Part shown: positions 1-64,000 of the stretch, piece after piece
How the letters are laid out: each line of letters starts with the position of its first letter
Numbering within the stretch: the stretch's first letter is position 1
Assembly (NCBI RefSeq): GCF_007859765.1
Contig: NZ_SIHJ01000001.1
Location: 3,079,156 to 3,143,155, forward strand
Source: Posidoniimonas corsicana
Lineage (GTDB): Bacteria; Planctomycetota; Planctomycetia; Pirellulales; Lacipirellulaceae
Length of the DNA stretch: 64,000 nt
Direction of reading: 5' to 3'
Translations under genes and position numbers: made by a program
Notes under the pieces: generated by a model
Seen by the model: only the letters and a program-made list of their open reading frames with translations
What the model was told of the DNA's origin: nothing
The model's database searches: none

Positions 1-115
1 GCTGAGGGAGCGTGAACTTCTTCGGGGCACGGTGATGCCAGTAACGACGCACCGTCCGACGACCCAGCTCGTGGGCGGCAAGCAGCAACGCGATGGGAGA
101 CTTCGTCGTTCGCAC
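1..115 (-). CDS. Partial transposase-like protein (N-terminus only)
   Basis: The minus strand is open from a GTG at 113-115 to the window edge. The readable residues include AAHELGRRTVRRY and HHRAPKKFTLPQ. A short N-terminal stretch ending in a basic 'PKKFTxPQ' element is what I know from the start of planctomycete DDE-type transposases, where it precedes the first conserved helices. Only about 38 residues are visible, so neither the family nor the catalytic residues can be checked. An upstream in-frame GTG at 119-121 is an alternative start. A palindromic repeat follows 65 bases upstream of the start. This could also be a chance open frame. Confidence 0.35.
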   Translation of the reverse strand, partial: MRTTKSPIALLLAAHELGRRTVRRYWHHRAPKKFTLPQ

Positions 116-180
116 CCACACCGTACGGAAACAACACTACCTACAGTTTAGCTAGCAACGATAAGATTTCTACAGAGCTA

Positions 181-221
181 CTTTTGTCCCTAAAAACCGT
201 GTTGCTAGTTCGGGACAAAAG
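181..221. repeat. Palindromic repeat, copy 1 (CTTTTGTCCC / GGGACAAAAG)
   Basis: A 10-bp perfect inverted repeat (181-190 and 212-221) encloses a 21-base loop, and the right arm continues as TCGG. A second, looser pair (CTAGCAAC at 152-159, GTTGCTAG at 201-208) overlaps it. The same 14-base right arm GGGACAAAAGTCGG occurs at 37542-37555, so this is a dispersed element and not a local hairpin. It lies between the transposase-like fragment and the Nudix gene. It has no poly-T tail, so it is not a standard terminator. Confidence 0.7.
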
Positions 222-317
222 TCGGACAGCGGACCCGGCCTGGCGGCCCATTAGCGTGGGGGCGCCGGCGCGTTAGACTCACGGCTTCTGAAATCCCGCC
301 ACGTCAGGAGGACAATG

Positions 318-956
318 ATGCCGCTGGTTGCCGAAGAGCAGGTTCTGGTCATCCCCACCGAGCTGTTCCACTCGCTGGGCCACTTCCAAGGGTTCTCGCC
401 CGAGGTCGACCGCTACCTGAAGCCGATCCTCGAGAGCGGCCAGATCAGCTACCGGCCCCGCGGACAGATGGAGTCCGACCCGTCGTTCAAGCAGCTCATC
501 CCGTACTGCCTGTTCCGATACACCGATGAGGCCGGCGTGGTGCGGGTGTTCAGCTACCAGCGCGGCCAGTCCGGCGGCGAGGCCCGGCTGAAGGCCAAGC
601 GGAGCGTGGGCGTGGGCGGGCACATCTCGACCCTAGACCACCAGGGCGACGCGCAGGCCGCCGACTCGGCCGCCGTGTACCGTGCGGGCCTGATGCGGGA
701 GCTGGACGAGGAGGTGTCGATCGACGCCGCGAGCGAGGAGTCGTGCGTCGGGATGATCAACGACGACGAGACCGACGTCGGCCGCGTCCACCTGGGCGTG
801 GTGCACGTGTTCGACATGGAGAGCCCGGCGGTGGCGCCGCGGGAGGAAGACATCCAGGACGCGTCGTTCCTGCCGCTGGACGAGATCGCCAAGCAGCTCG
901 ACAACTACGAAACATGGTCCCAGATCGCCGTGCGGGCGTTAGTTGACGCCCGGTAG
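318..956 (+). CDS. Nudix-family hydrolase / predicted MutT-type phosphoesterase
   Basis: The 212-residue cytoplasmic protein has a Nudix-like core: GVGGHI around residue 99, then the helix RELDEEVSID, and later GRVHLGVVHVF. Known Nudix enzymes cut nucleoside diphosphates linked to another group, using the REx2EE glutamates for metal binding; both glutamates are present. The spacing between GG and REL is longer than the classical 23-residue box, as in the predicted phosphoesterase subgroup. AGGAGG at 306-311 fits the second of two tandem ATGs (318) better than the first (315). The substrate cannot be predicted. It sits just upstream of the cysteine desulfurase on the same strand. Confidence 0.75.
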   Translation: MPLVAEEQVLVIPTELFHSLGHFQGFSPEVDRYLKPILESGQISYRPRGQMESDPSFKQLIPYCLFRYTDEAGVVRVFSYQRGQSGGEARLKAKRSVGVGGHISTLDHQGDAQAADSAAVYRAGLMRELDEEVSIDAASEESCVGMINDDETDVGRVHLGVVHVFDMESPAVAPREEDIQDASFLPLDEIAKQLDNYETWSQIAVRALVDAR

Positions 957-981
957 CGGCACGGGACCGGGGCAGCCGCCT

Positions 982-2184
982 ATGCGTGTCTACATGGACA
1001 ACCACGCCACGACGCGGGTCGACCCGCGCGTGGTCGAGGCGATGCTGCCCTGCTTCACCGAGGAGTACGGCAACCCCGGGAGCGTCGGGCACGAGTTCGG
1101 CGAGCACGCCCGCGAGGCGGTCGAGCGTTCGCGGGGGGTGATCGCCCAGGCGATCGGCGCCCAGCCTGAAGAGATCGTCTTCACCAGCGGCACCACGGAG
1201 AGCAACAACCTGGCGATCAGCGGGGTTGCGACCCGCCGCCGCCGCCGGGGCGACCACCTGGTCAGCGTCCAGACCGAGCACGCGGCCGTGCTCGGCCCGC
1301 TGCGGCGGCTAGAGAAGTCGGGCTACCAGGTAACACTGCTGCCGGTCGCGCAGCACGGCTGCGAAACGTCCGGACAGGTCGACCCCGAAGAGCTGGCGGC
1401 CGAGCTCACCGACCAGACCTGCCTGGCGAGCGTGATGCTGGCCAACAACGAGATCGGCGTAGTGCAGCCCATCGCCCGGATCGCCCAGGCCTGCCACGAG
1501 CGGGGGACGCTGCTGCATTGCGACGCGACCCAGGCGGTCGGGCGGATACCGGTTGACGTCGGTCGGTTGGGCGTCGACCTGATGAGCTTCACAGCCCACA
1601 AGGTGTACGGGCCGAAGGGAATCGGCGCCCTGTACGTGCGTAGCCGCTCGGCGGCCGACCGGCCGGCCGCCCGGCTCGACGCGCAGATCATCGGGGGGGG
1701 TCAGCAGCAGGGCCGCCGCGCCGGCACGCTAAACACGCCGGGCATCGTTGGCATGGCCAAGGCGGTAGAGATTGCCGTGGCCGGCCTGGCGGAAGAAATG
1801 GCACGGCTAGCCGCACTTCGCGACGAGCTGTGGCGGCGGCTCCAGGCAGAAGCGGCCCCCGCTGAGCTGTGCGGCCCAAGCCTGCACCTGCAGGACGACG
1901 CCGGCCACGCCGCCAGGCTGCCGGGGAACCTCAACGTGTGGTTCCCGGGCCTCGACGGCGAGGCGCTGCTGATGCGGCTCGAGGGGCTGGCGGTGAGCAG
2001 CGGGGCGGCCTGCTCGTCCACGGATCCGTCGCCGAGCCACGTGCTGCAGGCGATTGGGCTGAGCGAGGACCAGGCCCGCAGCAGCCTGCGGTTCGGGCTG
2101 GGGCGGTTCAACACCGCCGAGGACGTGCGGTACGCAGCCGCAGAGGTGTCCAGAGCAGCGGCGGAACTGGGTGGCATGGGTTAA
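982..2184 (+). CDS. iscS: Cysteine desulfurase (NifS/IscS type)
   Basis: This PLP enzyme takes sulfur from cysteine as an enzyme-bound persulfide for Fe-S cluster and thiolation pathways. The 400-residue protein begins MRVYMDNHATT, the standard family start. PLP-site features are visible: TSGTTESNN, H100, and the Schiff-base lysine in TAHKVYGPKG (K207). The persulfide cysteine lies in SSGAACSS (C344) and RFGLGRF closes the domain. A TTG at 943 overlapping the Nudix stop would add 13 low-complexity residues, so ATG 982 is preferred. The A-type Fe-S carrier gene downstream supports a role in cluster assembly. No IscU or IscR gene is nearby. Confidence 0.93.
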   Translation: MRVYMDNHATTRVDPRVVEAMLPCFTEEYGNPGSVGHEFGEHAREAVERSRGVIAQAIGAQPEEIVFTSGTTESNNLAISGVATRRRRRGDHLVSVQTEHAAVLGPLRRLEKSGYQVTLLPVAQHGCETSGQVDPEELAAELTDQTCLASVMLANNEIGVVQPIARIAQACHERGTLLHCDATQAVGRIPVDVGRLGVDLMSFTAHKVYGPKGIGALYVRSRSAADRPAARLDAQIIGGGQQQGRRAGTLNTPGIVGMAKAVEIAVAGLAEEMARLAALRDELWRRLQAEAAPAELCGPSLHLQDDAGHAARLPGNLNVWFPGLDGEALLMRLEGLAVSSGAACSSTDPSPSHVLQAIGLSEDQARSSLRFGLGRFNTAEDVRYAAAEVSRAAAELGGMG

Positions 2185-2223
2185 GAACGCCGCGTGGGGC
2201 CGCTCTTCCCGGGGCGCCCGGCG

Positions 2224-2232
2224 TGGTATAAT
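2224..2232 (+). promoter_or_regulatory. Extended -10 promoter (TGG TATAAT)
   Basis: TGGTATAAT is a perfect TATAAT hexamer (2227-2232) with the TGn extension, 74 bases upstream of the A-type carrier start. The expected -35 position holds only TCTTCC, which is typical when an extended -10 carries the promoter. It would let the Fe-S carrier be transcribed separately from the desulfurase. Confidence 0.55.
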
Positions 2233-2306
2233 CTAGGGAATCAGTTGCCGCCGGCCACCGGGGTCGATCCGGCCGGCCCAAACTTACGTTGAGGAGAATA
2301 GAGATT

Positions 2307-2639
2307 ATGGGAGTCACCCTCACCGAACGCGCCGCCCAAGAGGTGCAGCGGATTGTAGAGCAGCAGAAGCTGGACGAAGGCCACGTGCTGCGTGTCGGCG
2401 TCACCGGCGGTGGCTGCAGCGGCTTCAGCTACGCGCTGGGCTTCGACGACAAGTTCGACGAAGAGGTCGACAGCAAGTTTGACTGCCACGGCGTGAGCGT
2501 TGTGGTGGACAAGAAGAGCGCCCTGTACCTGGACGGCACCACCGTGGACTTCTACGACGGCATCGAGAAGCGCGGCTTCACGTTCGAGAACCCGAACGCG
2601 GTGAAGTCTTGCGGCTGCGGCAGCTCGTTCCAGGCCTAG
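2307..2639 (+). CDS. A-type iron-sulfur carrier protein (HesB/IscA/ErpA family)
   Basis: The 110-residue protein carries the three invariant cysteines of the family: C37 in [10 protein letters not shown] and C102/C104 in SCGCGSSF. These proteins hold an Fe-S cluster or iron and pass it to apo-enzymes. AGGAGA at 2292-2297 sits nine bases before ATG 2307. A TTG at 2289 lies upstream of that Shine-Dalgarno and is unlikely to be used. Length and motifs match IscA, SufA and ErpA equally well, so I do not choose among them. It follows the cysteine desulfurase and is followed by a strong terminator. Confidence 0.92.
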
Positions 2640-2694
2640 CCGACGCCAAGCCATCGCCTAGCGTCGTGTGGGTCTTAACGGACACCAGCACAGC

Positions 2695-2726
2695 AGGCCG
2701 GCGGGAATCCCCGCCGGCCTTTTTTC
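2695..2726 (+). terminator. Rho-independent terminator after the Fe-S carrier
   Basis: An 11-bp perfect GC-rich stem (2695-2705 with 2710-2720) has a four-base loop AATC and is followed by six or more T. It ends the Fe-S transcript. Confidence 0.9.
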
Positions 2727-2959
2727 GTATCCTGTCCTGCTCAACACAACCGTTACGACCGCTCGGCAAATCTTCAACGCCGCCGCCGCCGCGATTATTT
2801 GGCGCCCCCGGGAATGAGAATCGAAGCTAGGTTTCAGTTGGAGGGGAGGCTCCCCTCTGGCGTCTGCGGGGATCGGGCACAACCGCAAACGCTGCTGGCT
2901 GCTAAGCCTCACGTAGGAAACCGTGAGGAGCGGACAATCCTCTAACCCGTGCCAATCTC
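2727..2959 (+). other. Leader region of the plus-strand pilin gene
   Basis: There is no gene here. Two hairpins lie before the pilin: GAGGGGA/TCCCCTC (2841-2847, 2851-2857) and CCTCACG/CGTGAGG (2907-2913, 2922-2928). No convincing promoter hexamers and no riboswitch that I recognise are present. GTGAGGAG just after the second stem is too far from the ATG to act as a Shine-Dalgarno. Confidence 0.4.
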
Positions 2960-3139
2960 ATGCGTAAAGCCATTCTCACATTCCTGAAGAGCGAAGACGG
3001 TCCCACCGCGGTTGAGTATGCGGTGATGCTGGCGATGATCGTCATCGCGTGCCTGGGCGCCGTCCAAGGGATGGCAAACGCCACCGCCGACAGCTTCGAC
3101 GACTCGGCCGCGCACCTGAACAGTGTGCTCGGCTCTTAG
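2960..3139 (+). CDS. flp: Flp/Fap-type pilin (Tad pilus major-pilin-like), copy 1
   Basis: A 59-residue type IVb prepilin. A short basic leader ends at G14 and is followed by PTAVEYAVMLAMIVI. This gives the prepilin peptidase cut after glycine, the essential E at +5 and Y at +6, and a hydrophobic helix. The C-terminal half is small and polar, as in Flp pilins. The block LKSEDGPTAVEYAVMLA is identical in the second pilin at 17461-17637. It lies apart from the Tad machinery genes and on the opposite strand, so it may be an alternative or minor pilin under separate control. Confidence 0.88.
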   Translation: MRKAILTFLKSEDGPTAVEYAVMLAMIVIACLGAVQGMANATADSFDDSAAHLNSVLGS

Positions 3140-3377
3140 TCTGCCGCGGTCCTCGGCGGGCGACCGTGCTACGCGGCTACCCGGCGTATCGTGAACGCCG
3201 GCCCCCGCGGCGATTCGGGTGCGAGTTTACGTCAGGCGGCTGCGAAATCCCGCCGATTGCCGCGGCTCCATGGCATTGCGTCATGATGCCGGCTTCGCAT
3301 GTCGATAGGAAATTTAGAAATTCAACACTCGGCTGCCCTACCTGGCCCAATCGGGCCACCGCGGCGCCAACGTGCAT

Positions 3378-3438
3378 AGCGGCTCTTTCACACCAGGGGT
3401 TACCTGCCCCAATCCTTGGTCGAGAGAGCCGCTTTTTT
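3378..3438 (+). terminator. Possible terminator downstream of the plus-strand pilin
   Basis: A 9-bp stem AGCGGCTCT/AGAGCCGCT (3378-3386, 3425-3433) encloses an inner GGGG/CCCC pair and is followed by TTTTTT. The 38-base loop is long for an intrinsic terminator. It lies 240 bases after the pilin stop and just before the queA stop on the other strand. The remaining 3140-3377 shows no gene. Confidence 0.5.
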
Positions 3439-3445
3439 ATTGGCT

Positions 3446-4507
3446 TCAGATAATCAGCATGGCGTCGCCGTAGCTGTAGAAGCGGTACTTCTCGGCAATC
3501 GCCTCGAGGTACGCCGCACGGATCAGCTCCGGCCCGCCGAACGTCTGGACCAGCACCAGCAGCGTGGTGGAGGGGAAGTGGAAGTTGGTCAGCAGGGCGT
3601 CGACCGCACGGAACTCGTACGGCGGGCGGATAAAGAGGTCGGTCTCCCCGCTCCACGGCTCCAGCGGCCCCCCGTCTGGCGAGTGAGCCGCGGCGGACTC
3701 CAGCGTCCGGACACTTGTGGTGCCGACGGCCACCAGCCGGCCTCCGGCCGCCCGCGTGGCGTTGATCTCTGCGGCTGCGGTCGGGGTCAGTTCGCACCAC
3801 TCCGAGTGCATCTGGTGCTCCTCGATCGAACCGCCTGAGATCGGTCGAAACGTGCCCAGCCCGACATGGAGCGTGAGGGCCGAAAACTCGACTCCCCGGC
3901 GGGAGATCGACTTGAGCAGCTCCTTGGTAAAGTGCAGGCCGGCGGTGGGCGCCGCCACGGCGCCGGGACGCTTGGCGAACACGGTCTGGTAGCGGGTGAT
4001 GTCCTCGTCGACCATCTTGCCGCCGCGGATGTAGTGCGGCAGCGGCACCCGCCCCAGGCGGCCCAGGGCCTCCTCAGCGGGCTCCTCGGGCTGTAGGTGG
4101 GCAAGCCACTGCCCCGCCTCCAGGCGCTGGAGCAGCCACAGCTTGCTGCTGGGACGGCCCTCACGGTCCTCCAGGACGACCGACTCCCCTTCCTCTAGCC
4201 GGCCCCGCGTCTTGCAGACGATGCGCCAGTGCCCCTCGTCGGTCGAGTTCAGGTACAGCCCCTGCCACCGGCCGCCGGTCGCCGCCCGGCGGCCGGTCAG
4301 CTGGGCGGGGACCACCCGGGTGTTGTTCAGCACCAGGCGGTCGCCCGCCGCTAGCAGGTCAGGCAGGTCGCGGACGTGGTGGTGAGAAACGGCCTGCCGG
4401 CGCCGGTCCACAACCATCAATCGGGCATCGGCTCTGTTCCGCAGCGGCTGCTGGGCGATCAGCTCACGCGGCAGGTCAAAATCAAACAGCAGCGGGTCTT
4501 CAGGCAT
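3446..4507 (-). CDS. queA: tRNA preQ1(34) S-adenosylmethionine ribosyltransferase-isomerase
   Basis: QueA transfers and isomerises the ribosyl group of SAM onto preQ1 at tRNA position 34, giving epoxyqueuosine. The protein shows FDFDLPRELIAQQPL at the start, RVVPAQLTGRR, the core PTAGLHFTKELL, LHVGLGTFRPI, and the C-terminal FHFPSTTLLVLV with YRFYSYGDAMLI at the end. All are hallmark QueA blocks. Starting at ATG 4505-4507 gives 353 residues, the family's normal size; the longer open frame to 4615 adds 36 residues that do not resemble QueA. No other queuosine gene is present in the window. Confidence 0.95.
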   Translation of the reverse strand: MPEDPLLFDFDLPRELIAQQPLRNRADARLMVVDRRRQAVSHHHVRDLPDLLAAGDRLVLNNTRVVPAQLTGRRAATGGRWQGLYLNSTDEGHWRIVCKTRGRLEEGESVVLEDREGRPSSKLWLLQRLEAGQWLAHLQPEEPAEEALGRLGRVPLPHYIRGGKMVDEDITRYQTVFAKRPGAVAAPTAGLHFTKELLKSISRRGVEFSALTLHVGLGTFRPISGGSIEEHQMHSEWCELTPTAAAEINATRAAGGRLVAVGTTSVRTLESAAAHSPDGGPLEPWSGETDLFIRPPYEFRAVDALLTNFHFPSTTLLVLVQTFGGPELIRAAYLEAIAEKYRFYSYGDAMLII

Positions 4508-4983
4508 CCTGCAGGCGGGCAGAGAGGGTAGGTAGGCGGCGCCAATCGGCGGATCAGCATCGTATCGCATCGGGCCGCCTCCCGCGACTCGTCCCCCAGC
4601 CCAGGGGGCGATCAAAAATGTCCAAAAAAGTCGCCAAGCGGGAAGCGCGGTTCGGGCTCGGGGATTCTAGTGGTCGGCGGCTGCTGTCGCTGAACAGGCG
4701 AGCAGAGCTGCTGTCAGCCAGCGGTGTTGACCGGGCCGCAAGGGATTTTATTCTGTGGAGGAGGCAGACGGGCGGGAGCGCAAGTCCCGCCGGCTCTGCC
4801 TGACGGCCCGCCGCGGTCGGGGCGATTTGGCCACTTTCGCCCCGTCCGCGTGGCCACTCTTCAACGGCCGCAGTCTGCTCTCGGCGGCCTCCCCTTGCCC
4901 TGCTAGCAGGCCCGAGGCGATCATCACGCCTTGCGGCGTCGGCCGAGAACCTCTAATAGACTCCTCCTGCTAGTTCCATTGCG
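4508..4983 (+). promoter_or_regulatory. rsmH upstream region with promoter-like hexamers and a two-part hairpin
   Basis: TTGACC (4727-4732), 16 bases, then TATTCT (4749-4754) resembles a sigma-70 promoter reading toward rsmH. Directly downstream is a two-part stem: AGGCAGA/TCTGCCT (4762-4768, 4795-4801) enclosing GGCGGGA/TCCCGCC (4771-4777, 4785-4791), with a GCGCAAG loop. It would form in the 5' leader, about 180 bases before rsmH. A 61-codon open frame (4618-4803) crosses promoter and hairpin and is not convincing. No other gene is seen. Confidence 0.4.
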
Positions 4984-5865
4984 ATGACTGTCCACATCCC
5001 CGTTTTGCCCGCCGAGGTCGTCGACCTGCTCTCGCCTATGCCGGGCGACACGATTGTCGACGGCACGCTAGGCGGAGGGGGGCACGCAGCGCTGCTGGCC
5101 GAGCGGGTTGGTGAGACAGGGCGGGTGATTGGGCTCGACCGCGATGCGGCGGCCGCCGCAAGCACCGGCGAGCGACTCGCCGGGCTGCCGGTCGAGGCGC
5201 ACCACGCCAATTACGCCGACCTGCCGGAGGTCCTCGCGGGGCTAGGGGTCGAGAAGGTGAACGGGATCCTGCTGGACCTGGGCCTCTCGAGCGACCAGCT
5301 TGGTGACGAACACCGGGGATTCAGCTTTGATTGCGAGGGCACACTCGACCTGAGGTTTGACGTTTCCCGCGGCGAGCCCGCGTACCGACTGCTGAACCGT
5401 CTGAGTGCCGAACACCTGGCCGACCTGATCTACAACTACGGAGAAGAAAAGCTGAGCCGACGCATCGCCAGGAAGATTGTGGAGGAGCGTCGACGCGAGC
5501 CGATTGAGACCTCGCGCCGGCTCTCGGATGTCATCCGTCGGGCGGTTGGGCGGCAGTACGAGAAGAGGATCAATCCCGCGACCCGCACGTTTCAGGCGTT
5601 GCGGATCGCGGTGAACAACGAACTGAAATGGGTGGACGACGCCCTCCGCAGATTGCCGGATTGCCTGGCGCCCGGAGGCCGGTTCGCGGTGATCAGCTTC
5701 CACTCGCTAGAGGACCGCCGGGTCAAGCAGGCGTTCCGAGGCGACGATCGGCTGCGGATCATCACCAAGAACGCCGTCCGACCCGGAGACGAAGAATTAG
5801 CCAGCAATCCCCGCTCGCGCAGCTCGCGGCTACGCGTGGCGGAGCGGGTTGGCTCCGACCAATGA
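4984..5865 (+). CDS. rsmH: 16S rRNA (cytosine(1402)-N(4))-methyltransferase
   Basis: RsmH (MraW) methylates N4 of C1402 in 16S rRNA near the ribosomal P site. The 293-residue protein begins MTVHIPVLPAEVVDLL and has the SAM loop DGTLGGGGHAALL, then GLDRDAAA, GILLDLGLSSDQL, the basic insert around VIRRAVGRQYEKRINPATR, FQALRIAVNNEL and FAVISFHSLEDRRVK. No clear Shine-Dalgarno precedes ATG 4984. A small membrane protein follows after seven bases, the place where ftsL sits in the dcw clusters of other bacteria, but no murein or division genes follow here. Confidence 0.96.
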   Translation: MTVHIPVLPAEVVDLLSPMPGDTIVDGTLGGGGHAALLAERVGETGRVIGLDRDAAAAASTGERLAGLPVEAHHANYADLPEVLAGLGVEKVNGILLDLGLSSDQLGDEHRGFSFDCEGTLDLRFDVSRGEPAYRLLNRLSAEHLADLIYNYGEEKLSRRIARKIVEERRREPIETSRRLSDVIRRAVGRQYEKRINPATRTFQALRIAVNNELKWVDDALRRLPDCLAPGGRFAVISFHSLEDRRVKQAFRGDDRLRIITKNAVRPGDEELASNPRSRSSRLRVAERVGSDQ

Positions 5866-5872
5866 CCAACCG

Positions 5873-6235
5873 ATGAACACCGAGCCTCAACCGAACCAAC
5901 CCGACGCGGCGGCGCCAGCCACCCAGCAGCACGTTATTACCGCCCGCATGGTCGGTTGGGCGCTGAGCGGTGCAACGATCGCGTCGCTGCTGGTCGGACT
6001 GATCGTGGTTGAGTACTTCGGCCGGGTGTCCGATCGTCCTCAAAGGGAAGAGAACCCGGAGCCACTAGTAAGCGAGAGCCCACAGCCGCAGGAGCGTCCG
6101 ACCGTGCTGCGTTCCATGGGACGCGACGACGACGCCGAGGGCGACGTGCCTGGCTTCAACCTAATCTTCTCCCCCGACTCACCGTCGGCGCCGCGCGTTG
6201 ACACGGCTGTCAACGCAACGCCCGGATGGCGGTAG
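5873..6235 (+). CDS. Small single-span membrane protein of unknown function
   Basis: 120 residues. A polar, glutamine/proline-rich N-terminus of about 30 residues is followed by one membrane helix (WALSGATIASLLVGLIVVEYF) and an acidic, proline-rich tail. ATG 5873 follows the rsmH stop by seven bases, so the two are probably cotranscribed; the longer open frame uses a TTG inside rsmH. The position is that of ftsL, but the tail has no leucine-zipper heptads and is predicted to be disordered, so I do not call it FtsL. It ends seven bases before the convergent TPR gene. Confidence 0.6.
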   Translation: MNTEPQPNQPDAAAPATQQHVITARMVGWALSGATIASLLVGLIVVEYFGRVSDRPQREENPEPLVSESPQPQERPTVLRSMGRDDDAEGDVPGFNLIFSPDSPSAPRVDTAVNATPGWR

Positions 6236-6242
6236 CGGGTCG

Positions 6243-7271
6243 CTACTCCCGGACCGGCGGCAACAGGCGCGGGAAGTCCTCTGCGGAAATCGGCGTTGGG
6301 GCGCCGGCGCCCTCTACCGACTGGGCTGAAATGGGCTCTTGCGTCCGCCACGACGACGACGACGCCGGCGCCGGGTCCCGCTGCACGGATTGAGGCGCGG
6401 CGGCCACCTGGAGGCTACCCCCGGGCGCCACAGACTGCAGCGCCTCGGCGGCCGCAGTCAGGCTTGGATCCAGCCGGACCGCCTCGCGGAAGCAGTTGGC
6501 GGCTGCGGCGGTGTTGCCCTTCGCCACCAGCAGCTGTCCAAGGTTGTACTGGGCGACCCCGGCAGGGTGGGCGGCGGTCAAGTGGACCGATGCGGCCTCG
6601 GGCTGGCCGAGTTCGATCAGCACCTTGGCGATGTTGTTGCGGTACAGCACCTTCTCGGGTCGGAGCGAGATCGCGGTGCTCAGCATGCCGGCGGACTCGT
6701 CCAGCTTGCCTTGCCGGGCGCAGCACAAGGCCAGGTCGTTGAGCAGCGCGGGATCACGCGGGGTCACGTCCAGGGCCCGTCGGTACATCTGCTCGGCGAG
6801 CGCGAGCTGCTCTCGGCGGTCCTCAAAGTGACCGACCTCTCGCAGCGTGGCGGCGTCGTTGGGCGCTAGCGTGAGCGCCTCGCTGAAGCAGCGCCGCGCG
6901 CCGGCGTAGTCCTGCTGCGCCTCGGCGAGTTGGGCCTTGACCACCCATCCCTTGATCGTGAGGGAGTCTCCGCTGGAGTAAGCGGGCGTCGCGGCTGTTT
7001 GGCCGGCCTGCGTCTCTTGCCGTCGTCCCCCGCCGCTGATCGCGTTCGCCAACGGGTTGTTGGTTACCGGCGACCACCAGCGTTTCTCTTCACCAACCGC
7101 GACGGGCTGCGTGGGGGCCGCCTGGGCATCATCCCCACGCCACAGCTTCTTCCAGAACCCTGGGCCCGACTGCTGAGCCGGTGCGGTGTTCGGCATCATG
7201 CCTGGCGCCGCCAAGCAAGACTGCCCAGCGAGTGCAATGATGACCGCGGTCGCGATATTCTTTACGGGCAC
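6243..7271 (-). CDS. Exported TPR-repeat protein of the Tad locus (TadD-like)
   Basis: 342 residues with an N-terminal signal peptide ending near QSCLAAPG. At least four tetratricopeptide units are visible, e.g. AEAQQDYAGARRCFSEALTL, AEQMYRRALDVTPRDPALLN and QLLVAKGNTAAAANCFREAV. TPR lipoproteins (TadD) act as scaffolds for pilus assembly in Tad systems. Here the cysteine context GQSC is not a canonical lipobox, so lipidation is doubtful. GTG 7269-7271 is supported by GGGAGG seven to eight bases upstream. It is the last gene of the minus-strand Tad run, 96 bases after the secreted 199-residue gene. Confidence 0.75.
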   Translation of the reverse strand: MPVKNIATAVIIALAGQSCLAAPGMMPNTAPAQQSGPGFWKKLWRGDDAQAAPTQPVAVGEEKRWWSPVTNNPLANAISGGGRRQETQAGQTAATPAYSSGDSLTIKGWVVKAQLAEAQQDYAGARRCFSEALTLAPNDAATLREVGHFEDRREQLALAEQMYRRALDVTPRDPALLNDLALCCARQGKLDESAGMLSTAISLRPEKVLYRNNIAKVLIELGQPEAASVHLTAAHPAGVAQYNLGQLLVAKGNTAAAANCFREAVRLDPSLTAAAEALQSVAPGGSLQVAAAPQSVQRDPAPASSSSWRTQEPISAQSVEGAGAPTPISAEDFPRLLPPVRE

Positions 7272-7367
7272 GACTGAGCCTCCCTGCTCTCCGGCCTGTT
7301 CGCCGGCTGATGACGTTTACGCACCGCGGCCGCGGAATCCTTTCCGCCGCCCCCAACGCGGACTCTA

Positions 7368-7967
7368 CTACTCGTTTTCAAAGGCACCGGCCGGCAGCAT
7401 CGGGACCCGCATGTTCTCACGGAACTGCGTGTTCACAAAGTCGACGGTCCCTGCCGGACGCCCCTCGGACACGATGGTCGTATCGCGGACCTGCGGCACA
7501 ACGCCGTTCATGGCGATCCGCTCGGCATACTTCGTGACGGTCTCGATCCGCGTGCTGGTGACCTGCGGGTCGACCGACCGCTCGACGAACATCCTCCGGT
7601 ACGCGGGGGGCGCCTGGTTCATGATCCACTGCACCTTCAGCTCGCCGGCCTGGGTCAGCTCGGTCGAGTCCTGCTTGAAGTGGTGGCTGCCCATCAGGTT
7701 CTGACGACGCCAGCCGTTGCTGACCATCGTGTTGAACGGGGCGTGGGCGTTCACCCGGTCGGGGCACACGTACGGCGACGGCCACTGCCGGTTGATGCAG
7801 TAGAGCGAGTGCACGTGATCGACCGCGGTTTGGGCCGGCGTCGGGCGGGAGCCGCATGCCTCAGCGCATCCGGCGCAGTTGTCCCCCCACCAAAAGGCGT
7901 TGGCGGGAGCCGTGATCGTGACGCAGGCGGCCAGTGCGGCCGAGCGGAGGCAAAGAATCCGAGCCAT
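7368..7967 (-). CDS. Secreted protein of unknown function in the Tad locus
   Basis: 199 residues with a clear signal peptide (cut near APANA|FWW). The mature N-terminus has WGDNCAGCAEACGSRP, four cysteines within 15 residues including CAGC, and two further cysteines follow in the next 40 residues. The rest is polar with no membrane segment. I do not recognise a domain. Its place between tadC and the TPR gene on the same strand suggests a periplasmic accessory of pilus assembly, perhaps in the slot where other bacteria have TadE/F/G. The nearby AGGAACGAG may be a weak ribosome site. Bases 7968-8172 hold nothing I recognise. Confidence 0.6.
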   Translation of the reverse strand: MARILCLRSAALAACVTITAPANAFWWGDNCAGCAEACGSRPTPAQTAVDHVHSLYCINRQWPSPYVCPDRVNAHAPFNTMVSNGWRRQNLMGSHHFKQDSTELTQAGELKVQWIMNQAPPAYRRMFVERSVDPQVTSTRIETVTKYAERIAMNGVVPQVRDTTIVSEGRPAGTVDFVNTQFRENMRVPMLPAGAFENE

Positions 7968-8172
7968 GGCTCTCGTTCCTGGGTTGAGTCTAGGGTCGAC
8001 GGACCGCCTGCGGCGGCGTACGTCTGCAGGGGCGGCAGGGCACCCGTCTGCTACGTGGGTATCGACCCGCTCGAAGCCAACGCTGCGGAACTTCTAGACA
8101 GACCCCTGCGACCCTCAAGGCTTGCCCAGCCTCACGCCCGGATGCAGTGCTAGCTTACGCCCTCCGGGGCGC

Positions 8173-9135
8173 CTACTTCGCCTGCATCGCGGGGAACATC
8201 TCGTTGATCATGGTGATCGCGGCCGGGCCAACAAGCACCACGAAGATCGCCGGGAAAATGAAGATAACCAGCGGGAAGATGAGCTTCACAGCGGTCTTGG
8301 CCGCCTTCTCCTCGGCCATCTGGCTCCGCCTGGTCCGCATCGAGTCACTCTGCACCCGCAGCGCCTGGGCGACGCTCGAGCCGAACTTGTCGGCCTGGAT
8401 GAGAATCGCTGAGAGGGCCTTGAGATCGTCGACGCCGGTCCGCTGACCGAGGTCGTGGAGAACGTCGTTGCGGGCGCGGCCCATCTGGAGGTGAAGGTTG
8501 CAAAGGCCGAACTCCTCGGCCAGCACCGGGTACGACTTGGCCATCTCCTCGCTCACCTTGCGCATCGCCTGGTCGAGGCCAAGGCCGGCCTCAACACAAA
8601 CGACCATCAGGTCAAGCGCGTCGGGGAGCCCATAGAATATCTGGTCCTGGCGGCTCTTCTTGATGAAGTAGACCACGACGTCCGGCAGGTAGAACATCAG
8701 GCCCGACACCGCGATGGTGATCATGCCGGCCTCTTGCGTCAGCCCCTTGAGCACCGCCATCGACCCGCCGGTCAGCACGAAGCCGACCACCAGGCACAGG
8801 AACTTCATGCCGAGGAACACGCTGGTGGCGGTCTCCCCGCGGAAGCCAGCGTGCTGCAGCCGCGTCTTGAGCTTGCCGGCCTCCTCGTCGGTCTTGGGCT
8901 GCAACGGCGCCGCCAGCTTGGGCGAAGCGGACTGCAGCAGCTTCGACATCGACGAGTCGCGTTTGTTGTCGCTGTTGCGGGTGCGAGGGTCGCTCAGCTC
9001 CGCCAGCCGTTCCGCCGTGCGGGCGTTGCCCCCGTTGCCGAAGAATTCGAACAGCCCCCACATGCCCGCGGCGACGGCGCCGAAGATAGCGAGCTTGGTC
9101 AGGAGCGTGGTGCTGATGACGGCGAGTAGAAGCAT
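8173..9135 (-). CDS. tadC: Tad pilus inner-membrane platform protein TadC (type II secretion F domain)
   Basis: 320 residues. An N-terminal membrane helix (residues ~8-30) and a cytoplasmic stretch are followed by a pair of helices around FLCLVVGFVLTGGS and MITIAVSGLMFYLPDVVVYF. The GspF domain holds GLPDALDLMVVCVEAGLGLDQAM, a signature of this family, and ends in a hydrophobic helix LIFPLVIFIFPAIFVVLVG. TadB and TadC together form the platform that the TadA ATPase drives. It is 58 bases downstream of tadB. Confidence 0.93.
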   Translation of the reverse strand: MLLLAVISTTLLTKLAIFGAVAAGMWGLFEFFGNGGNARTAERLAELSDPRTRNSDNKRDSSMSKLLQSASPKLAAPLQPKTDEEAGKLKTRLQHAGFRGETATSVFLGMKFLCLVVGFVLTGGSMAVLKGLTQEAGMITIAVSGLMFYLPDVVVYFIKKSRQDQIFYGLPDALDLMVVCVEAGLGLDQAMRKVSEEMAKSYPVLAEEFGLCNLHLQMGRARNDVLHDLGQRTGVDDLKALSAILIQADKFGSSVAQALRVQSDSMRTRRSQMAEEKAAKTAVKLIFPLVIFIFPAIFVVLVGPAAITMINEMFPAMQAK

Positions 9136-9193
9136 GGCGTTGGCCGGGGTTGTCTTGTCGGTTGGCGGGCAGTCGCGTCGCGGGGAGGGAGGG

Positions 9194-10162
9194 TCAGACG
9201 CGGATGTTGATGATCTTGCGGATGACGATGGCGCCGAGGAGCTGCATCACGACGCCGCCCACCAGCATCTTCTTGCCGAGGTCGTCGGTGAACAGCAGCA
9301 TCAGGTAGTCGGGGTTCATCTGGTACACCGCCGCAAACAGGGCCGGCGGCAGGGCCAGCAGCACGATGCCGGACAGCCGCCCCTCGCCTGTGAGCGCCTG
9401 CACCTGGCCCCAGATCTTGAACCGCTCGCGGATTAGGCGACCGATCTTGTCGAGGATCTCCGCCAGGTCACCACCGGTCTGACGCTGTAGGATGACCGCG
9501 GTGACGAAGAACTTGAGGTCGAGGTTGGGTACCCGGGTGGCGAGGTTGTCGAGCGTCTCCTCCATCGGCATGCCGAGGTTCTGCTCCTCGAACGCCCGGC
9601 CAAACTCCTTCGAAATCGGCGGGGACATCTCCTGCGCAACCAGGTTCATGCCCGCCCCCAGGCTGTGACCTGCCCGCAACGCCCGGGCGATGAGCTCCAG
9701 CGCCTCGGGCAGCTGGGCGGCAAACTTCTTCAGCCGGCTCTTCCGCTTCATCATCAGCCATAGGAAAGGCATGAAGAGGAAGATCGCCGACACGATGGGG
9801 GCAAACTTGACGGGCATGCCCCCCAGGGTCGGCAGCACGAAGCCCACGGTGCCGCTCACCACGCAGACCATCAGGAACTTGCTGACCGTGAACGAGACGT
9901 CCGCCTGCTCGAACATCATCTTCAGGTTGAGGTACTTGACGATCGACTTCTCAAGGAGGCCGGCGCCCTCAACCGAGACCCGCATCATGTCGCCGGCGAC
10001 GTTCGCGTCGGCAGACGCCTTGCCGCCCGACTTCTGCCCGGTCAGGACGCTGAGCCGGTCCTCCATTTCGGCGTCCTTGTCGCCGCGCAGAAGGGCGGCG
10101 ACGGCGGTGACCATCAGGGCCACTCCGCCAAAGACGCTCGCGTAGATGATCCAAGGAGTCAT
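9194..10162 (-). CDS. tadB: Tad pilus inner-membrane platform protein TadB (type II secretion F domain)
   Basis: 322 residues from ATG 10160-10162, which begins MTPWIIYASVFGGVALM, a membrane helix. The open frame extends 30 residues further upstream without family resemblance. Helices follow near FLMVCVVSGTVGFVLPTL and APIVSAIFLFMPFLWLM. The GspF domain has LPEALELIARALRAGHSLGAGM, then VPNLDLKFFVTAVILQRQTGG, and a C-terminal helix LSGIVLLALPPALFAAVY. It is the TadC partner and has the usual order tadA-tadB-tadC. Confidence 0.94.
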   Translation of the reverse strand: MTPWIIYASVFGGVALMVTAVAALLRGDKDAEMEDRLSVLTGQKSGGKASADANVAGDMMRVSVEGAGLLEKSIVKYLNLKMMFEQADVSFTVSKFLMVCVVSGTVGFVLPTLGGMPVKFAPIVSAIFLFMPFLWLMMKRKSRLKKFAAQLPEALELIARALRAGHSLGAGMNLVAQEMSPPISKEFGRAFEEQNLGMPMEETLDNLATRVPNLDLKFFVTAVILQRQTGGDLAEILDKIGRLIRERFKIWGQVQALTGEGRLSGIVLLALPPALFAAVYQMNPDYLMLLFTDDLGKKMLVGGVVMQLLGAIVIRKIINIRV

Positions 10163-10261
10163 GATGATTTCGAGCTGCGGATTCAGGTTTGCGGATTGCT
10201 GTTCGTTCGAGCTTCGCACCACGGGATCCGCAAATCCGCAGTCCGAAATCAACTATCTGGA

Positions 10262-11587
10262 TCAGTCGCGCATCATGACCCGCTCGCGGAACGTGCTGGC
10301 AGGCAGCTTTACGCCGGCCTGCTCAAGGCGGTCCATGAATGAGGGCCGGATGCCGGTCGAGATGAAGTGCCCGATTGCGCGGCCATTTGCGTCGACGCCG
10401 TCCTGGACCCACTTGAAGATGTCCTGCATCACAATGGTGTCCTGCTCCATGCCGAGGATCTCGGTGATGTGGGTCACCTTACGAGGGCCGCCCTGCAGGC
10501 GGTTGGCCTGCACAATCAGGTCCACGGCGCTAGAGATCTGAGTCCGCATCGCTTTGACCGGCATCTCGAAGCCGGCCATCATGATCATCGTCTCGAGTCG
10601 GGCGATCGCGTCCCGCGGCGTGTTGGCGTGGCAGGTGGTCAGCGACCCCTCGTGGCCGGTGTTCATCGCCTGGAGCATGTCGAGCGTCTCGCCGCCACGG
10701 CACTCGCCGATGATGATGCGGTCGGGACGCATACGCAGGCAGTTCTTCACCAGGTCGGTGGCGCTGATGCGCCCCTTCCCCTCGATGTTGGGCGGGCGGG
10801 TTTCGAGCCGGACGACGTGGTCCTGCTGCAGCTGGAGCTCCGCCGCGTCCTCGATCGTGACGATGCGGTCTTCGTTCGAGATGAAGCTCGAGAGCGTGTT
10901 CAGGAGCGTGGTCTTACCTGAGCCGGTGCCCCCCGAAATGATAATGTTGAGCTTTGCCTTCATGGCGCCCTCGAGGAGCATCACCATCTCGGGCGTCATC
11001 GACTTGTAGTTGAGCAGGTCCTCGAGCTTCAGCGGGTTGGATCCGAAGCGCCGGATGGTCATGCTCGGGCCGTCCAGCGCCAGCGGCGGGATGATCGCGT
11101 TCACACGCGAGCCGTCCTGCAGACGGGCGTCCACCATTGGGCAGACCTCGTCGACGCGGCGACCGATCCGCGACACGATGCGGTCGATGACCTGCATCAA
11201 GTGCTTGTCGTCGCGGAACACGACCGGCGTCTTGACCAGCTTGCCGCTCTTTTCAACGAACACCGTCTTCGGGCCGTTGATCATGATTTCACTGATCGAT
11301 GGGTCCTTCAGCAGCAGCTCGAGCGGGCCGAGGCCGAAGGTCTCGTCAAGGACCTCGTCGATAAGCCGGTCGCGCTCGTTGCGATTGAGGAACGTGTCCT
11401 CGGTGTCGCACAGGTGCTCCACCACCATGCGGATCTCGCGCCGCAGGACGTCGCCCTCGAGCTCGCCCACACGAGACAGGTCGAGCTTGTCGACCAGCTT
11501 GGTGTGGATACGGCGCTTGATGTTTTCGAACTCGGCTTCCTTCTCTTTGGCGGAGAGCGAAGCCGGTCCTGTTGCGATCTTGGTCAT
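10262..11587 (-). CDS. tadA: Tad pilus assembly ATPase TadA/CpaF
   Basis: 441 residues; a hexameric secretion ATPase that powers pilin polymerisation. Visible parts are an N-terminal helical domain, GPLELLLKDPSISEIMING, DGSRVNAIIPP, SMTIRRF, Walker A GGTGSGKTT (219-227), the Asp box VTIEDAAELQL, RPPNIEGKG, Walker B RIIIGECRGGE (290-300) and His box THANTP-like SLTTCHANTP (H320). ATG 11585-11587 gives a protein of family length. The open frame runs to 11662 but the extra 25 residues look non-coding. It is followed by tadB after 99 bases. Confidence 0.96.
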   Translation of the reverse strand: MTKIATGPASLSAKEKEAEFENIKRRIHTKLVDKLDLSRVGELEGDVLRREIRMVVEHLCDTEDTFLNRNERDRLIDEVLDETFGLGPLELLLKDPSISEIMINGPKTVFVEKSGKLVKTPVVFRDDKHLMQVIDRIVSRIGRRVDEVCPMVDARLQDGSRVNAIIPPLALDGPSMTIRRFGSNPLKLEDLLNYKSMTPEMVMLLEGAMKAKLNIIISGGTGSGKTTLLNTLSSFISNEDRIVTIEDAAELQLQQDHVVRLETRPPNIEGKGRISATDLVKNCLRMRPDRIIIGECRGGETLDMLQAMNTGHEGSLTTCHANTPRDAIARLETMIMMAGFEMPVKAMRTQISSAVDLIVQANRLQGGPRKVTHITEILGMEQDTIVMQDIFKWVQDGVDANGRAIGHFISTGIRPSFMDRLEQAGVKLPASTFRERVMMRD

Positions 11588-11969
11588 GGTTGTCTGCGTT
11601 GTCGTGGGGGAATGCGTGACCCGGGGCCCGCGTCGGCGCAACGAGGGCTCCTGCCAAACCATAGCTCAGGAGGAGCGGTGAGTCAGAAAAGAAACACGGG
11701 AGTCCGGTTGCGCCGATTACGCACACCGAATGGGGCGGATGCCACGCGCCGTCCGATGATCAGCGGCCGCGAGAATGCGGCCCCCATCGTCGAAATCCCG
11801 TAGAAGAAGCGATCCGCCCCGAGACCACACGGGGCTACAGCCGCTGGGGTCGGGGCTAAGCGCCACCGCAGGTAGCGAGTACGAGGGCGCAACGGGTTGC
11901 CGACAACAAGAGAGAAGCAGGCAAGAGACGACGAGCCATGGGCGCGCCGCATCGCGGAGCGCTGGCCGG
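11588..11969. other. Gap between tadZ and tadA with no recognised gene
   Basis: Open frames on either strand here are low-complexity shadows without a ribosome site or domain. There is no terminator hairpin with a T-run on the minus strand, so the operon may read through. Any promoter for tadA is not obvious. Confidence 0.5.
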
Positions 11970-13205
11970 CTACTCGGCGGGCTGCGGCGGGGCCTCGATC
12001 TTGCCGTTCTTGCCCCACAGGCCGAGCCAGCTCCGGCTCTTGCCTGCCAGGTCGCCGGGTGCGACCGAAGTCTGCTTGCCGGTTAGACCATCAGCGAGCT
12101 GCGCGATCGACTGCGTAATGGCGGCCTTGGGTGCCTGCTCGATGAGGGGCACGCCGTTGTTGCGCACCTCGATCATCGTCTTGTAGTCATTAGGAAGCTG
12201 CCAGTAGATATCGCGGCCGAGCGTCTCCTGAGCCTTCTTGATGCTGATCGACGCGCCGCCCTGTCCGACGCGGTTCACGACGATCTTGATCTTCTCGTTG
12301 AGGCTGTTCATCTGCTCGAATGACATCAGCAGCCGCACCACGTTCCGCAGGCACGGCAGGTCGAGCTGCGTGACCATCAGCACTTCGTCCGCCTGCTCCA
12401 TAGCAAGCAGGTCGAGCGCGTGGAAGCTCTTTGAGGCATCGATAATCAGGTGCGTGAAGGTCGCCTTCAGCAGTCCGATCACCCGGGTCAGGTCGTCCGT
12501 GGTGACCAGCTGCGAGTCCTCCAACTGCACCGGACGGGGCAGCAGATAGAGGTTGGTTGAGTGTTTCGTCAGCGACCGCTTGAGCAGCGTGAAGTCGAGC
12601 CGGGTGATGTTCTGCGCAACGTCGGTGAGCGTGTACTCAGGGATCGAGTCCAGGAACACGTCCGCGTCGCCGAGCGCCAGGTCCAGGTCCAGCAGGACCA
12701 CGCTGTTGTCCGGGTCGGACGCCAACTGGCAGCCGAGGTTCACCGCCAGACTGGTCGCCCCGACGCCGCCGGTAGCGCCGGCTACGACGGTCACCTGGCA
12801 GCCTCGATTCTTCCCGCCGGTGGCGCCAAACTTGGTCCGCGACACCCGCTGCAGGGCGGCGGCAAGGTCCTCGGGCCGGATCGGCTGCGGCAGGAACTCT
12901 TTGGCGCCCGCCCGCATCGTCCGCAGAATCAGATTGCCGTCCGTCGAGCTGCTGGAAACCAGCAGCGAGATAGTGGGCTTTGCCTGGGTCAGCTGCTCTA
13001 CGAGCCGCACCGCTTCGTCAGGATCGCCGTCTATGGCGATGAAGCCCACGTCGGGGTTGGTCTGCTCCAGCACGTCCTGGAAGAAGGCGTACCGCGAGCA
13101 CTCCGCCTCGAGCCAGACGGTTTCGAGGCCCATCAGGGTGGACTTCAACGATTCGCGGGTCGCGTCGTTGGGATCGACGATTGCGAGGCGAAGAACGTTG
13201 GACAT
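11970..13205 (-). CDS. tadZ: Tad pilus localisation factor TadZ/CpaE (receiver-like plus ParA/MinD-like ATPase)
   Basis: 411 residues. Residues ~1-120 form a receiver-like domain (LAIVDPNDATRESL at the start, SLLVSSSSTDG, GAKEFLPQPI) lacking the usual acidic cluster. The rest is a SIMIBI ATPase fold with TVVAGATGGVGATSLAVNLG, VVLLDLDLALGD and YLLPRP. The deviant Walker A has A where active ParA/MinD enzymes have lysine before T/S, as is common in TadZ. CpaE/TadZ places the pilus at its site in the cell. It lies 79 bases after the secretin gene in the operon. Confidence 0.93.
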   Translation of the reverse strand: MSNVLRLAIVDPNDATRESLKSTLMGLETVWLEAECSRYAFFQDVLEQTNPDVGFIAIDGDPDEAVRLVEQLTQAKPTISLLVSSSSTDGNLILRTMRAGAKEFLPQPIRPEDLAAALQRVSRTKFGATGGKNRGCQVTVVAGATGGVGATSLAVNLGCQLASDPDNSVVLLDLDLALGDADVFLDSIPEYTLTDVAQNITRLDFTLLKRSLTKHSTNLYLLPRPVQLEDSQLVTTDDLTRVIGLLKATFTHLIIDASKSFHALDLLAMEQADEVLMVTQLDLPCLRNVVRLLMSFEQMNSLNEKIKIVVNRVGQGGASISIKKAQETLGRDIYWQLPNDYKTMIEVRNNGVPLIEQAPKAAITQSIAQLADGLTGKQTSVAPGDLAGKSRSWLGLWGKNGKIEAPPQPAE

Positions 13206-13284
13206 TAGGTGCGTTCCGGTCGACCCCGGCCAAAGCCGGGCGCGTGGCTGCTGGTATGTAGTGTGCTACTGGATGGTAGCTCAC

Positions 13285-15162
13285 TTATTCCAGGTCGTAG
13301 CCAACCGGCCCAATTAGTCCCCCACTTCCCGCCCGCTGGGCCGCGCCCGCGGGCGACGCCTGCGGGTTGAACGGCTCGGAGGGCTGGCGCCGGTACTGCG
13401 GACTGCGCGACGCGGTGTAGTGCTGCGACGGGCGGTGACTCAGATCCGACATCGACCGGCCGGCGCCGTCGATCGCCGGGCCCTGGACCCGATCGGTCGG
13501 CAGCGAGGCCCCGGCGTCGGGCGGAAGCATCAGCTCACCGTGCTGGGCGCCCGGGGCGTCGGTCGACGTGGGGTCCGGCAGTTCCACGGGGATCGGCTCG
13601 TAGCCCTGAGAGTACTGGTGCTGCTCGTACTGCTGGGGGTAGCCGCCCTGGCCGTACGTGTAGTCCGCCGCGGGGGCATCGAAGCCGCTGCCGCACGAGC
13701 CATTGCCGCACGGACAGGAGAACAGTCCACCCTGCCCGTTCGGGCAGCAGGGCTCGTGCCCGTGGCTCTGCACGCAGGGGTAGGCGCCGCACGGGCTGCA
13801 CGGGTTGGGCACTTCCATCCGGCCCTCGCAGTACAGTTCCTTGTTGTTCGGTACGATCGTGCCGGTCCCCGGGTAGCACTGCGGCACCTGGTCCGGGTCG
13901 AGGGCGTCGACAAACTCAGGTGTCACGAGCACCAGGAGCTCAAACTCCTCGGTCTCGTTGCGGGTTGTGCGGAACGGCACCCCGAAGAACGGGATGTCGG
14001 CCAGCACGGGCAGACCAACCTGCACGCCTTGCGTACGCTGCTGGATGAGGCCCGCCACCGCAAAGGTCTGGCCGGCCCGCAGTTCGACCGCGGTGTCCAC
14101 GTAACGGACCTTCAATGCCGGCACCTGCTCGCCGTTGAGGATTAGACCGTTGGCGTAGTCCAGGTCGCTGATCCTCGGGCGGACCTCCAAGCGGATGTTG
14201 CCGTTTCCGAGCACGATCGGCAGGAAGTCGACCTGCGTTCCGTACGGCTTGAACTCGATGGTCGACGTGCCGAGGCTCTGCGGCACGAGGATGGGGATTT
14301 CACCGCCCTCGTTGAAGCTCGCGGGGCGCCCGCTCACCGCTACAACGTTCGGCTCCGCCATGATCTTCGCGACGTTGTTCTCCTGCAACGCATCGATGAA
14401 CATGTCGAAGCGGCTGTTGCCGTTCACGATCCCGTAGGCGAAGGTGTCGGTGGTGCCCTTGGAGATCCCCAGGCCCGCCGCGGCGACGGTCGACGTGAGG
14501 ATGTCGGACACCGAGCTGACCACGCCGCCGCCGGAGCCGCCGAGGTACGACCAGTCGACACCGAGCTGACGCAGTTTGGTGCGCGACACCTCGAACACCT
14601 TCACCTTCAGCAGGATCTGCTGCACGCCGCCGACGTTCATGTTGTTGATAATCTTCGGCGAGTAGTCCTGCGCCATCTCGACGATCGGAGTGACGTAGTC
14701 TGGCCGGTCGATGAAGCCGGCCAGCACCAGCGAGTTGCTGTAGCGATAGACACGCACCGACGAGTTGGGGAACTGCGTCTTGAGGGCGTGCTCTAGCTCG
14801 CGGACATCACCGTAGATGTAGACGTCCACCGTGTGGATGTTGCCTTCCTCGTCCCACAGGTTGACGGCCGTGACGCCCGCCTTCTTGGCCGAGACCTGGA
14901 TCTGGGTGGCGCTGAGGGCGGTCACCGACAGCAGCTCGGGGTTGTTGACCTGCACGCGCGGGATGCGCGTCTCGAGGGTCAGGATCCGGCTGCTGTTGGT
15001 CGTGATCTCCAACTTGTCGCTGGCGCCGCTGATCTTGCGTATCAGCGAGGCGTCCTGCTGGACGAACTGCGCCGAGGCGCCGCTGCACATTAGCAGCGCG
15101 CTGGCGATCGCCAGGAGCGTGTGGCGTGGGCACAGACGGGTCGCGGGCGTTGCGTCGTACAT
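13285..15162 (-). CDS. cpaC: Tad pilus outer-membrane secretin RcpA/CpaC with a Cys-rich, Gln/Tyr-rich tail
   Basis: 625 residues: signal peptide (to about GASA|QF), N-terminal domain with RILTLETRIPRVQVNNPELL, a BON-like segment around LEHALKTQFPNSSVRVYRYS, then the secretin domain with FIDALQENNVAKIMAEPNVV, ASFNEGGEIPI and VPFRTTRNETEEFELLVLVTPEFVD. The secretin normally ends there. Here about 180 more residues follow, first with about a dozen Cys (e.g. CSPCGAYPC, CPCGNGSCG), then Gln/Tyr/Pro-rich. AAAGGAAG eight bases before the ATG is a good ribosome site. The ring forms the pilus outlet in the outer membrane. Confidence 0.93.
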   Translation of the reverse strand: MYDATPATRLCPRHTLLAIASALLMCSGASAQFVQQDASLIRKISGASDKLEITTNSSRILTLETRIPRVQVNNPELLSVTALSATQIQVSAKKAGVTAVNLWDEEGNIHTVDVYIYGDVRELEHALKTQFPNSSVRVYRYSNSLVLAGFIDRPDYVTPIVEMAQDYSPKIINNMNVGGVQQILLKVKVFEVSRTKLRQLGVDWSYLGGSGGGVVSSVSDILTSTVAAAGLGISKGTTDTFAYGIVNGNSRFDMFIDALQENNVAKIMAEPNVVAVSGRPASFNEGGEIPILVPQSLGTSTIEFKPYGTQVDFLPIVLGNGNIRLEVRPRISDLDYANGLILNGEQVPALKVRYVDTAVELRAGQTFAVAGLIQQRTQGVQVGLPVLADIPFFGVPFRTTRNETEEFELLVLVTPEFVDALDPDQVPQCYPGTGTIVPNNKELYCEGRMEVPNPCSPCGAYPCVQSHGHEPCCPNGQGGLFSCPCGNGSCGSGFDAPAADYTYGQGGYPQQYEQHQYSQGYEPIPVELPDPTSTDAPGAQHGELMLPPDAGASLPTDRVQGPAIDGAGRSMSDLSHRPSQHYTASRSPQYRRQPSEPFNPQASPAGAAQRAGSGGLIGPVGYDLE

Positions 15163-15315
15163 CCTTGTACTTCCTTTTGTAGCGCCGCCCCGCAGGACGT
15201 CGCTGCCGCCAGGTTGGCCCGCCGCGTTACCTGCGACGGGGCCTCGCTGGCTCCCCCCAAAGAAATGGATCGGTCCGGGCGTTCCCTCGCCCGGCGGGTC
15301 TCAGTGGTCTCTCGG

Positions 15316-16356
15316 CTACTCCCCGCCGAAGTCGATCGGGAAGTCATCCAGCGTCGCTTCGGCGGCCTTGTCCGGCGCCGGGGTGGCGGCGGGCGTGGCC
15401 TTGGGGCCAGTCGCCTTCCGGGTCTCGTTGTAGTCGCGGAGCGGCTTGCCGGTGTTCGGGTCGAAGTACTCGACCGAAACCTCATCGGCGAGCACGATCT
15501 CGATCTCGAACGGCGGGCGGTCCTTGGCGGTCCGCTTCATCATGTCCAGCATGCCGCCCAGGAAGCTGCCGCCCGCGTCGTCGTCGCTCGCGACCTCGTC
15601 GCGGGCCTGCTCCTGCTCACGGTCGTTCTTCTCGACTGTGCCGCCGATCAGCTCCTCGTAGGTGATGGCCGAGTCCATCGCGAGCCCCTCGTCGTTGGGG
15701 TTGCGGGGGATCAGCGAGAGCTCACCGATGTGCTGGGCGAAGTCGATCTTGCTGGCCTGCTCGGGAGTGACCAGCAGCGAGACGGTCTTAGGAATGGTGC
15801 GGGCCTCGCCGCCGTCGGCCGACCGCTGGACGGCCTGCTCGATGGCGAACACCCGGATGTTCTGCAGGAAGATCTTGGTGGTGGCCTCGTGGATGCCGTT
15901 GCGCGGGTCGGCCCGCACGAATAGCTGGATGTCCACGCGGTCGCCGGGGCTCAGCAGCCCGGCGGCGCTCTTCTCGGCGTCAACGCTGATCGTCGACAGC
16001 CGCATGTTTGGCGGGACGGAGCTGAGCGGGTCAGACTGTTCCCCCTGGGCCAGCAGCTTGGCGTCAAGGATCGGCTCGCCGGCGATGATGTTGGTCCGCG
16101 GGCGGCGGCCCTCAAGATCCTCGAGCGAGGTCAGGGCACCGGGCGGAACCTTGTCCTTGGGCCACTCCTGCAGCGAGACCATCGTTGCGTCTATGGGGTC
16201 GCCCAGGTTGATGTTGTGCAGGGCCACGTAGATCGAGGTGGTCTCGACCGAAGGCCCCCGCGACTTGTTGCCCTCCATCACTTGGCTGATGCCGATGGAC
16301 GCAACGAGGCCGCAGCCCAGTGCAAGCGCAAGCAGTATGAGAGATTTTGGTCGCAT
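15316..16356 (-). CDS. cpaB: Tad pilus assembly protein CpaB/RcpC (SAF domain)
   Basis: 346 residues: membrane anchor/signal (LILLALALGCGLVASIG), then an SAF-type domain (VALHNINLGDPIDATMVSLQEWP, GEPILDAKLL) and an RcpC/CpaB segment with SPGDRVDIQLFVRADP, GGEARTIPKTVSLLVTPEQAS and GELSLIPRNPND. The C-terminal ~80 residues are charged and extend past the usual domain. CpaB works with the secretin in the periplasm. The ATG is preceded by a G-rich run. cpaC begins 153 bases further along. Confidence 0.92.
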   Translation of the reverse strand: MRPKSLILLALALGCGLVASIGISQVMEGNKSRGPSVETTSIYVALHNINLGDPIDATMVSLQEWPKDKVPPGALTSLEDLEGRRPRTNIIAGEPILDAKLLAQGEQSDPLSSVPPNMRLSTISVDAEKSAAGLLSPGDRVDIQLFVRADPRNGIHEATTKIFLQNIRVFAIEQAVQRSADGGEARTIPKTVSLLVTPEQASKIDFAQHIGELSLIPRNPNDEGLAMDSAITYEELIGGTVEKNDREQEQARDEVASDDDAGGSFLGGMLDMMKRTAKDRPPFEIEIVLADEVSVEYFDPNTGKPLRDYNETRKATGPKATPAATPAPDKAAEATLDDFPIDFGGE

Positions 16357-16527
16357 GACACCCCCCGGCGGTCGATTTTGCTGCCCGACGCCAAGGCGTC
16401 TGAGCGTGAGACCCGGTGACCGCGCGGCGGTTACGTCCGCCGCCAGCGGGCCTCGACGGTTTCTTCGGCAAGACCGGCGCAGCCGGTCCAGTTAATTTAG
16501 GCAGCCCACCGTGGGCAACCCGCAACT

Positions 16528-16562
16528 GGCTTCGGACGCCCTGCTTTCGAGCGTCCGAAGCC
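16528..16562. repeat. Strong intercistronic hairpin between cpaA and cpaB
   Basis: A 12-bp perfect stem, GGCTTCGGACGC with GCGTCCGAAGCC (16528-16539, 16551-16562), has an 11-base loop. A smaller GCCCA/TGGGC hairpin lies at 16504-16515. There is no T-run on the minus strand, so RNA protection or processing is likelier than termination. Confidence 0.55.
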
Positions 16563-16600
16563 GTTGGTTACGTTCACTTTGTGCGGGAAACAGCCCGCGA

Positions 16601-17176
16601 TCAGACCAGCATCCCGGCCCAACCGAAGTAGGCGATGGTGCCGATCGCGATCGGGATGCCGTACGGCAGCAGCATCATCCGCGGCTTCCGCTCGGCGGCG
16701 ATCTCCGCCAGCTTCTCCGGGCTTTTAACCGTTAGGATCTCATTCCAGATCATCCAGAACTGGCCGTGGTGCTTCTCCCAACGCTTGTTGGTCAGCACCA
16801 TGCCGACGGCGATCACGCCGCCCACCACGGCCGAGACCGCGAAGGAGTACAGCGTCACGGTGCCCCAGACCCAGGCGCCGATGCCGGCCATCAGCTTCAC
16901 GTCGCCGGCGCCCATGCCGCCGATGGCGTAGGCCGGCAGCAGCAGGGCCAGTCCGACCGCCGTGCCGATCAGGCTGTAGACCAGACCTTCCCAGCCCGGG
17001 AAGGGGCTGAGCGTCGCGCTCCAGACCCATCCGCTGATAATCATCGGGAACGTGATCCAGTTCGGCACCTTCAGTTGCAAGCCGTCGATGACAGCAGCGA
17101 CCACCAGCGTGACCGTGACAAACCAGACCGGCCAATTGGCGACCACCGCCTCGGCGAGTTGTGAAGCATCAAACAT
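16601..17176 (-). CDS. cpaA: Prepilin peptidase CpaA/TadV (A24 family)
   Basis: 191 residues and almost entirely membrane helices. It is an aspartic protease that cuts the leader from Flp prepilins after glycine. The two catalytic aspartates are visible: one in VVAAVIDGLQLKVPNW and one in the GxGD motif IGGMGAGDVKLMAGIGAW. It lacks the N-terminal methylase-type extension of PilD, as is usual for TadV. Starting at ATG 17174-17176 (MFDASQLAEAVV) gives the standard length; the open frame to 17284 is arginine-rich shadow. It is the first machinery gene after the pilin and terminator. Confidence 0.93.
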   Translation of the reverse strand: MFDASQLAEAVVANWPVWFVTVTLVVAAVIDGLQLKVPNWITFPMIISGWVWSATLSPFPGWEGLVYSLIGTAVGLALLLPAYAIGGMGAGDVKLMAGIGAWVWGTVTLYSFAVSAVVGGVIAVGMVLTNKRWEKHHGQFWMIWNEILTVKSPEKLAEIAAERKPRMMLLPYGIPIAIGTIAYFGWAGMLV

Positions 17177-17387
17177 GGCGCAGATTTCCGTCTTCAGCGT
17201 TGAGTGTTGTTTTGTGACCCGTGGCGGGCGCCAAGAGCCCCGCCGCTGCGCAAACCTAGCACGGGAATCGCATGGGCTCGCCAATCCGGCGGAGTTAACC
17301 CGGGGTTGGCCGGCCCGCCCGGTCGACCCTGCCGGATCGGGCGGACGCGCCGGTCGTTACGGTTACGCCGCGCGCCGGCTAGCGCAA

Positions 17388-17422
17388 AGAAAAACCCCTC
17401 GCCCGCAATCGCGGGCGAGGGG
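17388..17422 (-). terminator. Rho-independent terminator after the minus-strand pilin
   Basis: On the minus strand a 12-bp perfect stem (17411-17422 with 17395-17406) with a four-base loop is followed by a run of T. It lies 38 bases after the pilin stop. Partial read-through would give far more pilin than machinery mRNA, as is usual in Tad loci. Confidence 0.9.
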
Positions 17423-17460
17423 GATAACTTGCTCGGGCAAACAAGTAGGGCGATAGCCGT

Positions 17461-17637
17461 TTAGCTACCAAGCTGAGCGGACACGTTGTTAAACGTGGTC
17501 GCGGCGTTGGTGCCGATCGACTGGATGGCCGTCAGGCAGACGATGACGATCAACGCGAGCATAACCGCGTACTCAACCGCCGTGGGGCCATCTTCCGACT
17601 TGAGGAACTTCTGGACCTTCGATGCAAACTTCTTCAT
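17461..17637 (-). CDS. flp: Flp/Fap-type pilin (Tad pilus), copy 2
   Basis: 58 residues: a basic leader MKKFASKVQKFLKSEDG, the cut after G, then PTAVEYAVMLALIVIVCL with E at +5 and Y at +6, and a short polar tail ending SAQLGS. GGAGGAAG lies seven to eight bases before the ATG, the best ribosome site in the Tad region, consistent with high expression. It heads the minus-strand Tad gene run and is followed by a strong terminator. Cleavage by the CpaA encoded next door and assembly by TadA-C is the known pathway. Confidence 0.93.
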   Translation of the reverse strand: MKKFASKVQKFLKSEDGPTAVEYAVMLALIVIVCLTAIQSIGTNAATTFNNVSAQLGS

Positions 17638-18227
17638 GGGTAGCTTCCTCCGGATTCGCGGGCCGACCCTCGAGTCAGACCCTACTTGTTTGTCGGGGGT
17701 TTCAAGGCCCCCGGTGGATGAACCCGCCGTCAGCGCCGCGGCCGGTTGGCCCCGGTGAGCTCGCCAAGTGCTGACGGCAAAGCCCTAAAAAATAACAGTC
17801 CTGCGTAGTCACCCTGCGTGAGGCGTTTCCTTACTACAACCACCCGGTTCTCGGTAGGTTGCAACTTCCATCGGTAGCTAGGCTGCCAGCAGCGGTAAGC
17901 GGCTGGCCCTTGGCTTTGCGTCCCGGCCTCGCGGCCGGTTTGCCCTTCTCATGGACGAAGACGCTGGCAAGCTCTCGATCGGTGGGACGTTCGCCGGAAA
18001 CCGGCTCACGTTTGAAAGGTAGGTCAGAAAAGCGGTGGGAAAAGGTTTTGTCAGCGGTTTGCGGCTTGCTGTCCGCGTCGTTTTCCTCTGACACTTGAAA
18101 CCTATGTCACTTTCTTCAGGAGTCAAACGAACCGAACAAAAAATCTTCCCACGCGTGAATCCCCCGCGTTTCGGCCTACCTTTCCGCAGGAAACCTGCCC
18201 CGACCGAAGCCCCAGGGCTCACGCAGT
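17638..18227. other. 590-bp intergenic region upstream of the Tad run
   Basis: It must contain the promoter of the minus-strand pilin, but I cannot fix hexamers with confidence. An 86-codon minus-strand frame from GTG 18094 to 17834 has no ribosome site and no recognisable domain, and is competed by frames on the other strand, so I leave it unannotated. Confidence 0.4.
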
Positions 18228-19103
18228 ATGAAGTGGACGGACCAATTAATAGACTGCGTCGCGGCCGCGACCCCGGGCGGCTACCTGCCTGCCGGGCCGC
18301 CAGCCACCGAGCCAATAGCGTGGGCGGCCGTGTCGCTCGCCGCGGCCGGCAGGCCCGGCGCGGCCCGCCGGGCCGCCGACTGGCTGGCCAACGCGCAACA
18401 GAGGGATGGCGCCGTCGGAGTCACCGCCGACCAGTCCACCCCCGCCTGGCCCACCAGCCTGTCGATCCTGGCCTGGCTCGCCGCGCAGCAAGCCGACGGC
18501 GCCCACTCCTACCAGGACAACATCCAACGCGCCGTCGACTGGGCCCTGGAGGCCAAGGGCCGCACAGCGCCACGCAAGCCCCAGATCGGCCACGACACGA
18601 TGCTGGTCGGATGGTCGTGGGCGGCGGACACACACTCCTGGCTCGAGCCCACGGCGATGTTCGTCAAAGCGCTGCGACAAGCCGGCTACGCCGACCACCC
18701 CCGCGTTCGCGAAGGGGTGCGTCTGCTAACCGACAGGCTGCTCCCCTCCGGCGGCGCGAACTACGGCAACACGATGGTGCTGGGCCAGGAGCTGCTGGCC
18801 CACGCGCAGCCAACTGGCATCGTGCTGTGGGCGCTGGCCGGCGAAGCCATCGAAGACGCCCGCCTGCCCCAGGCAATCGACTACCTGTCTAACAGCCTGA
18901 CCGCCCAGACAACCACCGCGTCGCTCGCTTACGCGGTGCTGGGGCTAACCGTGCAGAACGCCAGACCAGCCGAGGCCGATAGCTGGCTCGAAGAGGCCTT
19001 CGACCGGCAGTCGGCCGACCGGCCCAGCCTGTACAAGCTGGCGCTGCTCGCCGCCGCCCTACCCTCGCCCGCCCCCACGCCGCTCGCGTCCGCCAGCTCC
19101 TAG
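18228..19103 (+). CDS. Prenyltransferase/squalene-cyclase-like alpha-alpha toroid protein
   Basis: 291 residues made of repeated helix pairs: AADWLANAQQRDGAVGV, TSLSILAWLAAQQ, DNIQRAVDWALEAKG, HSWLEPTAMFVKALRQAG, VREGVRLLTDRLLPSGG and TGIVLWALAGE. The W-L...Q..DGG-type spacing is that of prenyltransferase/squalene-oxidase repeats. The family's acidic cyclase motif (DxDD) is absent, and the length is less than half of a hopene cyclase, so enzymatic activity is doubtful. There is no signal peptide. It ends 11 bases before the DUF362 gene, so the two are likely cotranscribed. Confidence 0.6.
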   Translation: MKWTDQLIDCVAAATPGGYLPAGPPATEPIAWAAVSLAAAGRPGAARRAADWLANAQQRDGAVGVTADQSTPAWPTSLSILAWLAAQQADGAHSYQDNIQRAVDWALEAKGRTAPRKPQIGHDTMLVGWSWAADTHSWLEPTAMFVKALRQAGYADHPRVREGVRLLTDRLLPSGGANYGNTMVLGQELLAHAQPTGIVLWALAGEAIEDARLPQAIDYLSNSLTAQTTTASLAYAVLGLTVQNARPAEADSWLEEAFDRQSADRPSLYKLALLAAALPSPAPTPLASASS

Positions 19104-19114
19104 ACCCAACCGAT

Positions 19115-20134
19115 ATGAACCCCCACGACAAGACCTTTATCGACCGCCGCTCGCTCCTCGGGCTGGGCGGGTTGGCCGCGGCCGGGCTGGTGGCGATGCC
19201 GGCAGTTGAGCGGCTCCGCAAGTCCCGCTCGCCGGTGTTCGTCGCCAAAGGGCAGTCGTACACGGGCGAGCTGGCTCAGACGATCCGTGACGGGCTGTTG
19301 GCCTGCGATGTGCAGCCCAACTCCTTCCAGGGCAAGCGGGTGCTGCTTAAGCCGAACCTGGTGGAGCCCAGCCGCCGGATCCCGCACATGACCACCCACC
19401 CGGCGATGATCGTCGCCGCGGCCGATGTGTTCCGCGACTGGGGCGCCGAGGTGAGCGTCGGCGAGGCGCCCGGCCACGTCCGCGACACCGAGATGGCGCT
19501 TGCCGAGTCAGGCGTCGGCGAGGCGCTGTCCGACGGCGGCCTCCGATTCGCCGACCTCAACTACGAAGAGGTCGGTTGGCGCCGCAACCGCGGCAAGTAC
19601 AGCGGGCTCAAGGGGATTTATTTGCCGCGGTCCGTGCTGGAAGCCGACGTGGTGGTCTCGATGCCGAAGATGAAGACCCACCACTGGGTCGGGGTCACGT
19701 GCGGGATGAAGAACTTCTACGGCGTCATGCCCGGCATCAAGTACGGCTGGCCCAAGAACGTGCTGCACCACAACGGCATCCCCCAAACGGTCGCGGACAT
19801 CAACGCCACGCTGCCCCGCACCATGACCATCGTCGACGGCGTCGATTGCATGGAGGGCGACGGGCCGATCCTCGGCAGCGTCAAGCACATGGGCCTGGTG
19901 GTGGTCGGCGCCAACCTGCCGGCCGTCGACGCCACGGTTGCGCGGATCATGGGGCTCGACCCGACTAAGATCGAGTACCTGCGGCTCGCGTCCCACCACC
20001 TCGGCACGATCGACGACGCCTACCTCGACCAACGCGGCGAGGCCTGGCAGGACGTCCGCAGCCCGTTCCACATCCTAGACGAGGCCCACCTGCAGAAGCT
20101 GCGGGCCACGCCCGATGGCGAGCTGGTGTCTTAG
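19115..20134 (+). CDS. DUF362 protein with a twin-arginine signal
   Basis: 339 residues. The N-terminus IDRRSLLGLGGLAAAGLVAMP is a twin-arginine signal, so a folded, possibly cofactor-bearing protein is exported. The DUF362 core shows VLLKPNLVEP, GEAPGHVRDTEMAL, VSMPKMKTHHWVGVTCGMKN and LPAVDATVARIMGLDP. Some DUF362 proteins carry a ferredoxin domain, but there is no 4Fe-4S cysteine array here. The function of the family is unsettled. It is cotranscribed with the toroid protein upstream. Confidence 0.85.
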   Translation: MNPHDKTFIDRRSLLGLGGLAAAGLVAMPAVERLRKSRSPVFVAKGQSYTGELAQTIRDGLLACDVQPNSFQGKRVLLKPNLVEPSRRIPHMTTHPAMIVAAADVFRDWGAEVSVGEAPGHVRDTEMALAESGVGEALSDGGLRFADLNYEEVGWRRNRGKYSGLKGIYLPRSVLEADVVVSMPKMKTHHWVGVTCGMKNFYGVMPGIKYGWPKNVLHHNGIPQTVADINATLPRTMTIVDGVDCMEGDGPILGSVKHMGLVVVGANLPAVDATVARIMGLDPTKIEYLRLASHHLGTIDDAYLDQRGEAWQDVRSPFHILDEAHLQKLRATPDGELVS

Positions 20135-20201
20135 AGGCTGTCCTGAATCGCATGAAAGACTTTGCTGGGCTGGGCGGACGGTCGCGCGAACCCAGCGTGT
20201 G

Positions 20202-20269
20202 AATCAAGCGGTCAGCTATCAGCCCTTCCCGCGTTTGGAGGGCCGAGAGCTGATAGCTGACCGCTGATT
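20202..20269. repeat. REP-like long inverted repeat
   Basis: A 16-bp perfect stem (20208-20223 with 20249-20264, GCGGTCAGCTATCAGC and its complement) is extended by AATCA/TGATT after a one-base bulge, around a 25-base loop. There is no T-run on either side. It stands between a plus-strand and a minus-strand stop in a non-coding stretch (20135-20354), the usual place for REP/BIME-type elements. Confidence 0.65.
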
Positions 20270-20354
20270 GCCCCGAGGTGGGTGAGCGCAAACGTCACTA
20301 GTATGAGCTTCTCGGAACCGCAACATGCCTTGAACGGGACCGCCTCTTAGGCGG

Positions 20355-20732
20355 TCAGCCGTCGTCCGGCGATTCGTCATCGCCATCGGTAGGCAGCTCG
20401 TTGCGGCGTGGCGAGAACGCCGCGCCCTGACGCAGCGTGAACCGCTGCTCCTCGACCGCCCGGCTCACCCAGTCGCAGCCGTCCGCCTCGTCGCGGGTCG
20501 CCCACCGTGAAGGCCGTTCGATCAGGCTGGCGTCGCAGTGCGGGCAGGGCAGATCATCCTCGGCCGCCCGGCATGGCGGCTGGTCCGTGTCGGCGTCGGT
20601 CCAGACCGAGTCGCATTCGTCGCACAGCAGCACTACCCGCCCACAGCCGCCGCACCGACGGAGGCCGAGTGGACCGGTGGTGCAGACGCGGCACTCGCCC
20701 ACGTAATACATCTTCTCTGGCTCTGCAGCCAT
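20355..20732 (-). CDS. Zinc-ribbon protein of unknown function
   Basis: 125 residues. The N-terminal half has four CxxC-type knuckles: ECRVCTTG, RRCGGCGRV, LCDECDSV and PCPHCDAS, enough for two zinc sites. The C-terminal half is acidic and probably disordered. There is no signal peptide or membrane helix. It starts 12 bases after the stop of the toxin-nuclease-like gene, so they form a pair. Whether it regulates, binds or merely follows that protein is not shown by the sequence. Confidence 0.65.
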   Translation of the reverse strand: MAAEPEKMYYVGECRVCTTGPLGLRRCGGCGRVVLLCDECDSVWTDADTDQPPCRAAEDDLPCPHCDASLIERPSRWATRDEADGCDWVSRAVEEQRFTLRQGAAFSPRRNELPTDGDDESPDDG

Positions 20733-20744
20733 GCCGCGACCTCG

Positions 20745-21419
20745 CTACGGGATCAAGGGGTAGGCGGTGATCAGTTTCTCGCCCACCAGCACCAGTTGGA
20801 TGTGATCGGCGGGCGGGTGGCCACGCCGGCCGCCGCTCTGGCCACCGACGTAACCGACGCGTCGGCGCATGTCGACCACGTACACCGTGCGGTCGCCCTC
20901 GCGCCGCTCGCGGGTGTCGACGCCGCGTTCCGCCTTGCGGTACGCTTCGTCCACCAGGTCCACGACCTCCTGCACATCATTGCTGTCGAACACTCCGTGC
21001 TGGCCCGGCCGATTGGGCTCGTCCTCGGCATGCGCCATCAGGTGCCGCAGGTGGTGCCCGTGCTGCGTGCCGCGCGAGTAACGGAGGCCGGCCGGCGAGG
21101 TGTACGTGTCGCTGTTGCTGCGGATCAGGGACTCGACCGAGGTAGCCTGGCGACCCTGGCCACCCGTTCCGGCTCGCGGCGCCGACTCTGCGCCGCTGGT
21201 CCGGCCTGCCGGCGGCGTTCCCTGCGGTGCGTTCTCGCCCGCATACTCATGGACGCCCGGCAGGTCGACTCCCCACGACCGCTCAAGACTCGGTTCGAAG
21301 AAGAGGTAGCCGGCCAGCAGCACGCACGCCAGCAGCAACAGCGGCGTTGGCGCTCGGCCCTTGCCGCCGCGGAGGACGCTTTGCACTACGCGTGCTATCG
21401 CTTGCGAGTCGCGGCTCAT
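20745..21419 (-). CDS. Membrane-anchored protein with a BECR/toxin-nuclease-like C-terminal domain
   Basis: 224 residues. There is one membrane helix at ~25-41 (TPLLLLACVLLAGYLFF), a disordered linker to ~100, then a compact domain 105-224. That domain reads GLRYSRGTQHGHHLRHLMAH, HGVFD, VVDLVDEAY, YVVDMRRRVGYVGG and LITAYP. The pattern Y-x-G-H-R/H-xx-H-xx-H...H-x-VF...LVDEAW/Y...GxxG...ITAYP is one I know from C-terminal domains of polymorphic toxins with a BECR-type RNase fold. Sequence resemblance only; activity is inferred. It is paired with the downstream zinc-ribbon gene. Confidence 0.6.
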   Translation of the reverse strand: MSRDSQAIARVVQSVLRGGKGRAPTPLLLLACVLLAGYLFFEPSLERSWGVDLPGVHEYAGENAPQGTPPAGRTSGAESAPRAGTGGQGRQATSVESLIRSNSDTYTSPAGLRYSRGTQHGHHLRHLMAHAEDEPNRPGQHGVFDSNDVQEVVDLVDEAYRKAERGVDTRERREGDRTVYVVDMRRRVGYVGGQSGGRRGHPPADHIQLVLVGEKLITAYPLIP

Positions 21420-21887
21420 GTTTCCTAGCGGGGTTTTTCTTCCGCGGCCCTACCGGCTCGGGCTCACGAGCCACGATCGCCATGTCAGGTGACTCGTGCT
21501 GTCAATCCGCAATAGATTTAGAGTGTCCAAGCGGCATTGAGCAAGCTTCCTCTCGACCAAGCCTGCAACGTTGGCACCGATTGCACTACGTCTGATCCGC
21601 AGGTGAATGCCGACAGTTAGATTTGACCACGTCTGGTGGCTGTTTTCTACCGAGAACCGCGTGTTTCGCCCCATCTCGCCTGGAGCACTCCACACTGGCT
21701 CTTGGCTCGGAGCCCGGGCGCAGCAACGCTAGCGTTCGGCGTACTGGCGCCCGACCTGACGGCCTGGCGAGCCTCTGGTTGAAGCCACGCCGCGCAACTT
21801 CCGATGCAATCACTGGGTGCGTCCACGGACGGGCGCGGCCGCTGCCCGGGCCTCGGCCAGCCAATCCCAGGGACGGATACCAGACCG
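21420..21887. other. Intergenic region without recognised gene
   Basis: Divergent region between the toxin-like gene (minus) and the beta-helix gene (plus). Several overlapping frames exist, but none has a ribosome site or family resemblance. I see no clear hairpins or promoter hexamers. Confidence 0.45.
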
Positions 21888-22796
21888 ATGACTCTGCTGC
21901 TGCGGATCACCTGCTGTGTTGTGACGCTCGCCCCGGCCCTGTGCTCCGGCCGCGACCTGTTTGTAAATAATCAAACCGGCGACGACCGGCTGTCGGGCCT
22001 GAAGCAGGAACTCAGGGAGGACGACGGGCCGCTGGCCACCATCAGCCGGGCGCTCAAGCTAGCCGGCCCCGGTGACCGCATCAACGTGGCGAACACCGGC
22101 GAGCCGTACCGCGAGCAGCTCTCGGTGTTCGGCTGCGACCTGCACGGCTTCGAGAACCGACCGCTCACCCTCTCCGGGCACGGGGCGGTGCTGGACGGCT
22201 CGGTGATGTCGGCCGACCGCGCGTGGCGTCACGTCGAGGGCGATGTCTTCGCGATGAACCCGCGTCGGCTCACGTTCCAGCAGCTGTTCTACAACGGCGC
22301 CCCGCTCAAGCGGGTACGGACCGCCTCGGCGCACGACGCGGGCGACCTGCTGCAGCCGCTCGAGTGGGCGTTCGCCCAGAACGCCATCCTGCTGAAGGTG
22401 GAGAAAGACCGCCTGCCCCAGCAGTACGGGCTGCGGCACGCCGGGCTGCAGACGGGCATCACTCTGTACAACATCCGGCACGTGGTGATCGAAGACTTCG
22501 TCATCCAGGGCTTCCAGCAGGACGGCGTCAACGCCCACGAACTGGTGAAGGACTGCGTGCTGCGCCGCGTGGAGTGCCGGGCGAATGGCCGCTCAGGCTT
22601 GAGCGTTGGTGGCGTCTCACGCGTGACGGCGGTCGGGTCCGGGTTCTACGACAACGGCCGCAGCCAGGTGCGCGTCGCTGGCCTCGGGAAACTGACACTC
22701 GACGGCTGCGAACTGGACGACGCGGACGACGCGATGCCCTACGACCTGCAGGGCGGCGAGCTGAACATCGACGGCGAGAAGCTGCTGGCCCGGTAG
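21888..22796 (+). CDS. Secreted right-handed parallel beta-helix protein
   Basis: 302 residues with a signal peptide starting at ATG 21888 (MTLLLRITCCVVTLAPALCSG). The mature part begins RDLFVNNQTGDDRLSGL, the usual opening of planctomycete parallel beta-helix proteins, followed by GPLATISRALKLAGPGDRI and helix rungs such as RHVVIEDFVIQGFQQDGVNAH, RRVECRANGRSGLSVGG, and FYDNGRSQVRVAG. Such proteins often bind or cut polysaccharide; no catalytic set can be assigned. The longer frame from 21804 lacks a sensible N-terminus. It ends eight bases before the convergent flippase-like gene. Confidence 0.8.
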   Translation: MTLLLRITCCVVTLAPALCSGRDLFVNNQTGDDRLSGLKQELREDDGPLATISRALKLAGPGDRINVANTGEPYREQLSVFGCDLHGFENRPLTLSGHGAVLDGSVMSADRAWRHVEGDVFAMNPRRLTFQQLFYNGAPLKRVRTASAHDAGDLLQPLEWAFAQNAILLKVEKDRLPQQYGLRHAGLQTGITLYNIRHVVIEDFVIQGFQQDGVNAHELVKDCVLRRVECRANGRSGLSVGGVSRVTAVGSGFYDNGRSQVRVAGLGKLTLDGCELDDADDAMPYDLQGGELNIDGEKLLAR

Positions 22797-22803
22797 CCGC
22801 GGA

Positions 22804-23838
22804 TCAGGCCGGCTCCGGCGGCGGTTCGATGTCGACGTCCGCCAGCGCCCTCTTCACCAACGCCTGGTGGGTCAGGTAGTACGGGGCCGTGATGAACGCG
22901 ACCGCCACGGTCGCCAGCCGGTAGCCGAACGCCACAAACGCGCCGTTGCCCGGCTCGGCGCCGAACCACTGGTACGCGTACGCCAGCGTGCCCTCCACCG
23001 CGCCCAGCCCCGCGGGGAAGATCGGGATCGCGCCCGACAGGCAGGCGAAGGGCACGATGAACGCGTGCTCCAGCCAGTCGGGAGAACTGAACGGCAGCCC
23101 CTTCGCCACCAGGTAGAACGAGGTGACCAGCAGCAGGTGCCCCACCACACACAGCCCAAATGCCGCCGCCAGCCAGCGGAAGCCGCGGCGGTAGTCGGCC
23201 CAGGTCATCAGGATTTGTGAAAGCAGCCCACCGACAGCGAGCAGCAACTCGACACGACCGACGAGCGCCGGCGTCACCACACCGGGCGCGAACAGCACCG
23301 CCAGCCCGCATGGGACCACCACGGCCAAGCTGACCGCAATCCAACCGGCCGCACGCGCGTCGGCGGGCATCGGCGTACCGATCGCCCACAGCACCAGGAA
23401 CGCCACAGCGGCCGAAATCATGAACGAAACCAGCGCCAGCCCGCGGTCGACAACGATGGTGGTGATCGCCGCGGTGCGGCGGCCGGGCCGGTCCCGGGCC
23501 AGCACGGCAGCCTTGAAGACGTCGCCCCCGACCGATCCGGGGCTGACAAAGTTGAGTGTGTAGCCCAGCGCCCCCAGCCGCAGCGCCTCGCCGATCGACA
23601 GCGGCACGCCGGCCGCCAACGCAACCAGCCGCCAGCGGACAAACGACAAGCCCGCGGTCAAGCACGCGCCCAGGAATGCGAGCCCGAGCACCCCCCAGTT
23701 CTTCTGGCCGGACGCGAGCTCGTGAAACTTGTCATTCTGCTGTGCCTGCCACGCAAGCCAGCCGATAATGAGTCCACCCACTAGCAGTTTGGCCAGCGTC
23801 AGCAGGTGTCGTTTGAGTGGGGACCGTTTTTCGGGCAT
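22804..23838 (-). CDS. Flippase-like membrane protein (lysylphosphatidylglycerol synthase TM / UPF0104 family)
   Basis: 344 residues with about eight membrane helices. It has the family pattern LVGGLIIGWLAWQAQ at the N-terminus, LGALGYTLNFVSPGSVGGDVFKAAVLARDRPGRRT in the middle (FxxPG..GGD..K signature) and IPIFPAGLGAVEGTLAY near the end (the PxGlG..E signature). The soluble lysyl-transferase domain of MprF is absent, so a transport or flipping role for a lipid-linked compound is more likely than lysylation. It is convergent with the beta-helix gene and has no clear operon partner. Confidence 0.85.
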   Translation of the reverse strand: MPEKRSPLKRHLLTLAKLLVGGLIIGWLAWQAQQNDKFHELASGQKNWGVLGLAFLGACLTAGLSFVRWRLVALAAGVPLSIGEALRLGALGYTLNFVSPGSVGGDVFKAAVLARDRPGRRTAAITTIVVDRGLALVSFMISAAVAFLVLWAIGTPMPADARAAGWIAVSLAVVVPCGLAVLFAPGVVTPALVGRVELLLAVGGLLSQILMTWADYRRGFRWLAAAFGLCVVGHLLLVTSFYLVAKGLPFSSPDWLEHAFIVPFACLSGAIPIFPAGLGAVEGTLAYAYQWFGAEPGNGAFVAFGYRLATVAVAFITAPYYLTHQALVKRALADVDIEPPPEPA

Positions 23839-23851
23839 TGCGTAGCAGGCG

Positions 23852-23880
23852 TTGACAGTCGGCCGGAAGCCTGATTTACT
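23852..23880 (+). promoter_or_regulatory. Candidate sigma-70 promoter for tRNA-Ala
   Basis: A perfect TTGACA (23852-23857), 17 bases, then TTTACT (23875-23880; four of six matches). It reads toward the tRNA 90 bases away and lies just upstream of the minus-strand flippase gene. A closer promoter cannot be excluded. Confidence 0.5.
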
Positions 23881-23969
23881 AGTGGTCTGGGCGGGGCTAA
23901 ACGGGCTCCGCCATCCGCGGCCGTCTAGTTTGGTGGGGCCCCATACCCGCCGCCAGGCCGCGGGAATCC

Positions 23970-24042
23970 GGGGGATTAGCTCAGTTGGGAGAGCGTTTGG
24001 CTGGCAGCCAAAAGGTCAGCGGTTCGAGCCCGCTATCCTCCA
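23970..24042 (+). tRNA. tRNA-Ala (anticodon GGC)
   Basis: A complete 73-base cloverleaf. The acceptor stem is fully paired over seven positions, including the G3:U70 wobble pair that marks tRNA-Ala. The D arm has AGCTCAGTTGGGAGAGC, the anticodon arm TTTGG/CCAAA has the loop CTGGCAG (anticodon GGC), and the T arm is AGCGG-TTCGAGC-CCGCT. Discriminator A73 is followed by CTC, so CCA is added after transcription. Its 3' part is the left attachment site of the integrated element; the tRNA remains intact. Confidence 0.97.
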
Positions 24043-24045
24043 CTC
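23999..24045. repeat. attL: left attachment site (47-bp direct repeat)
   Basis: Bases 23999-24045 (anticodon arm to three bases past the tRNA end) are identical to 34251-34297. They differ on both sides of the match (T versus C before it, G versus C after it). This is the expected product of site-specific integration into a tRNA 3' end. Confidence 0.95.
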
Positions 24046-24121
24046 GCCGTAACCTCTTTGGCGTGTGCAACATAGCACAACCGGCATTCTTCGCCGAGCA
24101 GCCTGCAAGCTACCGAAACCG

Positions 24122-24369
24122 GGGTAATCGTACCCTAGAAAGGTCGCCCGCATGGCTCGCCCCACCCGCGTCCCCGCGTATTGCCTCCACAAACCTAGTG
24201 GTCGGGCGGTCGTGAAAGTCAAAGGTAGGTCTTTCTACCTGGGCCCGCACGGTTCCCCTGAGAGCCGCGAAGCGTACGCACGCGTCATCGCGGACATCGT
24301 TTCCGGCCGACCCGTCCAAGCGCCACAACCGGCAAATCCCGGCGCCAAAACCGGGGTAGAGATTACCCC
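24122..24369. promoter_or_regulatory. GGGTA/TACCC inverted repeats near the left end (possible integrase arm sites)
   Basis: GGGTA-ATCG-TACCC at 24122-24135 and GGGGTA-GAGAT-TACCCC at 24353-24369, the latter inside the integrase gene. Related repeats occur near the right end (34101-34128). Short repeats at both ends are where integrase arm-binding or excisionase sites lie in known tRNA-integrating elements. The role is inferred. Confidence 0.4.
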
Positions 24370-25318
24370 GACCGTGGGCGAGGTGGCGACCAAGTTCCAG
24401 GCCCACGCCAACCGCTACTACGTCAAGAACGGCAAGCCGACCAGCGAGCCCGCCGCCGTCCGCTGCGCCCTGCGGTTCCTCGTCGCCAACCACGGCGGCC
24501 TGCCCGCGCCCGAGTTCGGCATCGGGGACCTTAAAGTCGTCAGGGAGGCGATGGTTGCGGCGGGGCACTGCCGTTCCAGCGTGAACAAGAACATCCGCCG
24601 CATCCGGCTGGCGTTCACGTGGGCCGCGACTGAGGAGCTCATCCCCGCCACGGTCCCCCAGGCACTATCGCTGCTGCCCGGGTTGAAGGTCGGCAGGACC
24701 GAGGCCCGCGAGTCCGACCCGGTGCTGCCGGTCGACCCCGAGGTGGTCGAAAAGACCATCCAGCACACCAACCCGGTCGTCGCCGATATGGTGCGCCTGC
24801 AGTTGCTCACCGGGATGAGGCCGGACGAGGTTTGCAGCATGCGCCCGGGCGACATCGACCGCGGCGGCGAGGTCTGGGAATACCGCCCCGCCAGCCACAA
24901 GACCCAACATCATGGTCGTCGTCGTGTGGTGTACATCGGGCCGGCTGGCCAACGGATTCTAAGCGCGTACCTTCTGCGTCCGGCGGACGAGTTCTGCTTC
25001 CGCCCCAAGCGCCATGTCGCCGTGCCCAAGGCCAAGAAGCGATACCGCATCGACTCATACCGACAGGCGGTCGAGCGAGCCTGTGACCGTGCGTTCCCCG
25101 CCCCCGACGACTTGAGCGATGACGAGTTGAAGGCGCACCGCAAGCAGCACCGCTGGACCCCCAACCGACTGCGCCACACGGCCGCCACCCTCGTCCGCAA
25201 GCAGTTTGGGCTCGAAGCCAGCCAAGTCATCCTGGGGCACAGCAAGGCCGATGTAACCCAGGTTTACGCCGAGCGAGACGCCAGCAAGGGCATCGAGGTG
25301 GCGCGGGCCATCGGATAA
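24152..25318 (+). CDS. Tyrosine recombinase / integrase of the element
   Basis: 388 residues. It has an N-terminal arm-binding-like domain (VKVKGRSFYLGPHGSPESRE), a core-binding helical domain (~70-180) and a catalytic domain. Catalytic residues visible are R223 (LTGMRPDEV), K250 (SHKTQHH), N338-x-x-R341 (TPNRLRHTAAT, N in place of the usual H), H363 (LGHSKADVT) and the nucleophile Y372 (QVYAERD). AAAGG about eight bases before the ATG is a ribosome site. It starts 107 bases from attL, as expected for an element that targets the adjacent tRNA-Ala. Confidence 0.95.
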   Translation: MARPTRVPAYCLHKPSGRAVVKVKGRSFYLGPHGSPESREAYARVIADIVSGRPVQAPQPANPGAKTGVEITPTVGEVATKFQAHANRYYVKNGKPTSEPAAVRCALRFLVANHGGLPAPEFGIGDLKVVREAMVAAGHCRSSVNKNIRRIRLAFTWAATEELIPATVPQALSLLPGLKVGRTEARESDPVLPVDPEVVEKTIQHTNPVVADMVRLQLLTGMRPDEVCSMRPGDIDRGGEVWEYRPASHKTQHHGRRRVVYIGPAGQRILSAYLLRPADEFCFRPKRHVAVPKAKKRYRIDSYRQAVERACDRAFPAPDDLSDDELKAHRKQHRWTPNRLRHTAATLVRKQFGLEASQVILGHSKADVTQVYAERDASKGIEVARAIG

Positions 25319-25429
25319 ACTCAACACAACCTTGCCGGGTTGCGGAGTAGCTACCGCGAGACCGGCCGGCGCGGCGCGAGCACCTACGCGCGGCGCCGGT
25401 CGGTCAGCCCGGCTCAACTGATAGGTGCG

Positions 25430-26056
25430 ATGATGGGGAAGAAAAAAGCCGCGGTGCGCGAGGCTCTGCTGCCCAGCGAGGCAAGCGAGTCATTCATTGC
25501 GATTACTTCGTGGAAGGAACACCCGGTTGTGTCGCCAGACCTGCTGCGGGAATGGTTGACCGAGTGTATCGAGACCTTTGAAGCTGTCGCGACCGACATT
25601 CACGGCCGCATGGATGAGCTGGCCAATGGTGATGAGGCAGACCGCCTCCAGGCCTACCACGTCATGACCGGCGCCCTGGATTTCCTGGACCGCGCTGAAG
25701 TGGCTTGGCGTGACGTGCAAGACGACCGCTCCGCTGAGGTACACGCCGCGTTTACCGAGGGGGTGCGTCTGGGGCTCATCTATGAACGGCTGTCATCACT
25801 TGCGAACAAGCGGTTCAGAGACAAATGGGTTCGTGATGAGAACATTGAGCGCTCTACTGAGAAAAAGAGGGCAGAGGCTATTGCCCGGGAGCAAGACGCC
25901 CTAGATGCGGTTGAGTGGGCCAAGAAGGAGTTTCCTCAGCGAGGCCCCGATACGCAGAAACAGAAGGCCGCGGACCACATCGGCATCACCAAGCGGGCGC
26001 TCAATAACCGGTTGAGAGACGCGCGCGAGCGAGCCGAAAACGCGACAGGCGACTGA
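25430..26056 (+). CDS. Element protein with a C-terminal helix-turn-helix-like segment, function unknown
   Basis: About 208 residues (ATG 25430 or the tandem ATG 25433; the upstream frame starts with TTG and an arginine-rich stretch). It is mostly helical and charged. The last 40 residues, QKQKAADHIGITKRALNNRL, look like a Fis/TrpR-style helix-turn-helix. Its base composition is less GC-rich than flanking chromosomal genes. It lies between the integrase and the structured leader of the DUF1580 gene, so a regulatory role in the element is plausible but unproven. Confidence 0.6.
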   Translation: MMGKKKAAVREALLPSEASESFIAITSWKEHPVVSPDLLREWLTECIETFEAVATDIHGRMDELANGDEADRLQAYHVMTGALDFLDRAEVAWRDVQDDRSAEVHAAFTEGVRLGLIYERLSSLANKRFRDKWVRDENIERSTEKKRAEAIAREQDALDAVEWAKKEFPQRGPDTQKQKAADHIGITKRALNNRLRDARERAENATGD

Positions 26057-26079
26057 TTGCCGCGCCGCGTGCACCTATC

Positions 26080-26145
26080 TTGGGAAGTAGCGGCCGCCAC
26101 TTCCCAAAGTACAGTCTCGTGTGTGTTGTACGTCGGCACGACGTA
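26080..26145. repeat. Two inverted repeats upstream of the DUF1580 gene
   Basis: TTGGGAAGT/ACTTCCCAA (26080-26088, 26099-26107) surrounds a loop that contains GCGGCCGC, and TACGTCG/CGACGTA (26129-26135, 26139-26145) has a three-base loop. Neither has a T-run. Operator sites or RNA structure are both possible. Confidence 0.5.
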
Positions 26146-26148
26146 TCT

Positions 26149-26196
26149 ACCCTTGATTGTGAACGGTAACTAAACCGCCACAAGCAAGGGTTTTTT
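26149..26196 (+). terminator. Terminator/attenuator ending two bases before the DUF1580 start codon
   Basis: A 13-base stem with one mismatch (ACCCTTGATTGTG 26149-26161, CACAAGCAAGGGT 26179-26191) encloses CGGT/ACCG (26164-26167, 26174-26177) and runs straight into TTTTTT (26191-26196). ATG follows at 26198. A terminator abutting a start codon suggests attenuation or antitermination control of the gene after it. Confidence 0.7.
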
Positions 26197-26197
26197 C

Positions 26198-26461
26198 ATG
26201 TCTGCAAACGCAACCGCGACTCTTCGGGAAGACCTTTTCGCCCCCGACCCCGACGACCCGTTCCGCTCTATCGCCGCGGCCGTCGAGGCTGAAACCGGCT
26301 ACCGCCCGCACCCGACCACCGCCTGCCGCTGGCACCGCGTTGGCGTTGGTGGTGTGCGACTTCAGACCGTGACGCTAGGCGCCCGCCCCATGACGACTCG
26401 GCGCGCCGTGCGCGAGTTCATCCGCGCCCGCACCGAGGCCCAGGCGTCGGCTGAGGGCTGA
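26198..26461 (+). CDS. DUF1580 protein (planctomycete HTH-like, possible excisionase/regulator)
   Basis: 87 residues. The core TGYRPHPTTACRWHRVGVGG-VRLQTVTLGARPMTTRRAVREFI matches the DUF1580 pattern: a helix-turn-helix-like part with RPHxTTxxRW, then VRL and a wing ending in RRAVREFI. The family is common in planctomycetes near integrases and resembles excisionase/AlpA DNA-binding proteins. It has no Shine-Dalgarno because the start codon directly follows a terminator-like hairpin and T-run, so translation may be leaderless or depend on regulated read-through. Confidence 0.8.
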   Translation: MSANATATLREDLFAPDPDDPFRSIAAAVEAETGYRPHPTTACRWHRVGVGGVRLQTVTLGARPMTTRRAVREFIRARTEAQASAEG

Positions 26462-26527
26462 GAGTCCGACCCGCCAAGCTGCCGGGCGGTTCTTCGGCGG
26501 CGACCGATTCACCACGAGGGTCGAGCG

Positions 26528-26725
26528 ATGGCCAGCATAACCAGCGAATCACTCAACAAAGAGCTATTGGAGAACAAGGAACTCGTGGCGGAGCTCAAGA
26601 AGTTTCGCCACCGGCAAGCTAAGGACCGCCGACGTAGTCGTTCGCTAGGTCTGGCGGGAGTGAATCCGCTACCGCAGCCCAAGCAACGGAAGAGCCTGCC
26701 GGGGCAACTGCCCCTCTCTGACTAG
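26528..26725 (+). CDS. Small basic protein of the element, function unknown
   Basis: 65 residues. The N-terminal half is a charged helix (LNKELLENKELVAELKKFRHR) and the middle is very basic (RQAKDRRRSRS), so nucleic-acid binding is possible. ACGAGGGTCGAGCG before the ATG contains a usable ribosome site. It sits between DUF1580 and the primase-helicase on the same strand. No family is recognised. Confidence 0.5.
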   Translation: MASITSESLNKELLENKELVAELKKFRHRQAKDRRRSRSLGLAGVNPLPQPKQRKSLPGQLPLSD

Positions 26726-26790
26726 CACAGGAAGGTCCCCGCGCCGGAGCTGACCCGGCGCGGGGCAATGTGCCATGGGAGGGCACAGCG

Positions 26791-29151
26791 ATGGTTAATA
26801 ACAATCTTACCGCAAGCGCAGTCGAGACGCCAATTCTCGGCCCGCCTGATATGGGCGAGTACCGGGTGGAGCTCAAAGAGGCGGTTGCAGAACTCATCGA
26901 CCAGGGGTTCCCGGTCACGGTCTGCAACGGCAAGAGCCCCGGCGACCCTGCAATGGGGAACGGGTGGCAGCACCAGAGACTTGATGCTGATCAGGCTGCC
27001 ACCATCATCGACCGCGTGCCGTTCCCCACGATTGGCGTCATGCAGGGCGCAGCAGGTGGCGCTGTTGACTTCGACATCGACGGCGACGAAGAGCTCGACG
27101 CATTCAATGAACTATTCGACGGCGACCCGCCTGTGCTGCCGACCTACACTTCGGGGCGACAGGGCGGCGAGCACCGGCTTGCTGCGTACGACTCCCGGTT
27201 GAACGCCATCGGGAAGTCGTTTCACACGTTCAAGGCGCCGAGCGGCAAAAGAATCACAGTCCGGTTGGGATGCCCCAAGCTGGACGAGAAGGGGGAATTG
27301 GTTCAGGGCGCGTCACAGTCGATTGTTCCGCCCAGCTATCACGCGCTTGGCAGCGACAAGGATGAAGACCAGGCAAAGAAGGGCCCGCTTCGCTGGAGCG
27401 GCAAGCGGTACGCGTTCAAGCCCGGACTGTCCATCGACGACATCGGACTCCCAATGTTGCCCGACAGCGTCGTCGACAAGCTGGTCGCGGCGGCCAACCC
27501 CGCGCCCGCCAAACCCATCGTCCAAGACCTGACCGACACGGCGGCGCCCACGGACGCCGTCGTCGCCGCGATGCTCCGCTCGACCCGGAACATGCAAGAT
27601 GGCGGCGATGGCTCCAAGAGGCTTGTGGCGGTCTGCTGCCGGCTCGCCGAGTTCAACCTTCGGGACGGTGACGCGGTCGCCGCGGTGCGTGCGTACGAGC
27701 TGCAGAGGCCGTTCCCCCGGCACTACACCGACGCCGACATCCTGGCCCGGCTAAAGTACGCGTACACGCGCCCGGACGTGCAGGTGGGCGCGGCCCTAGT
27801 GCAGCGGCAGGCCCTCACTGACATGGGCAACGCCGTCCGGTTTGTTCAGCGATACGGCGACCGGGTCCGCTACGTCGCCGCGTGGGGCAAGTTCCTCGTC
27901 TGGACCGGCAACCGCTGGACCATGAACGAGACCGGCGAAGTGCAGCGGCTCGCTAAGCAGACCGCCCGTTCGATCTACGCGGAGGCGTCACTTGTTGATG
28001 ACGAAGAAGAGGCCAAGAAGATCAGCAAGCACGCACAGTCATCGCAATCACGCACCAGGCTCGATGCGATGCTCGCTTTGGCCGAGAGTGAGCTCCCCAT
28101 CCCAGTGCGGCACAACTCGCTTGATGCCGACCCCTGGCTCCTCAACTGTGAGAACGGGGTTCTCGACCTGCGCACCGGCGAGCTGCTGCGTCACGATGCC
28201 GGCCACCTGCTAACGAGGACCACCGGCATCGAGTACCCGACCGACGCGGGCGAGGACGCGGTGCTGTGGATGGGGTTTCTTGACCAGATATTCGGCGGCG
28301 ACACAGAGCTCATCCGGTTCCTGCAGCGGATGATGGGCCTGGCGCTCGTCGGTCAACAGGTGGAACACGTGCTGCCCATCTTCTGGGGCGGCGGCGCAAA
28401 CGGCAAATCGGTGTTCATCAACACGGTGCAGAAGGCGATGGGCGACTACGCGATGACCGCGCCGCCCGGCCTGCTGATGACCAAGAGGTCGGACGGCCAC
28501 CCGACCGAGAACGCGGACCTGTTCCGCAAGCGGCTGGTCGTGCTGGCGGAAACCAAGGACGGCCAACGGCTGGACGAGGGGCTCGTTAAGGCGACAACCG
28601 GCGGCGACCGCATCCGGGCGCGGCGTATGCGTGAAGACTTTTGGGAGTTCACCCCCAGTCACACGCCCGTGGTCGTCACGAACCACCGGCCCATGGTCCA
28701 GGGCGACGACTTCGGAATCTGGCGGCGGCTGAGGCTGGTGCCGTTCACAGTCACCATCCCGCCCGACAAGCAGGACCGCCACCTACCCGAGAAGCTGGAG
28801 GCCGAGCTGCCGGCCATCCTGCGGTGGCTCGTCCAGGGCTGCCTGTCGTGGCAGCGGTCCGGCCTGCAGGAGCCCCGTTGCGTCCGGGCCGCCACCGACG
28901 ACTACCGGGCCGACTGCGACAACCTGGCTCGCTGGCTAGACGAGGAGGCGGTCGCGACGGCGAACGCGCAGACGCAATCGTCAGTGCTGCTGAAACGGTA
29001 CCGCGACTGGTGCGACCGCAATGGCGAGACGGCGCTCAGCCATCGTCGGTTTGGTGAGCGCTTGAGTGCAACGTTTGCGAAGGAAAAGCAATCAAGAGGG
29101 ATGTGTTACATCGGAATCGGAATCGCGGCCGCCGATCCTGTGCAGGTTTAA
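26791..29151 (+). CDS. Prim-pol / D5-type primase-helicase (phage P4 alpha-like replication protein)
   Basis: 786 residues. The N-terminal bifunctional primase-polymerase domain has GVMQGAAGGAVDFDIDGDE (catalytic DxD at ~93-95) and GGEHRL. A central D5_N-like domain contains ETGEVQRLAKQTARSIYAEA and LNCENGVLDLRTGEL. The C-terminal SF3 helicase has Walker A FWGGGANGKSVFINTVQKA (~530-545), AETKDGQRLDEGLVKATTGGD and VVVTNHRPMV. GGGAGGG seven bases before ATG 26791 fixes the start. Such proteins start replication of phage satellites and plasmids without host DnaG/DnaB, so the element probably replicates autonomously after excision. Confidence 0.92.
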   Translation: MVNNNLTASAVETPILGPPDMGEYRVELKEAVAELIDQGFPVTVCNGKSPGDPAMGNGWQHQRLDADQAATIIDRVPFPTIGVMQGAAGGAVDFDIDGDEELDAFNELFDGDPPVLPTYTSGRQGGEHRLAAYDSRLNAIGKSFHTFKAPSGKRITVRLGCPKLDEKGELVQGASQSIVPPSYHALGSDKDEDQAKKGPLRWSGKRYAFKPGLSIDDIGLPMLPDSVVDKLVAAANPAPAKPIVQDLTDTAAPTDAVVAAMLRSTRNMQDGGDGSKRLVAVCCRLAEFNLRDGDAVAAVRAYELQRPFPRHYTDADILARLKYAYTRPDVQVGAALVQRQALTDMGNAVRFVQRYGDRVRYVAAWGKFLVWTGNRWTMNETGEVQRLAKQTARSIYAEASLVDDEEEAKKISKHAQSSQSRTRLDAMLALAESELPIPVRHNSLDADPWLLNCENGVLDLRTGELLRHDAGHLLTRTTGIEYPTDAGEDAVLWMGFLDQIFGGDTELIRFLQRMMGLALVGQQVEHVLPIFWGGGANGKSVFINTVQKAMGDYAMTAPPGLLMTKRSDGHPTENADLFRKRLVVLAETKDGQRLDEGLVKATTGGDRIRARRMREDFWEFTPSHTPVVVTNHRPMVQGDDFGIWRRLRLVPFTVTIPPDKQDRHLPEKLEAELPAILRWLVQGCLSWQRSGLQEPRCVRAATDDYRADCDNLARWLDEEAVATANAQTQSSVLLKRYRDWCDRNGETALSHRRFGERLSATFAKEKQSRGMCYIGIGIAAADPVQV

Positions 29152-29267
29152 AGTCCGTTTTTCCCGGGGTTTGCACGTTGTGCAGGTTGGTTCCGGGTTG
29201 TCCCTAGAAAATCACTACGCGTGGCGTTTATGCGGAACCAACATGCACAACATGCACAACATGCATT
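29139..29267. repeat. TGCAC-rich direct and inverted repeats after the primase-helicase
   Basis: TGTGCAGGTT occurs at 29139-29148 and 29179-29188. TGCAC-GTT-GTGCA (29172-29184) is an inverted repeat. ACATGCACA is repeated twice at 29241-29258, followed by a degenerate third unit to 29267. Repeats beside a primase-helicase gene are where P4-like replicons carry iterons; an origin role is inferred. Part of the array lies within a small coding frame. Confidence 0.5.
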
Positions 29268-29463
29268 CTCGGGTGGCCCGCGCCGCCGCAAATTGACCGG
29301 CGACGAGCTGCTCGTCGCTGCCGGCCGGATGCGGCATCCGGACCTTGCCCGCCTGCTAATCGAGTGGGAAGAGGCGGAGCTCGGCTCCGCGCCCAAGCCC
29401 GTCACGGCCGCCGTGTTGACGACGGGCCCACTCGTCCGCGCCACACAAACGGAGCTCTTCTGA
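29230..29463 (+). CDS. Small element protein, function unknown
   Basis: 77 residues from ATG 29230 (a GTG at 29221 would add three). The first residues read MRNQHAQHAQHAF because the frame runs through the ACATGCACA repeats. The rest includes LTGDELLVAAGRMRHPDLARLL, probably helical. Its stop overlaps the next start (TGATG), which supports translation of both. No family is recognised. Confidence 0.5.
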   Translation: MRNQHAQHAQHAFSGGPRRRKLTGDELLVAAGRMRHPDLARLLIEWEEAELGSAPKPVTAAVLTTGPLVRATQTELF

Positions 29464-29675
29464 TGGCCACCACGGACACCAGGGTGCACACCTGCTACTC
29501 CGCTAAGAATCCGTTTTGGCGCCGCACGGCCGAGCGACTCCGCGACCGGGGCGGAGCTCACAAGCCGAGCACCGTGGCTGATGACCCGGCTGTCCTGAGG
29601 ACCGAGGTCATCGTCTCGATGGCCCGCGAGACTGCCGAGCTGCACGCCGCACCGTACCCGCCGGCTGAGTTCTAA
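29463..29675 (+). CDS. Small element protein, function unknown
   Basis: 70 residues starting at the ATG that overlaps the previous stop (TGATG). Its content is basic at the start (AKNPFWRRTAERLRDRGGAH) and then helical (RTEVIVSMARETAELH). There are no motifs I recognise. Coupled translation with the upstream frame is the best evidence that both are real. Confidence 0.5.
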   Translation: MATTDTRVHTCYSAKNPFWRRTAERLRDRGGAHKPSTVADDPAVLRTEVIVSMARETAELHAAPYPPAEF

Positions 29676-29773
29676 TACCCTGCTTTCCAACCCCCCGAGT
29701 TTTGACAACGAGTGCACGGCGCTCACCCCGCGGTCTTCACCCGAGTTGCTCCAAAGGCAGCCTGCCCCCCCCC

Positions 29774-30109
29774 ATGGCCCAAGCACCACAGAAGCGATGC
29801 CCCCGATGCCGGCGGCTGCACCGCGACGCCTGCCCGACATGCAAACCCAAGCGGCACCAGCAGCACGACGCCAACCGCCCGAGCGCCTACCAGCGTGGCT
29901 ACGGCAGGGCGTGGCAGCGGGCCAGCAAGGCCCACCTGGAGGAGAACCCGCTATGCGTGGAATGCGAGAAACGGGGCCGTATCACCGCGGCGACGTGCGT
30001 TGACCACAGCATCCCGCACCGCGGCGACATGGAGTTGTTTTGGCGGCAGGAGCTGTGGCAGTCGATGTGCGCTGCCTGCCACTCACGGAAGACGGCGCAA
30101 GGGCTGTGA
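29774..30109 (+). CDS. HNH endonuclease, phage type
   Basis: 111 residues. An N-terminal zinc knuckle (RCPRCRRLHRDACPTCK) and YGRAWQRASKAHLEENPLCV lead into the HNH core: CVECEKRGR, CVDHSIPHRGD and LWQSMCAACHSRKT. The metal-binding cysteines and the DH pair are present; the central N is not obvious. In many cos-type phages a small HNH protein is encoded beside the terminase genes and is needed for DNA cutting during packaging; here the small terminase follows 118 bases later. An upstream frame start at 29702 lacks support. Confidence 0.88.
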   Translation: MAQAPQKRCPRCRRLHRDACPTCKPKRHQQHDANRPSAYQRGYGRAWQRASKAHLEENPLCVECEKRGRITAATCVDHSIPHRGDMELFWRQELWQSMCAACHSRKTAQGL

Positions 30110-30227
30110 CCCCCACCCCCCGTGGGGTCGGTTCCAAGAGTTGCCGGATGAAGACCGATTGCGTGGTCGCGTGAATTTTTTGGCTAGTTTTGGCTTTTAC
30201 CACTTCATTAAAAGTTGAGGTTTCGTC

Positions 30228-30539
30228 ATGGAAGACCAGCAGTATCCGCCCCCGCCGCACCTGAGCCCCCGTGCGGTCGCCCTGTGGCATGAGTACGTCC
30301 CGGAGAAGGCCAGAAGCGCCGGGCGGCTCGCCCTGGTGCAGACGGCCCTAGAGAGCCTGGACCGCGCCGACGCCGCACGCGCCGAAGTCGAAGCGGCGGG
30401 CATGACGACCACCACCAAGAGCACGGGCGCCGTTCACGTGCACCCGCTGATCAAGGTCGAGCGTGAGGGCAGGCAGATGTTCGCGAAGTTGTGGGGGGAA
30501 CTCGGATTCCACTGGACGAACGGGGTGGACCGCCGATGA
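30228..30539 (+). CDS. Phage terminase small subunit, P27-like
   Basis: 103 residues: PPPHLSPRAVALWHEYVPE, then TALESLDRADAARAEVEAAG and HPLIKVEREGRQMFAKLWGELGF. This is the P27 family pattern (HLs..a...W, long central helix, HP.....E....L....LGL). Small terminases recognise packaging sites and load the large subunit. No large subunit gene follows, so if active it would have to work with a helper phage's enzyme. ATG 30228 follows TTGAGG, a weak ribosome site. Its stop overlaps the next start. Confidence 0.85.
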   Translation: MEDQQYPPPPHLSPRAVALWHEYVPEKARSAGRLALVQTALESLDRADAARAEVEAAGMTTTTKSTGAVHVHPLIKVEREGRQMFAKLWGELGFHWTNGVDRR

Positions 30540-30748
30540 ACGCCCACGAGTGCACGGCCTGCGGCGGGCGTGCCAAGTACACGCACCGGCGGAAGGTGGG
30601 GAGCCTGATCCAGCGGCGACGGCTGTGCGTCGACTGCGGGCACGTCGACAAGGTGCTCGTGCAGCCCGAGCAGATCCTATCGGTCCAACCAGTTGTGTGC
30701 AGACGCACATCACAGCCAACAACAATCGCAAGTGATGGGGATAATTAG
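30536..30748 (+). CDS. Small zinc-ribbon-like protein of the element
   Basis: 70 residues. A CTACGG...CVDCGH pair (four cysteines, 26 residues apart) forms a zinc ribbon, with basic residues between (KYTHRRKVGSLIQRRRL). The ATG overlaps the small-terminase stop (ATGA), which supports coupled translation. The C-terminal 20 residues look unstructured. Possible DNA- or RNA-binding protein; no family assigned. Confidence 0.6.
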   Translation: MNAHECTACGGRAKYTHRRKVGSLIQRRRLCVDCGHVDKVLVQPEQILSVQPVVCRRTSQPTTIASDGDN

Positions 30749-30752
30749 CAGC

Positions 30753-31121
30753 ATGAACAAGCTTAGCGAGATGGACGGCGTGATTCTCTACGACGCGCTG
30801 GACCTGGCGGACATCCTCGACGCGCGGGCCAGTGAGGTGCGCGGGCGGCTGCAAAGCGATCCGCAGTCGCTTCCGCTGCCGATTGTGTTCAGCGGCGTCG
30901 GGCTCGTTCGCTGGCCGCATCAGCAGATCGCGGCGTGGGTCAAGGCGGGATGCCCCCGCGACTACCGCCATGCCGCGACCGAGTTTGTGCCCAGATCTAT
31001 ATCGCAGTTTCACAACGCGGCGGCGCTCGCTACTGCCGACCCGACTTCACCAGTTGCCGACCTGCGAGCGGTCGCGGCTTTGCTGGACGGCGAGCCCGCC
31101 GTCACCTACCCAAAGGATTGA
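30753..31121 (+). CDS. AlpA/excisionase-like DNA-binding protein
   Basis: 122 residues from ATG 30753 (ATG 30735 is an alternative; the longest frame uses TTG 30693 inside the previous gene). The N-terminal half reads LYDALDLADILDARASEVRGRL, then GVGLVRWPHQQIAAWVKAGCP, which follows the AlpA/MerR-type winged helix: 'a.dlAelL.vs...v', then 'vRW....I.aW...G.P'. The recognition helix differs from typical AlpA proteins. Such proteins regulate integrase or excision in P4-like satellites. Four bases separate it from the capsid gene. Confidence 0.6.
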   Translation: MNKLSEMDGVILYDALDLADILDARASEVRGRLQSDPQSLPLPIVFSGVGLVRWPHQQIAAWVKAGCPRDYRHAATEFVPRSISQFHNAAALATADPTSPVADLRAVAALLDGEPAVTYPKD

Positions 31122-31124
31122 TTC

Positions 31125-32486
31125 ATGGTGGACTTCACGAAGAAGAACGCACGCGACCTGGAAGCCGAGCGGCTGGCCCTGATCGACGAGGCCGACGGCA
31201 TCGCCCGGCTGCGTGAGGGCAAGAACGCCCGCGACCTGAACGACCAGGAGCAGGCCCGGTTCGACGAGCTGACGTCGGACGGCGGATTGATTGACCAGAA
31301 GGCCGAAGAGGTGGACGTGCAGCACCGCATCGAGAAGAACCGCGACGCCCAGCGGGCGGCCAAGCTTGGCGCCTACAGCGGCAAGGTAGGCGGCCCGTAC
31401 ACGGGCGACCAGCGGCGGCACCGCGTGGTTGAGCCCAACAACGGCGGCATTGACCCGCAGCTGGCCCGGCTGGCCGGCGGCTACTTCACCGCAATCGCCG
31501 CTGCCGCAGTGGGCGACTACGACAAGGCGGACGCCGCCCGCGGCAGCCTGGTTCAGTGGGGCGCGTCCGAGTTCGCCACGATGACCGAGGGCACCCCGTC
31601 CGCGGGTGGCTACATCGTGCCGACGCCGATTGCGTCCGAGATCGAGCGGCGCCGCGACGAGGTGGGCGTTACGTCGAAGGTGGCCCGCACGTTCTCGATG
31701 ACCAGCGAGTCGCTGACCATCCCCGCGGAGTCCGGCCGGCCGACCACCTACATCGTGGGCGAGGGCAACAGCATCACCGCGTCGGACGCCGCGCTGCAGA
31801 CGCACATGCTGACGGTCAAGAAGCGGGCCAGCTTCCTGCGCTCGTCGCCCGAGTTCCTGGCCGACGCCGCTGGTGATGCCGGCGCGTGGATCGTCGACGC
31901 GATGGCGTACAGCGCCGCCGAGCAGATGGACAGCGAGCTAGTCAACGGCGACGGCACCAGCACCTATGGCGGCATCACGGGCCTAGTAGGCGGCATCGGC
32001 TCCGCCGCCGTGAAAGATGCCGACTCGGGCGAGACCAGCCTCGGGTTGCTCGACGTGGAGGACTGGACCGGCACCATCGCACTGATGCCGCCCAAGTACC
32101 TGGACGACGCCGCGTGGGTCATGCCGCGGGCGACGTGGAACAACTCGTGTTTGCCGCTGATGGCCAACTCGGGCGGGGCCGGGTTCGCCAGCCTCATGGC
32201 CGGCGCGCCGGGCACCGCGGTGAACTGGTTCGGCTACCCCGTGCACTTCACCGAGCAGATGCCGACGGCGGCCGTGAGCACGTTCGTCGCGTTCCTGGTG
32301 AGCAAGCGGCACGGCGTCTACCTGGGCGACCGCGGCGACATGCGGGTTGCGGTCACGGACCTGGAGCAGTTCCAGAACGACCTGGTGTCGTTCAAGGTGA
32401 CGCACCGCTACGACTTGCTGCTGCCCGAGCCGGGCAACGCCGATGACGCGGGCTCCTATGTGGGGCTCAAGCTTGCCGCCAGCTAA
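31125..32486 (+). CDS. HK97-type major capsid protein
   Basis: 453 residues. The N-terminal ~80 residues are a charged coiled segment (KKNARDLEAERLALIDEADG...) like the HK97 delta/scaffold domain. The capsid fold begins near EGTPSAGGYIVPTPIASEI, continues VARTFSMTSESLTIPAESG, with LTVKKRASFLRSSPEFLADA and WVMPRATWNN later, and ends YDLLLPEPGNADDAGSYVGL. AAAGGA before the ATG is a ribosome site. No protease or portal gene is adjacent, which is unusual for an HK97 head module and supports a satellite, or a decayed prophage. Confidence 0.92.
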   Translation: MVDFTKKNARDLEAERLALIDEADGIARLREGKNARDLNDQEQARFDELTSDGGLIDQKAEEVDVQHRIEKNRDAQRAAKLGAYSGKVGGPYTGDQRRHRVVEPNNGGIDPQLARLAGGYFTAIAAAAVGDYDKADAARGSLVQWGASEFATMTEGTPSAGGYIVPTPIASEIERRRDEVGVTSKVARTFSMTSESLTIPAESGRPTTYIVGEGNSITASDAALQTHMLTVKKRASFLRSSPEFLADAAGDAGAWIVDAMAYSAAEQMDSELVNGDGTSTYGGITGLVGGIGSAAVKDADSGETSLGLLDVEDWTGTIALMPPKYLDDAAWVMPRATWNNSCLPLMANSGGAGFASLMAGAPGTAVNWFGYPVHFTEQMPTAAVSTFVAFLVSKRHGVYLGDRGDMRVAVTDLEQFQNDLVSFKVTHRYDLLLPEPGNADDAGSYVGLKLAAS

Positions 32487-32576
32487 GAAACGTCTAGCGT
32501 GCGGCGTCGGCGGTGGGAATCTCCGAGCCCTCCGTCGGCGCTGCTGCTTTTTTGAAACCGGGGGGACCGATGGCGC

Positions 32577-32792
32577 GTGACGCACGACAAGTCGAAGCCT
32601 GGATCGGAAACGGACGAGTACGGGCAGCCCATACCCAAGGGCGAGCCAACGCCCAGCGAGATACGGGCGGCAGCCGCCGCAATCAGAAAGCGGTGGGTGG
32701 AAAAGGTGGAGCGGGAGCGGCCGACGCAGCCGCCGCAGGAGTGGGAACCAGTAACAATCGAGTTCGTCGCGGTACCCCCTGACGACGAATAG
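32577..32792 (+). CDS. Small hydrophilic protein, function unknown
   Basis: 71 residues from GTG 32577. The text DEYGQPIPKGEPTPSEIRAA and AIRKRWVEKVERERP resembles short hydrophilic proteins that I have seen often in planctomycete genomes, typically in variable regions. GGGGGGAC upstream may serve as ribosome site. A competing frame from ATG 32570 is arginine/glycine-rich and unlikely. The end is convergent with the kinase-like gene, 20 bases away. Confidence 0.55.
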   Translation: MTHDKSKPGSETDEYGQPIPKGEPTPSEIRAAAAAIRKRWVEKVERERPTQPPQEWEPVTIEFVAVPPDDE

Positions 32793-32812
32793 TTCCGCGT
32801 GTGGGGGGGGCG

Positions 32813-33313
32813 CTAATCAAGTCCGTCCGTGTTGATATTCGACGGGCGCGGGTCGATGTAGTAGATCCCGTGGCGCTCTAGCTCGTAGACCACCGAAGCA
32901 ACCTCTTCCCAATGGGAATCAAACCGCTCCCGCCATTCGTCGTACGCGTTCTTGCGTAGCTGTGGGTCACGCCAGTAGAACGGCGGAGCGTCAAGATACA
33001 CTTTCCCGAAATCGAGAACATAAGGTGGCTCGACAATCTCCATCTCCACAATCTGGAGACTATCATCAGAATCAATGAGCCTCGGCACCGCAAAGCGGCC
33101 GATTGAGCTAATATCCGCTTCGGCAAGCCGTTCGTAAGAAGCCCGCTCTACATAGTAGTTTTCGTACCGGTGGACGGCCTTGACGGCGGAGTTTGACGTC
33201 ACCCAGACCGTTCCGTCAGTGCCATATCCTAGTTTTTTGTTCTGCGTTACCCTAAGCTGCCTTGCGTCGGCGTACTGCCGCACTCGGTCGAACAACTCGG
33301 AATCGTCAACCAT
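32813..33313 (-). CDS. Minimal protein-kinase-like protein (element cargo)
   Basis: 166 residues. A glycine-rich loop LGYGTDGTVW is followed by a candidate ATP-binding lysine (SAVKAVHRYE), an alpha-C-like YVERASYERL and, near the C-terminus, GIYYIDPRPSNIN, which resembles a kinase catalytic loop (D....N). The protein stops about seven residues later, so no DFG segment or C-lobe is present. It is the only minus-strand gene in the element and its base composition is AT-richer. Its position at the right end fits a cargo gene, possibly for phage exclusion or defence. Start ATG overlaps the divergent gene's ATG (CATG). Confidence 0.6.
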   Translation of the reverse strand: MVDDSELFDRVRQYADARQLRVTQNKKLGYGTDGTVWVTSNSAVKAVHRYENYYVERASYERLAEADISSIGRFAVPRLIDSDDSLQIVEMEIVEPPYVLDFGKVYLDAPPFYWRDPQLRKNAYDEWRERFDSHWEEVASVVYELERHGIYYIDPRPSNINTDGLD

Positions 33314-33545
33314 GTCTACAACCAGTCGCTATTCGGCCGAGGTGGCTTTGAGACTTATCGTTGGCGATAGGACCTTGAGCCTCTCGCACCTTGGCCCAGA
33401 CGGGTTTGTAGTCCGCGGACCATGCGAGCCCATCGAGTCGTGTAACGCAACGATAGAAGTTGTTGTCGACGGACGCAAAAAGACAAAGCGGGTTTTTCTG
33501 CCTCATGGTGTGCAAGCGCCCGGCGTTCGTGTGATGTATCTCTAG
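33312..33545 (+). CDS. Small beta-rich protein divergent to the kinase-like gene
   Basis: 77 residues from ATG 33312, starting MSTTSRYSAEVALRLIVGDR. Alternating hydrophobic stretches (FVVRGPCEPI, CNATIEVVVDG, KTKRVFLPHG) suggest a small beta barrel, somewhat like PilZ, but without RxxxR/DxSxxG motifs. The start codon overlaps that of the kinase-like gene on the other strand, so any promoter of each gene must lie inside the other. The two may form a module. The function is unknown. Confidence 0.5.
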   Translation: MSTTSRYSAEVALRLIVGDRTLSLSHLGPDGFVVRGPCEPIESCNATIEVVVDGRKKTKRVFLPHGVQAPGVRVMYL

Positions 33546-33710
33546 CACGAGGCGGCTACACCAGCCACGATTCTCGCGAAACCACGCTAGTGTGGTTGCT
33601 TCTTGTGCCTCCGCTGCCAATAATCGCCCCCGGTTTGGACGGGGCCCACACCAGCATCTTGGTGTTCACCGCGCTCGCCCCGTCGCGTCACTGGTCCCGA
33701 GGTGGTGCGC

Positions 33711-34094
33711 ATGGTCGCGTTCAACGTCCCGGTGTTCGGCGGTCAGCGTATGCCGTCGCTGGCGATGCCCCTTCTCTACGCGGCCCACGACGACCTGAAG
33801 CGCGGGCACGAGATAGCCGCCGCCGCCAAGGTCAGGGTGGCGCTGTGCCGGTACCTGACCGCCCTGTGCGAGTTGCACAACTGCCTGCCCCGTCGCCGGC
33901 ACACCGCCAGCCGCCTGATGAGGGCACTACAGCGCGCCGGTTGCGATGGCTGCTTTGAGTACCTCGAAGAGATAATCGAGAGCTGTGACGCCGTCCTGCG
34001 TTGCGAGAAGCCGGGGTGCTCCATCAAGGCGTGTGTTGAAATTGCGGCCGACCTGATCGACACCAGGATTGATGAGCGTGATGGCGACCCATAG
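33711..34094 (+). CDS. Helical element protein, function unknown
   Basis: 127 residues from ATG 33711 (GTG 33702 is possible). It has helices such as ALCRYLTALCELHNCLPRRR and YLEEIIESCDAVLRCEKPGC, with eight cysteines in the protein, several in C-x4-C-like spacings. There is no membrane segment or known motif. It is the last gene before the right end of the element. Confidence 0.5.
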   Translation: MVAFNVPVFGGQRMPSLAMPLLYAAHDDLKRGHEIAAAAKVRVALCRYLTALCELHNCLPRRRHTASRLMRALQRAGCDGCFEYLEEIIESCDAVLRCEKPGCSIKACVEIAADLIDTRIDERDGDP

Positions 34095-34100
34095 CGCCGC

Positions 34101-34128
34101 CCAGGGTAAATTCCAGGGTACGTTACCC
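34101..34128. promoter_or_regulatory. GGGTA repeats near the right end (possible integrase/Xis sites)
   Basis: CCAGGGTA is repeated at 34101-34108 and 34113-34120, and GGGTA-CGT-TACCC forms an inverted repeat (34116-34128). These match the GGGTA/TACCC repeats beside the left end. They lie about 120-150 bases inside attR, a usual distance for arm-type sites. The role is inferred. Confidence 0.4.
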
Positions 34129-34250
34129 CCGAACGATAGCTAAGGCGTGCGAATCCCCGAGAACTCTTGCACACTCGGTACCCCGCCTCTAAGATTAGCT
34201 AGCGTTGTTAACCATTCACGCTTGTTGGCTTTGCTTAGCGTTGGGGTAGC

Positions 34251-34297
34251 GGCTGGCAGCCAAAAGGTCAGCGGTTCGAGCCCGCTATCCTCCACTC
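34251..34297. repeat. attR: right attachment site (47-bp direct repeat)
   Basis: Exact second copy of 23999-24045, the 3' part of tRNA-Ala from the anticodon arm on. The 5' half of the tRNA is missing, so this is not a second tRNA gene. Confidence 0.95.
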
Positions 34298-34338
34298 CCC
34301 CCGCTGCCTCAGCAAGAGGCGTCGGGGATCCGCCTCCT

Positions 34339-34365
34339 AGCCCTTGCACCGCAAGGGCTTTTTTT
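34339..34365 (+). terminator. Rho-independent terminator, probably the original tRNA-Ala terminator
   Basis: A 9-bp perfect stem AGCCCTTGC/GCAAGGGCT (34339-34347, 34351-34359) with loop ACC is followed by seven T. It lies 42 bases after attR. Without the element it would stand about 44 bases after tRNA-Ala, so the insertion has moved it 10 kb away from the tRNA. Confidence 0.85.
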
Positions 34366-34470
34366 GTGGGCTAACCGTGCAGCTCTGGAGTCCGCGGCCG
34401 GCGCCCGACGGGGGCTGCGGCCGGTTCGTTCCGAGGGCTGCAGTAGTGTAGCCCACAACCACCGCCCGCC

Positions 34471-35829
34471 GTGCCTGCATCCCCGCCAGAACCGTCGCAA
34501 CCCGCCCACCACGCCCCGCCCGGCGTCTACTGGCGGCTGTCGCTGATGATGGGGCTGCAGTGGGCCACGATCGGCGCCTGGACCAGCACGCTGGCCACCT
34601 ACATCGGCGCCAACACGGGCCCCAGCGGCGAGGCGATCTTTGGTTCCGCGTTCGTCGGCGACATCGGGGCCGCGACCGCCATCGGGGCGTTGTTTTCGCC
34701 GGCACTGTGCGGGCTGCTGGTGGACCGCTGGTTCAACACCGAGTGGGTGCTTGCCGCCCTCAACGCGCTCAGCGCGGTGCTGCTGGTCGCGCTCTCGGTG
34801 TGCGGTCACCAGGGGTTGTTCTTCCTGATCGCGGTCTGCTACTACCTGGCGTACGCGCCGACCGGCGCGCTGGCCAGCAGCATGGCGCTGCGGCAGCTGC
34901 CCAACTCGGCGCAGGACTTCCCGCGTGTGCGGGCGATGGGCACGGTTGGCTACATCGTCACGGCCAGCCTGGTGGGGCTGTGGCCCAAGCTGACCGGCTA
35001 CAGCATCGAGGCGACCGTTATCCCGATGTGGATCGGCGCCGCGGTGCACCTGATCTACACGTTCTACGCGCTGACGCTGCCGTCGACTCCGCCGGAAGAG
35101 TCCGACCCGGCCAGCCCGCTCAGCGGCGCCGGCCAGCTGTGGCGCAGCCGCAGCGTGCTGGCATTCCTGGCGATCTCCCTGCTGGTGGCGATCCCGTTCC
35201 GCGGGTACGAGTCGTTCATCAACCTCTACCTCAACCAGAACAACTACGCCTACCCGGCCTGGGTGCAGACGTTCGCGCAGTACTCCGAGGTGCTGGTGAT
35301 GCTCGCCATCCCGCTGCTCACCGCCCGGTTCCGATTGAAGAACCTGGTGCTGGTGGGAGTGCTGGCGTGGGCCGCGCGGTTCGCGTTTCTGGCGTTCTCC
35401 GACGGCGCCGCTCATCCCTGGATGACCTACACGGCGATCTCGCTGCACGGGTTCAGCTTCGTGCTGGTGTTCATCCTCGGTCAGCTGTACATCGACCGGC
35501 TCGCGCCGCCCGGGCTCCGCGGCTCCGCCCAGGGTCTGCACGTGCTCGCGGTGTTCGGGGTCGGATCGATGATCAGCGCCCGCCTGTCCGGCTGGGCCCA
35601 GTCCGTCTGGCTGACCCCCGTTGGCGTCGACCCGCCGCCGTACGAGTGGCGTAGCTTCTGGCTGCTGCAGTGCGGCGTGAGCCTGGCGGCCGCACTGCTG
35701 TTCGCTGTGTTCTTCTTCGAGGCGCCGCACCACCCGCCCTCCACGCCCAACGAAGACGACGACTCCCAGCCGGTCGAGGCCGACCCCGAAGAGGTCAGCT
35801 CGGCCGAGTCGAACAACCCTGTTGCGTAG
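34471..35829 (+). CDS. MFS transporter, nucleoside:H+ symporter (NupG) -like
   Basis: 452 residues with 12 predicted membrane helices. The opening LSLMMGLQWATIGAWTSTLATYI, ATAIGALFSPALCGLLVDRWF and VRAMGTVGYIVTASLVG resemble the NupG/XapB branch of the major facilitator superfamily, which imports nucleosides with protons. The C-terminal tail is acidic. GTG 34471 has no good Shine-Dalgarno; a methionine at ~residue 26 is an alternative but would cut into the first helix. It ends 25 bases from the convergent comM. Confidence 0.85.
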   Translation: MPASPPEPSQPAHHAPPGVYWRLSLMMGLQWATIGAWTSTLATYIGANTGPSGEAIFGSAFVGDIGAATAIGALFSPALCGLLVDRWFNTEWVLAALNALSAVLLVALSVCGHQGLFFLIAVCYYLAYAPTGALASSMALRQLPNSAQDFPRVRAMGTVGYIVTASLVGLWPKLTGYSIEATVIPMWIGAAVHLIYTFYALTLPSTPPEESDPASPLSGAGQLWRSRSVLAFLAISLLVAIPFRGYESFINLYLNQNNYAYPAWVQTFAQYSEVLVMLAIPLLTARFRLKNLVLVGVLAWAARFAFLAFSDGAAHPWMTYTAISLHGFSFVLVFILGQLYIDRLAPPGLRGSAQGLHVLAVFGVGSMISARLSGWAQSVWLTPVGVDPPPYEWRSFWLLQCGVSLAAALLFAVFFFEAPHHPPSTPNEDDDSQPVEADPEEVSSAESNNPVA

Positions 35830-35854
35830 GCGCCCTGTCCGCTTCAGTCGCCGG

Positions 35855-37393
35855 TCAGCTCCACAGCTTGCGGTCCAGCATCCGGTAGTTGACCGCCTCG
35901 CTCACGTGCTCGGCGCCGATGGTCGGCTTGCCGTCGAGGTCGGCGATCGTGCGGGCCACCCGCAGCACCTTGTCGTGCGCGCGGGCGGACAGGCCCAGGT
36001 GGTGCACGCTCTCGCGCAGCAGCTCCGCGCCGCGGACGTCTGGCCGGCAGTGCCGCCGCACCTCCTGCGGGCTCATGCTGGCGTTGGTCATCACGCCCGA
36101 GTCCTCAAACCGTGTCCGCTGCACGCGCCGGGCTTCGGCAACCTGCTCGCGCATGGCGGTGCTGCTGGTGCCCTCGACCACGGACGACAGCTCCTGGTAG
36201 TCAACCGCCGGCACCTCAATGTGCAGGTCGATTCGGTCGAGCAAGGGTCCCGAGATCTTCGCCATGTACCGCTCCACCTGCATCACCGAGCAGTGGCACT
36301 CGCGACGCGGGTCGTTCCGGTAGCCGCACGGACACGGGTTCAGCGAGGCGATCAGCATGAAGTCCGCCGGGAACCGGTTGCTGGCCAGCGCCCGGCTGAT
36401 GGTCACGTGCCCGTCCTCCAGCGGCTGGCGGAGCACCTCGAGCGTCTGGCGGTTGAACTCCGGCAGCTCGTCCAGGAACAGCACACCGTGGTGCGCGAGG
36501 CTGATCTCGCCGGGCGAGGGCGTCGAACCGCCGCCGACCAGGCCCGCGTTGCTGATGGTGTGGTGCGGCGCGCGGAACGGCCGCTGGGCCATCAACGCCT
36601 GGCCTTCCTCTAACCGACCAACCGCGCTATAGATCCGGGTGGTGTCGATCGACTCGTCGGCCGACAGGTCCGGCAGGATCGTCGGCGCCCGCTTGGCGAG
36701 CATTGTCTTGCCCGACCCCGGCGGGCCAAGCATCAGCAGGTTATGGTTTCCTGCCGCAGCGATCGTCATCGCCCGCTTGGCCATCTCCTGGCCGCGGACG
36801 TCGGCGAAGTCCACGCTGTAGCCGCCGTGCACGGCGAACAGCTCCTCCACGCGGCAGGGCTGCGGCTCGATGTCGATCTGGCCGGCGAAGAACCCCACCG
36901 CCTGCGCTAGGCTCTCGACCGCTATCACCTCCAGCCCCTTCACCACCGCCGCCTCCGAGGCGTTTTGCTGCGGCAGCACCAGGCCCCGCACGCCCGGCTG
37001 CCGCGACGCCGCCAGCGCCATCGACAACGCGCCCTTCACGGGTCGGGCGGCGCCGTCCAGCGCCACCTCGCCGACCACCGCGTACTCGCTGAGCCGCTCG
37101 ATCGGCATCTGCCCGCTGCCCGCCAGCACGCCCAGCGCGATCGGCAGGTCGAACGAAGCGGCCTGCTTCGGCAGCTCGGCCGGCGCCAGGTTAATCACGA
37201 TCCGGTCGTGCGGCCGCACAAACCCGCTGTTGACCATCGCCCGCTCGATGCGGTGCGTGCTCTCGCGGACGGCGGCCTCGGGCAGGCCGACTAGGATGGT
37301 CTTGGGCATCGCGCCGGGCGACACGTCCACCTCCGCCACCACGGGCAGCGCGTCGATTCCCAGCAGGCTGTAGGTGTGCAGCTTGGCAAGCAT
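35855..37393 (-). CDS. comM: ComM/YifB family Mg-chelatase-like AAA+ ATPase
   Basis: 512 residues. It begins MLAKLHTYSLLGIDALPVVAEVDVS, the family signature, with an N-terminal Lon-S16-like domain (~20-180, GLPEAAVRESTHRI, INLAPAELPK), then a chelatase AAA+ domain with FADVRGQEMAKRAM, Walker A MLGPPGSGKTMLAKR, FRAPHHTISNAGLVGGG and Walker B GVLFLDELPEF. The zinc-like CPCGYRNDPRRECHC loop and SGPLLDRIDLHIEVP are also present. In competent bacteria ComM drives branch migration of incoming DNA. GGAGGG precedes the ATG. Confidence 0.96.
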   Translation of the reverse strand: MLAKLHTYSLLGIDALPVVAEVDVSPGAMPKTILVGLPEAAVRESTHRIERAMVNSGFVRPHDRIVINLAPAELPKQAASFDLPIALGVLAGSGQMPIERLSEYAVVGEVALDGAARPVKGALSMALAASRQPGVRGLVLPQQNASEAAVVKGLEVIAVESLAQAVGFFAGQIDIEPQPCRVEELFAVHGGYSVDFADVRGQEMAKRAMTIAAAGNHNLLMLGPPGSGKTMLAKRAPTILPDLSADESIDTTRIYSAVGRLEEGQALMAQRPFRAPHHTISNAGLVGGGSTPSPGEISLAHHGVLFLDELPEFNRQTLEVLRQPLEDGHVTISRALASNRFPADFMLIASLNPCPCGYRNDPRRECHCSVMQVERYMAKISGPLLDRIDLHIEVPAVDYQELSSVVEGTSSTAMREQVAEARRVQRTRFEDSGVMTNASMSPQEVRRHCRPDVRGAELLRESVHHLGLSARAHDKVLRVARTIADLDGKPTIGAEHVSEAVNYRMLDRKLWS

Positions 37394-37501
37394 GGCTCGG
37401 CCCTCCGGATACTGTACGCGTGGACAGTATGCCGCGGGGCGCAGCCGAATGCAACCATCGAATCGCTGGAATCGATCGGAGAACCGTTTGGACCACCCAG
37501 C

Positions 37502-37560
37502 GGGGCCCGACTTTTGTCCCTTCTGGCGCTATCGATCCTTAGGGACAAAAGTCGGGCCCC
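37502..37560. repeat. Palindromic repeat, copy 2 (20-bp perfect stem)
   Basis: GGGGCCCGACTTTTGTCCCT (37502-37521) and its exact complement (37541-37560) enclose a 19-base loop. Its right arm contains GGGACAAAAGTCGG, identical to copy 1 near the left window edge. It lies in the 429-bp gap between comM and the mutarotase gene, which holds no gene. Confidence 0.85.
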
Positions 37561-37632
37561 ACCGCTCGCCTGAGATTCGTTTCAGGCTTGTATAGTAGTG
37601 TCTGACGAAACGCACCGATTTTCGACGGCCGA

Positions 37633-37668
37633 CTTTTGTCCACCCCTGTGGGTCGCTAGGGACAAAAG
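37633..37668. repeat. Palindromic repeat, copy 3
   Basis: CTTTTGTCC/GGACAAAAG (37633-37641, 37660-37668) with an 18-base loop that itself holds ACCC/GGGT. It is 72 bases from copy 2 and in the same orientation. The left flank GA before the arm is shared with copy 2. A lone half-site (CCTTTTGTCC) is at 48923-48932. Confidence 0.75.
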
Positions 37669-37822
37669 GGGACAGAACTCGTCGGCGCCCTCGGGCAGCC
37701 TGCCAACCTCACGCCCGTCCCGCCTGGATTGACGCCATCGCACCCCTTATTGGACCGCGCTGGGTGGCCGGTTTCTACTAGAATCCGAGGAGTTATCGAC
37801 AGCGCGATCATCAGGAACCGCC

Positions 37823-38140
37823 ATGCCCCTCCGCAAAACGTTTGTCATGTCCCTCAACCCGGGCTGCCGCGCTGAGTACCAGCGGCGGCACGACGAGCTG
37901 TGGCCCGAGATGGTCGACCTGCTCCACACGCACGGCGTCCGCAACTATACAATCGCGCTGCTGGAAGAGACCAACCAGCTGTTCGGCTACGCCGAAATCG
38001 AGAGCGAAGCACAGTGGGCGGCAATCGCCGACACCGAGGTCTGCCGCCGCTGGTGGGACCACATGCAGGACATCATGGCGACCAACCCCGACAACAGCCC
38101 GCGGTCCATTGAGCTGGTTGAGGTGTTCCATCTGGAATGA
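37823..38140 (+). CDS. rhaM: L-rhamnose mutarotase
   Basis: 105 residues. RhaM interconverts the anomers of L-rhamnose. The family pattern is clear: KTFVMSLNPGCRAEYQRRHDELWPEM (catalytic His in the YxxRHxxxWPE motif), the NYTIALLEETNQLFGYAEIE strand and RRWWDHMQDIM (paired tryptophans). AGGAA six to seven bases before the ATG is the ribosome site. No other rhamnose gene is present. Its stop overlaps an ATG of the next frame (ATGA). Confidence 0.92.
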   Translation: MPLRKTFVMSLNPGCRAEYQRRHDELWPEMVDLLHTHGVRNYTIALLEETNQLFGYAEIESEAQWAAIADTEVCRRWWDHMQDIMATNPDNSPRSIELVEVFHLE

Positions 38141-38211
38141 CCGCCGCACAACCGGGGTCGGCCCCCCCGCGACCCCTGCCCTCGCGCGACCCGGACCAAG
38201 GAATCCCCCTG

Positions 38212-39269
38212 ATGAACCCGCGCCGCCCGATCTTGCTCGCGATCTTGTTGGGCGTGCCAGTCAGCACGGGCGCCACTGCCCACGCTAGCGACGACGCCTC
38301 GCGTGACCTGGCCGTCTCAACGCTGCGGGCGTTTGCCGCTGGCCGTGAGAAGCTCACGTCAGGTGAGTTTCGTTGCGAGGGTCACCTCGACCGGTCGCGG
38401 GACCCGATTCCCCCATGCAGGGGCCGTTGGCGGTCCACTGCGTCTTCGACAACGCGGCAGACAGCGTGCTGTTTGAGCAGAGCCTCATTGAGTCAGAACG
38501 TAAAGGCAAAGTCCGCCCCGTGCGTTACGCGTCGCTGCGGAGCCCTGAGGTAGGGTTGCAATGGCGGGAAGGAGAGCATCGGGTCGTCACCCGAGATCCT
38601 CAGGGACTGTTTACGGTCGGAGCAATGCCGTTCGATCCACGGTTGGTCGGCGCCATCACGTGGGGCACGTGGAACGGAGGCATCCGCTTGCCCCCGTACG
38701 TTGAGCACGTGCTCGACGGCGCTGAGCTGACCGCTGAGGTGGCAGACGACGGAACGCATCACGTTACCTGGGTAACCGACTCGAGCAGAAACACCAAGCA
38801 GGAGTTCTGGTTCGACCCCGCCCGCGACTACGTCCCCGTGCGTTATGCAGTGGTCACTCGTAGTCACGCCAACGCCGAGTGGAAGCAGCCGCTTGAGCAA
38901 GGCGAAACAACCTGGCGGGAAGTCAACGGAATCTGGGTCCCCGCCACAACGGAGCACAACGAGCCCAACTCGAAGCACCCCCGCCGCAGGAGCTACACAT
39001 TCGAGTGGCTCTCCGTTAATCGGGCGCTGCCCCCCGATACCTTTGACCTGCAGAGCGTGCCATTGCCGCCGGGCGTGGAGGTCTTCGACCACTACGAGCG
39101 GCGGCAGAACGCCCGTCAGCGCAACGGAGAACGTGAGCGGCGGCCGCCGCCCGCGACTCAATCCAGCACGAAGGATGCGCCGCCGCTGTGGTCGCCGCAG
39201 ATCGCCGTCACGGGGCTGCTGGCCTTTGTGCTTGTGGCGTTGCTGTTCACAACGCGCCGGTCATCGTAG
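38212..39269 (+). pseudogene. Secreted, C-terminally anchored protein interrupted by a frameshift
   Basis: The frame from ATG 38212 encodes a signal peptide (PILLAILLGVPVSTGATAHA) and VSTLRAFAAGREKLTSGEF. It then shifts near the C-run at 38410-38414. The adjacent frame continues PMQGPLAVHCVFDNAADSVLFEQ through a mature domain to a C-terminal helix (IAVTGLLAFVLVALLFTT) and stop 39269. Neither half alone has both ends. One missing base in the C-run (-1 shift) joins them. The cause is a real mutation, a sequencing error, or programmed slippage. The protein resembles secreted planctomycete proteins of unknown role. Confidence 0.7.
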
Positions 39270-39459
39270 CTTGGGCCTAGCTCTATCAGCAGTCTGCTAA
39301 CGCCCTCGCTTGCGCGTCGCGGCGTTACTCGTGTGCCGTGGCGCCTTTGCCACTCTCCCACAAGACGATCGACTCGACGCCATTGTGGATGTGCGTCTCC
39401 GCAGGAGCGAATAAGCTATCCGGGCGTTCCCCCGCGGTCGAGCGCTGCGAGAGAGACCG

Positions 39460-40536
39460 TCAGATCTCGACGTGCGTGACCCCGTCGACCTCGTCGAAGT
39501 GGCCGATCTTGAGCAGCTCGCCAGGGGCGTCCGGCATCTCGGCGACGAACGCCGGGTCGCAGACCAAGAACGGGGGCGTCATCGCGATCATGGTCAGCGT
39601 GTAGAGGTACGAGCCGGAGAAGAACATGCTCATGAACCAGGGCGCCGTCTCGCCGGCGGCCTGCTGGATGAGCTGCTTGCGCTGCGCCCGCGACAGCTCC
39701 TCGTCGGCGCAGTAGCGGGCGACCACCGCGGCCCGCTGCAGCGGGTTGGTCAGCGCCAGCATCTCGTCGAAGCTGCAGCCGTCGGTGCGGCACTTGCGGT
39801 GCGTGCGGGCGGCGCCGAGCGCCACCTTGCGGCGTTTGAACTCCAGCCGGGCCTGGTACGCGTCGATCGCCTTCTGCCGCCGGTCGGAGAAGAACTTGAG
39901 CACCGCCCGCGGCGGCGTCAGCGCCAGGTTGAGCGCGGCGGTCGCGGCCTGCAGCGTCCGAACCGCGGGCGCCATCTCGGAGTACTCCTTGAACACCTCC
40001 TTCTGCACCCGGTCGATGGCGGCCATCAGGTCCTTCCGGGTGGTGAGGATCAGTTGATCGCCCGACTCGACGCACAGCGGCTTGAGGTAGTAGACCTTCA
40101 CGCCCGGCCGACGGCCCGGCCCGGCCAGGAACTCTTCCAGGCGGGTCTGCACGCAGGCGGGGATTACATCGGTGATTTTGTCGAAGTCTTCCCGCTCGGT
40201 GACCATCATGAAGAACCGCCCCTTGGGCAGCCGGATCGACGCGCGGCAGAGGTCGATCTCGCGGACCTGTGTGAACTCGTCGCGGTGCTGCTCGATCACG
40301 GTCTGCCAACGCTGGTCGCGGGGCGTGAAGGGACGCGTGTGCTTGAGCATCGACTCGGCCATCGCGGGGCTCGAGTCCTTGGGCGGCGCCCAGATCGGGT
40401 CGCCGACCCAGGCCCCAAACGGCTCCAGCTCCTGATCCAGCGTGAACGGCTTGCCTTGGCCCGGGGCGACGATCGATGGCCGCACGCGTGCGGTGGGGGC
40501 CGGGGTCGTTTGGGGACGCTGGATCGTCTTGGGCAT
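39460..40536 (-). CDS. Conserved hypothetical protein
   Basis: 358 residues, soluble, no signal peptide. The N-terminal 30 residues are proline/threonine-rich. Recognisable stretches are FGAWVGDPIWAPPKDSSPAMAE, REIDLCRASIRLPKGRFFMMVTE and, at the C-terminus, FFSGSYLYTLTMIAMTPPFLVCDP. I cannot place it in a known family. TTGGAG nine bases before the ATG is a ribosome site. It has no close same-strand neighbour. Bases 39270-39459 hold nothing recognisable. Confidence 0.65.
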   Translation of the reverse strand: MPKTIQRPQTTPAPTARVRPSIVAPGQGKPFTLDQELEPFGAWVGDPIWAPPKDSSPAMAESMLKHTRPFTPRDQRWQTVIEQHRDEFTQVREIDLCRASIRLPKGRFFMMVTEREDFDKITDVIPACVQTRLEEFLAGPGRRPGVKVYYLKPLCVESGDQLILTTRKDLMAAIDRVQKEVFKEYSEMAPAVRTLQAATAALNLALTPPRAVLKFFSDRRQKAIDAYQARLEFKRRKVALGAARTHRKCRTDGCSFDEMLALTNPLQRAAVVARYCADEELSRAQRKQLIQQAAGETAPWFMSMFFSGSYLYTLTMIAMTPPFLVCDPAFVAEMPDAPGELLKIGHFDEVDGVTHVEI

Positions 40537-40854
40537 CGTTAGGGCTCCAACTAGCAGGGCAGATCAGTGGCGGACTGCAGCACGCCGCTGGCGAGAAACG
40601 ACCGGACCCAACTCACGCTGCGCCCTGGGCGGCAAACGCCAACCAGGCGAGCACGTAGCTAGTCGCGGATCGCTGGGGAATCATTCGCCCTCGTGGGCGG
40701 GATCTTGCACGAAAAGCCGCAGCCGACTCCCACCCTATCGGCGGGACGCTTTTTCCCCGATTCTGCGGGCAGACCTGTCACCCTGGGGCCTGGCCAAGCG
40801 TCATTCAAATAAAGCGAGTTCGCCCCGCCCACCGCCCCCTCTGAGGAGCCCCCC
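40537..40854. other. Divergent intergenic region without recognised gene
   Basis: It separates the minus-strand hypothetical gene and the AhpD-like gene. The open frames here are shadows. GAGGAG just before 40855 is the ribosome site of the next gene. I see no clear promoter. Confidence 0.4.
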
Positions 40855-41370
40855 ATGCCAACCCCCGAAGCACTACACGACGAGATCCGCGCGTTCGAAC
40901 AGCACTACGGCTACGACGCGGCCTACCTGCACGACCTGCTGGACCGCTCGCCGGCGGCGTTCGAGGTGTTCCTGTCCGCGCGGCAGATGAGCAGCTTCCG
41001 CCAGGCCCTGCCCGCGGACGCGTACTACACCGCGGCGGTCACCGTGATGCAGCGGCTCGACTGCGGCGCGTGCCTGCAGCTGAACCTAAGGATGGCGATC
41101 GAGCAGGGCGTCGCGCGAGAGCTGCTGGACACGCTGCTCGACCACCCAGAAGACCTGCCGCCGGTGCTGTCCGCGGTGCGGCAGGTCGCGCTCGACGTGC
41201 ATCAGCAGCGGCAGCCGAGAGAAGAAATCGTCCGCACCGTGGAGGACGCCTACGGCGCCGCCGCGTACGGCGAGCTGGCGCTGTGCGTCACGGGCACGGC
41301 AATGTACCCCACGCTGAAGCGGGCGCTGCGCAAGGAGGCGGCCTGCGCGATCGGGCGGCCGGAGTTCTAG
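40855..41370 (+). CDS. AhpD/carboxymuconolactone decarboxylase-like protein
   Basis: 171 residues, helical. The core YYTAAVTVMQRLDCGACLQLNLRMAIEQGV has the CxxC of AhpD-like alkylhydroperoxidases (family form: C..C...H), followed by LLDTLLDHPEDLPPVLSAVRQVALDV and an EDAYG.A.YGELAL helix. The histidine three residues after the second cysteine is replaced (CLQLN), so peroxidase activity is uncertain. GAGGAG precedes the ATG. The redox-type Rrf2 regulator follows, with its operators in between. Confidence 0.6.
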   Translation: MPTPEALHDEIRAFEQHYGYDAAYLHDLLDRSPAAFEVFLSARQMSSFRQALPADAYYTAAVTVMQRLDCGACLQLNLRMAIEQGVARELLDTLLDHPEDLPPVLSAVRQVALDVHQQRQPREEIVRTVEDAYGAAAYGELALCVTGTAMYPTLKRALRKEAACAIGRPEF

Positions 41371-41416
41371 CGGTGGCGGGGCGCGCACCGCGGGGGCCGA
41401 CCGGCGCGTCTAAACC

Positions 41417-41478
41417 GGTATTGGAATACCAGTTTGCTTCGCTTCCGCTGCTTTCCTTTTGTGGTATAAGAAGTACCA
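41417..41478 (+). promoter_or_regulatory. Two palindromic operator-like sites before the Rrf2 gene
   Basis: GGTATT-GG-AATACC (41417-41430) and TGGTA-N7-TACCA (41462-41478) stand 115 to eight bases ahead of the Rrf2 start, with a further TGGTATG at the start codon. Rrf2 regulators bind AT-rich dyads of this kind, often over their own promoters, so autoregulation is likely. Binding itself is inferred. Confidence 0.55.
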
Positions 41479-41485
41479 TGTTGGT

Positions 41486-41920
41486 ATGAAACTCCGACTG
41501 CAGACCGACTACGCGTTGCGGACCCTCATGTACCTCGGCTTTGTCGACCGCAAGGCCAAGGCGGAAGAGATCGCGGGCGTGTTTGACATCTCCAAGGACC
41601 ACCTGGTCAAGGTGATCCAGCAACTGGTGCGGAGCGGGCTGGTGCGCACGACGCCGGGCCGCGGCGGCGGGGTCGAGCTGACGCGCGACCCCGGCGACAT
41701 CCGCGTCAAGGTAGTCGTGGAGGAGATGGAGGGGCGGCACGGGATCCTGGACTGCGTACCGCAGCCCGAGGTCTGCCCGCTGGAGCCGGGCTGCCGGCTC
41801 CGCAGGCTGCTGATCACGGCCGAGGACGCGTTCTACGACGCCCTGGCCGACACGACCATCGGCGACCTCTGCAGGCGGGGCCAACGCGGCGGACTGAAGA
41901 ACCTGGAAATCTCAACCTAG
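41486..41920 (+). CDS. Rrf2-family transcriptional regulator with a three-cysteine cluster motif
   Basis: 144 residues. The start KLRLQTDYALRTLMYLGF and the winged helix SKDHLVKVIQQLVRSGLVRTTPGRGGGVELTRDP are classic Rrf2. C-terminal cysteines DCVPQPEVCPLEPGCRLRRLL (C-x6-C-x5-C) match the Fe-S-ligand region of NsrR-type members, which sense nitric oxide. ATG 41486 is preferred over the frame start at 41459. A haem-binding DUF3365 protein follows after ten bases, so control of that gene is likely. Confidence 0.9.
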   Translation: MKLRLQTDYALRTLMYLGFVDRKAKAEEIAGVFDISKDHLVKVIQQLVRSGLVRTTPGRGGGVELTRDPGDIRVKVVVEEMEGRHGILDCVPQPEVCPLEPGCRLRRLLITAEDAFYDALADTTIGDLCRRGQRGGLKNLEIST

Positions 41921-41930
41921 GCGGGAAGCG

Positions 41931-42503
41931 ATGACGAGCAAGACAGGCAGATGGGCGTTGGCGGTGGTGGCGGCAGCGGGGCTGACCTGGCTGGCGCCGG
42001 GCGGCGCCGCGGAGGAAAATCCGGCGGCGCCCAAGGACCCCGAGCTCGACCGCAAGCGGACCGAGGTCCGCATGCTGGACGACATCTACAAGAGCGGGAT
42101 CGTGACGATCACCGAGCACTACGTGAACGACGAGGACATGATCCCTGCCGGGACCGCCTTCAAGAAGATGTTCGAGGCGGCCGAGAAGAAGGGCTGGCAC
42201 CGGGTGCGGCTGATCGACGCGTCCGGCGAGCCCTACAGCGACGAGAACGTCGCGGAGGACGCTTTCGAGAAGGACGCCGTCAAGCGGCTGGTGAAGGGCG
42301 AGCCCTGGGTCGAGGCCGTTGAGGTCCGCGACGGCACGCGGCACCTGCGCGTCGCGACGCCGATCCCCGTGGTGTTTGAGAAGTGCATCATGTGCCACGA
42401 CAACTACGAGGAAGTGCCCAAGGGCCAGGCGATCGGCGCACTGACCTACCTCGTCCCAATCGACGGACCGCTGGTCACCAAGCGTAGCAAGGCCGGCAAG
42501 TAA
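41931..42503 (+). CDS. Periplasmic DUF3365 haem protein (c-type, Tll0287-like)
   Basis: 190 residues with a signal peptide (LAVVAAAGLTWLAPGGAAEE). A helical/PAS-like domain includes IPAGTAFKKMFEAAEKKGWHRVRLIDASG and ends with the haem-binding CIMCH (family pattern KCIMCHDNYEEV), then GQAIGALTYLVPI. Known Tll0287-type proteins bind one c-type haem and are proposed redox or gas sensors. It follows the Rrf2 gene after ten bases on the same strand, so the pair may form a nitric-oxide or redox response unit. It ends five bases from the convergent GT4 gene. Confidence 0.88.
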   Translation: MTSKTGRWALAVVAAAGLTWLAPGGAAEENPAAPKDPELDRKRTEVRMLDDIYKSGIVTITEHYVNDEDMIPAGTAFKKMFEAAEKKGWHRVRLIDASGEPYSDENVAEDAFEKDAVKRLVKGEPWVEAVEVRDGTRHLRVATPIPVVFEKCIMCHDNYEEVPKGQAIGALTYLVPIDGPLVTKRSKAGK

Positions 42504-42508
42504 CGCAG

Positions 42509-43756
42509 CTAGGGGTGGGCCACGGCGCCGGTTGCCGCCCGCTTGGCGGCCGGCAAGCCGTGGCTGGCGAGCGCATCGTCGTACAGCCCCAGCAACTTGC
42601 GGAACGTCGAGTCCCAGCCGAAGTGCTGCTCGACGTGCCGCCGCGCGTTGCGGCCCAGCTCCTGCCGGTTGGGGGCCACCTGCTGGATGTTGTCGGCGAA
42701 CGCGCGGGCGTCGTCGACCGGGCCCAGGGCGCCCAGCTCGGACGGAACGCGCTCGACCAGCGCCCCCGCCTCGACGCCCACCACCGGCAGGCCGGAGGCC
42801 TGGGCCTCGAGCACCGACAGGCCGAAGGTCTCGGTGGGCCCGGCCGTGACGTACAGGTCGGCCGACGCGAGCAGGTTGGCGAACCGGTCGGGGTCGTCCT
42901 CGTAGGGCAGCACCAGCGTGCGGCCGTTCTCCTTGGCGCGTTTCTCTAGCTTGCCCCGCAGCGGGCCCTCGCCGACCAGGATGAGATGGGGGCGCATGTC
43001 GTCGGGCAGCAGCTCGACCGCGTCGACCAGCAGCTCAACGTGCTTCTCCACGTCCAGCCGCCCGGCATAGATCAGAGCGAGGTCGTTGTCGGGGACGCCC
43101 ATCGCGCGGTGCACCTCCTGCGAGCGGCGGTCCGGGGTGAACCGCTGGAGGTCGACCCCCAGCGGCACCACGTGCACCTCGGGCACGTTGTGGTCGACCA
43201 GCCGCGCGGCCTGCTTGGGGGACGAGGCCATGCGGAGGTCGCAGTGATCGAACACCGAGCCGACGTACTTCTCGGCGCCCTTCTCGGTCAGCTCCGCCAG
43301 GCGGTCGCCGAGCCACTCGATGGCGTCGTTCCACTCGCCGAAGGCGTGCCGCATCGGCTGGCCGACGTACGCCTCGGCGATGTCGGTGTGGAAGTAGCCC
43401 CCCACCACGGTCGGGTGGCCGGCGGCCTGCCGGTCCTTGCGGTAGCCGAACACCGGCCAGGGCGCGACGTAGAAGCTGCCCAGCTCGACCACGTCCGGCG
43501 CCGACTGGTCGAGCGCTTGGCGGATCTTGTCGGGCCGCCAAAAAAAGCGGTACGGCTCGCAGCCGGGCAGCGTCGGGCTGGCGATGCGGTGGATGGTGCA
43601 GCGGTCGTGCTCCTCCACCTCATCGTGATGGCCGGGGACGATCAGCACGTGGTGGTGATTGGTGTGCTCGAGCAGGTAGTCCCGCTTGGCGTCGATGTAG
43701 GTGCGGATGCCGCCGCTGGTCTCGGTGTACGAGAGGGTGACGTCGCAGAATCGCAT
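42509..43756 (-). CDS. Glycosyltransferase family 4
   Basis: 415 residues with a GT-B fold. The N-terminal domain has SYTETSGGIRTYIDAKRDYLL. The C-terminal domain has VVPLGVDLQRFTPDRR, IYAGRLDVEKHVELLVDAVELL, LILVGEGPLRGKLEKRAKE and the nucleotide-sugar EX7E region TAGPTETFGLSVLEAQASGLPVV. The acceptor is unknown; similarity in layout is to alpha-mannosyl/glucosyltransferases. A GH63-like gene lies 32 bases upstream on the same strand, so both probably serve one glycoside or compatible-solute pathway. Confidence 0.9.
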   Translation of the reverse strand: MRFCDVTLSYTETSGGIRTYIDAKRDYLLEHTNHHHVLIVPGHHDEVEEHDRCTIHRIASPTLPGCEPYRFFWRPDKIRQALDQSAPDVVELGSFYVAPWPVFGYRKDRQAAGHPTVVGGYFHTDIAEAYVGQPMRHAFGEWNDAIEWLGDRLAELTEKGAEKYVGSVFDHCDLRMASSPKQAARLVDHNVPEVHVVPLGVDLQRFTPDRRSQEVHRAMGVPDNDLALIYAGRLDVEKHVELLVDAVELLPDDMRPHLILVGEGPLRGKLEKRAKENGRTLVLPYEDDPDRFANLLASADLYVTAGPTETFGLSVLEAQASGLPVVGVEAGALVERVPSELGALGPVDDARAFADNIQQVAPNRQELGRNARRHVEQHFGWDSTFRKLLGLYDDALASHGLPAAKRAATGAVAHP

Positions 43757-43788
43757 GGGTTGGCTCCCGTTGGGTTCCCGGTGGTGGT

Positions 43789-45513
43789 TCAGGCGGAGTC
43801 GTGCAGCACGACCCTACCGCCGCTCCCGCTGTGGGGCGTGTAGGCCTCGCCGAGCGGAAGAGTGAATTGTTCGGGTTCGCCGCCGCCGCGGATCACGCCC
43901 CTGACCTGGCCGTCGGCCAGGCGCTGGACGCTTATCGTGAGTCCGTCGGCGGGCAGGCTGACGTTCAGCTCCCGGCCGGCTGAGGCCGGCGGCAGCAGGG
44001 GCCGGAAGGAGAGCTCGCCGGCGTTCGACTCCCTCCCCGCCAGCACCTCGATCAGCAGCGTGTTCACCAGGCCGGACCAGCCGACAAACTCGGTCACCGG
44101 CTTGGGGCCTAGCGTGACCCGCTTCCAAGCGTTGCCACGCTTGCGGGTCAGCTCCTCGACGTCGTGCCGGTCGGGGTCGTAGAACTCATAGACTCGGCGG
44201 CAGTTGAAGAACGTCTGGTAGACGCCGGCGCACAGGCGGTAGGCCAGCTCGGCGGCCTCCTCCCAGTAGCCGTAGCGTTTGAGCCCGCAGATCACGCCGA
44301 ACGCGACGTTGATCCACACCGGCCCCCGCCACATGTCTTTCTGGAACGACGGCTCGTCCCGCGCGACCGACGGCAGCGGGGTCAGCGTGCCGAAGGACCG
44401 CGGGTCCATAATGTGCTCGAGCATCCGCCCCGCGCGGCCCACGTCGGGTATGCCGGCCCACAGCGGCAGCAGGCTGGCGATGGTGCGGCAGCGGAGCAGC
44501 TCGCCGCTGGCGGTGTCGAGGTCGTAGTACAGGCCGTCGTCGTCGCTCCACAGGTGCTCGTTGACCGCGTCGCGGACCATGCTGGCCGACGCCCTGTGCA
44601 GCGACGCGTCGCGTGGCAGGCTCAGCCGGTCCGCCAGCTCGGCCAACGCCTCCCCTTGCAGCACCAGGTACGCCGAGAAGTCCGGCGCGGCGAGCCGGCG
44701 GGTATCGTCGAGGCGGCTCTCGTCGCGGTTGCTGAACCGCGGCGAGTTGTCGATGCCCGACTCGTACGGGTGGGCCCAGGCGAACAGGCCGTTCGGCAGT
44801 CTGCGGCACCGCATCAACCACGCCCGGTACGCCTTGAGCGCTTCGTAGTCGCGGACCAGCGCTGCGCGGTCGGGCGCTGGGTCGTCGTTAATGCACCGTG
44901 CGAGCGACCACGCCAGCAGCGGCGGCTGCGTGTAGCGCGACTGCACAAAGTCCGCCACCACGTGCTGCAGCCGATCGTCGTCGCGGAGGGCGAGCACCGC
45001 GCGGTTCACGTCGAGCGCCGCCTGGGGGTCCCAGTGCCGCCAGACCTGCGCCGTGAAAGCGGAGTCCCACAGGTAGACACCGCGGAATGCGGGTGCCGGG
45101 TGGGCGTATCGGATTTCCGAAAGCACGTCCGGGGGCTGCAGGTTCAGCAGCAGCGCCGCGTTCACAGCGGCAAAACCTTGGCCCCACGCGGCGGTCTCGT
45201 GGGGTGGTCCCGAAACGTGCAGTGTGGGCGGCTGAAAGGCAATCCCCTTGTCGGAAAGCAGGGCCGGCGGGAACTCCGCAGGGGCGGCGTCCCGGTGCCG
45301 GCCCAAGAGGTGCGACCATAGCACCATGTCCCATCCGTAGCGGCTCAAACGGCTCAGACGGTTCACCAGACGCGACGCCTGCCCCGAGCGGTGGCGCACA
45401 AGGCGGAGCAGTCCACGCACGGGGGCGGTGAGCGCAGCGTACAAAGCGGTGGGTCCTCCGGTTGGGGCAGACCGGTTCACGGCGACCGGCCCATTCGGGA
45501 GCCTCAAGAGCAC
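43789..45513 (-). CDS. Glycoside hydrolase with (alpha/alpha)6 barrel, GH63-like
   Basis: 574 residues. The catalytic barrel shows GVYLWDSAFTAQVWRHWDPQAA (the first acid is in the WDSAF motif), LLAWSLARCI, DESRLDDTRRL and DMWRGPVWINVAFGVICGLKRYG, the GH63/GH37-type signature in which R-GP-W-N lines the active site, then EFYDPDRH and FVGWSGLVNTLLIEVL. Known relatives include mannosyl- and glucosylglycerate hydrolases and trehalase-like enzymes, so the substrate is open. The start is uncertain: GTG 45511-45513 gives an arginine-rich first 60 residues. The GT4 gene follows after 32 bases. Confidence 0.82.
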   Translation of the reverse strand: MLLRLPNGPVAVNRSAPTGGPTALYAALTAPVRGLLRLVRHRSGQASRLVNRLSRLSRYGWDMVLWSHLLGRHRDAAPAEFPPALLSDKGIAFQPPTLHVSGPPHETAAWGQGFAAVNAALLLNLQPPDVLSEIRYAHPAPAFRGVYLWDSAFTAQVWRHWDPQAALDVNRAVLALRDDDRLQHVVADFVQSRYTQPPLLAWSLARCINDDPAPDRAALVRDYEALKAYRAWLMRCRRLPNGLFAWAHPYESGIDNSPRFSNRDESRLDDTRRLAAPDFSAYLVLQGEALAELADRLSLPRDASLHRASASMVRDAVNEHLWSDDDGLYYDLDTASGELLRCRTIASLLPLWAGIPDVGRAGRMLEHIMDPRSFGTLTPLPSVARDEPSFQKDMWRGPVWINVAFGVICGLKRYGYWEEAAELAYRLCAGVYQTFFNCRRVYEFYDPDRHDVEELTRKRGNAWKRVTLGPKPVTEFVGWSGLVNTLLIEVLAGRESNAGELSFRPLLPPASAGRELNVSLPADGLTISVQRLADGQVRGVIRGGGEPEQFTLPLGEAYTPHSGSGGRVVLHDSA

Positions 45514-45551
45514 AGGAGCCTATGGGCAAATGATGCGCCACCGCGGCCGCC

Positions 45552-46091
45552 TTAGTCTACCAGGCACATCGCCTGCAGCTGCAGCACGGTCCGCCAATTG
45601 CGGGCGGTGGCCGGCGTCCCGAGCCATTTTTCCGCACCCGCGGCCAGTTTCGAGCGGCCGATACCCGCGGGGGCGTGCAGGTAGAACGCGTCCTCGTAGA
45701 GCGACCAGCGCTCCGAGTCGGCCTTTGCAGCATCGAGAGCAGTGGAATCGGCCCGAGCCGGGGTAGCAGACAAGAAGTAGAGGTGCAGCGACTTGGGGTC
45801 CGAAGCCGCTTCCGGGAAAGGGTTGGCGGCGATCAGCTCGTTCAGCCTCGCGGCCGTAAGCGTCAGCACGTGCGGCCGGAAACCGTGGGCCGTTTCGACC
45901 TGCTTGGCAATCGAGTCCGCCAGCCGACGCGCGTCCTTCCGCGGCGACTCGAACACCGCGTTGCCACTCTGGATGTACGTCCGCGGGTTCTTGAGCCCTA
46001 GCGACGCGAGCCCCGCTGCCCACTCCTTCATCGGCAGCCGATTCTTGCCCCCAACGTTGACGCCCCGCAGTAGTGCGACCCAAGTGGGCAT
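45552..46091 (-). CDS. DUF1697 family protein
   Basis: 179 residues starting MPTWVALLRGVNVGGKNRLPMKE, the invariant opening of DUF1697. It continues ASLGLKNPRTYIQSGNAVFES and PHVLTLTAARLNELIAANPFPEA, and ends with the C-terminal KLAAGAEKWLGTPATARNWRTVLQL block. The function of the family is unknown. The frame extends 24 residues further upstream with no similarity. It lies downstream of the rhodanese gene across a GT-rich leader. Confidence 0.92.
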   Translation of the reverse strand: MPTWVALLRGVNVGGKNRLPMKEWAAGLASLGLKNPRTYIQSGNAVFESPRKDARRLADSIAKQVETAHGFRPHVLTLTAARLNELIAANPFPEAASDPKSLHLYFLSATPARADSTALDAAKADSERWSLYEDAFYLHAPAGIGRSKLAAGAEKWLGTPATARNWRTVLQLQAMCLVD

Positions 46092-46108
46092 AATGGTTGT
46101 TTGATGGT

Positions 46109-46246
46109 GGTGGTTGGTTTGTGACGCGTGGTTCTGCAAGTGGCTACCAATCGAGGCACACACCCCAAATCTGGCGTCCGCTCCGGACAGCCAACCACCT
46201 ACTACTTACCACCTACCAAATACCAACTACCACTTACCACCATCCA
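46109..46246. repeat. GT/CA-rich low-complexity leader with an inverted element
   Basis: The plus strand at 46191-46246 is a tract of CCACC/TACCA units. GGTGGTTGG at 46109-46117 is the exact complement of CCAACCACC at 46191-46199. On the minus strand the tract is rich in GG pairs, so short G-quadruplexes are conceivable. It forms the 5' leader of the DUF1697 gene. Confidence 0.45.
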
Positions 46247-46582
46247 TCAATACCGCGGCATGCCCGGCTCGATGTCCGTGGCCCACTGGTCGATGCCGCC
46301 CGCCATGCTCTGAGCCTGGGCGTAGCCCTGCGCGCGGAGCCAGTTGGCCACCTGTGCGCTGCGGCCGCCGTGGTGGCAGTACACCACGATCGGCTCGCCC
46401 TGCTTGGGCTCCAACTCGCCGACGCGGGCCTGGATCTCGCTCATCGGCAGCAGCGTGGCGCCGTCGATCGTGGCGATTTCGAACTCGCTCTGCTCGCGGC
46501 AGTCCAATAGCACAAACGCGTCGCCCGCGTCCAGCTTCTGTTTGGTTTCGGCGCAGGAGATTTCTAGCGGCAGGTCACTCAT
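46247..46582 (-). CDS. Rhodanese-like domain protein
   Basis: 111 residues, a single rhodanese domain without a signal peptide: [28 protein letters not shown] and the active loop [21 protein letters not shown], where the cysteine can carry a persulfide. GGIDQW closes the domain. It is a sulfur carrier or transferase of unknown partner. Its start overlaps the 3' end of the pyrophosphatase gene by eight bases, so they are translated from one mRNA. Confidence 0.93.
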
Positions 46583-48857
46583 TGGGGGCTTCGGCCTGGG
46601 CTGTAGGGGTGGCGGTTGCTGGGGCGTCGAGGTGCATGCTGTACAGCACCGGCGCGATGATCATGGCCACCACGCTAATCAGTTTCAGCAGGATGTTGAT
46701 CGACGGGCCCGAGGTGTCCTTGAACGGGTCGCCGACGGTGTCGCCGGTGACCGTGCTCTTGTGCATCTCTTCGTACTCCTCGCCCCACTTCGTCTGGCCC
46801 TCGTCCTTGGTCTGTTTCTTGGCGTTGTCCCACGCGCCGCCGGAGTTGGCCTGGAAGATCGCCAGACAGACGCCGGAGATCGTCACGCCCACCAGCAGCC
46901 CGCCCAGCATGTCTGGCGAGATCACCCCGATCACGATCGGCGTGATCACCGCCAGCAGGCCGGGGGCGACCATCTCTTTAATGGCCGCGCGGGTGGCGAT
47001 GTCGACGCAGTGCGAGTACTGGGCCTTGCCGTCGGCGGCGGCGATGACCGCGGCCTCCTCCTCGGAGGGGTCGCGTTCCTCGCTCTCGGCCCGCTGCGCG
47101 GCGTCGAGCGCCGGACGCAGCTCGGGGATCTCGCGGAACTGGCGGCGGACCTCCTGGATCATGTCCTGGGCCGCCTTGCCGACCGCCACCATCGCCATCG
47201 CGGAGAAGCGGAACGGCAGCATGCAGCCGATCAGCAGGCCGACCAGCACGTACGGGTCCGCCGCGTTGATGGACACCGTGCCGTTCATCTTGGTCAGGTA
47301 AGCCGCCGTGAGGCTCAGCGCCGTCAGCGCCGCGGAGCCGATGGCGAAGCCCTTGCCGATGGCCGCCGTGGTGTTGCCCACCGCGTCGAGCTTGTCGGTG
47401 CGGGCGCGGACGTCGCGGCCCAGCTGGGCCATCTCGGCGATGCCGCCGGCGTTGTCGGCGATCGGGCCGTACGCGTCGGTCGCGAGCTGGATGCCGAGCG
47501 TGGAGAGCATGCCGAGCGCGGCCATCGCGATGCCGTACAGGCCGGCGCAGTAGTACGCGGCGATAATCGCGGCGGAGATCACCAGGATCGGCGCCGTGGT
47601 GCTGTTCATCCCGACCGCCACACCCTGGATGATGGTGGTCGCGTGGCCGGTGCGGGCGGACTCGACGATGGTCTCGACCGGGCGGCGGTTGCAGGCGGTG
47701 TAGTACTCGGTGATCATGCCGACGGCGATGCCCGACGCCAGGCCGGCCACCACGGCCAGCACCACGCCGTACCAGTGGAAGGTGGTCACCGTCGCGTCCA
47801 GCACGCTCTGCACCTGCACGCCGCCGGCGGGGATCATCGCCCAGATAGCGATCACGGTGCCCACCACCATAATTCCGCCGGAGACGAACATGCCCTTGTT
47901 CAGGCCGGCCTGGGGATCGCCCCCTTCCTCGGTCTTGACGAACGAGAAGCCGATGATTGACGCGACCGCGCCCACCACTGCGACCACCAACGGCAGCAGG
48001 ATGCCGTTGATGCCGGCGCCGACGAGCGTCTCGCCGGCGACGACCACGCCGCCGTACCAGGCGACGCCAAGGATCATCGACGAGATAATCGCGCCGACGT
48101 AGCTCTCAAACAGGTCGGCGCCCATGCCCGCGACGTCGCCCACGTTGTCGCCCACGTTGTCGGCGATGGTGGCGGGGTTGAGCGGGTGGTCCTCGGGGAT
48201 GCCGGCCTCAACCTTGCCCACCAGGTCGGCGCCGACGTCGGCCGCCTTGGTGAAGATGCCGCCGCCGACGCGGGCGAACAGCGCGATGGACGATGCCCCC
48301 AGCGAGAAGCCCGACAGGATGTTCAGCACCAGCATGGTCGCGGCGCCGCCGTCCAAGGAGCCCTCGTACATGTTCACGTACACCAAGAGCAGCCCGCCCA
48401 TGCCGAGCAGCGCCAGGCCAACCACCGAGAGGCCCATCACCGATCCGCCGGCGAACGCCACCTGCAGCGCGGTGTTCAGGCCGCCCCGGGCGGCGGCGGC
48501 GGTGCGGGTGTTGGCCAGGGTGGCGGTCTTCATGCCGAAGAAGCCCGCCAGCCCGGAGCAGACCGCGCCGATCACGAACGACAAGGCGATCAGGCCATTC
48601 GACTCGGGGTTCTCCTGGCCGGCGCCCATCCGGTGGTTCACGTAGCCCAGCAGAGCCGCCACCACCACCACGAAAATGGCCAGCGTGCGGTACTCGCGGG
48701 AGAGGAACGCCATGGCGCCGTCGGCGACCCAGCCGCCGATCTTCTGCATCCGCTCGTCGCCGGGGTCCTGTTTGCGAACCCACGACGCGCGGTTCACCGC
48801 GTAGACCAACGCGGCGACCGCCACAACGGGAACTGCGTACAGAACAACACCACCCAT
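46575..48857 (-). CDS. hppA: Membrane-bound ion-pumping pyrophosphatase
   Basis: 760 residues with about 16 membrane helices. It hydrolyses pyrophosphate and pumps H+ or Na+. Signatures are [49 protein letters not shown] (spread over ~210-260), [18 protein letters not shown] and [13 protein letters not shown]. Alanine in NTTA (where K+-independent enzymes have lysine) points to the K+-dependent class; whether H+ or Na+ is pumped cannot be read safely. The first helix begins at the ATG. The rhodanese gene overlaps its end. Confidence 0.96.
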
Positions 48858-49081
48858 GACGCGACTCCTGAGAATCGGATAAGAGAATTAATCGTCCGTG
48901 ACTGGGAGGGCGGGCCCTCCGTCCTTTTGTCCACGCGGCAGTGAGAAGGCCGGGCAACCAGCGAGGAGCCGTCTGCCGCGGGCCAGTTAGCCGCTAACAA
49001 ACCTAGGAGCGGGCAAACTACTCCACGCCGGCAAAGTATGTCAACAAGGCAAAAATCGGCCGATTGTAGACCGGAAAGCCG

Positions 49082-50080
49082 TTAATGCCCGCGCCGCTGC
49101 GCCCTCCACAGCCCGGTTAACCACGCCTGGACGAGGGTCGCCTGATTGGCGTTGCGGCCGAGGGCGGCCTCGGCGTCTAGGCACAGCTCCAGGCAGCGGA
49201 CCGCGGTGTGCGGGTCGAGTTCCGCCCCCTCCTGGCCAGTCATCGCCCGGCGGTAGTGCCCCACCGCCGCGCCGATCAGCCCGGCCAGCCGGGCCCGTTT
49301 GGCGCTCGGTTCGGCGCCGCCCTCCGCCGAGAACGCGACCGCCTCGGCGGCGAGTCGGATGGGGTCGAACTGCGCCTTCGCGAGATACATGAGCAGCGTT
49401 TCAGAGAACTCGGCCGCCGCCGTGTCGCGCGCGGCGAGCGCCCGAGACACGCTCCCGCCCCCGGCCGCGGCCAGCCGGTCGGCGTCCTCGCCCTCCTCCA
49501 GCAGCCCCTCGTCACGCAGCACCCGCGCGACCGTGGCTTCCGCGAGCGGGCCGAACCGCACCACCTGGCACCTCGAACGGATGGTGGGCAATTGGCGGCT
49601 GAGGGAGCGGCCCACCAGGATCAGCAGCGAGCGGGGCGGCGGCTCCTCGAGGGTCTTGAGCAGGCAGTTGGCGCTCTCAACGTTCAGGTCGTCGGCGTCA
49701 TCGATAATGGCCACCCGGCGGTCGCCCAGGAACGGCTTCAGCGCGATCTCGTGGCACAGCCCCTCCTGGTTGCGGTGCTCCTTGTCGCCGATGAACAGGT
49801 CGATCGGCAGCACCGACTTGCCCTCCGGACGCGCGACCTGGATCACGTCCGGGTGGTTGCCGGCCGCGAGCAGCCGGCACGACTCGCAGTGGCCGCAGGG
49901 GGAGAGCTCAGCGTCGGGCATGCCCTTGCACAGCAGCGCCGCGGTCAGCAGCCGCGCGAACGAGCGTTTCCCGACGCCGTCGGGCCCCACGAACAGGTAG
50001 GTGCTGGCCAGCCGATGGTGCGCTAGCGTGCGCCGGAACCGGCGGTAGACCTCCTCGTGCTCGTGAACGGTCAGCGGCAT
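49082..50080 (-). CDS. holB: DNA polymerase III delta' subunit (clamp loader)
   Basis: 332 residues from ATG 50078-50080 (MPLTVHEHEEVYRRFRRTLAH); the frame extends upstream into the kinase gene without similarity. AAA+ features: YLFVGPDGVGKRSFARLL (Walker A), the zinc site CGHCESCRLLAAGNHPD, VAIIDDADDLNVESANCLLKTLEEPP and SLSRQLPTIRSRCQVVRF. It opens the sliding clamp together with tau/gamma and delta. It begins 14 bases after the kinase gene ends, so the two may be cotranscribed. Confidence 0.92.
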   Translation of the reverse strand: MPLTVHEHEEVYRRFRRTLAHHRLASTYLFVGPDGVGKRSFARLLTAALLCKGMPDAELSPCGHCESCRLLAAGNHPDVIQVARPEGKSVLPIDLFIGDKEHRNQEGLCHEIALKPFLGDRRVAIIDDADDLNVESANCLLKTLEEPPPRSLLILVGRSLSRQLPTIRSRCQVVRFGPLAEATVARVLRDEGLLEEGEDADRLAAAGGGSVSRALAARDTAAAEFSETLLMYLAKAQFDPIRLAAEAVAFSAEGGAEPSAKRARLAGLIGAAVGHYRRAMTGQEGAELDPHTAVRCLELCLDAEAALGRNANQATLVQAWLTGLWRAQRRGH

Positions 50081-50094
50081 CCGTGCCCTCGCGA

Positions 50095-51561
50095 CTAGGT
50101 GGCGGTCGCCTTGGCGGTGCGTGAGAGGACCACCGCCTCGCGGAGCTCGCGGAGCTTGATCGGCATCGCCAGGCAGCGGCGGTGGTCGGCGACTGCCGCG
50201 TGCGGCTTCCACGACTTCTGCGCCTCGTCGAGCAGCAGCACGGCGGGCAGGTCGCGGGTGGCGGTCTCCTCGCCGAAGTGGTTAAACATCTCGAGGGCGG
50301 ATTGACCAAGCTCGCCCGTGCAGAACACGACGATCTCGGCGGTGGCGGGGTCGCTGCGGAAGCGGTCGAGCGCCCGTTCCGGGTCGCCCGTGACCAGCAC
50401 CCGGTAGCCGTTGCGTTTGAACAACTCGCGGAGCACGTCTTGGCGTTTGATCGACGACTCGACGATCATCAGCTTGCGCGGCTCGCCATCGGGGCCCAGG
50501 CCCTCGGAGCCGACCGCACGGTCCTGCTTCTTCGCCTCGGCGCCCGACTCGGCCCGCTTGATGGCCAGCTTGAGGTCGGCGAACATCTCGGCCGGCGTCT
50601 GGTAGCGGCGTGCCGGGTCGAACTCGATCGCCTTGGAAATCGCCATCACCAGCGGAGCGGGGACTTCCGGCGCGATCGAGCCCAGCGGGGGGATCTCCTG
50701 GTAACGCGACTTCTGCAGCCGCTGCATGCGGTCGCGGGTCTCGGAGAGCGGGGGCCGTCCGCTCACCATCTGGTAGAGCATGCACCCGGCGAAGAAGATG
50801 TCGCTGCGGGTGTCGTCCTTCCGCATGCCGGTGGCCCGCTCGAGGCCGGCGTAGTCGATGGCGCGGGCGTTGGCCGCCTCGCCGTCGGCTACCTCTTCCT
50901 CCAGCGCAGCCAGACCGAAGTCGACCAGCATGGCGCGGCCGTCGCTCGACACCAGCACGTTGGACATCTTGAGGTCGCGGTGCGTGACGCCGACCTGGAA
51001 CGCGCCGTTCAGGCCCGCCACCACGTCGGCGATGATGTTGGCGGCCTCGATCGGGGCGAACTTCTTGCGGACCTTGTAGAGCTCGCGGAGGTTCCGTCCC
51101 TCAACAAAGTCCATCACCATGTAGTGCACGCCGCCCTTGGAGTACACCTCGTGGATCGGCACGATATTGGGGTGCTTGAGCGTCATGCCCAGCTCGCCCT
51201 CGCGTCGGAACAGGTCGGTTTGCCCCGGCTCGGCCGCCACGCTGGCGCGGAGCACCTTCACGGCGAAAACGTCGCCCGACTCGTTGTCCACTGCGCGGTA
51301 CACGCGGGCGAACGTCCCGGAGCCAACCCCGTACAGCACCTTGTACTTACCGTAGAAGAAGCCGGTCCGCTGCCCCTTCTTGAGCCGCTCGAGCTGGTAG
51401 TTGGTCACCAAGCCCTTGCGGACTAGCACCTGGGCGAAGGTGTCGAGGTCCACATTGCGGGTGCCCAGCTCGCTCCAGGCCGATTGGGCCTGGTGTTCGG
51501 TCAGGATGTTCACATCCTGGGCTCGCTGCGAGAGCTGCTCGGCGGTCGTAACGCTAGACAT
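50095..51561 (-). CDS. Serine/threonine protein kinase with C-terminal receiver-like domain
   Basis: 488 residues. An N-terminal ~75-residue helical segment (VLVRKGLVTNYQLERLKKG) precedes the kinase domain: YGVGSGTFARVYRAV, VFAVKVLRA, VTHRDLKMSNVLVSSDGRAMLVDFGLAA and the APE-equivalent region, ending near 350. The last ~120 residues form a CheY-like fold (LMIVESSIKRQDVLRELFKRNGYRVLVTGD ... LPAVLLLDEA ... LAMPIKLRELREAVV) in which the usual phospho-acceptor aspartate region reads VVFCTGELG, so it may be a non-phosphorylated pseudo-receiver. There is no membrane segment. ATG 51559-51561 is preferred. Confidence 0.9.
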   Translation of the reverse strand: MSSVTTAEQLSQRAQDVNILTEHQAQSAWSELGTRNVDLDTFAQVLVRKGLVTNYQLERLKKGQRTGFFYGKYKVLYGVGSGTFARVYRAVDNESGDVFAVKVLRASVAAEPGQTDLFRREGELGMTLKHPNIVPIHEVYSKGGVHYMVMDFVEGRNLRELYKVRKKFAPIEAANIIADVVAGLNGAFQVGVTHRDLKMSNVLVSSDGRAMLVDFGLAALEEEVADGEAANARAIDYAGLERATGMRKDDTRSDIFFAGCMLYQMVSGRPPLSETRDRMQRLQKSRYQEIPPLGSIAPEVPAPLVMAISKAIEFDPARRYQTPAEMFADLKLAIKRAESGAEAKKQDRAVGSEGLGPDGEPRKLMIVESSIKRQDVLRELFKRNGYRVLVTGDPERALDRFRSDPATAEIVVFCTGELGQSALEMFNHFGEETATRDLPAVLLLDEAQKSWKPHAAVADHRRCLAMPIKLRELREAVVLSRTAKATAT

Positions 51562-51643
51562 CGATAACTTGCACAGGCTGGGTGCCTGGGGAGTTCCGGG
51601 GGTTTCCTGTCGGTCGGCTCGGTGGACGGCGTCGGCGGCGCGA

Positions 51644-51922
51644 TCAGTCTTCCAGCTTCTCGCGGTACTCGTCACGCTCGCGACGAGTCGCCTCCAGGTC
51701 GAACATCAGGTATTTCATGTCCAGGCGGAGCTGGCTGAGCGCGTCCTGCACCAAGGTCAGGATCCGGCGGCGGCGGCCGGTGCTCTCCACCACCCGGTCG
51801 AGCAGCGGCAGGATCTCGGCCCTCTGCGTCTCGGGGAGGCTCTGGATAGCATGGACAAGCTGCTGCAGGTCAGCGGGGAGCTGGGTGGCGGAATCCGAAG
51901 CGAGGCGTTGCGTGTCTGGCAT
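51644..51922 (-). CDS. Small helical protein, function unknown
   Basis: 92 residues from ATG 51920-51922, preceded by TTGGAGA. It is almost fully helical: LPADLQQLVHAIQSLPETQRAEILPLL, then LTLVQDALSQLRLDMKYLMFDLEATRRERDEYREKL, a likely coiled coil. It lies 82 bases upstream of the kinase gene on the same strand, so it may be in its operon. No family recognised. Confidence 0.65.
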   Translation of the reverse strand: MPDTQRLASDSATQLPADLQQLVHAIQSLPETQRAEILPLLDRVVESTGRRRRILTLVQDALSQLRLDMKYLMFDLEATRRERDEYREKLED

Positions 51923-52276
51923 CAGGGTTAATCTCCAAGGCGAAGTGGACGCCAACCTCAGATTGCAGCTGGCGCGCCACGGGACGCCTCCACCTCCTGC
52001 TACATGAGCCCCAACTGATTCTACGCAAACGGGTTACGAATTATCAAGCGGTTGGCGCCGCCGCTTCGGGCCGATCGCCAAATGATGCCTGTTTTCACCA
52101 ACCGACCTCGCCCGCAGGCCCGAACGCTGCTAAAAGCCCGGGATTCACGGGCCGCTGCGCCGTGCACGCACGTGTTGCGTTGTGGCAACACGCCGAACCG
52201 GCTCACGAGTCCTAAACACGACCCGCCGCCCTCATTCCCCGGCGTCCGCCCACGCGGCCGCGTGGGCCAGAACTCT
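51923..52276. other. Divergent intergenic region with one hairpin
   Basis: An 8-bp stem CGTGTTGC/GCAACACG (52171-52178, 52185-52192) with a six-base loop is the only clear structure. A possible in-frame extension of the next gene over this stretch lacks a ribosome site and family resemblance. Confidence 0.45.
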
Positions 52277-54898
52277 ATGCCCTTGCGGCGTCTGCTCATC
52301 GCCTGCCTGCTGACGCTGCTCCCGCACGCCGGGCGGGCGGAGCCGGCGCTGCTGGAGCGGTACGACGGGCCCACCACCTCGTGGAGCCCGGTCCCCAACC
52401 GCTTTGGCGTCCGCGTGCTTGCGCACGAGCGGGTCCGCCAGGACGACCAGCGGGGCACCGGCGCGGAGCTAGTGCGGCTGACCGGGCCGCCGGGCTACTC
52501 GGGCCTGCTGCTTACCCCGATCGGGCACGCCCCGATCCTTGAGGACCTGCAGATCGAAGTGCGGCTACGCACCGACCACCCGGGCGTGCAGCTCGGCGTG
52601 CGGGTGGTATTCCCCCGCGAGACCGACCCCAATACCGGGCGGTCGCTGGTGTCGATCGTCCGCGGCGACGACCGCGCCCTGGGCGTCCGCGACTGGGAGA
52701 CCCTCACACTCCGCCAAGCGCCGGCCACCGTGCGGCGGCACGCCCGCGCCGTGGGCAGCTCGCTGGGGCACTCGATCGATGAACGGGGCGCCTACGCGGA
52801 CGCGGTTGTGCTGATCGTTCCGTGCGACCCACAGGGCGCCGCGCTGTGGATCGACGAACTCAAGATTGAGGGCCTGGTGCGCAGCGCGGCCGACAACGCC
52901 GAGCCTGACACGACCGCCAAACATGCGCCGCCCACGCCACGCCAAGTCCGCCTCACGCAGGAGGGGCTGCTGATCGACGACCGGCCGTACTTCCCGCGTG
53001 TGATCACCCACTACGGCGAGTCGCTGCCCGAGCTTAAGAAGCTCGGCTTCAACACCATCGCGTTCGAGTCCACGCCTACCGAGGAGCTCCGCGACGAGTG
53101 CGGGCGGCTTGGCCTGCAGCTGATCTGCCCCCCTCCGCCGACCGAAGAACTGACCAGTCCGGCGACCGCTGCCCCTTGGGACGGCGTGCTGGCCTGGCTG
53201 CTGCCCGACCCGGTCGATGAGCACTCGCTGGACGCCACCGCCGCGGTCGCAGAAACGCTGCGGCAGAACGACACCGTGCTCAACCGGCCGGTGCTGGCCC
53301 GCCCGACCGAGGCGTGGGGCGCATGGAGCCGCCTGGCAGACGGCCTCGTGGTCGACGCGCCTTGGGCGCCGCCGGCGCGGATGCTCGACGGCTGCAAGTC
53401 GCGGTTCATGGCCGCCCGCCGTTTCGCCCGGCCCGGCGCGCCGCTGCTGGCCGCCATCCCGCTCACGCACTCCGACGCGTACCTGCGGCAGGTCACGGCT
53501 TTTGCTCCCGCCGGAACGGTCGACACCTGGCGTGCTCCGACCGACGTCATCGCCGAGGCGACCGCCGCCTCGACCGACGGCGCCCGCGGCGTGTGGATCA
53601 CTCGCAACGCCGCGTTCACCGGCGCCGAGGGGGACGAGCGGGTCCGCCAGGGGATGGCGTTGCTGAACCTCAACCTGACGCTGCTGGAGCCCTGGCTGCG
53701 TGACGGCCGCCGCGCCGGCGAGATCGCCGCCCGCGAGCCGGGCCGCTCCGCGGTGGTGATGTCGCGCGGAAGGACGCGGCTGCTTATCCCGCGGCTCGAC
53801 GACCCGGTGACCCAATCCTCCCAAGGGGCGACGTACATCGTGCCGGGCGTCGCGGAAGCGGCCAAGGCCTACGAGTTCACGCTGGTGGGCATGCGTCCGC
53901 TGGCCCTCAACCGACTGGCGGGCGGGGCCCATGTGAATGCCGGCGACCCGGCCGCCTGGGTGCTGATCACCGAGGACGCCCGGTCCGCCGCGGAGGTCGG
54001 CCAGCGCGTGAGGTCCGTGTCGCGAAGAGCCGAGGCGTTGCAGCAGTCGATCGCGGTGGCCGAGCTGCGTCACGCTGAGGCGCACCTCTCCCCCTTAGTG
54101 CTGGCCGCCGGGTCACGCTCGCCCGACGCGGCGGTGCTGGCCGACGCGCGCCGCAAGATCAGCCTCGCCAAGTCCGCCGAGTCGACCGGCGACATCAGCG
54201 CCGCGTTCGCCCACGCCGCCGAGGCGACCACCCAGCTCGCCCGCTGGAGCCGCGACCGCGTCGCGGCCGCCAACGCGGTCGGCCCCCTCGACAGCTCGCC
54301 GCTCGCCGTGCAGGCGTCGACGATCATCGACCACTACCGGCTGCTGCAGCTCATCGAGCCACTCTCGCGGCGGGCAAACCTGCTCCCCGCCGGGGACTTC
54401 GAAGACCACACGACCGCCGCCGCGTCGGGTTGGCGGCACATCGCCCGCGACGCGGGCGCCAGCCAGGCGGTGGTGTCGTTCGCCGGCGCGGCGCCGCCCC
54501 ATGGCGCGCGGTGCCTAAGAATCGAATGCCCCGCCGACGACGCCCAGGCGCCGGCGGCCGCCTCGGTCGAGATCTCCTCGCCCGGCGTGAACCTGGAGGC
54601 CGGGCAGCTGGTGGAGGTCACCGGCATGGTGCGTGTGGAGAGCGCCGACCGCGGCGGCCAGCTCGTGCTGACCGACAACCTAGGCGGCGAGGAACTAGCC
54701 GTGGTGCTCGACCGCCCCACGTCCTGGCGGCCGTTCCGGCTGCTCCGCCGGGCCCTGCAGGACGCGCCGCTGCAGGTTACGTTCGCGGCGAACGGCCCGA
54801 TCACCGCCGAGCTCGACGCGGTAATGGTGCGGCCGGTCGAACTGCCCAGCGCCGCCAAGGCGGCAGTGCTGGGGGCGCCGGCGCTTCAGCGGAAGTAG
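52277..54898 (+). CDS. Large secreted protein of unknown function
   Basis: 873 residues with a signal peptide (PLRRLLIACLLTLLPHAGRAEP) from ATG 52277. Residues ~25-200 look like a beta-sandwich (LLLTPIGHAPILEDLQIEVRLRTDHPGVQ). A TIM-barrel-like part follows: GLLIDDRPYFPRVITHYGES and LPELKKLGFNTIAFESTPTE, similar in layout to glycoside hydrolase family starts, but I see no catalytic acid pair. The last ~160 residues resemble a carbohydrate-binding jelly roll (NLLPAGDFEDHTTAAASGW). The gene overlaps purQ tail to tail by 13 bases. Confidence 0.7.
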   Translation: MPLRRLLIACLLTLLPHAGRAEPALLERYDGPTTSWSPVPNRFGVRVLAHERVRQDDQRGTGAELVRLTGPPGYSGLLLTPIGHAPILEDLQIEVRLRTDHPGVQLGVRVVFPRETDPNTGRSLVSIVRGDDRALGVRDWETLTLRQAPATVRRHARAVGSSLGHSIDERGAYADAVVLIVPCDPQGAALWIDELKIEGLVRSAADNAEPDTTAKHAPPTPRQVRLTQEGLLIDDRPYFPRVITHYGESLPELKKLGFNTIAFESTPTEELRDECGRLGLQLICPPPPTEELTSPATAAPWDGVLAWLLPDPVDEHSLDATAAVAETLRQNDTVLNRPVLARPTEAWGAWSRLADGLVVDAPWAPPARMLDGCKSRFMAARRFARPGAPLLAAIPLTHSDAYLRQVTAFAPAGTVDTWRAPTDVIAEATAASTDGARGVWITRNAAFTGAEGDERVRQGMALLNLNLTLLEPWLRDGRRAGEIAAREPGRSAVVMSRGRTRLLIPRLDDPVTQSSQGATYIVPGVAEAAKAYEFTLVGMRPLALNRLAGGAHVNAGDPAAWVLITEDARSAAEVGQRVRSVSRRAEALQQSIAVAELRHAEAHLSPLVLAAGSRSPDAAVLADARRKISLAKSAESTGDISAAFAHAAEATTQLARWSRDRVAAANAVGPLDSSPLAVQASTIIDHYRLLQLIEPLSRRANLLPAGDFEDHTTAAASGWRHIARDAGASQAVVSFAGAAPPHGARCLRIECPADDAQAPAAASVEISSPGVNLEAGQLVEVTGMVRVESADRGGQLVLTDNLGGEELAVVLDRPTSWRPFRLLRRALQDAPLQVTFAANGPITAELDAVMVRPVELPSAAKAAVLGAPALQRK

Positions 54899-55656
54899 CC
54901 GACCGCGTTCTCGAAGATCTTGAGGCCCGCCCCCTCTTCCACGCCGCCGCGCGTCCACCGCGGGTGCTGCGTGCGGTCGACAAACCGCTCGGGGTGCGGC
55001 ATCAAGCCAAACACGCGTCCGGTCGTGTCGCAGATTCCGGCCACGTCGCCCACCGACCCGTTGGGGTTCGCCGGGTACGTGGCGGGCGAGGCGCCGCACG
55101 GCTCGGTGTAGCGGATCACGAGCCTACCGGCCGCCTGCAGCGCGTCGAACGCGTCCTGGTCGCGGGCGACGAACTTTCCTTCGGCGTGGGCGATCGGCAG
55201 GTCGAGGTCCGACAGCCCCTGCAAGAACACACACTGGCCGGGCACTGCCGCGGCGCGCACCCAGCGGGCCTCGTAATGCCCGCTGTCGTTGAGCGTCAGC
55301 GTCGCCTGCGGGCCCTGGTCGTCGTCGATGTCCAGTAGGCCGGTCTTCATCAGCACCTGGAAGCCGTTGCAGATCCCAAGCACCAGCTTGCCGGCGTCCT
55401 TGAACCGGCGGCAGGCGTCCGCCAGGTGCAGCCGCACCTCGTTGCCCAGCACCCGGCCGGCCGAGATGTCGTCGCCGTAGCTGAACCCGCCCGGCAGGCA
55501 GAGGATCTGGAAGTCGTCGACACGGTCGGGCTGCTCCAGCAGACGGCGGATGTGCAGCGACTCGGTCGTCGCGCCCGCCAACTCAAACGCGTGGGCGCTT
55601 TCGACGTCGCAGTTGGTGCCGGGGGAGCGGAGGATAAGGGCTTTGGGAGCGGCCAT
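54886..55656 (-). CDS. purQ: Phosphoribosylformylglycinamidine synthase, glutaminase subunit
   Basis: 256 residues. PurQ releases ammonia from glutamine for PurL in purine synthesis. Visible are ALILRSPGTNCDVES, LCLPGGFSYGDDISAG, the nucleophile Cys in KLVLGICNGFQVLMKTGLL, EPCGASPATYPANPNGSVGDVAGICD and GLMPHPERF (catalytic His/Glu). ATG 55654-55656 gives the family start. The purL gene lies 76 bases upstream on the same strand. The stop lies inside the convergent secreted-protein gene. Confidence 0.95.
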   Translation of the reverse strand: MAAPKALILRSPGTNCDVESAHAFELAGATTESLHIRRLLEQPDRVDDFQILCLPGGFSYGDDISAGRVLGNEVRLHLADACRRFKDAGKLVLGICNGFQVLMKTGLLDIDDDQGPQATLTLNDSGHYEARWVRAAAVPGQCVFLQGLSDLDLPIAHAEGKFVARDQDAFDALQAAGRLVIRYTEPCGASPATYPANPNGSVGDVAGICDTTGRVFGLMPHPERFVDRTQHPRWTRGGVEEGAGLKIFENAVGYFR

Positions 55657-55732
55657 TCCGTTTGACTCTGTCCGTTGGACGGGGGGTTGAACGCGGCTGA
55701 TTTGGCGGGAGGACTCTCGGAGGGGCGTGCGG

Positions 55733-58651
55733 TCACCACGCGAGCGGCGACTGCCACGCCGCCTTGAGCTCACCTAAGGGCGACTTGATGACCGCCGCGC
55801 CGCCGCTCTCGATCGTGAGCTCCTGCGAATCGGTCACGACGCCGACCTTGGCGGCGCGGCCGCCGAGCGCCTCGCTGAACGCTGCCTCGTTTTCGGGCGC
55901 GACTTCACACAGGAACCGCGTGTTCGACTCGCTAAACAGCCGCGCCGCGGCGGAGTCGCCGTCGCCCACGAAGGGCACGGCCGACAGGTCGATCTGGGCG
56001 CCCAGCTCTCCGGCGAACGCCATTTCGGCGGCGGCCACGGCCAAGCCGCCCTCGCTGAGGTCGTGGCAGGCTCGGACCAGACCGGAGTTGATCGCCTGAT
56101 GGAGTGCAATGAACGTGTCCCGGGCCGCCGGCCCGTCAACGGTGGGCGCGGCGCCACCCTCCAGATCGTTGACCTGGGCGAAGTGGGATCCGCCCAACTC
56201 GTCCCGCGTGGCGCCCACCAGGTAGAGCGCGCTGCCCGCCTGCTTGAGGTCCATCGTGACGCTCTTCTCGACATCGTCGATCTGCCCCATCGCGCTGATC
56301 AGCAGCGACGGCGGGATGGCGATGGTCTGCTTCTGCCCGTCGGCCTCGTAGCTGAACTCGTTGTTCAGGCTGTCCTTGCCGCTGACAAACGGCGTTTCGA
56401 GCTGGAGTGATAGGTCGTGGCAGGTGATGGCGGCCCTCACCAGCGAGCCGAGGGTTTCGGGCTTCTCGCAGTCGCCCCAGCAGAAGTTGTCGAGCACCGC
56501 GATCAGCTTCGGGTCGGCGCCCACCGCGACGCAGTTGCGGACCGCCTCGTCGATGGCGCTGGCCGCCATGCGGCCGGTGTCGAGGTCGCCGTAGCGGGGG
56601 TTCATGCCGCAGCCAATCACCATACCGCGGCGGGAGGTGAGCTTCGGCCGCACCACGGCCGCGTCGCCCGGACCGTCGGAGCGGACGCCCACCAGCGGCT
56701 TCACCACGCTGCCGCCCTGCACCTCATGGTCGTACTGGCGGATCACCCACTCCTTGCTCGCCACATTCAGCGAGCCCAGGATGGCGAGCAGGTCGGCGGT
56801 GTAGTTGGCCTTGTCCGGCGGGGTGAGCGGCGTGACGGGGCTGGGCGTGTAGCTGGCCTGCCTGACCACGGGCGGCCGGCCGTCGTGCAGGAGCGACATC
56901 GGCAGCTCGCCCACGGTGTGCTCGCCGTACTTCAGCAGCAGCTTGCCGGTCGGGTTGAACTGGCCGATCACGACCGCCTCGACCCCCTCTGACTCGCACA
57001 GCGACTGGAACTCGGCCAGCTTCGCCTCGGGTACCGAGAAGACCATCCGCTCCTGGGCCTCGGAGATCCAGATCTCGGTGTACGAGAGGCCCTCGTACTT
57101 GAGCGGTGCCTTGTCGAGCCAGACCTCGGCGCCGATCTCCTCGCCCATCTCACCCACGGCCGACGAGAAGCCGCCGGCGCCGCAGTCGGTCACCGCGGTG
57201 TACAGGCCCCGGTCGCGGGCGGCGAGCAGCACGTCCTGCACGCGTTTCTCTTCGATCGCGTTGCCGATCTGCACGGCGCCGCCGGAGAGGTCCTCGCTTT
57301 CGCTGGTCAGCTCGGCGCTGGAGAACGTGGCGCCGTGGATCCCATCACGGCCAGTGCGGCCGCCGATCGCCACCGCCAGATCGCCCGGCTGGGGCTCCTT
57401 GAACGACATGTCGCGGGGGATGATGCCGGCGTTGCCGCAGTACACCAGTGGGTTGCCGAGGTAGCGCTCGTCGAAGTAGACGGCGCCGTTGACCGTGGGG
57501 ATGCCCATCCGGTTGCCGTAGTCGCGCACGCCCTCAACCACGCCCTGCATCACCCGCCGCGGGTGGAGCACGCCGGGCGGCAGGTCGGCCGCGTCGACGT
57601 CGGGCGGGGCGAAGCAGAACACGTCGGTGCTGCAGACCGGCTTGGCGCCCAGTCCGGTGCCCAGCGTGTCACGGATCACGCCGCCGAGGCCGGTGTTGGC
57701 GCCGCCGTACGGTTCGAGGGCCGACGGGTGGTTGTGGGTCTCGACCTTGAAGGCGATGTTGTCTTCTTCGTCGAAGCGGACGATGCCGGCGTTGTCCTTG
57801 AAGATGCTGACGCACCAGTCGTCGGCGCCCCACCGCTCGCGGAGCTCGAGCGTGGCGGCGAAGATGGTCTCCTTCAGCATGTTGTCGAAGGTCCGCTCGC
57901 CGTTCTCGTCGCGGTACGCAATCCGGCCGGCCAGCGTCTTGTGGCTGCAGTGCTCGCTCCAGGTCTGGGCGAGGGTCTCGAGCTCGATGTCGGTCGGTTC
58001 GCGGCCCAGTTCGTCAAAGTACCGCTGGATGGTTTGCATCTCGGCCAGCTGCAGGTAGAGCTGTCCCTCCTTGCTGAGCCGCATCAGGGCGTCGTCGTCC
58101 AGGCCGCTGATCTTCACGTGCTGCAGATGGAACTCGTAAGCGCCGCCGGCGTCCAGGTGGTCGACCGACAGCGGGCCGATGACCGACTGCTCGATCGCGT
58201 CGTTCGCCAGCAGGCGGTCGCTGACCGATTGGGCGGCGGCCGCGTCGACGCCGGTCAGCCAGTACTTGTTGAGCGTGCGGACCAGCGGTCGCTCGATGCC
58301 CAGGTCGGCGATGGCGGTCTCGGTGCTGAGCGCGACCGGGTCCATCACGCCCGGCTTGGGAAGCACCTGCACCAGCGTCGCGTCGCCTGCGAGGCGAGCG
58401 GGCGTGGCCAGCAGCCGGTCGTCGCCCACGGGGGCGAACTCGGCGCGCTCCACAACGCGGTCGCACAGCAGCTCGTCGCAGATCCGCTGCACCTGGTCCT
58501 CGCCGAGGTGCTCGCCCTGGATCAGGAACGCCCGGGCGGTAGCCGCGTTCAGCTGCTCGCCGTAGCCGGCTTGCCGGGCGGAGGCGACCAGGCGCTCGGC
58601 GGCGCGGTCGGCTTCGGTGGGGGCGGGGTGGATATCAACTTCCCAGAGCAT
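55733..58651 (-). CDS. purL: Phosphoribosylformylglycinamidine synthase with PurS-like N-terminus
   Basis: 972 residues from ATG 58649-58651. The catalytic part has [73 protein letters not shown] and [13 protein letters not shown]. It is about 230 residues longer than the ~740-residue small PurL. The extension begins [20 protein letters not shown] and contains PurS-like repeats, so PurS is probably fused. It lacks the C-terminal glutaminase domain of ~1300-residue PurL, which is supplied by PurQ. Its start overlaps the tyrA 3' end by 17 bases. Confidence 0.95.
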
Positions 58652-59483
58652 CGCGGCGGAGCTTCCCTTCTTCGAGGTGTCGGTAGGTGGCGTCGCGGTC
58701 GTTGTCCGCGATCGCCTGCTGCAGCCGGCCGAGCTGCTCGGTAAACGCTTCCAGGGCTTGGAGGGTCGCCTGCGGGTTGTCCAGCAGGATGTCGCGCCAC
58801 AGGCCGGCGCCGCCTGCAGCGACACGCGTGGTGTCGCGCCACCCGCCGCCGGTCAGGCCCAGCAGCTCCTCGGGGGTTGCGGCGGCCAGGGCGGCGGCGA
58901 TCACGTGCGGCGCGTGGCTGGTTTTAGCGAGCGCGGCGTCGTGCTCCGCCGGCGACATCGACTCCACTCGGGCGCCCAGCCCGGCCCACAGTCGCTTGAC
59001 GACCTCCAGGGCGTCCGCGTCGGTGTGCCGGGTCGGGGTCACCACCACCACTCGGCCTGCTAGCAGGTCGGCCCGGGCAGATTCTGGCCCAGACTTGTGG
59101 TCGCCTGCAAGCGGGTGGCTGCCGACAAACCTGACCGGGGACCCGTCCAACGCCTGTTCAACCGCTTCGACCAGACGCTTCTTGGTGCTGCCGCCGTCGG
59201 TGATCACCGTCCCGGGGCGGGCGGCCGCTGCGGCCTGCTGACAGGCGGCGGGCACACCGCTCACGGGGGTGCAAACGACGATCAAGTCGGCCTCGGCACA
59301 AGCGGCCCCCAGGTCGGTGGTCGCCACGTCCACCACACCGGCGGTCAACGCCCGCTTGGTCGACGCGTCGGACCGCGTGACGCCGATGGTGCGTTCGGCG
59401 ATCCCGTTCGCCCGCAGGCCGAGGCCGATGGATCCCCCGATGAGCCCCGGCCCGATAATCGCTACTACACCGTGGTTCGCCAT
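58635..59483 (-). CDS. tyrA: Prephenate dehydrogenase
   Basis: 282 residues. The NAD-binding start [20 protein letters not shown] (GxGxxG) is followed by [63 protein letters not shown] (conserved SHP and G-E motifs) and [24 protein letters not shown]. It converts prephenate to hydroxyphenylpyruvate for tyrosine; an arogenate preference cannot be excluded. It overlaps purL by 17 bases, implying coupled translation. ATG 59481-59483 is preferred over the frame start six codons upstream. Confidence 0.93.
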
Positions 59484-59821
59484 AAGATGCGCGGGCTGCA
59501 AAGCCTAGGGGTGTCCAGTGGTCCACGGAGGAGGGCAAAACCCGAGGGCGATTAGCTTCCGCTAGCGGTTATCTGTCAGAAATAGCCGGAACCGGGCCGA
59601 TTCTAACAAACAAGCCCGGCAGCGGCATTGGGGCGACCTATGCTTTCCGCGAGTTGGGCAGGCGACACAATCTAAGTGGCCTTCCCAATGCTGTGAAAAA
59701 GGTGAAAATTAGCCCATGTGTGGGATCGGAATCCCCGCGTGCCCGGCTATCCCCCCAGCCCTGGTACCACAGCGTCCCGCCGAAGACCGGCCCGGCGCTG
59801 CATTTTAGGAGCGAGCCTGCG
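59484..59821. other. Divergent promoter region of tyrA and the DUF1573 gene
   Basis: No gene is recognised. The last part carries AGGAGC before ATG 59822. A longer reading frame over 59654-59821 has no sensible N-terminus. No promoter hexamers stand out. Confidence 0.45.
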
Positions 59822-60925
59822 ATGCATCTGCGAGTGTGCCTGATTCTGCTTGCCACCCTCGTCCTGGCCCCCGCCTGCCACGCGCAGCAGTGGGCAAAGG
59901 AGATGTTCGACAAAGTCGACCACGACTTTGGGGCCGTCGCCCGGGGTTCTGACACGGTCTACCGCTTCGAGGTGACCAACAAGTACAAGGAAGACATCCG
60001 CCTGCTGAGCGTCCGCTCCAGCTGCGGCTGCACCTCCCCCTCGATCGAGACCACCGACTGGATCAAGACCTGGGAGAAGGGCTACGTGCTGGCTAAGTTC
60101 AATACCCGCACCTTCACCGGCCTGCACAGCGCTACGCTGACGGTCGACCTGGAGGTGAAGAGCCCGAAGGTTTCGACCTACCGGGGTCAGGTTCAGCTCC
60201 GCGTGCACGGCAACATCCGCGGCGACGTGGTGTTCGAGCCGGGCGCCATTGTGTTCGGCGAAGTCGACCAGGGCGACACGCTCGAGAAGCGGGTGACCGT
60301 CACCCACTCGGGCCGGTCGAGCTGGAAGATCGAGGACGTCCGCAGCGCCAGCGACAACCTTGAAGTGGAGCTGACTGAGCGTCACCGCTCGGGCGGCCGC
60401 GTGGTGTACGACCTGCTCGCCCGCCTGAAGGAGGGCGCCACGCCCGGGCTGGTGAAGGAGCAGCTGGCGATTGTCACGAACGACTCGAGCAACCCCCGCG
60501 TGCCGATCGACGTCGAGGGCCGGATTGTGCCTGAGATCTCCGTCGCGCCGGCCAATCTGGTGTTCGGCAAGGTCGAGGAGGGGCAGTCCGCCAAGAAGCG
60601 GCTGATCGTCCGCGGCAAGACCCCGTTCCGCGTGGTCAGTATCGAGTGCGAGAACAAGGCCTTCCGGTTCAGCACCGACGAAGACGCCAAGGAGCACCAC
60701 ATCGTGACCGTCGAGTTCGACGCCACTGCCGAGCCCGGCGACCTCAAGGCGCCTATCATCATCCGCACCGACCGCGGCGACGCTTACGCCGCCAGCTGCA
60801 CGGCGTACGCCACGATCGAGCAGTCGGTCGAACAGGGCGAGCCCGAGAAGGAAGTCGCCGACGCCACCCAGGGCGCCGAGTCGCCGGTCCGCCCGATCGG
60901 CGGCAGCCTCGCCCAGGACCGCTAG
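59822..60925 (+). CDS. Secreted DUF1573 protein
   Basis: 367 residues with a signal peptide (HLRVCLILLATLVLAPACHAQ). Residues ~25-130 form a DUF1573 domain (KVDHDFGAVARGSDTVYRFEVTN, LLSVRSSCGCTSPSIE), an Ig-like fold with the conserved CGCT. Two further Ig-like repeats follow: VVFEPGAIVFGEVDQGDTLEKRV and EISVAPANLVFGKVEEGQSAKKR. Function unknown; the domain is abundant in planctomycetes and Bacteroidetes. AGGAG nine bases before the ATG supports the start. Confidence 0.9.
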   Translation: MHLRVCLILLATLVLAPACHAQQWAKEMFDKVDHDFGAVARGSDTVYRFEVTNKYKEDIRLLSVRSSCGCTSPSIETTDWIKTWEKGYVLAKFNTRTFTGLHSATLTVDLEVKSPKVSTYRGQVQLRVHGNIRGDVVFEPGAIVFGEVDQGDTLEKRVTVTHSGRSSWKIEDVRSASDNLEVELTERHRSGGRVVYDLLARLKEGATPGLVKEQLAIVTNDSSNPRVPIDVEGRIVPEISVAPANLVFGKVEEGQSAKKRLIVRGKTPFRVVSIECENKAFRFSTDEDAKEHHIVTVEFDATAEPGDLKAPIIIRTDRGDAYAASCTAYATIEQSVEQGEPEKEVADATQGAESPVRPIGGSLAQDR

Positions 60926-61064
60926 CACGCGGCCGCCCTCGCATTGACGGCGCCCCCTGCGCCCGCTAACCTCCGCCGCCTTGTTTTCCGGCGGCCGGTC
61001 GGCGGGTACGTCCGCCCGGCTGCCCCACCGCCCGGTTTCGGGTGACGGCCCCGGAGCGCCCATC

Positions 61065-61940
61065 GTGAGGACGGTCTACCTGCTGCGGCTGGTCTGTATG
61101 CTGCTCGCTGCCGCGTGCTTGCGTGGGGAGTCGCGCGCCCAGCCCGCGCCAACCAGGGCGCCGCAGCAAGAAACGCTGCCCACGCCGGCCGAAGACGGCC
61201 CCCCCCTCACGCCGGACAGCTTCGCTACGCCCCGCGACCAGGTCGACGGCGCCTGCACCGACTGCTACGACGCCGCGGAATGGCAGACCAGCTCGGGCGA
61301 ATGGCTCACCGACTCGCTGGCCCGCCTGCACGAGTTCTCTTCTCGCAACTCGTTCACGCACGGCCGGGCGACCGGGCTCGGTCAGCCGCTGCGGGGCACC
61401 AGCTGGCTTAACCGGCCGTACGAGGTGTCGCTCGACTTCGGCGCGTTCCTGATGACCGGCAACGCCGCCAACGGCGTCAGCGGCGCGCACGACCACTTCG
61501 CCGCGGTCACGGCGGGGTGGGACTGGGACCACTACTGGGGCGCCCAGGCGCGGCTCGGGTGGTCGACGCCCAACCTCGGCGGGGGCGAACCCGACAACAT
61601 GTTTCTGACCGATGTCAGCCTGATGTACTACCCGTGGGGCGACTCGAAGATCCGCCCCTACTGGCGGATGGGGATGGGCCTGACCGACCTCGAGTTCACC
61701 AACATCAACGGCGTGCGGCAGCAGCAGCACCTGTTTACCATCCCCTTCGGCGTTGGCGTCAAGCACCAGACCCGACGCTGGCTGGCGTGGCGCCTGGAGG
61801 TGGTCGACAACCTCGCACTGGGCGCTAATGGCACGGACACGATGAACAACCTGACCATCACGTGCGGCATGGAGGCGCGCTACGGCGGCCGCCCCAGCGG
61901 CTACTGGGCCTGGAGCCCCCGCGGCCGGCACTGGTGGTAG
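61065..61940 (+). CDS. Outer-membrane beta-barrel-like protein
   Basis: 291 residues from GTG 61065, with a signal peptide (VYLLRLVCMLLAAACLRGESRAQ). An intrinsically loose stretch to ~100 is followed by alternating aromatic beta strands: YEVSLDFGAFLMTGN, HFAAVTAGWDWDHYWGAQARLGW, DVSLMYYPWGDSKIRPYWRMGMGL, LFTIPFGVGVKHQTRRWLAWRLEVVDNL and a C-terminal strand. The layout fits an 8-10-strand barrel of the OmpW/OmpA-like type. A lipobox at AAAC is doubtful. GGAG precedes the GTG. It is 139 bases after the DUF1573 gene. Confidence 0.75.
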   Translation: MRTVYLLRLVCMLLAAACLRGESRAQPAPTRAPQQETLPTPAEDGPPLTPDSFATPRDQVDGACTDCYDAAEWQTSSGEWLTDSLARLHEFSSRNSFTHGRATGLGQPLRGTSWLNRPYEVSLDFGAFLMTGNAANGVSGAHDHFAAVTAGWDWDHYWGAQARLGWSTPNLGGGEPDNMFLTDVSLMYYPWGDSKIRPYWRMGMGLTDLEFTNINGVRQQQHLFTIPFGVGVKHQTRRWLAWRLEVVDNLALGANGTDTMNNLTITCGMEARYGGRPSGYWAWSPRGRHWW

Positions 61941-61947
61941 GGCGCCG

Positions 61948-62133
61948 CTACGCCTCGTCCTGCGCGCGGCGGTAGGCTTCTTCGTCCACGGCGCGGGCGT
62001 CCCGCGGGAACGCGCCCGGATGCTCGACGTACAGCTTCTCGCCGCAGGCCGGGCAGGCCGGCATGCCGGGCTCGACAGCGACTCTGCATGCGGGGCAGCG
62101 TGGCGGTTCGGTGTCGGTGGGCTGGCTCGCCAT
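61948..62133 (-). CDS. Small zinc-ribbon protein
   Basis: 61 residues from ATG 62131-62133 (GAGG upstream). Two CxxC pairs, PRCPACRVAV and PACPACGEKL, form a rubredoxin-like zinc ribbon; the tail is charged (DARAVDEEAYRRAQDEA). No partner is evident. The longer open frame upstream (to 62262) is arginine-rich and unsupported. Confidence 0.65.
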   Translation of the reverse strand: MASQPTDTEPPRCPACRVAVEPGMPACPACGEKLYVEHPGAFPRDARAVDEEAYRRAQDEA

Positions 62134-62283
62134 GTGGCGCCTCGCACAGGCTGAGTAGGAACGATCGGCTAACATCCAGATACTAGCGCCCTCCGCACGA
62201 CCGACAAGCCGCCGCCGCTTCTGACTCCAGCGGCCCGAGGGTATGCTGGAGGCCTCTAGCACACGCCCGCCGCCACGTGAGTA

Positions 62284-63708
62284 ATGCCGCCCCCCTCCCC
62301 CACCCCGATACGAGTCGCGATTGTTGGCGGCGGAATCGCCGGCCTCTCCGCGGCGGTCAGGCTGGGCGAGCTTTCGCCCGCTTCGGAGGTGACGGTCTTC
62401 GAGGCCCAGCCGCAGCCCGGCGGCGTGCTTCGCACCCTGCGCGACAACGGCTGGCTAATCGAGCAGTCGGCTGACAACTTCCTCACCAAGCTCCCCTACG
62501 CCACTCAGCTCTGCGAGACGCTCGGCGTAGCGGACCAGCTGCTCGAGACCGACCCCGCCCGCCGCAGGGCGCTGGTGGTCAACCTCGGCCGCGTGACGCC
62601 TACGCCGGAAGGGTTCCTGCTGATGTCCGCGCGGACGATCGTGCCGATCCTGCGGACGCCGCTGCTGAGCTGGCGGGGCCGACTGCGGCTGCTCTGCGAG
62701 CCGTTTGTTCCCCGCAAACGGGACGACTCGGACGAGAGCGTCGCGTCGTTCGCTCGTCGACGCGTCGGGGAGGAAGCATTCCAGAGGCTGGTGCAGCCGC
62801 TCCTGGCCGGCATCTACACGGCCGACCCCGAGAAGCTCAGCATGCAGGCCACCATGCCGCAGTTCGTCGAGCAGGAACGCGAGCACGGCAGCCTGTTCCT
62901 GGCCGCGCGGCGGCAAGAGAACAGAGTGCGCGGCGAGAGCGGCGCACGGTACTCGCAGTTCGTCGCGCCGCGTGAGGGCATGCAATCGATTGTCGACGCC
63001 GCCGTGCGGCGTCTGCCCGCCGGCGCCGTGAGGGTGGCGGCGGAGGTCCGCGCCATCCAGAAGACCGCCCGCGGTTGGCGGGTCGAGGCGCCCGACGCCG
63101 ATCCCCATGAGTTTGATGGCGTGATTGTCGCCACCCCGTCGTACGCGGCGGCGGCGCTGCTCACCGGGGTCGACCCCGACTTGAGCAGCCTCTTGGACCA
63201 GATCCCCTACGCCGGCTCGTCGATCGTCTGCTTGGGCGTCAGGGAAGACCAGCTGCCGAGCCTGCCCACCGGGTTCGGATTTGTGGTCCCAGCCGCCGAG
63301 GGCCGGAGGATCATCGCCGCCAGTTTCTCGAGTCTGAAGTTCCCCGACCGCACCCCCAGCGGGCGGCTGCTGATCCGAGTGTTCGTGGGCGGCGCGCTGC
63401 AGCCGGAACTCGCCGAGTTGCCCGATGCCGATCTCGAGCGATTAGCTCTCGAGGAACTCCGTGAGCTGTGTGGCCTGACCGGTGAACCCGAGCGGGTCGT
63501 CATCGCCCGCTGGCCGCGTCGGATGCCGCAGTACCACCTGGGTCACAACGCCCTGGTCGACGAGATCTTTGCGCTCGCCGACCGTCACCCAGGCTTGGGG
63601 CTGGCCGGGGCGGCGTACCGCGGCGTTGGCGTGCCGCAGTGCGTTCACAGCGGTCAGCAAGCGGCCGATCGGGTCCACGCGCGGCTGACCGGCGAAGCCG
63701 GCACATGA
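62284..63708 (+). CDS. hemG: Protoporphyrinogen oxidase (HemG/HemY type)
   Basis: 474 residues. FAD-dependent oxidation of protoporphyrinogen or coproporphyrinogen in haem synthesis. Visible are VAIVGGGIAGLSAAVRL, VFEAQPQPGGVLRTLRDNGW (FAD), GADNFLTKLP-like SADNFLTKLPYA, VQPLLAGIYTADPEKLSMQATMP (family signature), FVAPREGMQSIVDA, IVATPSYAAAALL and the C-terminal LAGAAYRGVGVPQCVHSGQQAA. It has no membrane helix apart from the hydrophobic FAD region. Copro- versus protoporphyrinogen specificity is not decidable here. Confidence 0.93.
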   Translation: MPPPSPTPIRVAIVGGGIAGLSAAVRLGELSPASEVTVFEAQPQPGGVLRTLRDNGWLIEQSADNFLTKLPYATQLCETLGVADQLLETDPARRRALVVNLGRVTPTPEGFLLMSARTIVPILRTPLLSWRGRLRLLCEPFVPRKRDDSDESVASFARRRVGEEAFQRLVQPLLAGIYTADPEKLSMQATMPQFVEQEREHGSLFLAARRQENRVRGESGARYSQFVAPREGMQSIVDAAVRRLPAGAVRVAAEVRAIQKTARGWRVEAPDADPHEFDGVIVATPSYAAAALLTGVDPDLSSLLDQIPYAGSSIVCLGVREDQLPSLPTGFGFVVPAAEGRRIIAASFSSLKFPDRTPSGRLLIRVFVGGALQPELAELPDADLERLALEELRELCGLTGEPERVVIARWPRRMPQYHLGHNALVDEIFALADRHPGLGLAGAAYRGVGVPQCVHSGQQAADRVHARLTGEAGT

Positions 63709-63740
63709 AAAAAGCCGCCGGGGGGCGTACCCCCGACGGC
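63708..63740 (-). terminator. Rho-independent terminator for the minus-strand SHD1 gene
   Basis: On the minus strand an 11-bp stem with one mismatch (63730-63740 with 63714-63724) and five-base loop is followed by TTTTTT (63713-63708). The T-run lies on the side serving the gene at 63773, which ends 33 bases away. It abuts the hemG stop. Confidence 0.8.
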
Positions 63741-63772
63741 TTGGATTCAATTGGTGCATCTGCGGTGAGCGA

Positions 63773-64000
63773 CTACCGCTGAGCGGTCCGCATCACGGCC
63801 AAGCTCTGCTGAGCCGAGGCCTGCAGGTTCACAAAGCTCAGGTCGTTGGTGCTCAGGCGGGAGAACGGCACGGTGCTGGTGCGGCCGTTCGACTTGAGCA
63901 GCTTAACCGCGCCGTCAGCGACGCTCACCAGGCGACCGCGGGTGCGGTACAGGCCGGTGTTGTCGACCCACGTCCGCATCTCGGGGCTGTTGAGTCCGCC
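63773..64000 (-). CDS. SHD1-domain protein, N-terminus beyond the window
   Basis: Only the C-terminal ~75 residues are in the window; the frame is open at 64000. They contain the SLA1 homology domain 1: EMRTWVDNTGLYRTRGRLVS, DGAVKLLKSNGRTSTVPF and SRLSTNDLSFV. SHD1 is abundant in planctomycete secreted proteins and is thought to bind peptides or carbohydrate. The internal methionine at 63977-63979 is unlikely to be the true start because the EMRTW motif spans it. A terminator follows. Confidence 0.8.
   Translation of the reverse strand, partial: GGLNSPEMRTWVDNTGLYRTRGRLVSVADGAVKLLKSNGRTSTVPFSRLSTNDLSFVNLQASAQQSLAVMRTAQR

Follow-up and report, generated by a model that had tools for sequence, protein, structure and literature searches.

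We identified, within a 64,000-nt stretch of the Posidoniimonas corsicana genome (hereafter the window), an integrated element that we consider, with a probability of about 0.78, to be a PICI-like phage satellite that depends on a helper; the dependence is something that we infer from sequence. The element is inserted at a tRNA-Ala gene (Table 1), and our repeat search together with ARAGORN bore out the preliminary description's account of its ends as an exact 47-nt direct repeat of the tRNA 3' part with a spacing of 10,252 bp; identity is 49/50 over 50 nt, and the repeat ranked first among the 55 direct-repeat families of the 15-kb region (20 of the 55 being listed). The tyrosine integrase described beside attL was confirmed there. 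An integrase with a specific att site is a feature by which PICIs are recognized, as are a length of about 10–20 kb, the absence of lysis genes and a scarcity or lack of structural ones, and all of these were found here; the only called genes of at least 230 aa are those for the integrase, primase and capsid. A related element occupies the same tRNA-Ala in G021, a genome from another genus of the same family.

Table 1. Features of the satellite-like element, in window coordinates
Feature	Position	Strand	Evidence
tRNA-Ala (ggc), integration target	23970..24043	+	ARAGORN; orthologous-site comparison finds this site empty in the congener G001
attL core, 47 nt, tRNA 3' part	23999..24045	+	exact repeat; 46 nt identical flank the G021 element on both sides
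Tyrosine integrase	24152..25318	+	PF00589 2e-12, phrog_1
ORF after integrase	25430..26056	+	gene caller; no Pfam (E up to 1) or PADLOC family; PHROG matches only above E 0.02
DUF1580 protein	26198..26461	+	PF07618 1.5e-14; 39% identical over 67 aa to the same-place G021 protein
Small ORF	26528..26725	+	gene caller
PrimPol-D5 primase-helicase	26794..29151	+	PF09250, PF08706, PF19263, phrog_1156
Inverted repeat (24-nt arms, 92%) and 9-bp repeats directly after primase gene; candidate replication origin	29172..29256	.	repeat search
Two small ORFs	29293-29463 and 29463-29675	+	gene caller
HNH endonuclease	29774..30109	+	phrog_2323 8e-28
P27-type terminase small subunit (TerS)	30228..30539	+	Terminase_4 2.4e-4, phrog_83; aligned with 14 relatives
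Zinc-ribbon protein, start overlapping TerS stop	30536..30748	+	Pfam/PHROG; L013 protein
HTH/AlpA-like protein immediately before capsid (weak assignment)	30753..31121	+	32% over 84 aa to L211 HTH protein
HK97-fold major capsid protein, full-length helical N-terminal part	31125..32486	+	PF05065 2e-34; profile matches; model and fold search
Small ORF	32577..32792	+	gene caller
Small kinase-like protein	32813..33313	-	PADLOC ST_Kinase 1.6e-24
ORF, no family given	33711..34094	+	gene caller
attR core	34251..34297	+	exact 47-nt repeat of attL core

The PrimPol-D5, HNH and HK97 capsid genes recognized earlier were all recovered with Pfam and PHROG profiles (e.g., Prim-Pol 4.5e-8 and D5_N 1e-37 for the primase-helicase, whose start is uncertain between 26770, 26794 and 26851), the HNH protein scoring 19.2 bits in Pfam, under the cut-off of 21.4. 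The P27-type TerS was weak by its own profile match (21.9 bits for Terminase_4, whose cut-off is 24.7, and 6e-5 for phrog_83) and is secured by its relatives, being 65% identical over 93 aa in G021. The earlier gene list did not contain the DUF1580 protein, the zinc-ribbon and HTH-like proteins between TerS and the capsid, or the minus-strand kinase-like gene; this last product and that of the ORF nearest attR are probably cargo. The zinc-ribbon protein has a counterpart in locus L013 that precedes a capsid gene (30% identity over 64 aa, E 8e-9). The HTH/AlpA-like protein by itself had no Pfam or PHROG match, and its L211 counterpart also precedes a capsid gene (1e-4). PICIs are further marked by an AlpA/MerR-type regulator; possible candidates here are the DUF1580 protein at the early position, presumably a small DNA-binding excision or regulatory protein, and the HTH-like protein with its weak similarity to L211. 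They are also marked by a primase and origin; here the PrimPol-D5 gene is followed by repeats that are a weak candidate for a replication origin. An origin motif that by eye seemed common to the window and G021 found no support, as 111 of 500 shuffles scored equally well and the similarity of the gap is thus not significant; in a loose scan across all loci it turned up at 43 places, scattered over 2.24 million bases.

The preliminary description had recognized no large terminase, portal, protease, tail, lysis or conjugation gene, and our scans of the element's proteins (15 by Pfam, 16 by PHROGs) likewise matched none of these families. It had also suggested that sensitive profiles might uncover a hidden terL or portal gene; none was found with the Pfam and PHROG profiles, and no called gene of suitable size remained. 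The TerL, portal, tail and lysis genes expected of a prophage are accordingly not seen in the element, and a 9-row profile of the terminase-extension protein found no match in its six frames at E-values up to 10. Neither PF03354, PF03237 nor PF04860 matched anything in the genome that holds the window, an assembly of 13 contigs that is about 95% complete, so by these models there is no resident helper; PF03354 is present in 5 of the 43 genomes of the family.

Comparison with the G021 element revealed a difference in conservation along the two. In addition to TerS, the integrases (66% identical over 371 aa) and the C-terminal 437 aa of the D5 proteins (49%) are related, whereas the capsids have no BLASTP match to each other, the G021 protein being a PF05065 capsid in its own right (1.2e-27). 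The G021 capsid gene is split by a contig end, its element lying on two contigs (about 9.8 kb if these abut), and the protein forms a long branch of unsure position in our tree. These sequences suggest that at one tRNA-Ala site the capsid has been replaced rather than lost.

Profile searches with the window capsid matched gene transfer agent (GTA) and HK97 capsids, and the protein aligns with that of phage L051 from residue 7 to 453. A single-protein query of IMG/VR confirmed no close capsid relatives, and the best INPHARED matches had 23–28% identity. In a tree of 78 capsids, thinned from 117 of at least 300 aa and built by a quick method with SH-aLRT support only, the window capsid grouped with those of phages L051 and L052 (SH-aLRT 100). 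Nineteen rows were called satellite as no TerL, portal, protease or tail label stood on the stretch seen, at least one element end not being located for 11 of them. Four of the rows counted as phage (L036, L037, L042 and L119) are short stretches on which the capsid is the only head gene to be seen. With these labels the satellite state has to change at least 6 times on the tree, where shuffled labels average 17.2, each change being a possible gain or loss. The window TerS has no BLASTP match in L052, a contig that extends over the gene preceding TerL; TerS and capsid thus seem to derive from separate lineages of phages. L051 begins inside TerL and is uninformative on TerS. In another phage contig, L132, a TerS close to those of satellites stands beside TerL and portal.

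The capsid of such a satellite could act on the helper instead of forming a shell of its own, either by co-assembly that shrinks or poisons heads, or it could be dispensable; we regard this as rather unlikely. There are precedents for both forms: the HK97-like Ccm of SaPIbov5 redirects phi12 heads and makes no capsids by itself (PMC5052747, PMC6893505), and the capsid and decoration genes of EcCICFT073 were deletable without effect on transfer. The window element, moreover, supplies neither portal nor protease. However, the Ccm delta domain is 44 residues shorter than the helper's, and we saw no such shortening in satellite capsids, where the part before the capsid core is not shorter than in phages (median 161, values 141–192, in 18 satellites versus 151.5 in 54 phages; Mann-Whitney p 0.02). 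The match to L051 over nearly the whole window capsid also speaks against a helper-directed role, as does the gene that follows the capsid in several satellites, which matches no family and resembles one for a decoration protein solely in where it lies and how it looks.

The preliminary description had offered a deletion derivative of an ordinary prophage as its alternative, one that kept integrase, primase, TerS and capsid by chance. TerS, HNH and capsid do belong to phages, tailed phages have the capsids nearest to this one, and P. corsicana itself has a 98-aa capsid-like ORF near another integrase-D5 region that looks decayed. We nevertheless judge this alternative to be very unlikely, based on a similar reduced gene set in all eight elements for which we located both ends (8.1–10.3 kb, G021 being counted across its two contigs), which occupy tRNA genes for five amino acids and differ in their replication genes, and on the capsid replacement at one site. 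Besides the window and G021 these are six elements of 8.1–9.6 kb in planctomycetes, viral contigs and one gammaproteobacterial MAG: L016 (9,614 bp), L049 (8,810 bp), L133 (8,114 bp), L139 (9,609 bp), L205 (9,511 bp) and L252 (8,877 bp). All six have a capsid, an integrase and varied replication genes (assigned partly from scans of chosen proteins only), five have a recognized TerS, and their called genes of at least 230 aa encode integrase, replication proteins and capsid only, leaving no unassigned gene big enough for TerL or portal. Among the families listed for 68 further proteins from these six and G021 (25 of 55 PHROGs, 25 of 33 Pfam families), none was for TerL, portal, protease or tail. 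For the relatives we called genes with a codon-based caller of our own making and labelled head genes by home-made iterated HMMs, in which "portal" and "protease" are sometimes swapped, so that these labels denote the presence or absence of a head gene only; the profiles were seeded with G000, G012 and G022 (and G038 for the capsid), whose matches arise by construction. None of the relatives found has the same element with a head-tail-lysis module; what they have, at this tRNA site and at others, is a small gene complement similar to that of the window element, and the satellite reading of the preliminary description gains support from this and from the missing TerL and portal. One further locus, L043, was attributed to Candidatus Microthrix, which we doubt because its integrase shares 42–45% identity with the integrases of L013 and L015, both planctomycete loci; it is possibly a misplaced contig.

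A self-sufficient or GTA-like capsid element, or a capsid domesticated by the host, is highly improbable: the profile-nearest solved structures are GTA capsids, but these are themselves HK97-family proteins, autonomous packaging is not expected because no motor or portal was found, and the mobile boundaries and the empty site in the congener speak against domestication.

P4-like satellites and capsid-forming PICIs (cf-PICIs) had been named for comparison, and a correction is needed here: they are not the nearest analogues, P4 having no capsid gene and cf-PICIs a whole head set. P4-like satellites, with their Sid/Psu-type capsid redirection genes, are small and integrated like the window element but have no capsid gene; here a capsid gene is present and no Psu-type Pfam match was found. 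VEIMEs and tycheposons are marine virion-borne or tRNA-borne islands. PICMIs are also small integrated satellites, with integrase, AlpA and primase, but lack packaging or capsid-remodelling genes, sit at fis and encode Fis, whereas the window element is at tRNA-Ala with a capsid and has no Fis match. MulchRoom and MiniFlayer, satellites of Streptomyces phages, have their own capsid gene, as here, but add TerL, TerS, portal and scaffold to it and show no obvious replicase. The cf-PICIs share with the window element a satellite-encoded HK97 capsid, HNH and TerS, but also encode TerL, portal, protease and connectors (PMC10690885), which neither profiles nor gene size revealed here; the window element is not a cf-PICI as defined. 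The IMG/VR contigs with related D5 proteins, L020 (TerL, portal, capsid), L021 (TerL) and L025 (portal, capsid), look more like cf-PICIs.

In gene content, the closest analogues are SaPIbov5 and Gram-negative PICIs that likewise have a capsid gene on its own. Among the latter, such genes have been described in EcCICFT073 and PmCI172, PICIs of 10–20 kb with int, an AlpA-type regulator, primase and mostly unidirectional genes, PmCI172 yielding small heads (PMC6092414, PMC10111431). The window element likewise has int, primase, a size within that range, genes that mostly run in one direction and a capsid homolog with the rest of the head set missing; it differs in its early DUF1580 gene, in the HTH-like gene adjoining the capsid, in having HNH and TerS, the latter absent from EcCICFT073, and in its planctomycete host, the lone-capsid PICIs of that study being only from Enterobacteriaceae and Pasteurellaceae. 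SaPIbov5 is also a satellite with an HK97-fold capsid homolog, Ccm being incorporated into small heads made with the helper; it differs in requiring the helper capsid protein alongside its shortened Ccm, the window capsid having a full-length N-terminal part, and in carrying the helper cos site where the window element encodes its own TerS.

Under the helper-dependent reading, growth of a tailed phage in the cell would lead the element to excise and to replicate via its own PrimPol-D5. TerS, with HNH, would then pick the element's own cos- or pac-like site and pass the DNA to the helper TerL; the element's capsid protein, with helper portal and protease, would build or co-build a head for about 10 kb, and a helper tail would finish the particle. 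As helpers change, the capsid gene may be swapped in from phages because its product has to work with a portal and a protease that are foreign to the element. The lone capsid gene of EcCICFT073 is dispensable for transfer, and the role of the capsid here may be minor.

We tentatively propose, as a possibility somewhat short of an even chance, that planctomycetes harbor a large and hitherto undescribed family of satellites with an exchangeable head-gene slot, keeping their own TerS and taking head genes that fit the current helper, many with a TerL-extension-related protein that would re-aim the helper motor together with TerS. This gained weight because the protein that takes the place of the capsid in L245 is a head maturation protease, present alone; L200 has portal and protease as head genes, and L204 no recognized head gene besides TerS. 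The free-standing protein of L133 is related (6e-17) to the N-terminal extension of the helper-type TerL of phage contig L132. On this view the window element would be the variant with a capsid, and a switch of helper would have left its mark in the replacement of the capsid at this att site.

The PICI satellites described so far are mainly from Firmicutes and Gammaproteobacteria, and a planctomycete family would extend them to Planctomycetota. Satellites of planctomycetes appear, as had been supposed, little described, with no paper pairing "planctomycet" and "phage satellite" in the literature searched; the lone-capsid kind is known, but within that literature a family from planctomycetes whose capsid was replaced at one site seems not to have been described. 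Related satellites at one tRNA site whose capsids have no mutual BLASTP match provide a natural experiment, making it testable why satellites without portal, protease and motor keep a gene for the capsid, and whether this gene changes along with the helper.

The sole tRNA gene of the window, a tRNA-Ala(ggc) called by ARAGORN, has its 3' part repeated exactly over 47 nt at a spacing of 10,252 bp. The interval between the two copies opens with a tyrosine integrase, an unknown protein and a DUF1580 protein, and continues with a small ORF, the PrimPol-D5 primase-helicase and two more small ORFs. Next come an HNH protein, the terminase small subunit (TerS), a zinc-ribbon protein, an HTH-like protein and an HK97 capsid protein; a small ORF, a kinase-like gene on the minus strand and a final ORF complete the series. 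The TerS stop and zinc ribbon start overlap as ATGA. The direct repeat and the integrase, prim-pol/D5, HNH, TerS and capsid genes named in the preliminary description were all located. Its statement that TerL (terminase large subunit), portal, protease, tail, lysis and conjugation genes are not recognisable also held: no gene for any of these functions, or for a connector, turned up when 15 proteins of the element were scanned against Pfam and 16 against PHROGs. Among the called genes only those for the primase, capsid and integrase exceed 300 aa, so none remains for a normal TerL or portal. Searches of the host genome with the Pfam models PF03354, PF03237 and PF04860 matched neither a TerL nor a portal, so a helper would come from outside. 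We retain the reading of a probable PICI-like satellite that depends on a helper and encodes its own TerS and capsid, at a probability of 0.78; it is not a capsid-forming PICI (cf-PICI) as these are defined in PMC10690885. Its capsid protein may, with about equal likelihood, build a small head of its own or a mixed one.

Features and their coordinates in the window, its genome and related loci
Feature	Sequence	Position	Strand
Satellite-like element	window	23999-34297	
tRNA-Ala(ggc)	window	23970-24043	
Inverted repeat and 9-bp repeats	window	29172-29256	
Kinase-like gene	window	32813-33313	-
D5-primase region with integrase	L018 (own genome)	15386-19901	
D5-primase region	L019 (own genome)	8749-11121	
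98-aa capsid-like ORF	G000:C1 (own genome)	647400-647627	opposite
TerL with N-terminal extension	L132 (phage contig)	10322-12406	
Free-standing protein after TerS	L133	4659-4997	
Satellite-like element with TerS, portal and head maturation protease	L200 (G055)	9981-13420	
Element with TerS and head maturation protease	L245 (G025)	15107-17718	
119-129 aa protein	L208	10712-11083	
119-129 aa protein	L252	8233-8592	
119-129 aa protein	L247	6683-7072	

Satellites with a lone capsid gene are already known from the PICI and Ccm papers; a capsid gene is reported in 21 of 29 reference PICIs (PMC10111431), in the Gram-negative PICIs EcCICFT073 and PmCI172 (PMC6092414) and, as the homologue Ccm, in SaPIbov5 (PMC5052747, PMC6893505). 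Papers on PICMI satellites (PMC10803314) and small tailed phages (PMC7762592), a review (PMC11389934) and a further paper (PMC12324425) were cited alongside, and the searched literature, which takes in few subscription papers, yielded no report of planctomycete phage satellites; the results of a looser search were judged by title and the opening of the abstract.

The preliminary description proposed to seek the same gene order at tRNA-Ala in relatives; the site is empty in one and holds a related element in another. In the congener G001 the orthologous tRNA-Ala has no element and is flanked by the same LPG-synthase-type gene and MFS symporter. In G021, from another genus of the family, the integrase after tRNA-Ala is 66% identical to that of the window, the DUF1580 homologue 39% and TerS 65%, and the D5 protein, whose called gene is just 457 aa, shows 49% identity across the C-terminal 437 residues. 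Past TerS, the first G021 contig continues with an HTH protein and ends in the start of a capsid gene; the second starts with the rest of a capsid gene, followed by HNH, a SIR2-like gene, 46 nt of the tRNA-Ala repeat and then the MFS symporter, which would give an element of ~9.8 kb as the sum of two pieces if the contigs abut. The G021 capsid, a PF05065 protein, had no BLASTP match to the window capsid at E 1e-3, so the elements share a backbone but have capsids that differ beyond the reach of BLASTP, and replacement of the capsid gene at tRNA-Ala is the natural reading of these comparisons. The cargo position held in G021 by the SIR2-like and HNH genes is occupied in the window by the kinase-like gene, which matches a PADLOC model described beside type I-C systems in Rhodopirellula. 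Directly 3' of the window primase gene, an inverted repeat with TGCACA-type 9-bp repeats is a candidate origin; its similarity to the corresponding G021 gap was no better than chance.

Among 80 IMG/VR capsid relatives, 75 have another head or tail label on the same stretch and five (L108, L115, L117, L119 and L125) have none. We placed 78 capsids on a tree by a quick maximum-likelihood method (19 satellite rows, i.e., without a visible TerL, portal, protease or tail label on their stretch; support by SH-aLRT). The satellite label needs at least six changes on it, against a shuffled mean of 17.2, with 0 of 500 shuffles that low. The window capsid groups with the phages L051 and L052 (SH-aLRT 100), and the G021 capsid, on a long branch and unsurely placed, sits in a group of satellite capsids from other genomes (support 90). 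Satellites show no shortening ahead of the capsid core, with a median length of 161 for 18 of their capsids and of 151.5 for 54 phage capsids. In this part the window capsid was modelled with three helices (9-31, 40-50 and 55-84; whole-model mean pLDDT just 69), and profile and Foldseek searches led to gene-transfer-agent and HK97 capsids, with modest TM-scores for HK97. Based on these results the satellite seems to retain the full capsid protein, including the part before the core that a protease removes in HK97-type phages (PMC5052747/PMC6893505), and no protease was found in the window element. In L208, L252 and L247, elements whose capsids cluster on the tree, proteins of 119-129 aa, alike by eye only, precede the capsid or an HTH-capsid pair and are perhaps capsid partners.

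At E 1e-10 the window capsid had matches in 6 of 147 genomes, one of them its own; in G032 and G143, two of the remaining five, the capsid lies on tailed-phage-like stretches. Order-wide profiles from four capsid and three TerS rows matched 29 and 27 of 396 genomes, respectively, profile sources included; among the matches listed, a capsid place lay within 5 kb of TerS on the same contig at 7 of 35 TerS places. Six further elements with both att ends span 8,114-9,614 bp: L016 (tRNA-Ser; DnaB-like protein and primase), L049 (tRNA-Ser, in a gammaproteobacterial MAG; PrimPol), L139 (tRNA-Ser; DUF3631), these three with repeats of only 15-18 nt, and L133 (tRNA-Leu; AAA_25), L205 (tRNA-Glu; DnaC-like) and L252 (tRNA-Ile; DnaB-like). 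Their called genes of at least 230 aa are integrase, replication and capsid only, and TerS was recognised in all but L252. L043, from an actinobacterial bin (Candidatus Microthrix), also has an element with a capsid gene, preceded by a zinc ribbon and an HTH; the integrase of this element shares 42-45% identity with those of planctomycetes, so this contig may be misbinned.

The 92.9-kb phage contig L132, with the order TerS-TerL-portal-capsid, has a TerS that aligns closely with those of satellites (67% identity to that of L016) and a TerL with an N-terminal extension of ~200 residues ahead of the ATPase domain. In the satellite-like L133, a free-standing protein directly after TerS is 37% identical to residues 1-116 of this extension (E 6e-17), and proteins that resemble it and carry the motif RP-x-x-[WY]-W (RP-WW) follow TerS in L013, L016, L139, L205, L199 and L200; a profile of them found more members adjoining TerS in other loci, and no match in the window element. 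None of seven (L013, L016, L133, L138, L139, L205 and L200) matched PHROGs and neither of two (L016 and L205) matched Pfam. The L133 match to the TerL extension and the place of these proteins after TerS suggest an adaptor to the helper's TerL, and possibly a terminase adaptor family.

Neighbouring forms carry other head genes. L200, a satellite-like element at tRNA-Asn, encodes TerS and an RP-WW protein together with two head proteins, a portal (phrog_12, 5e-109) and a maturation protease (phrog_80, 2.5e-31), and has no recognised capsid or TerL; its repeats lie 15.1 kb apart and, as a second integrase sits just past the right one, there are perhaps two elements in tandem. In L245, with its integrase by tRNA-Arg, the capsid position is taken by a head maturation protease (phrog_2976, 2e-30); TerS, an RP-WW protein and a zinc ribbon are also present. 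The window's own genome has two further D5-primase regions, with a capsid-like ORF nearby. The D5 search also yielded L020, L021 and L025, which have TerL and/or portal and look like capsid-forming PICIs. Across these loci the satellites seem to form a continuum of head-gene subsets.
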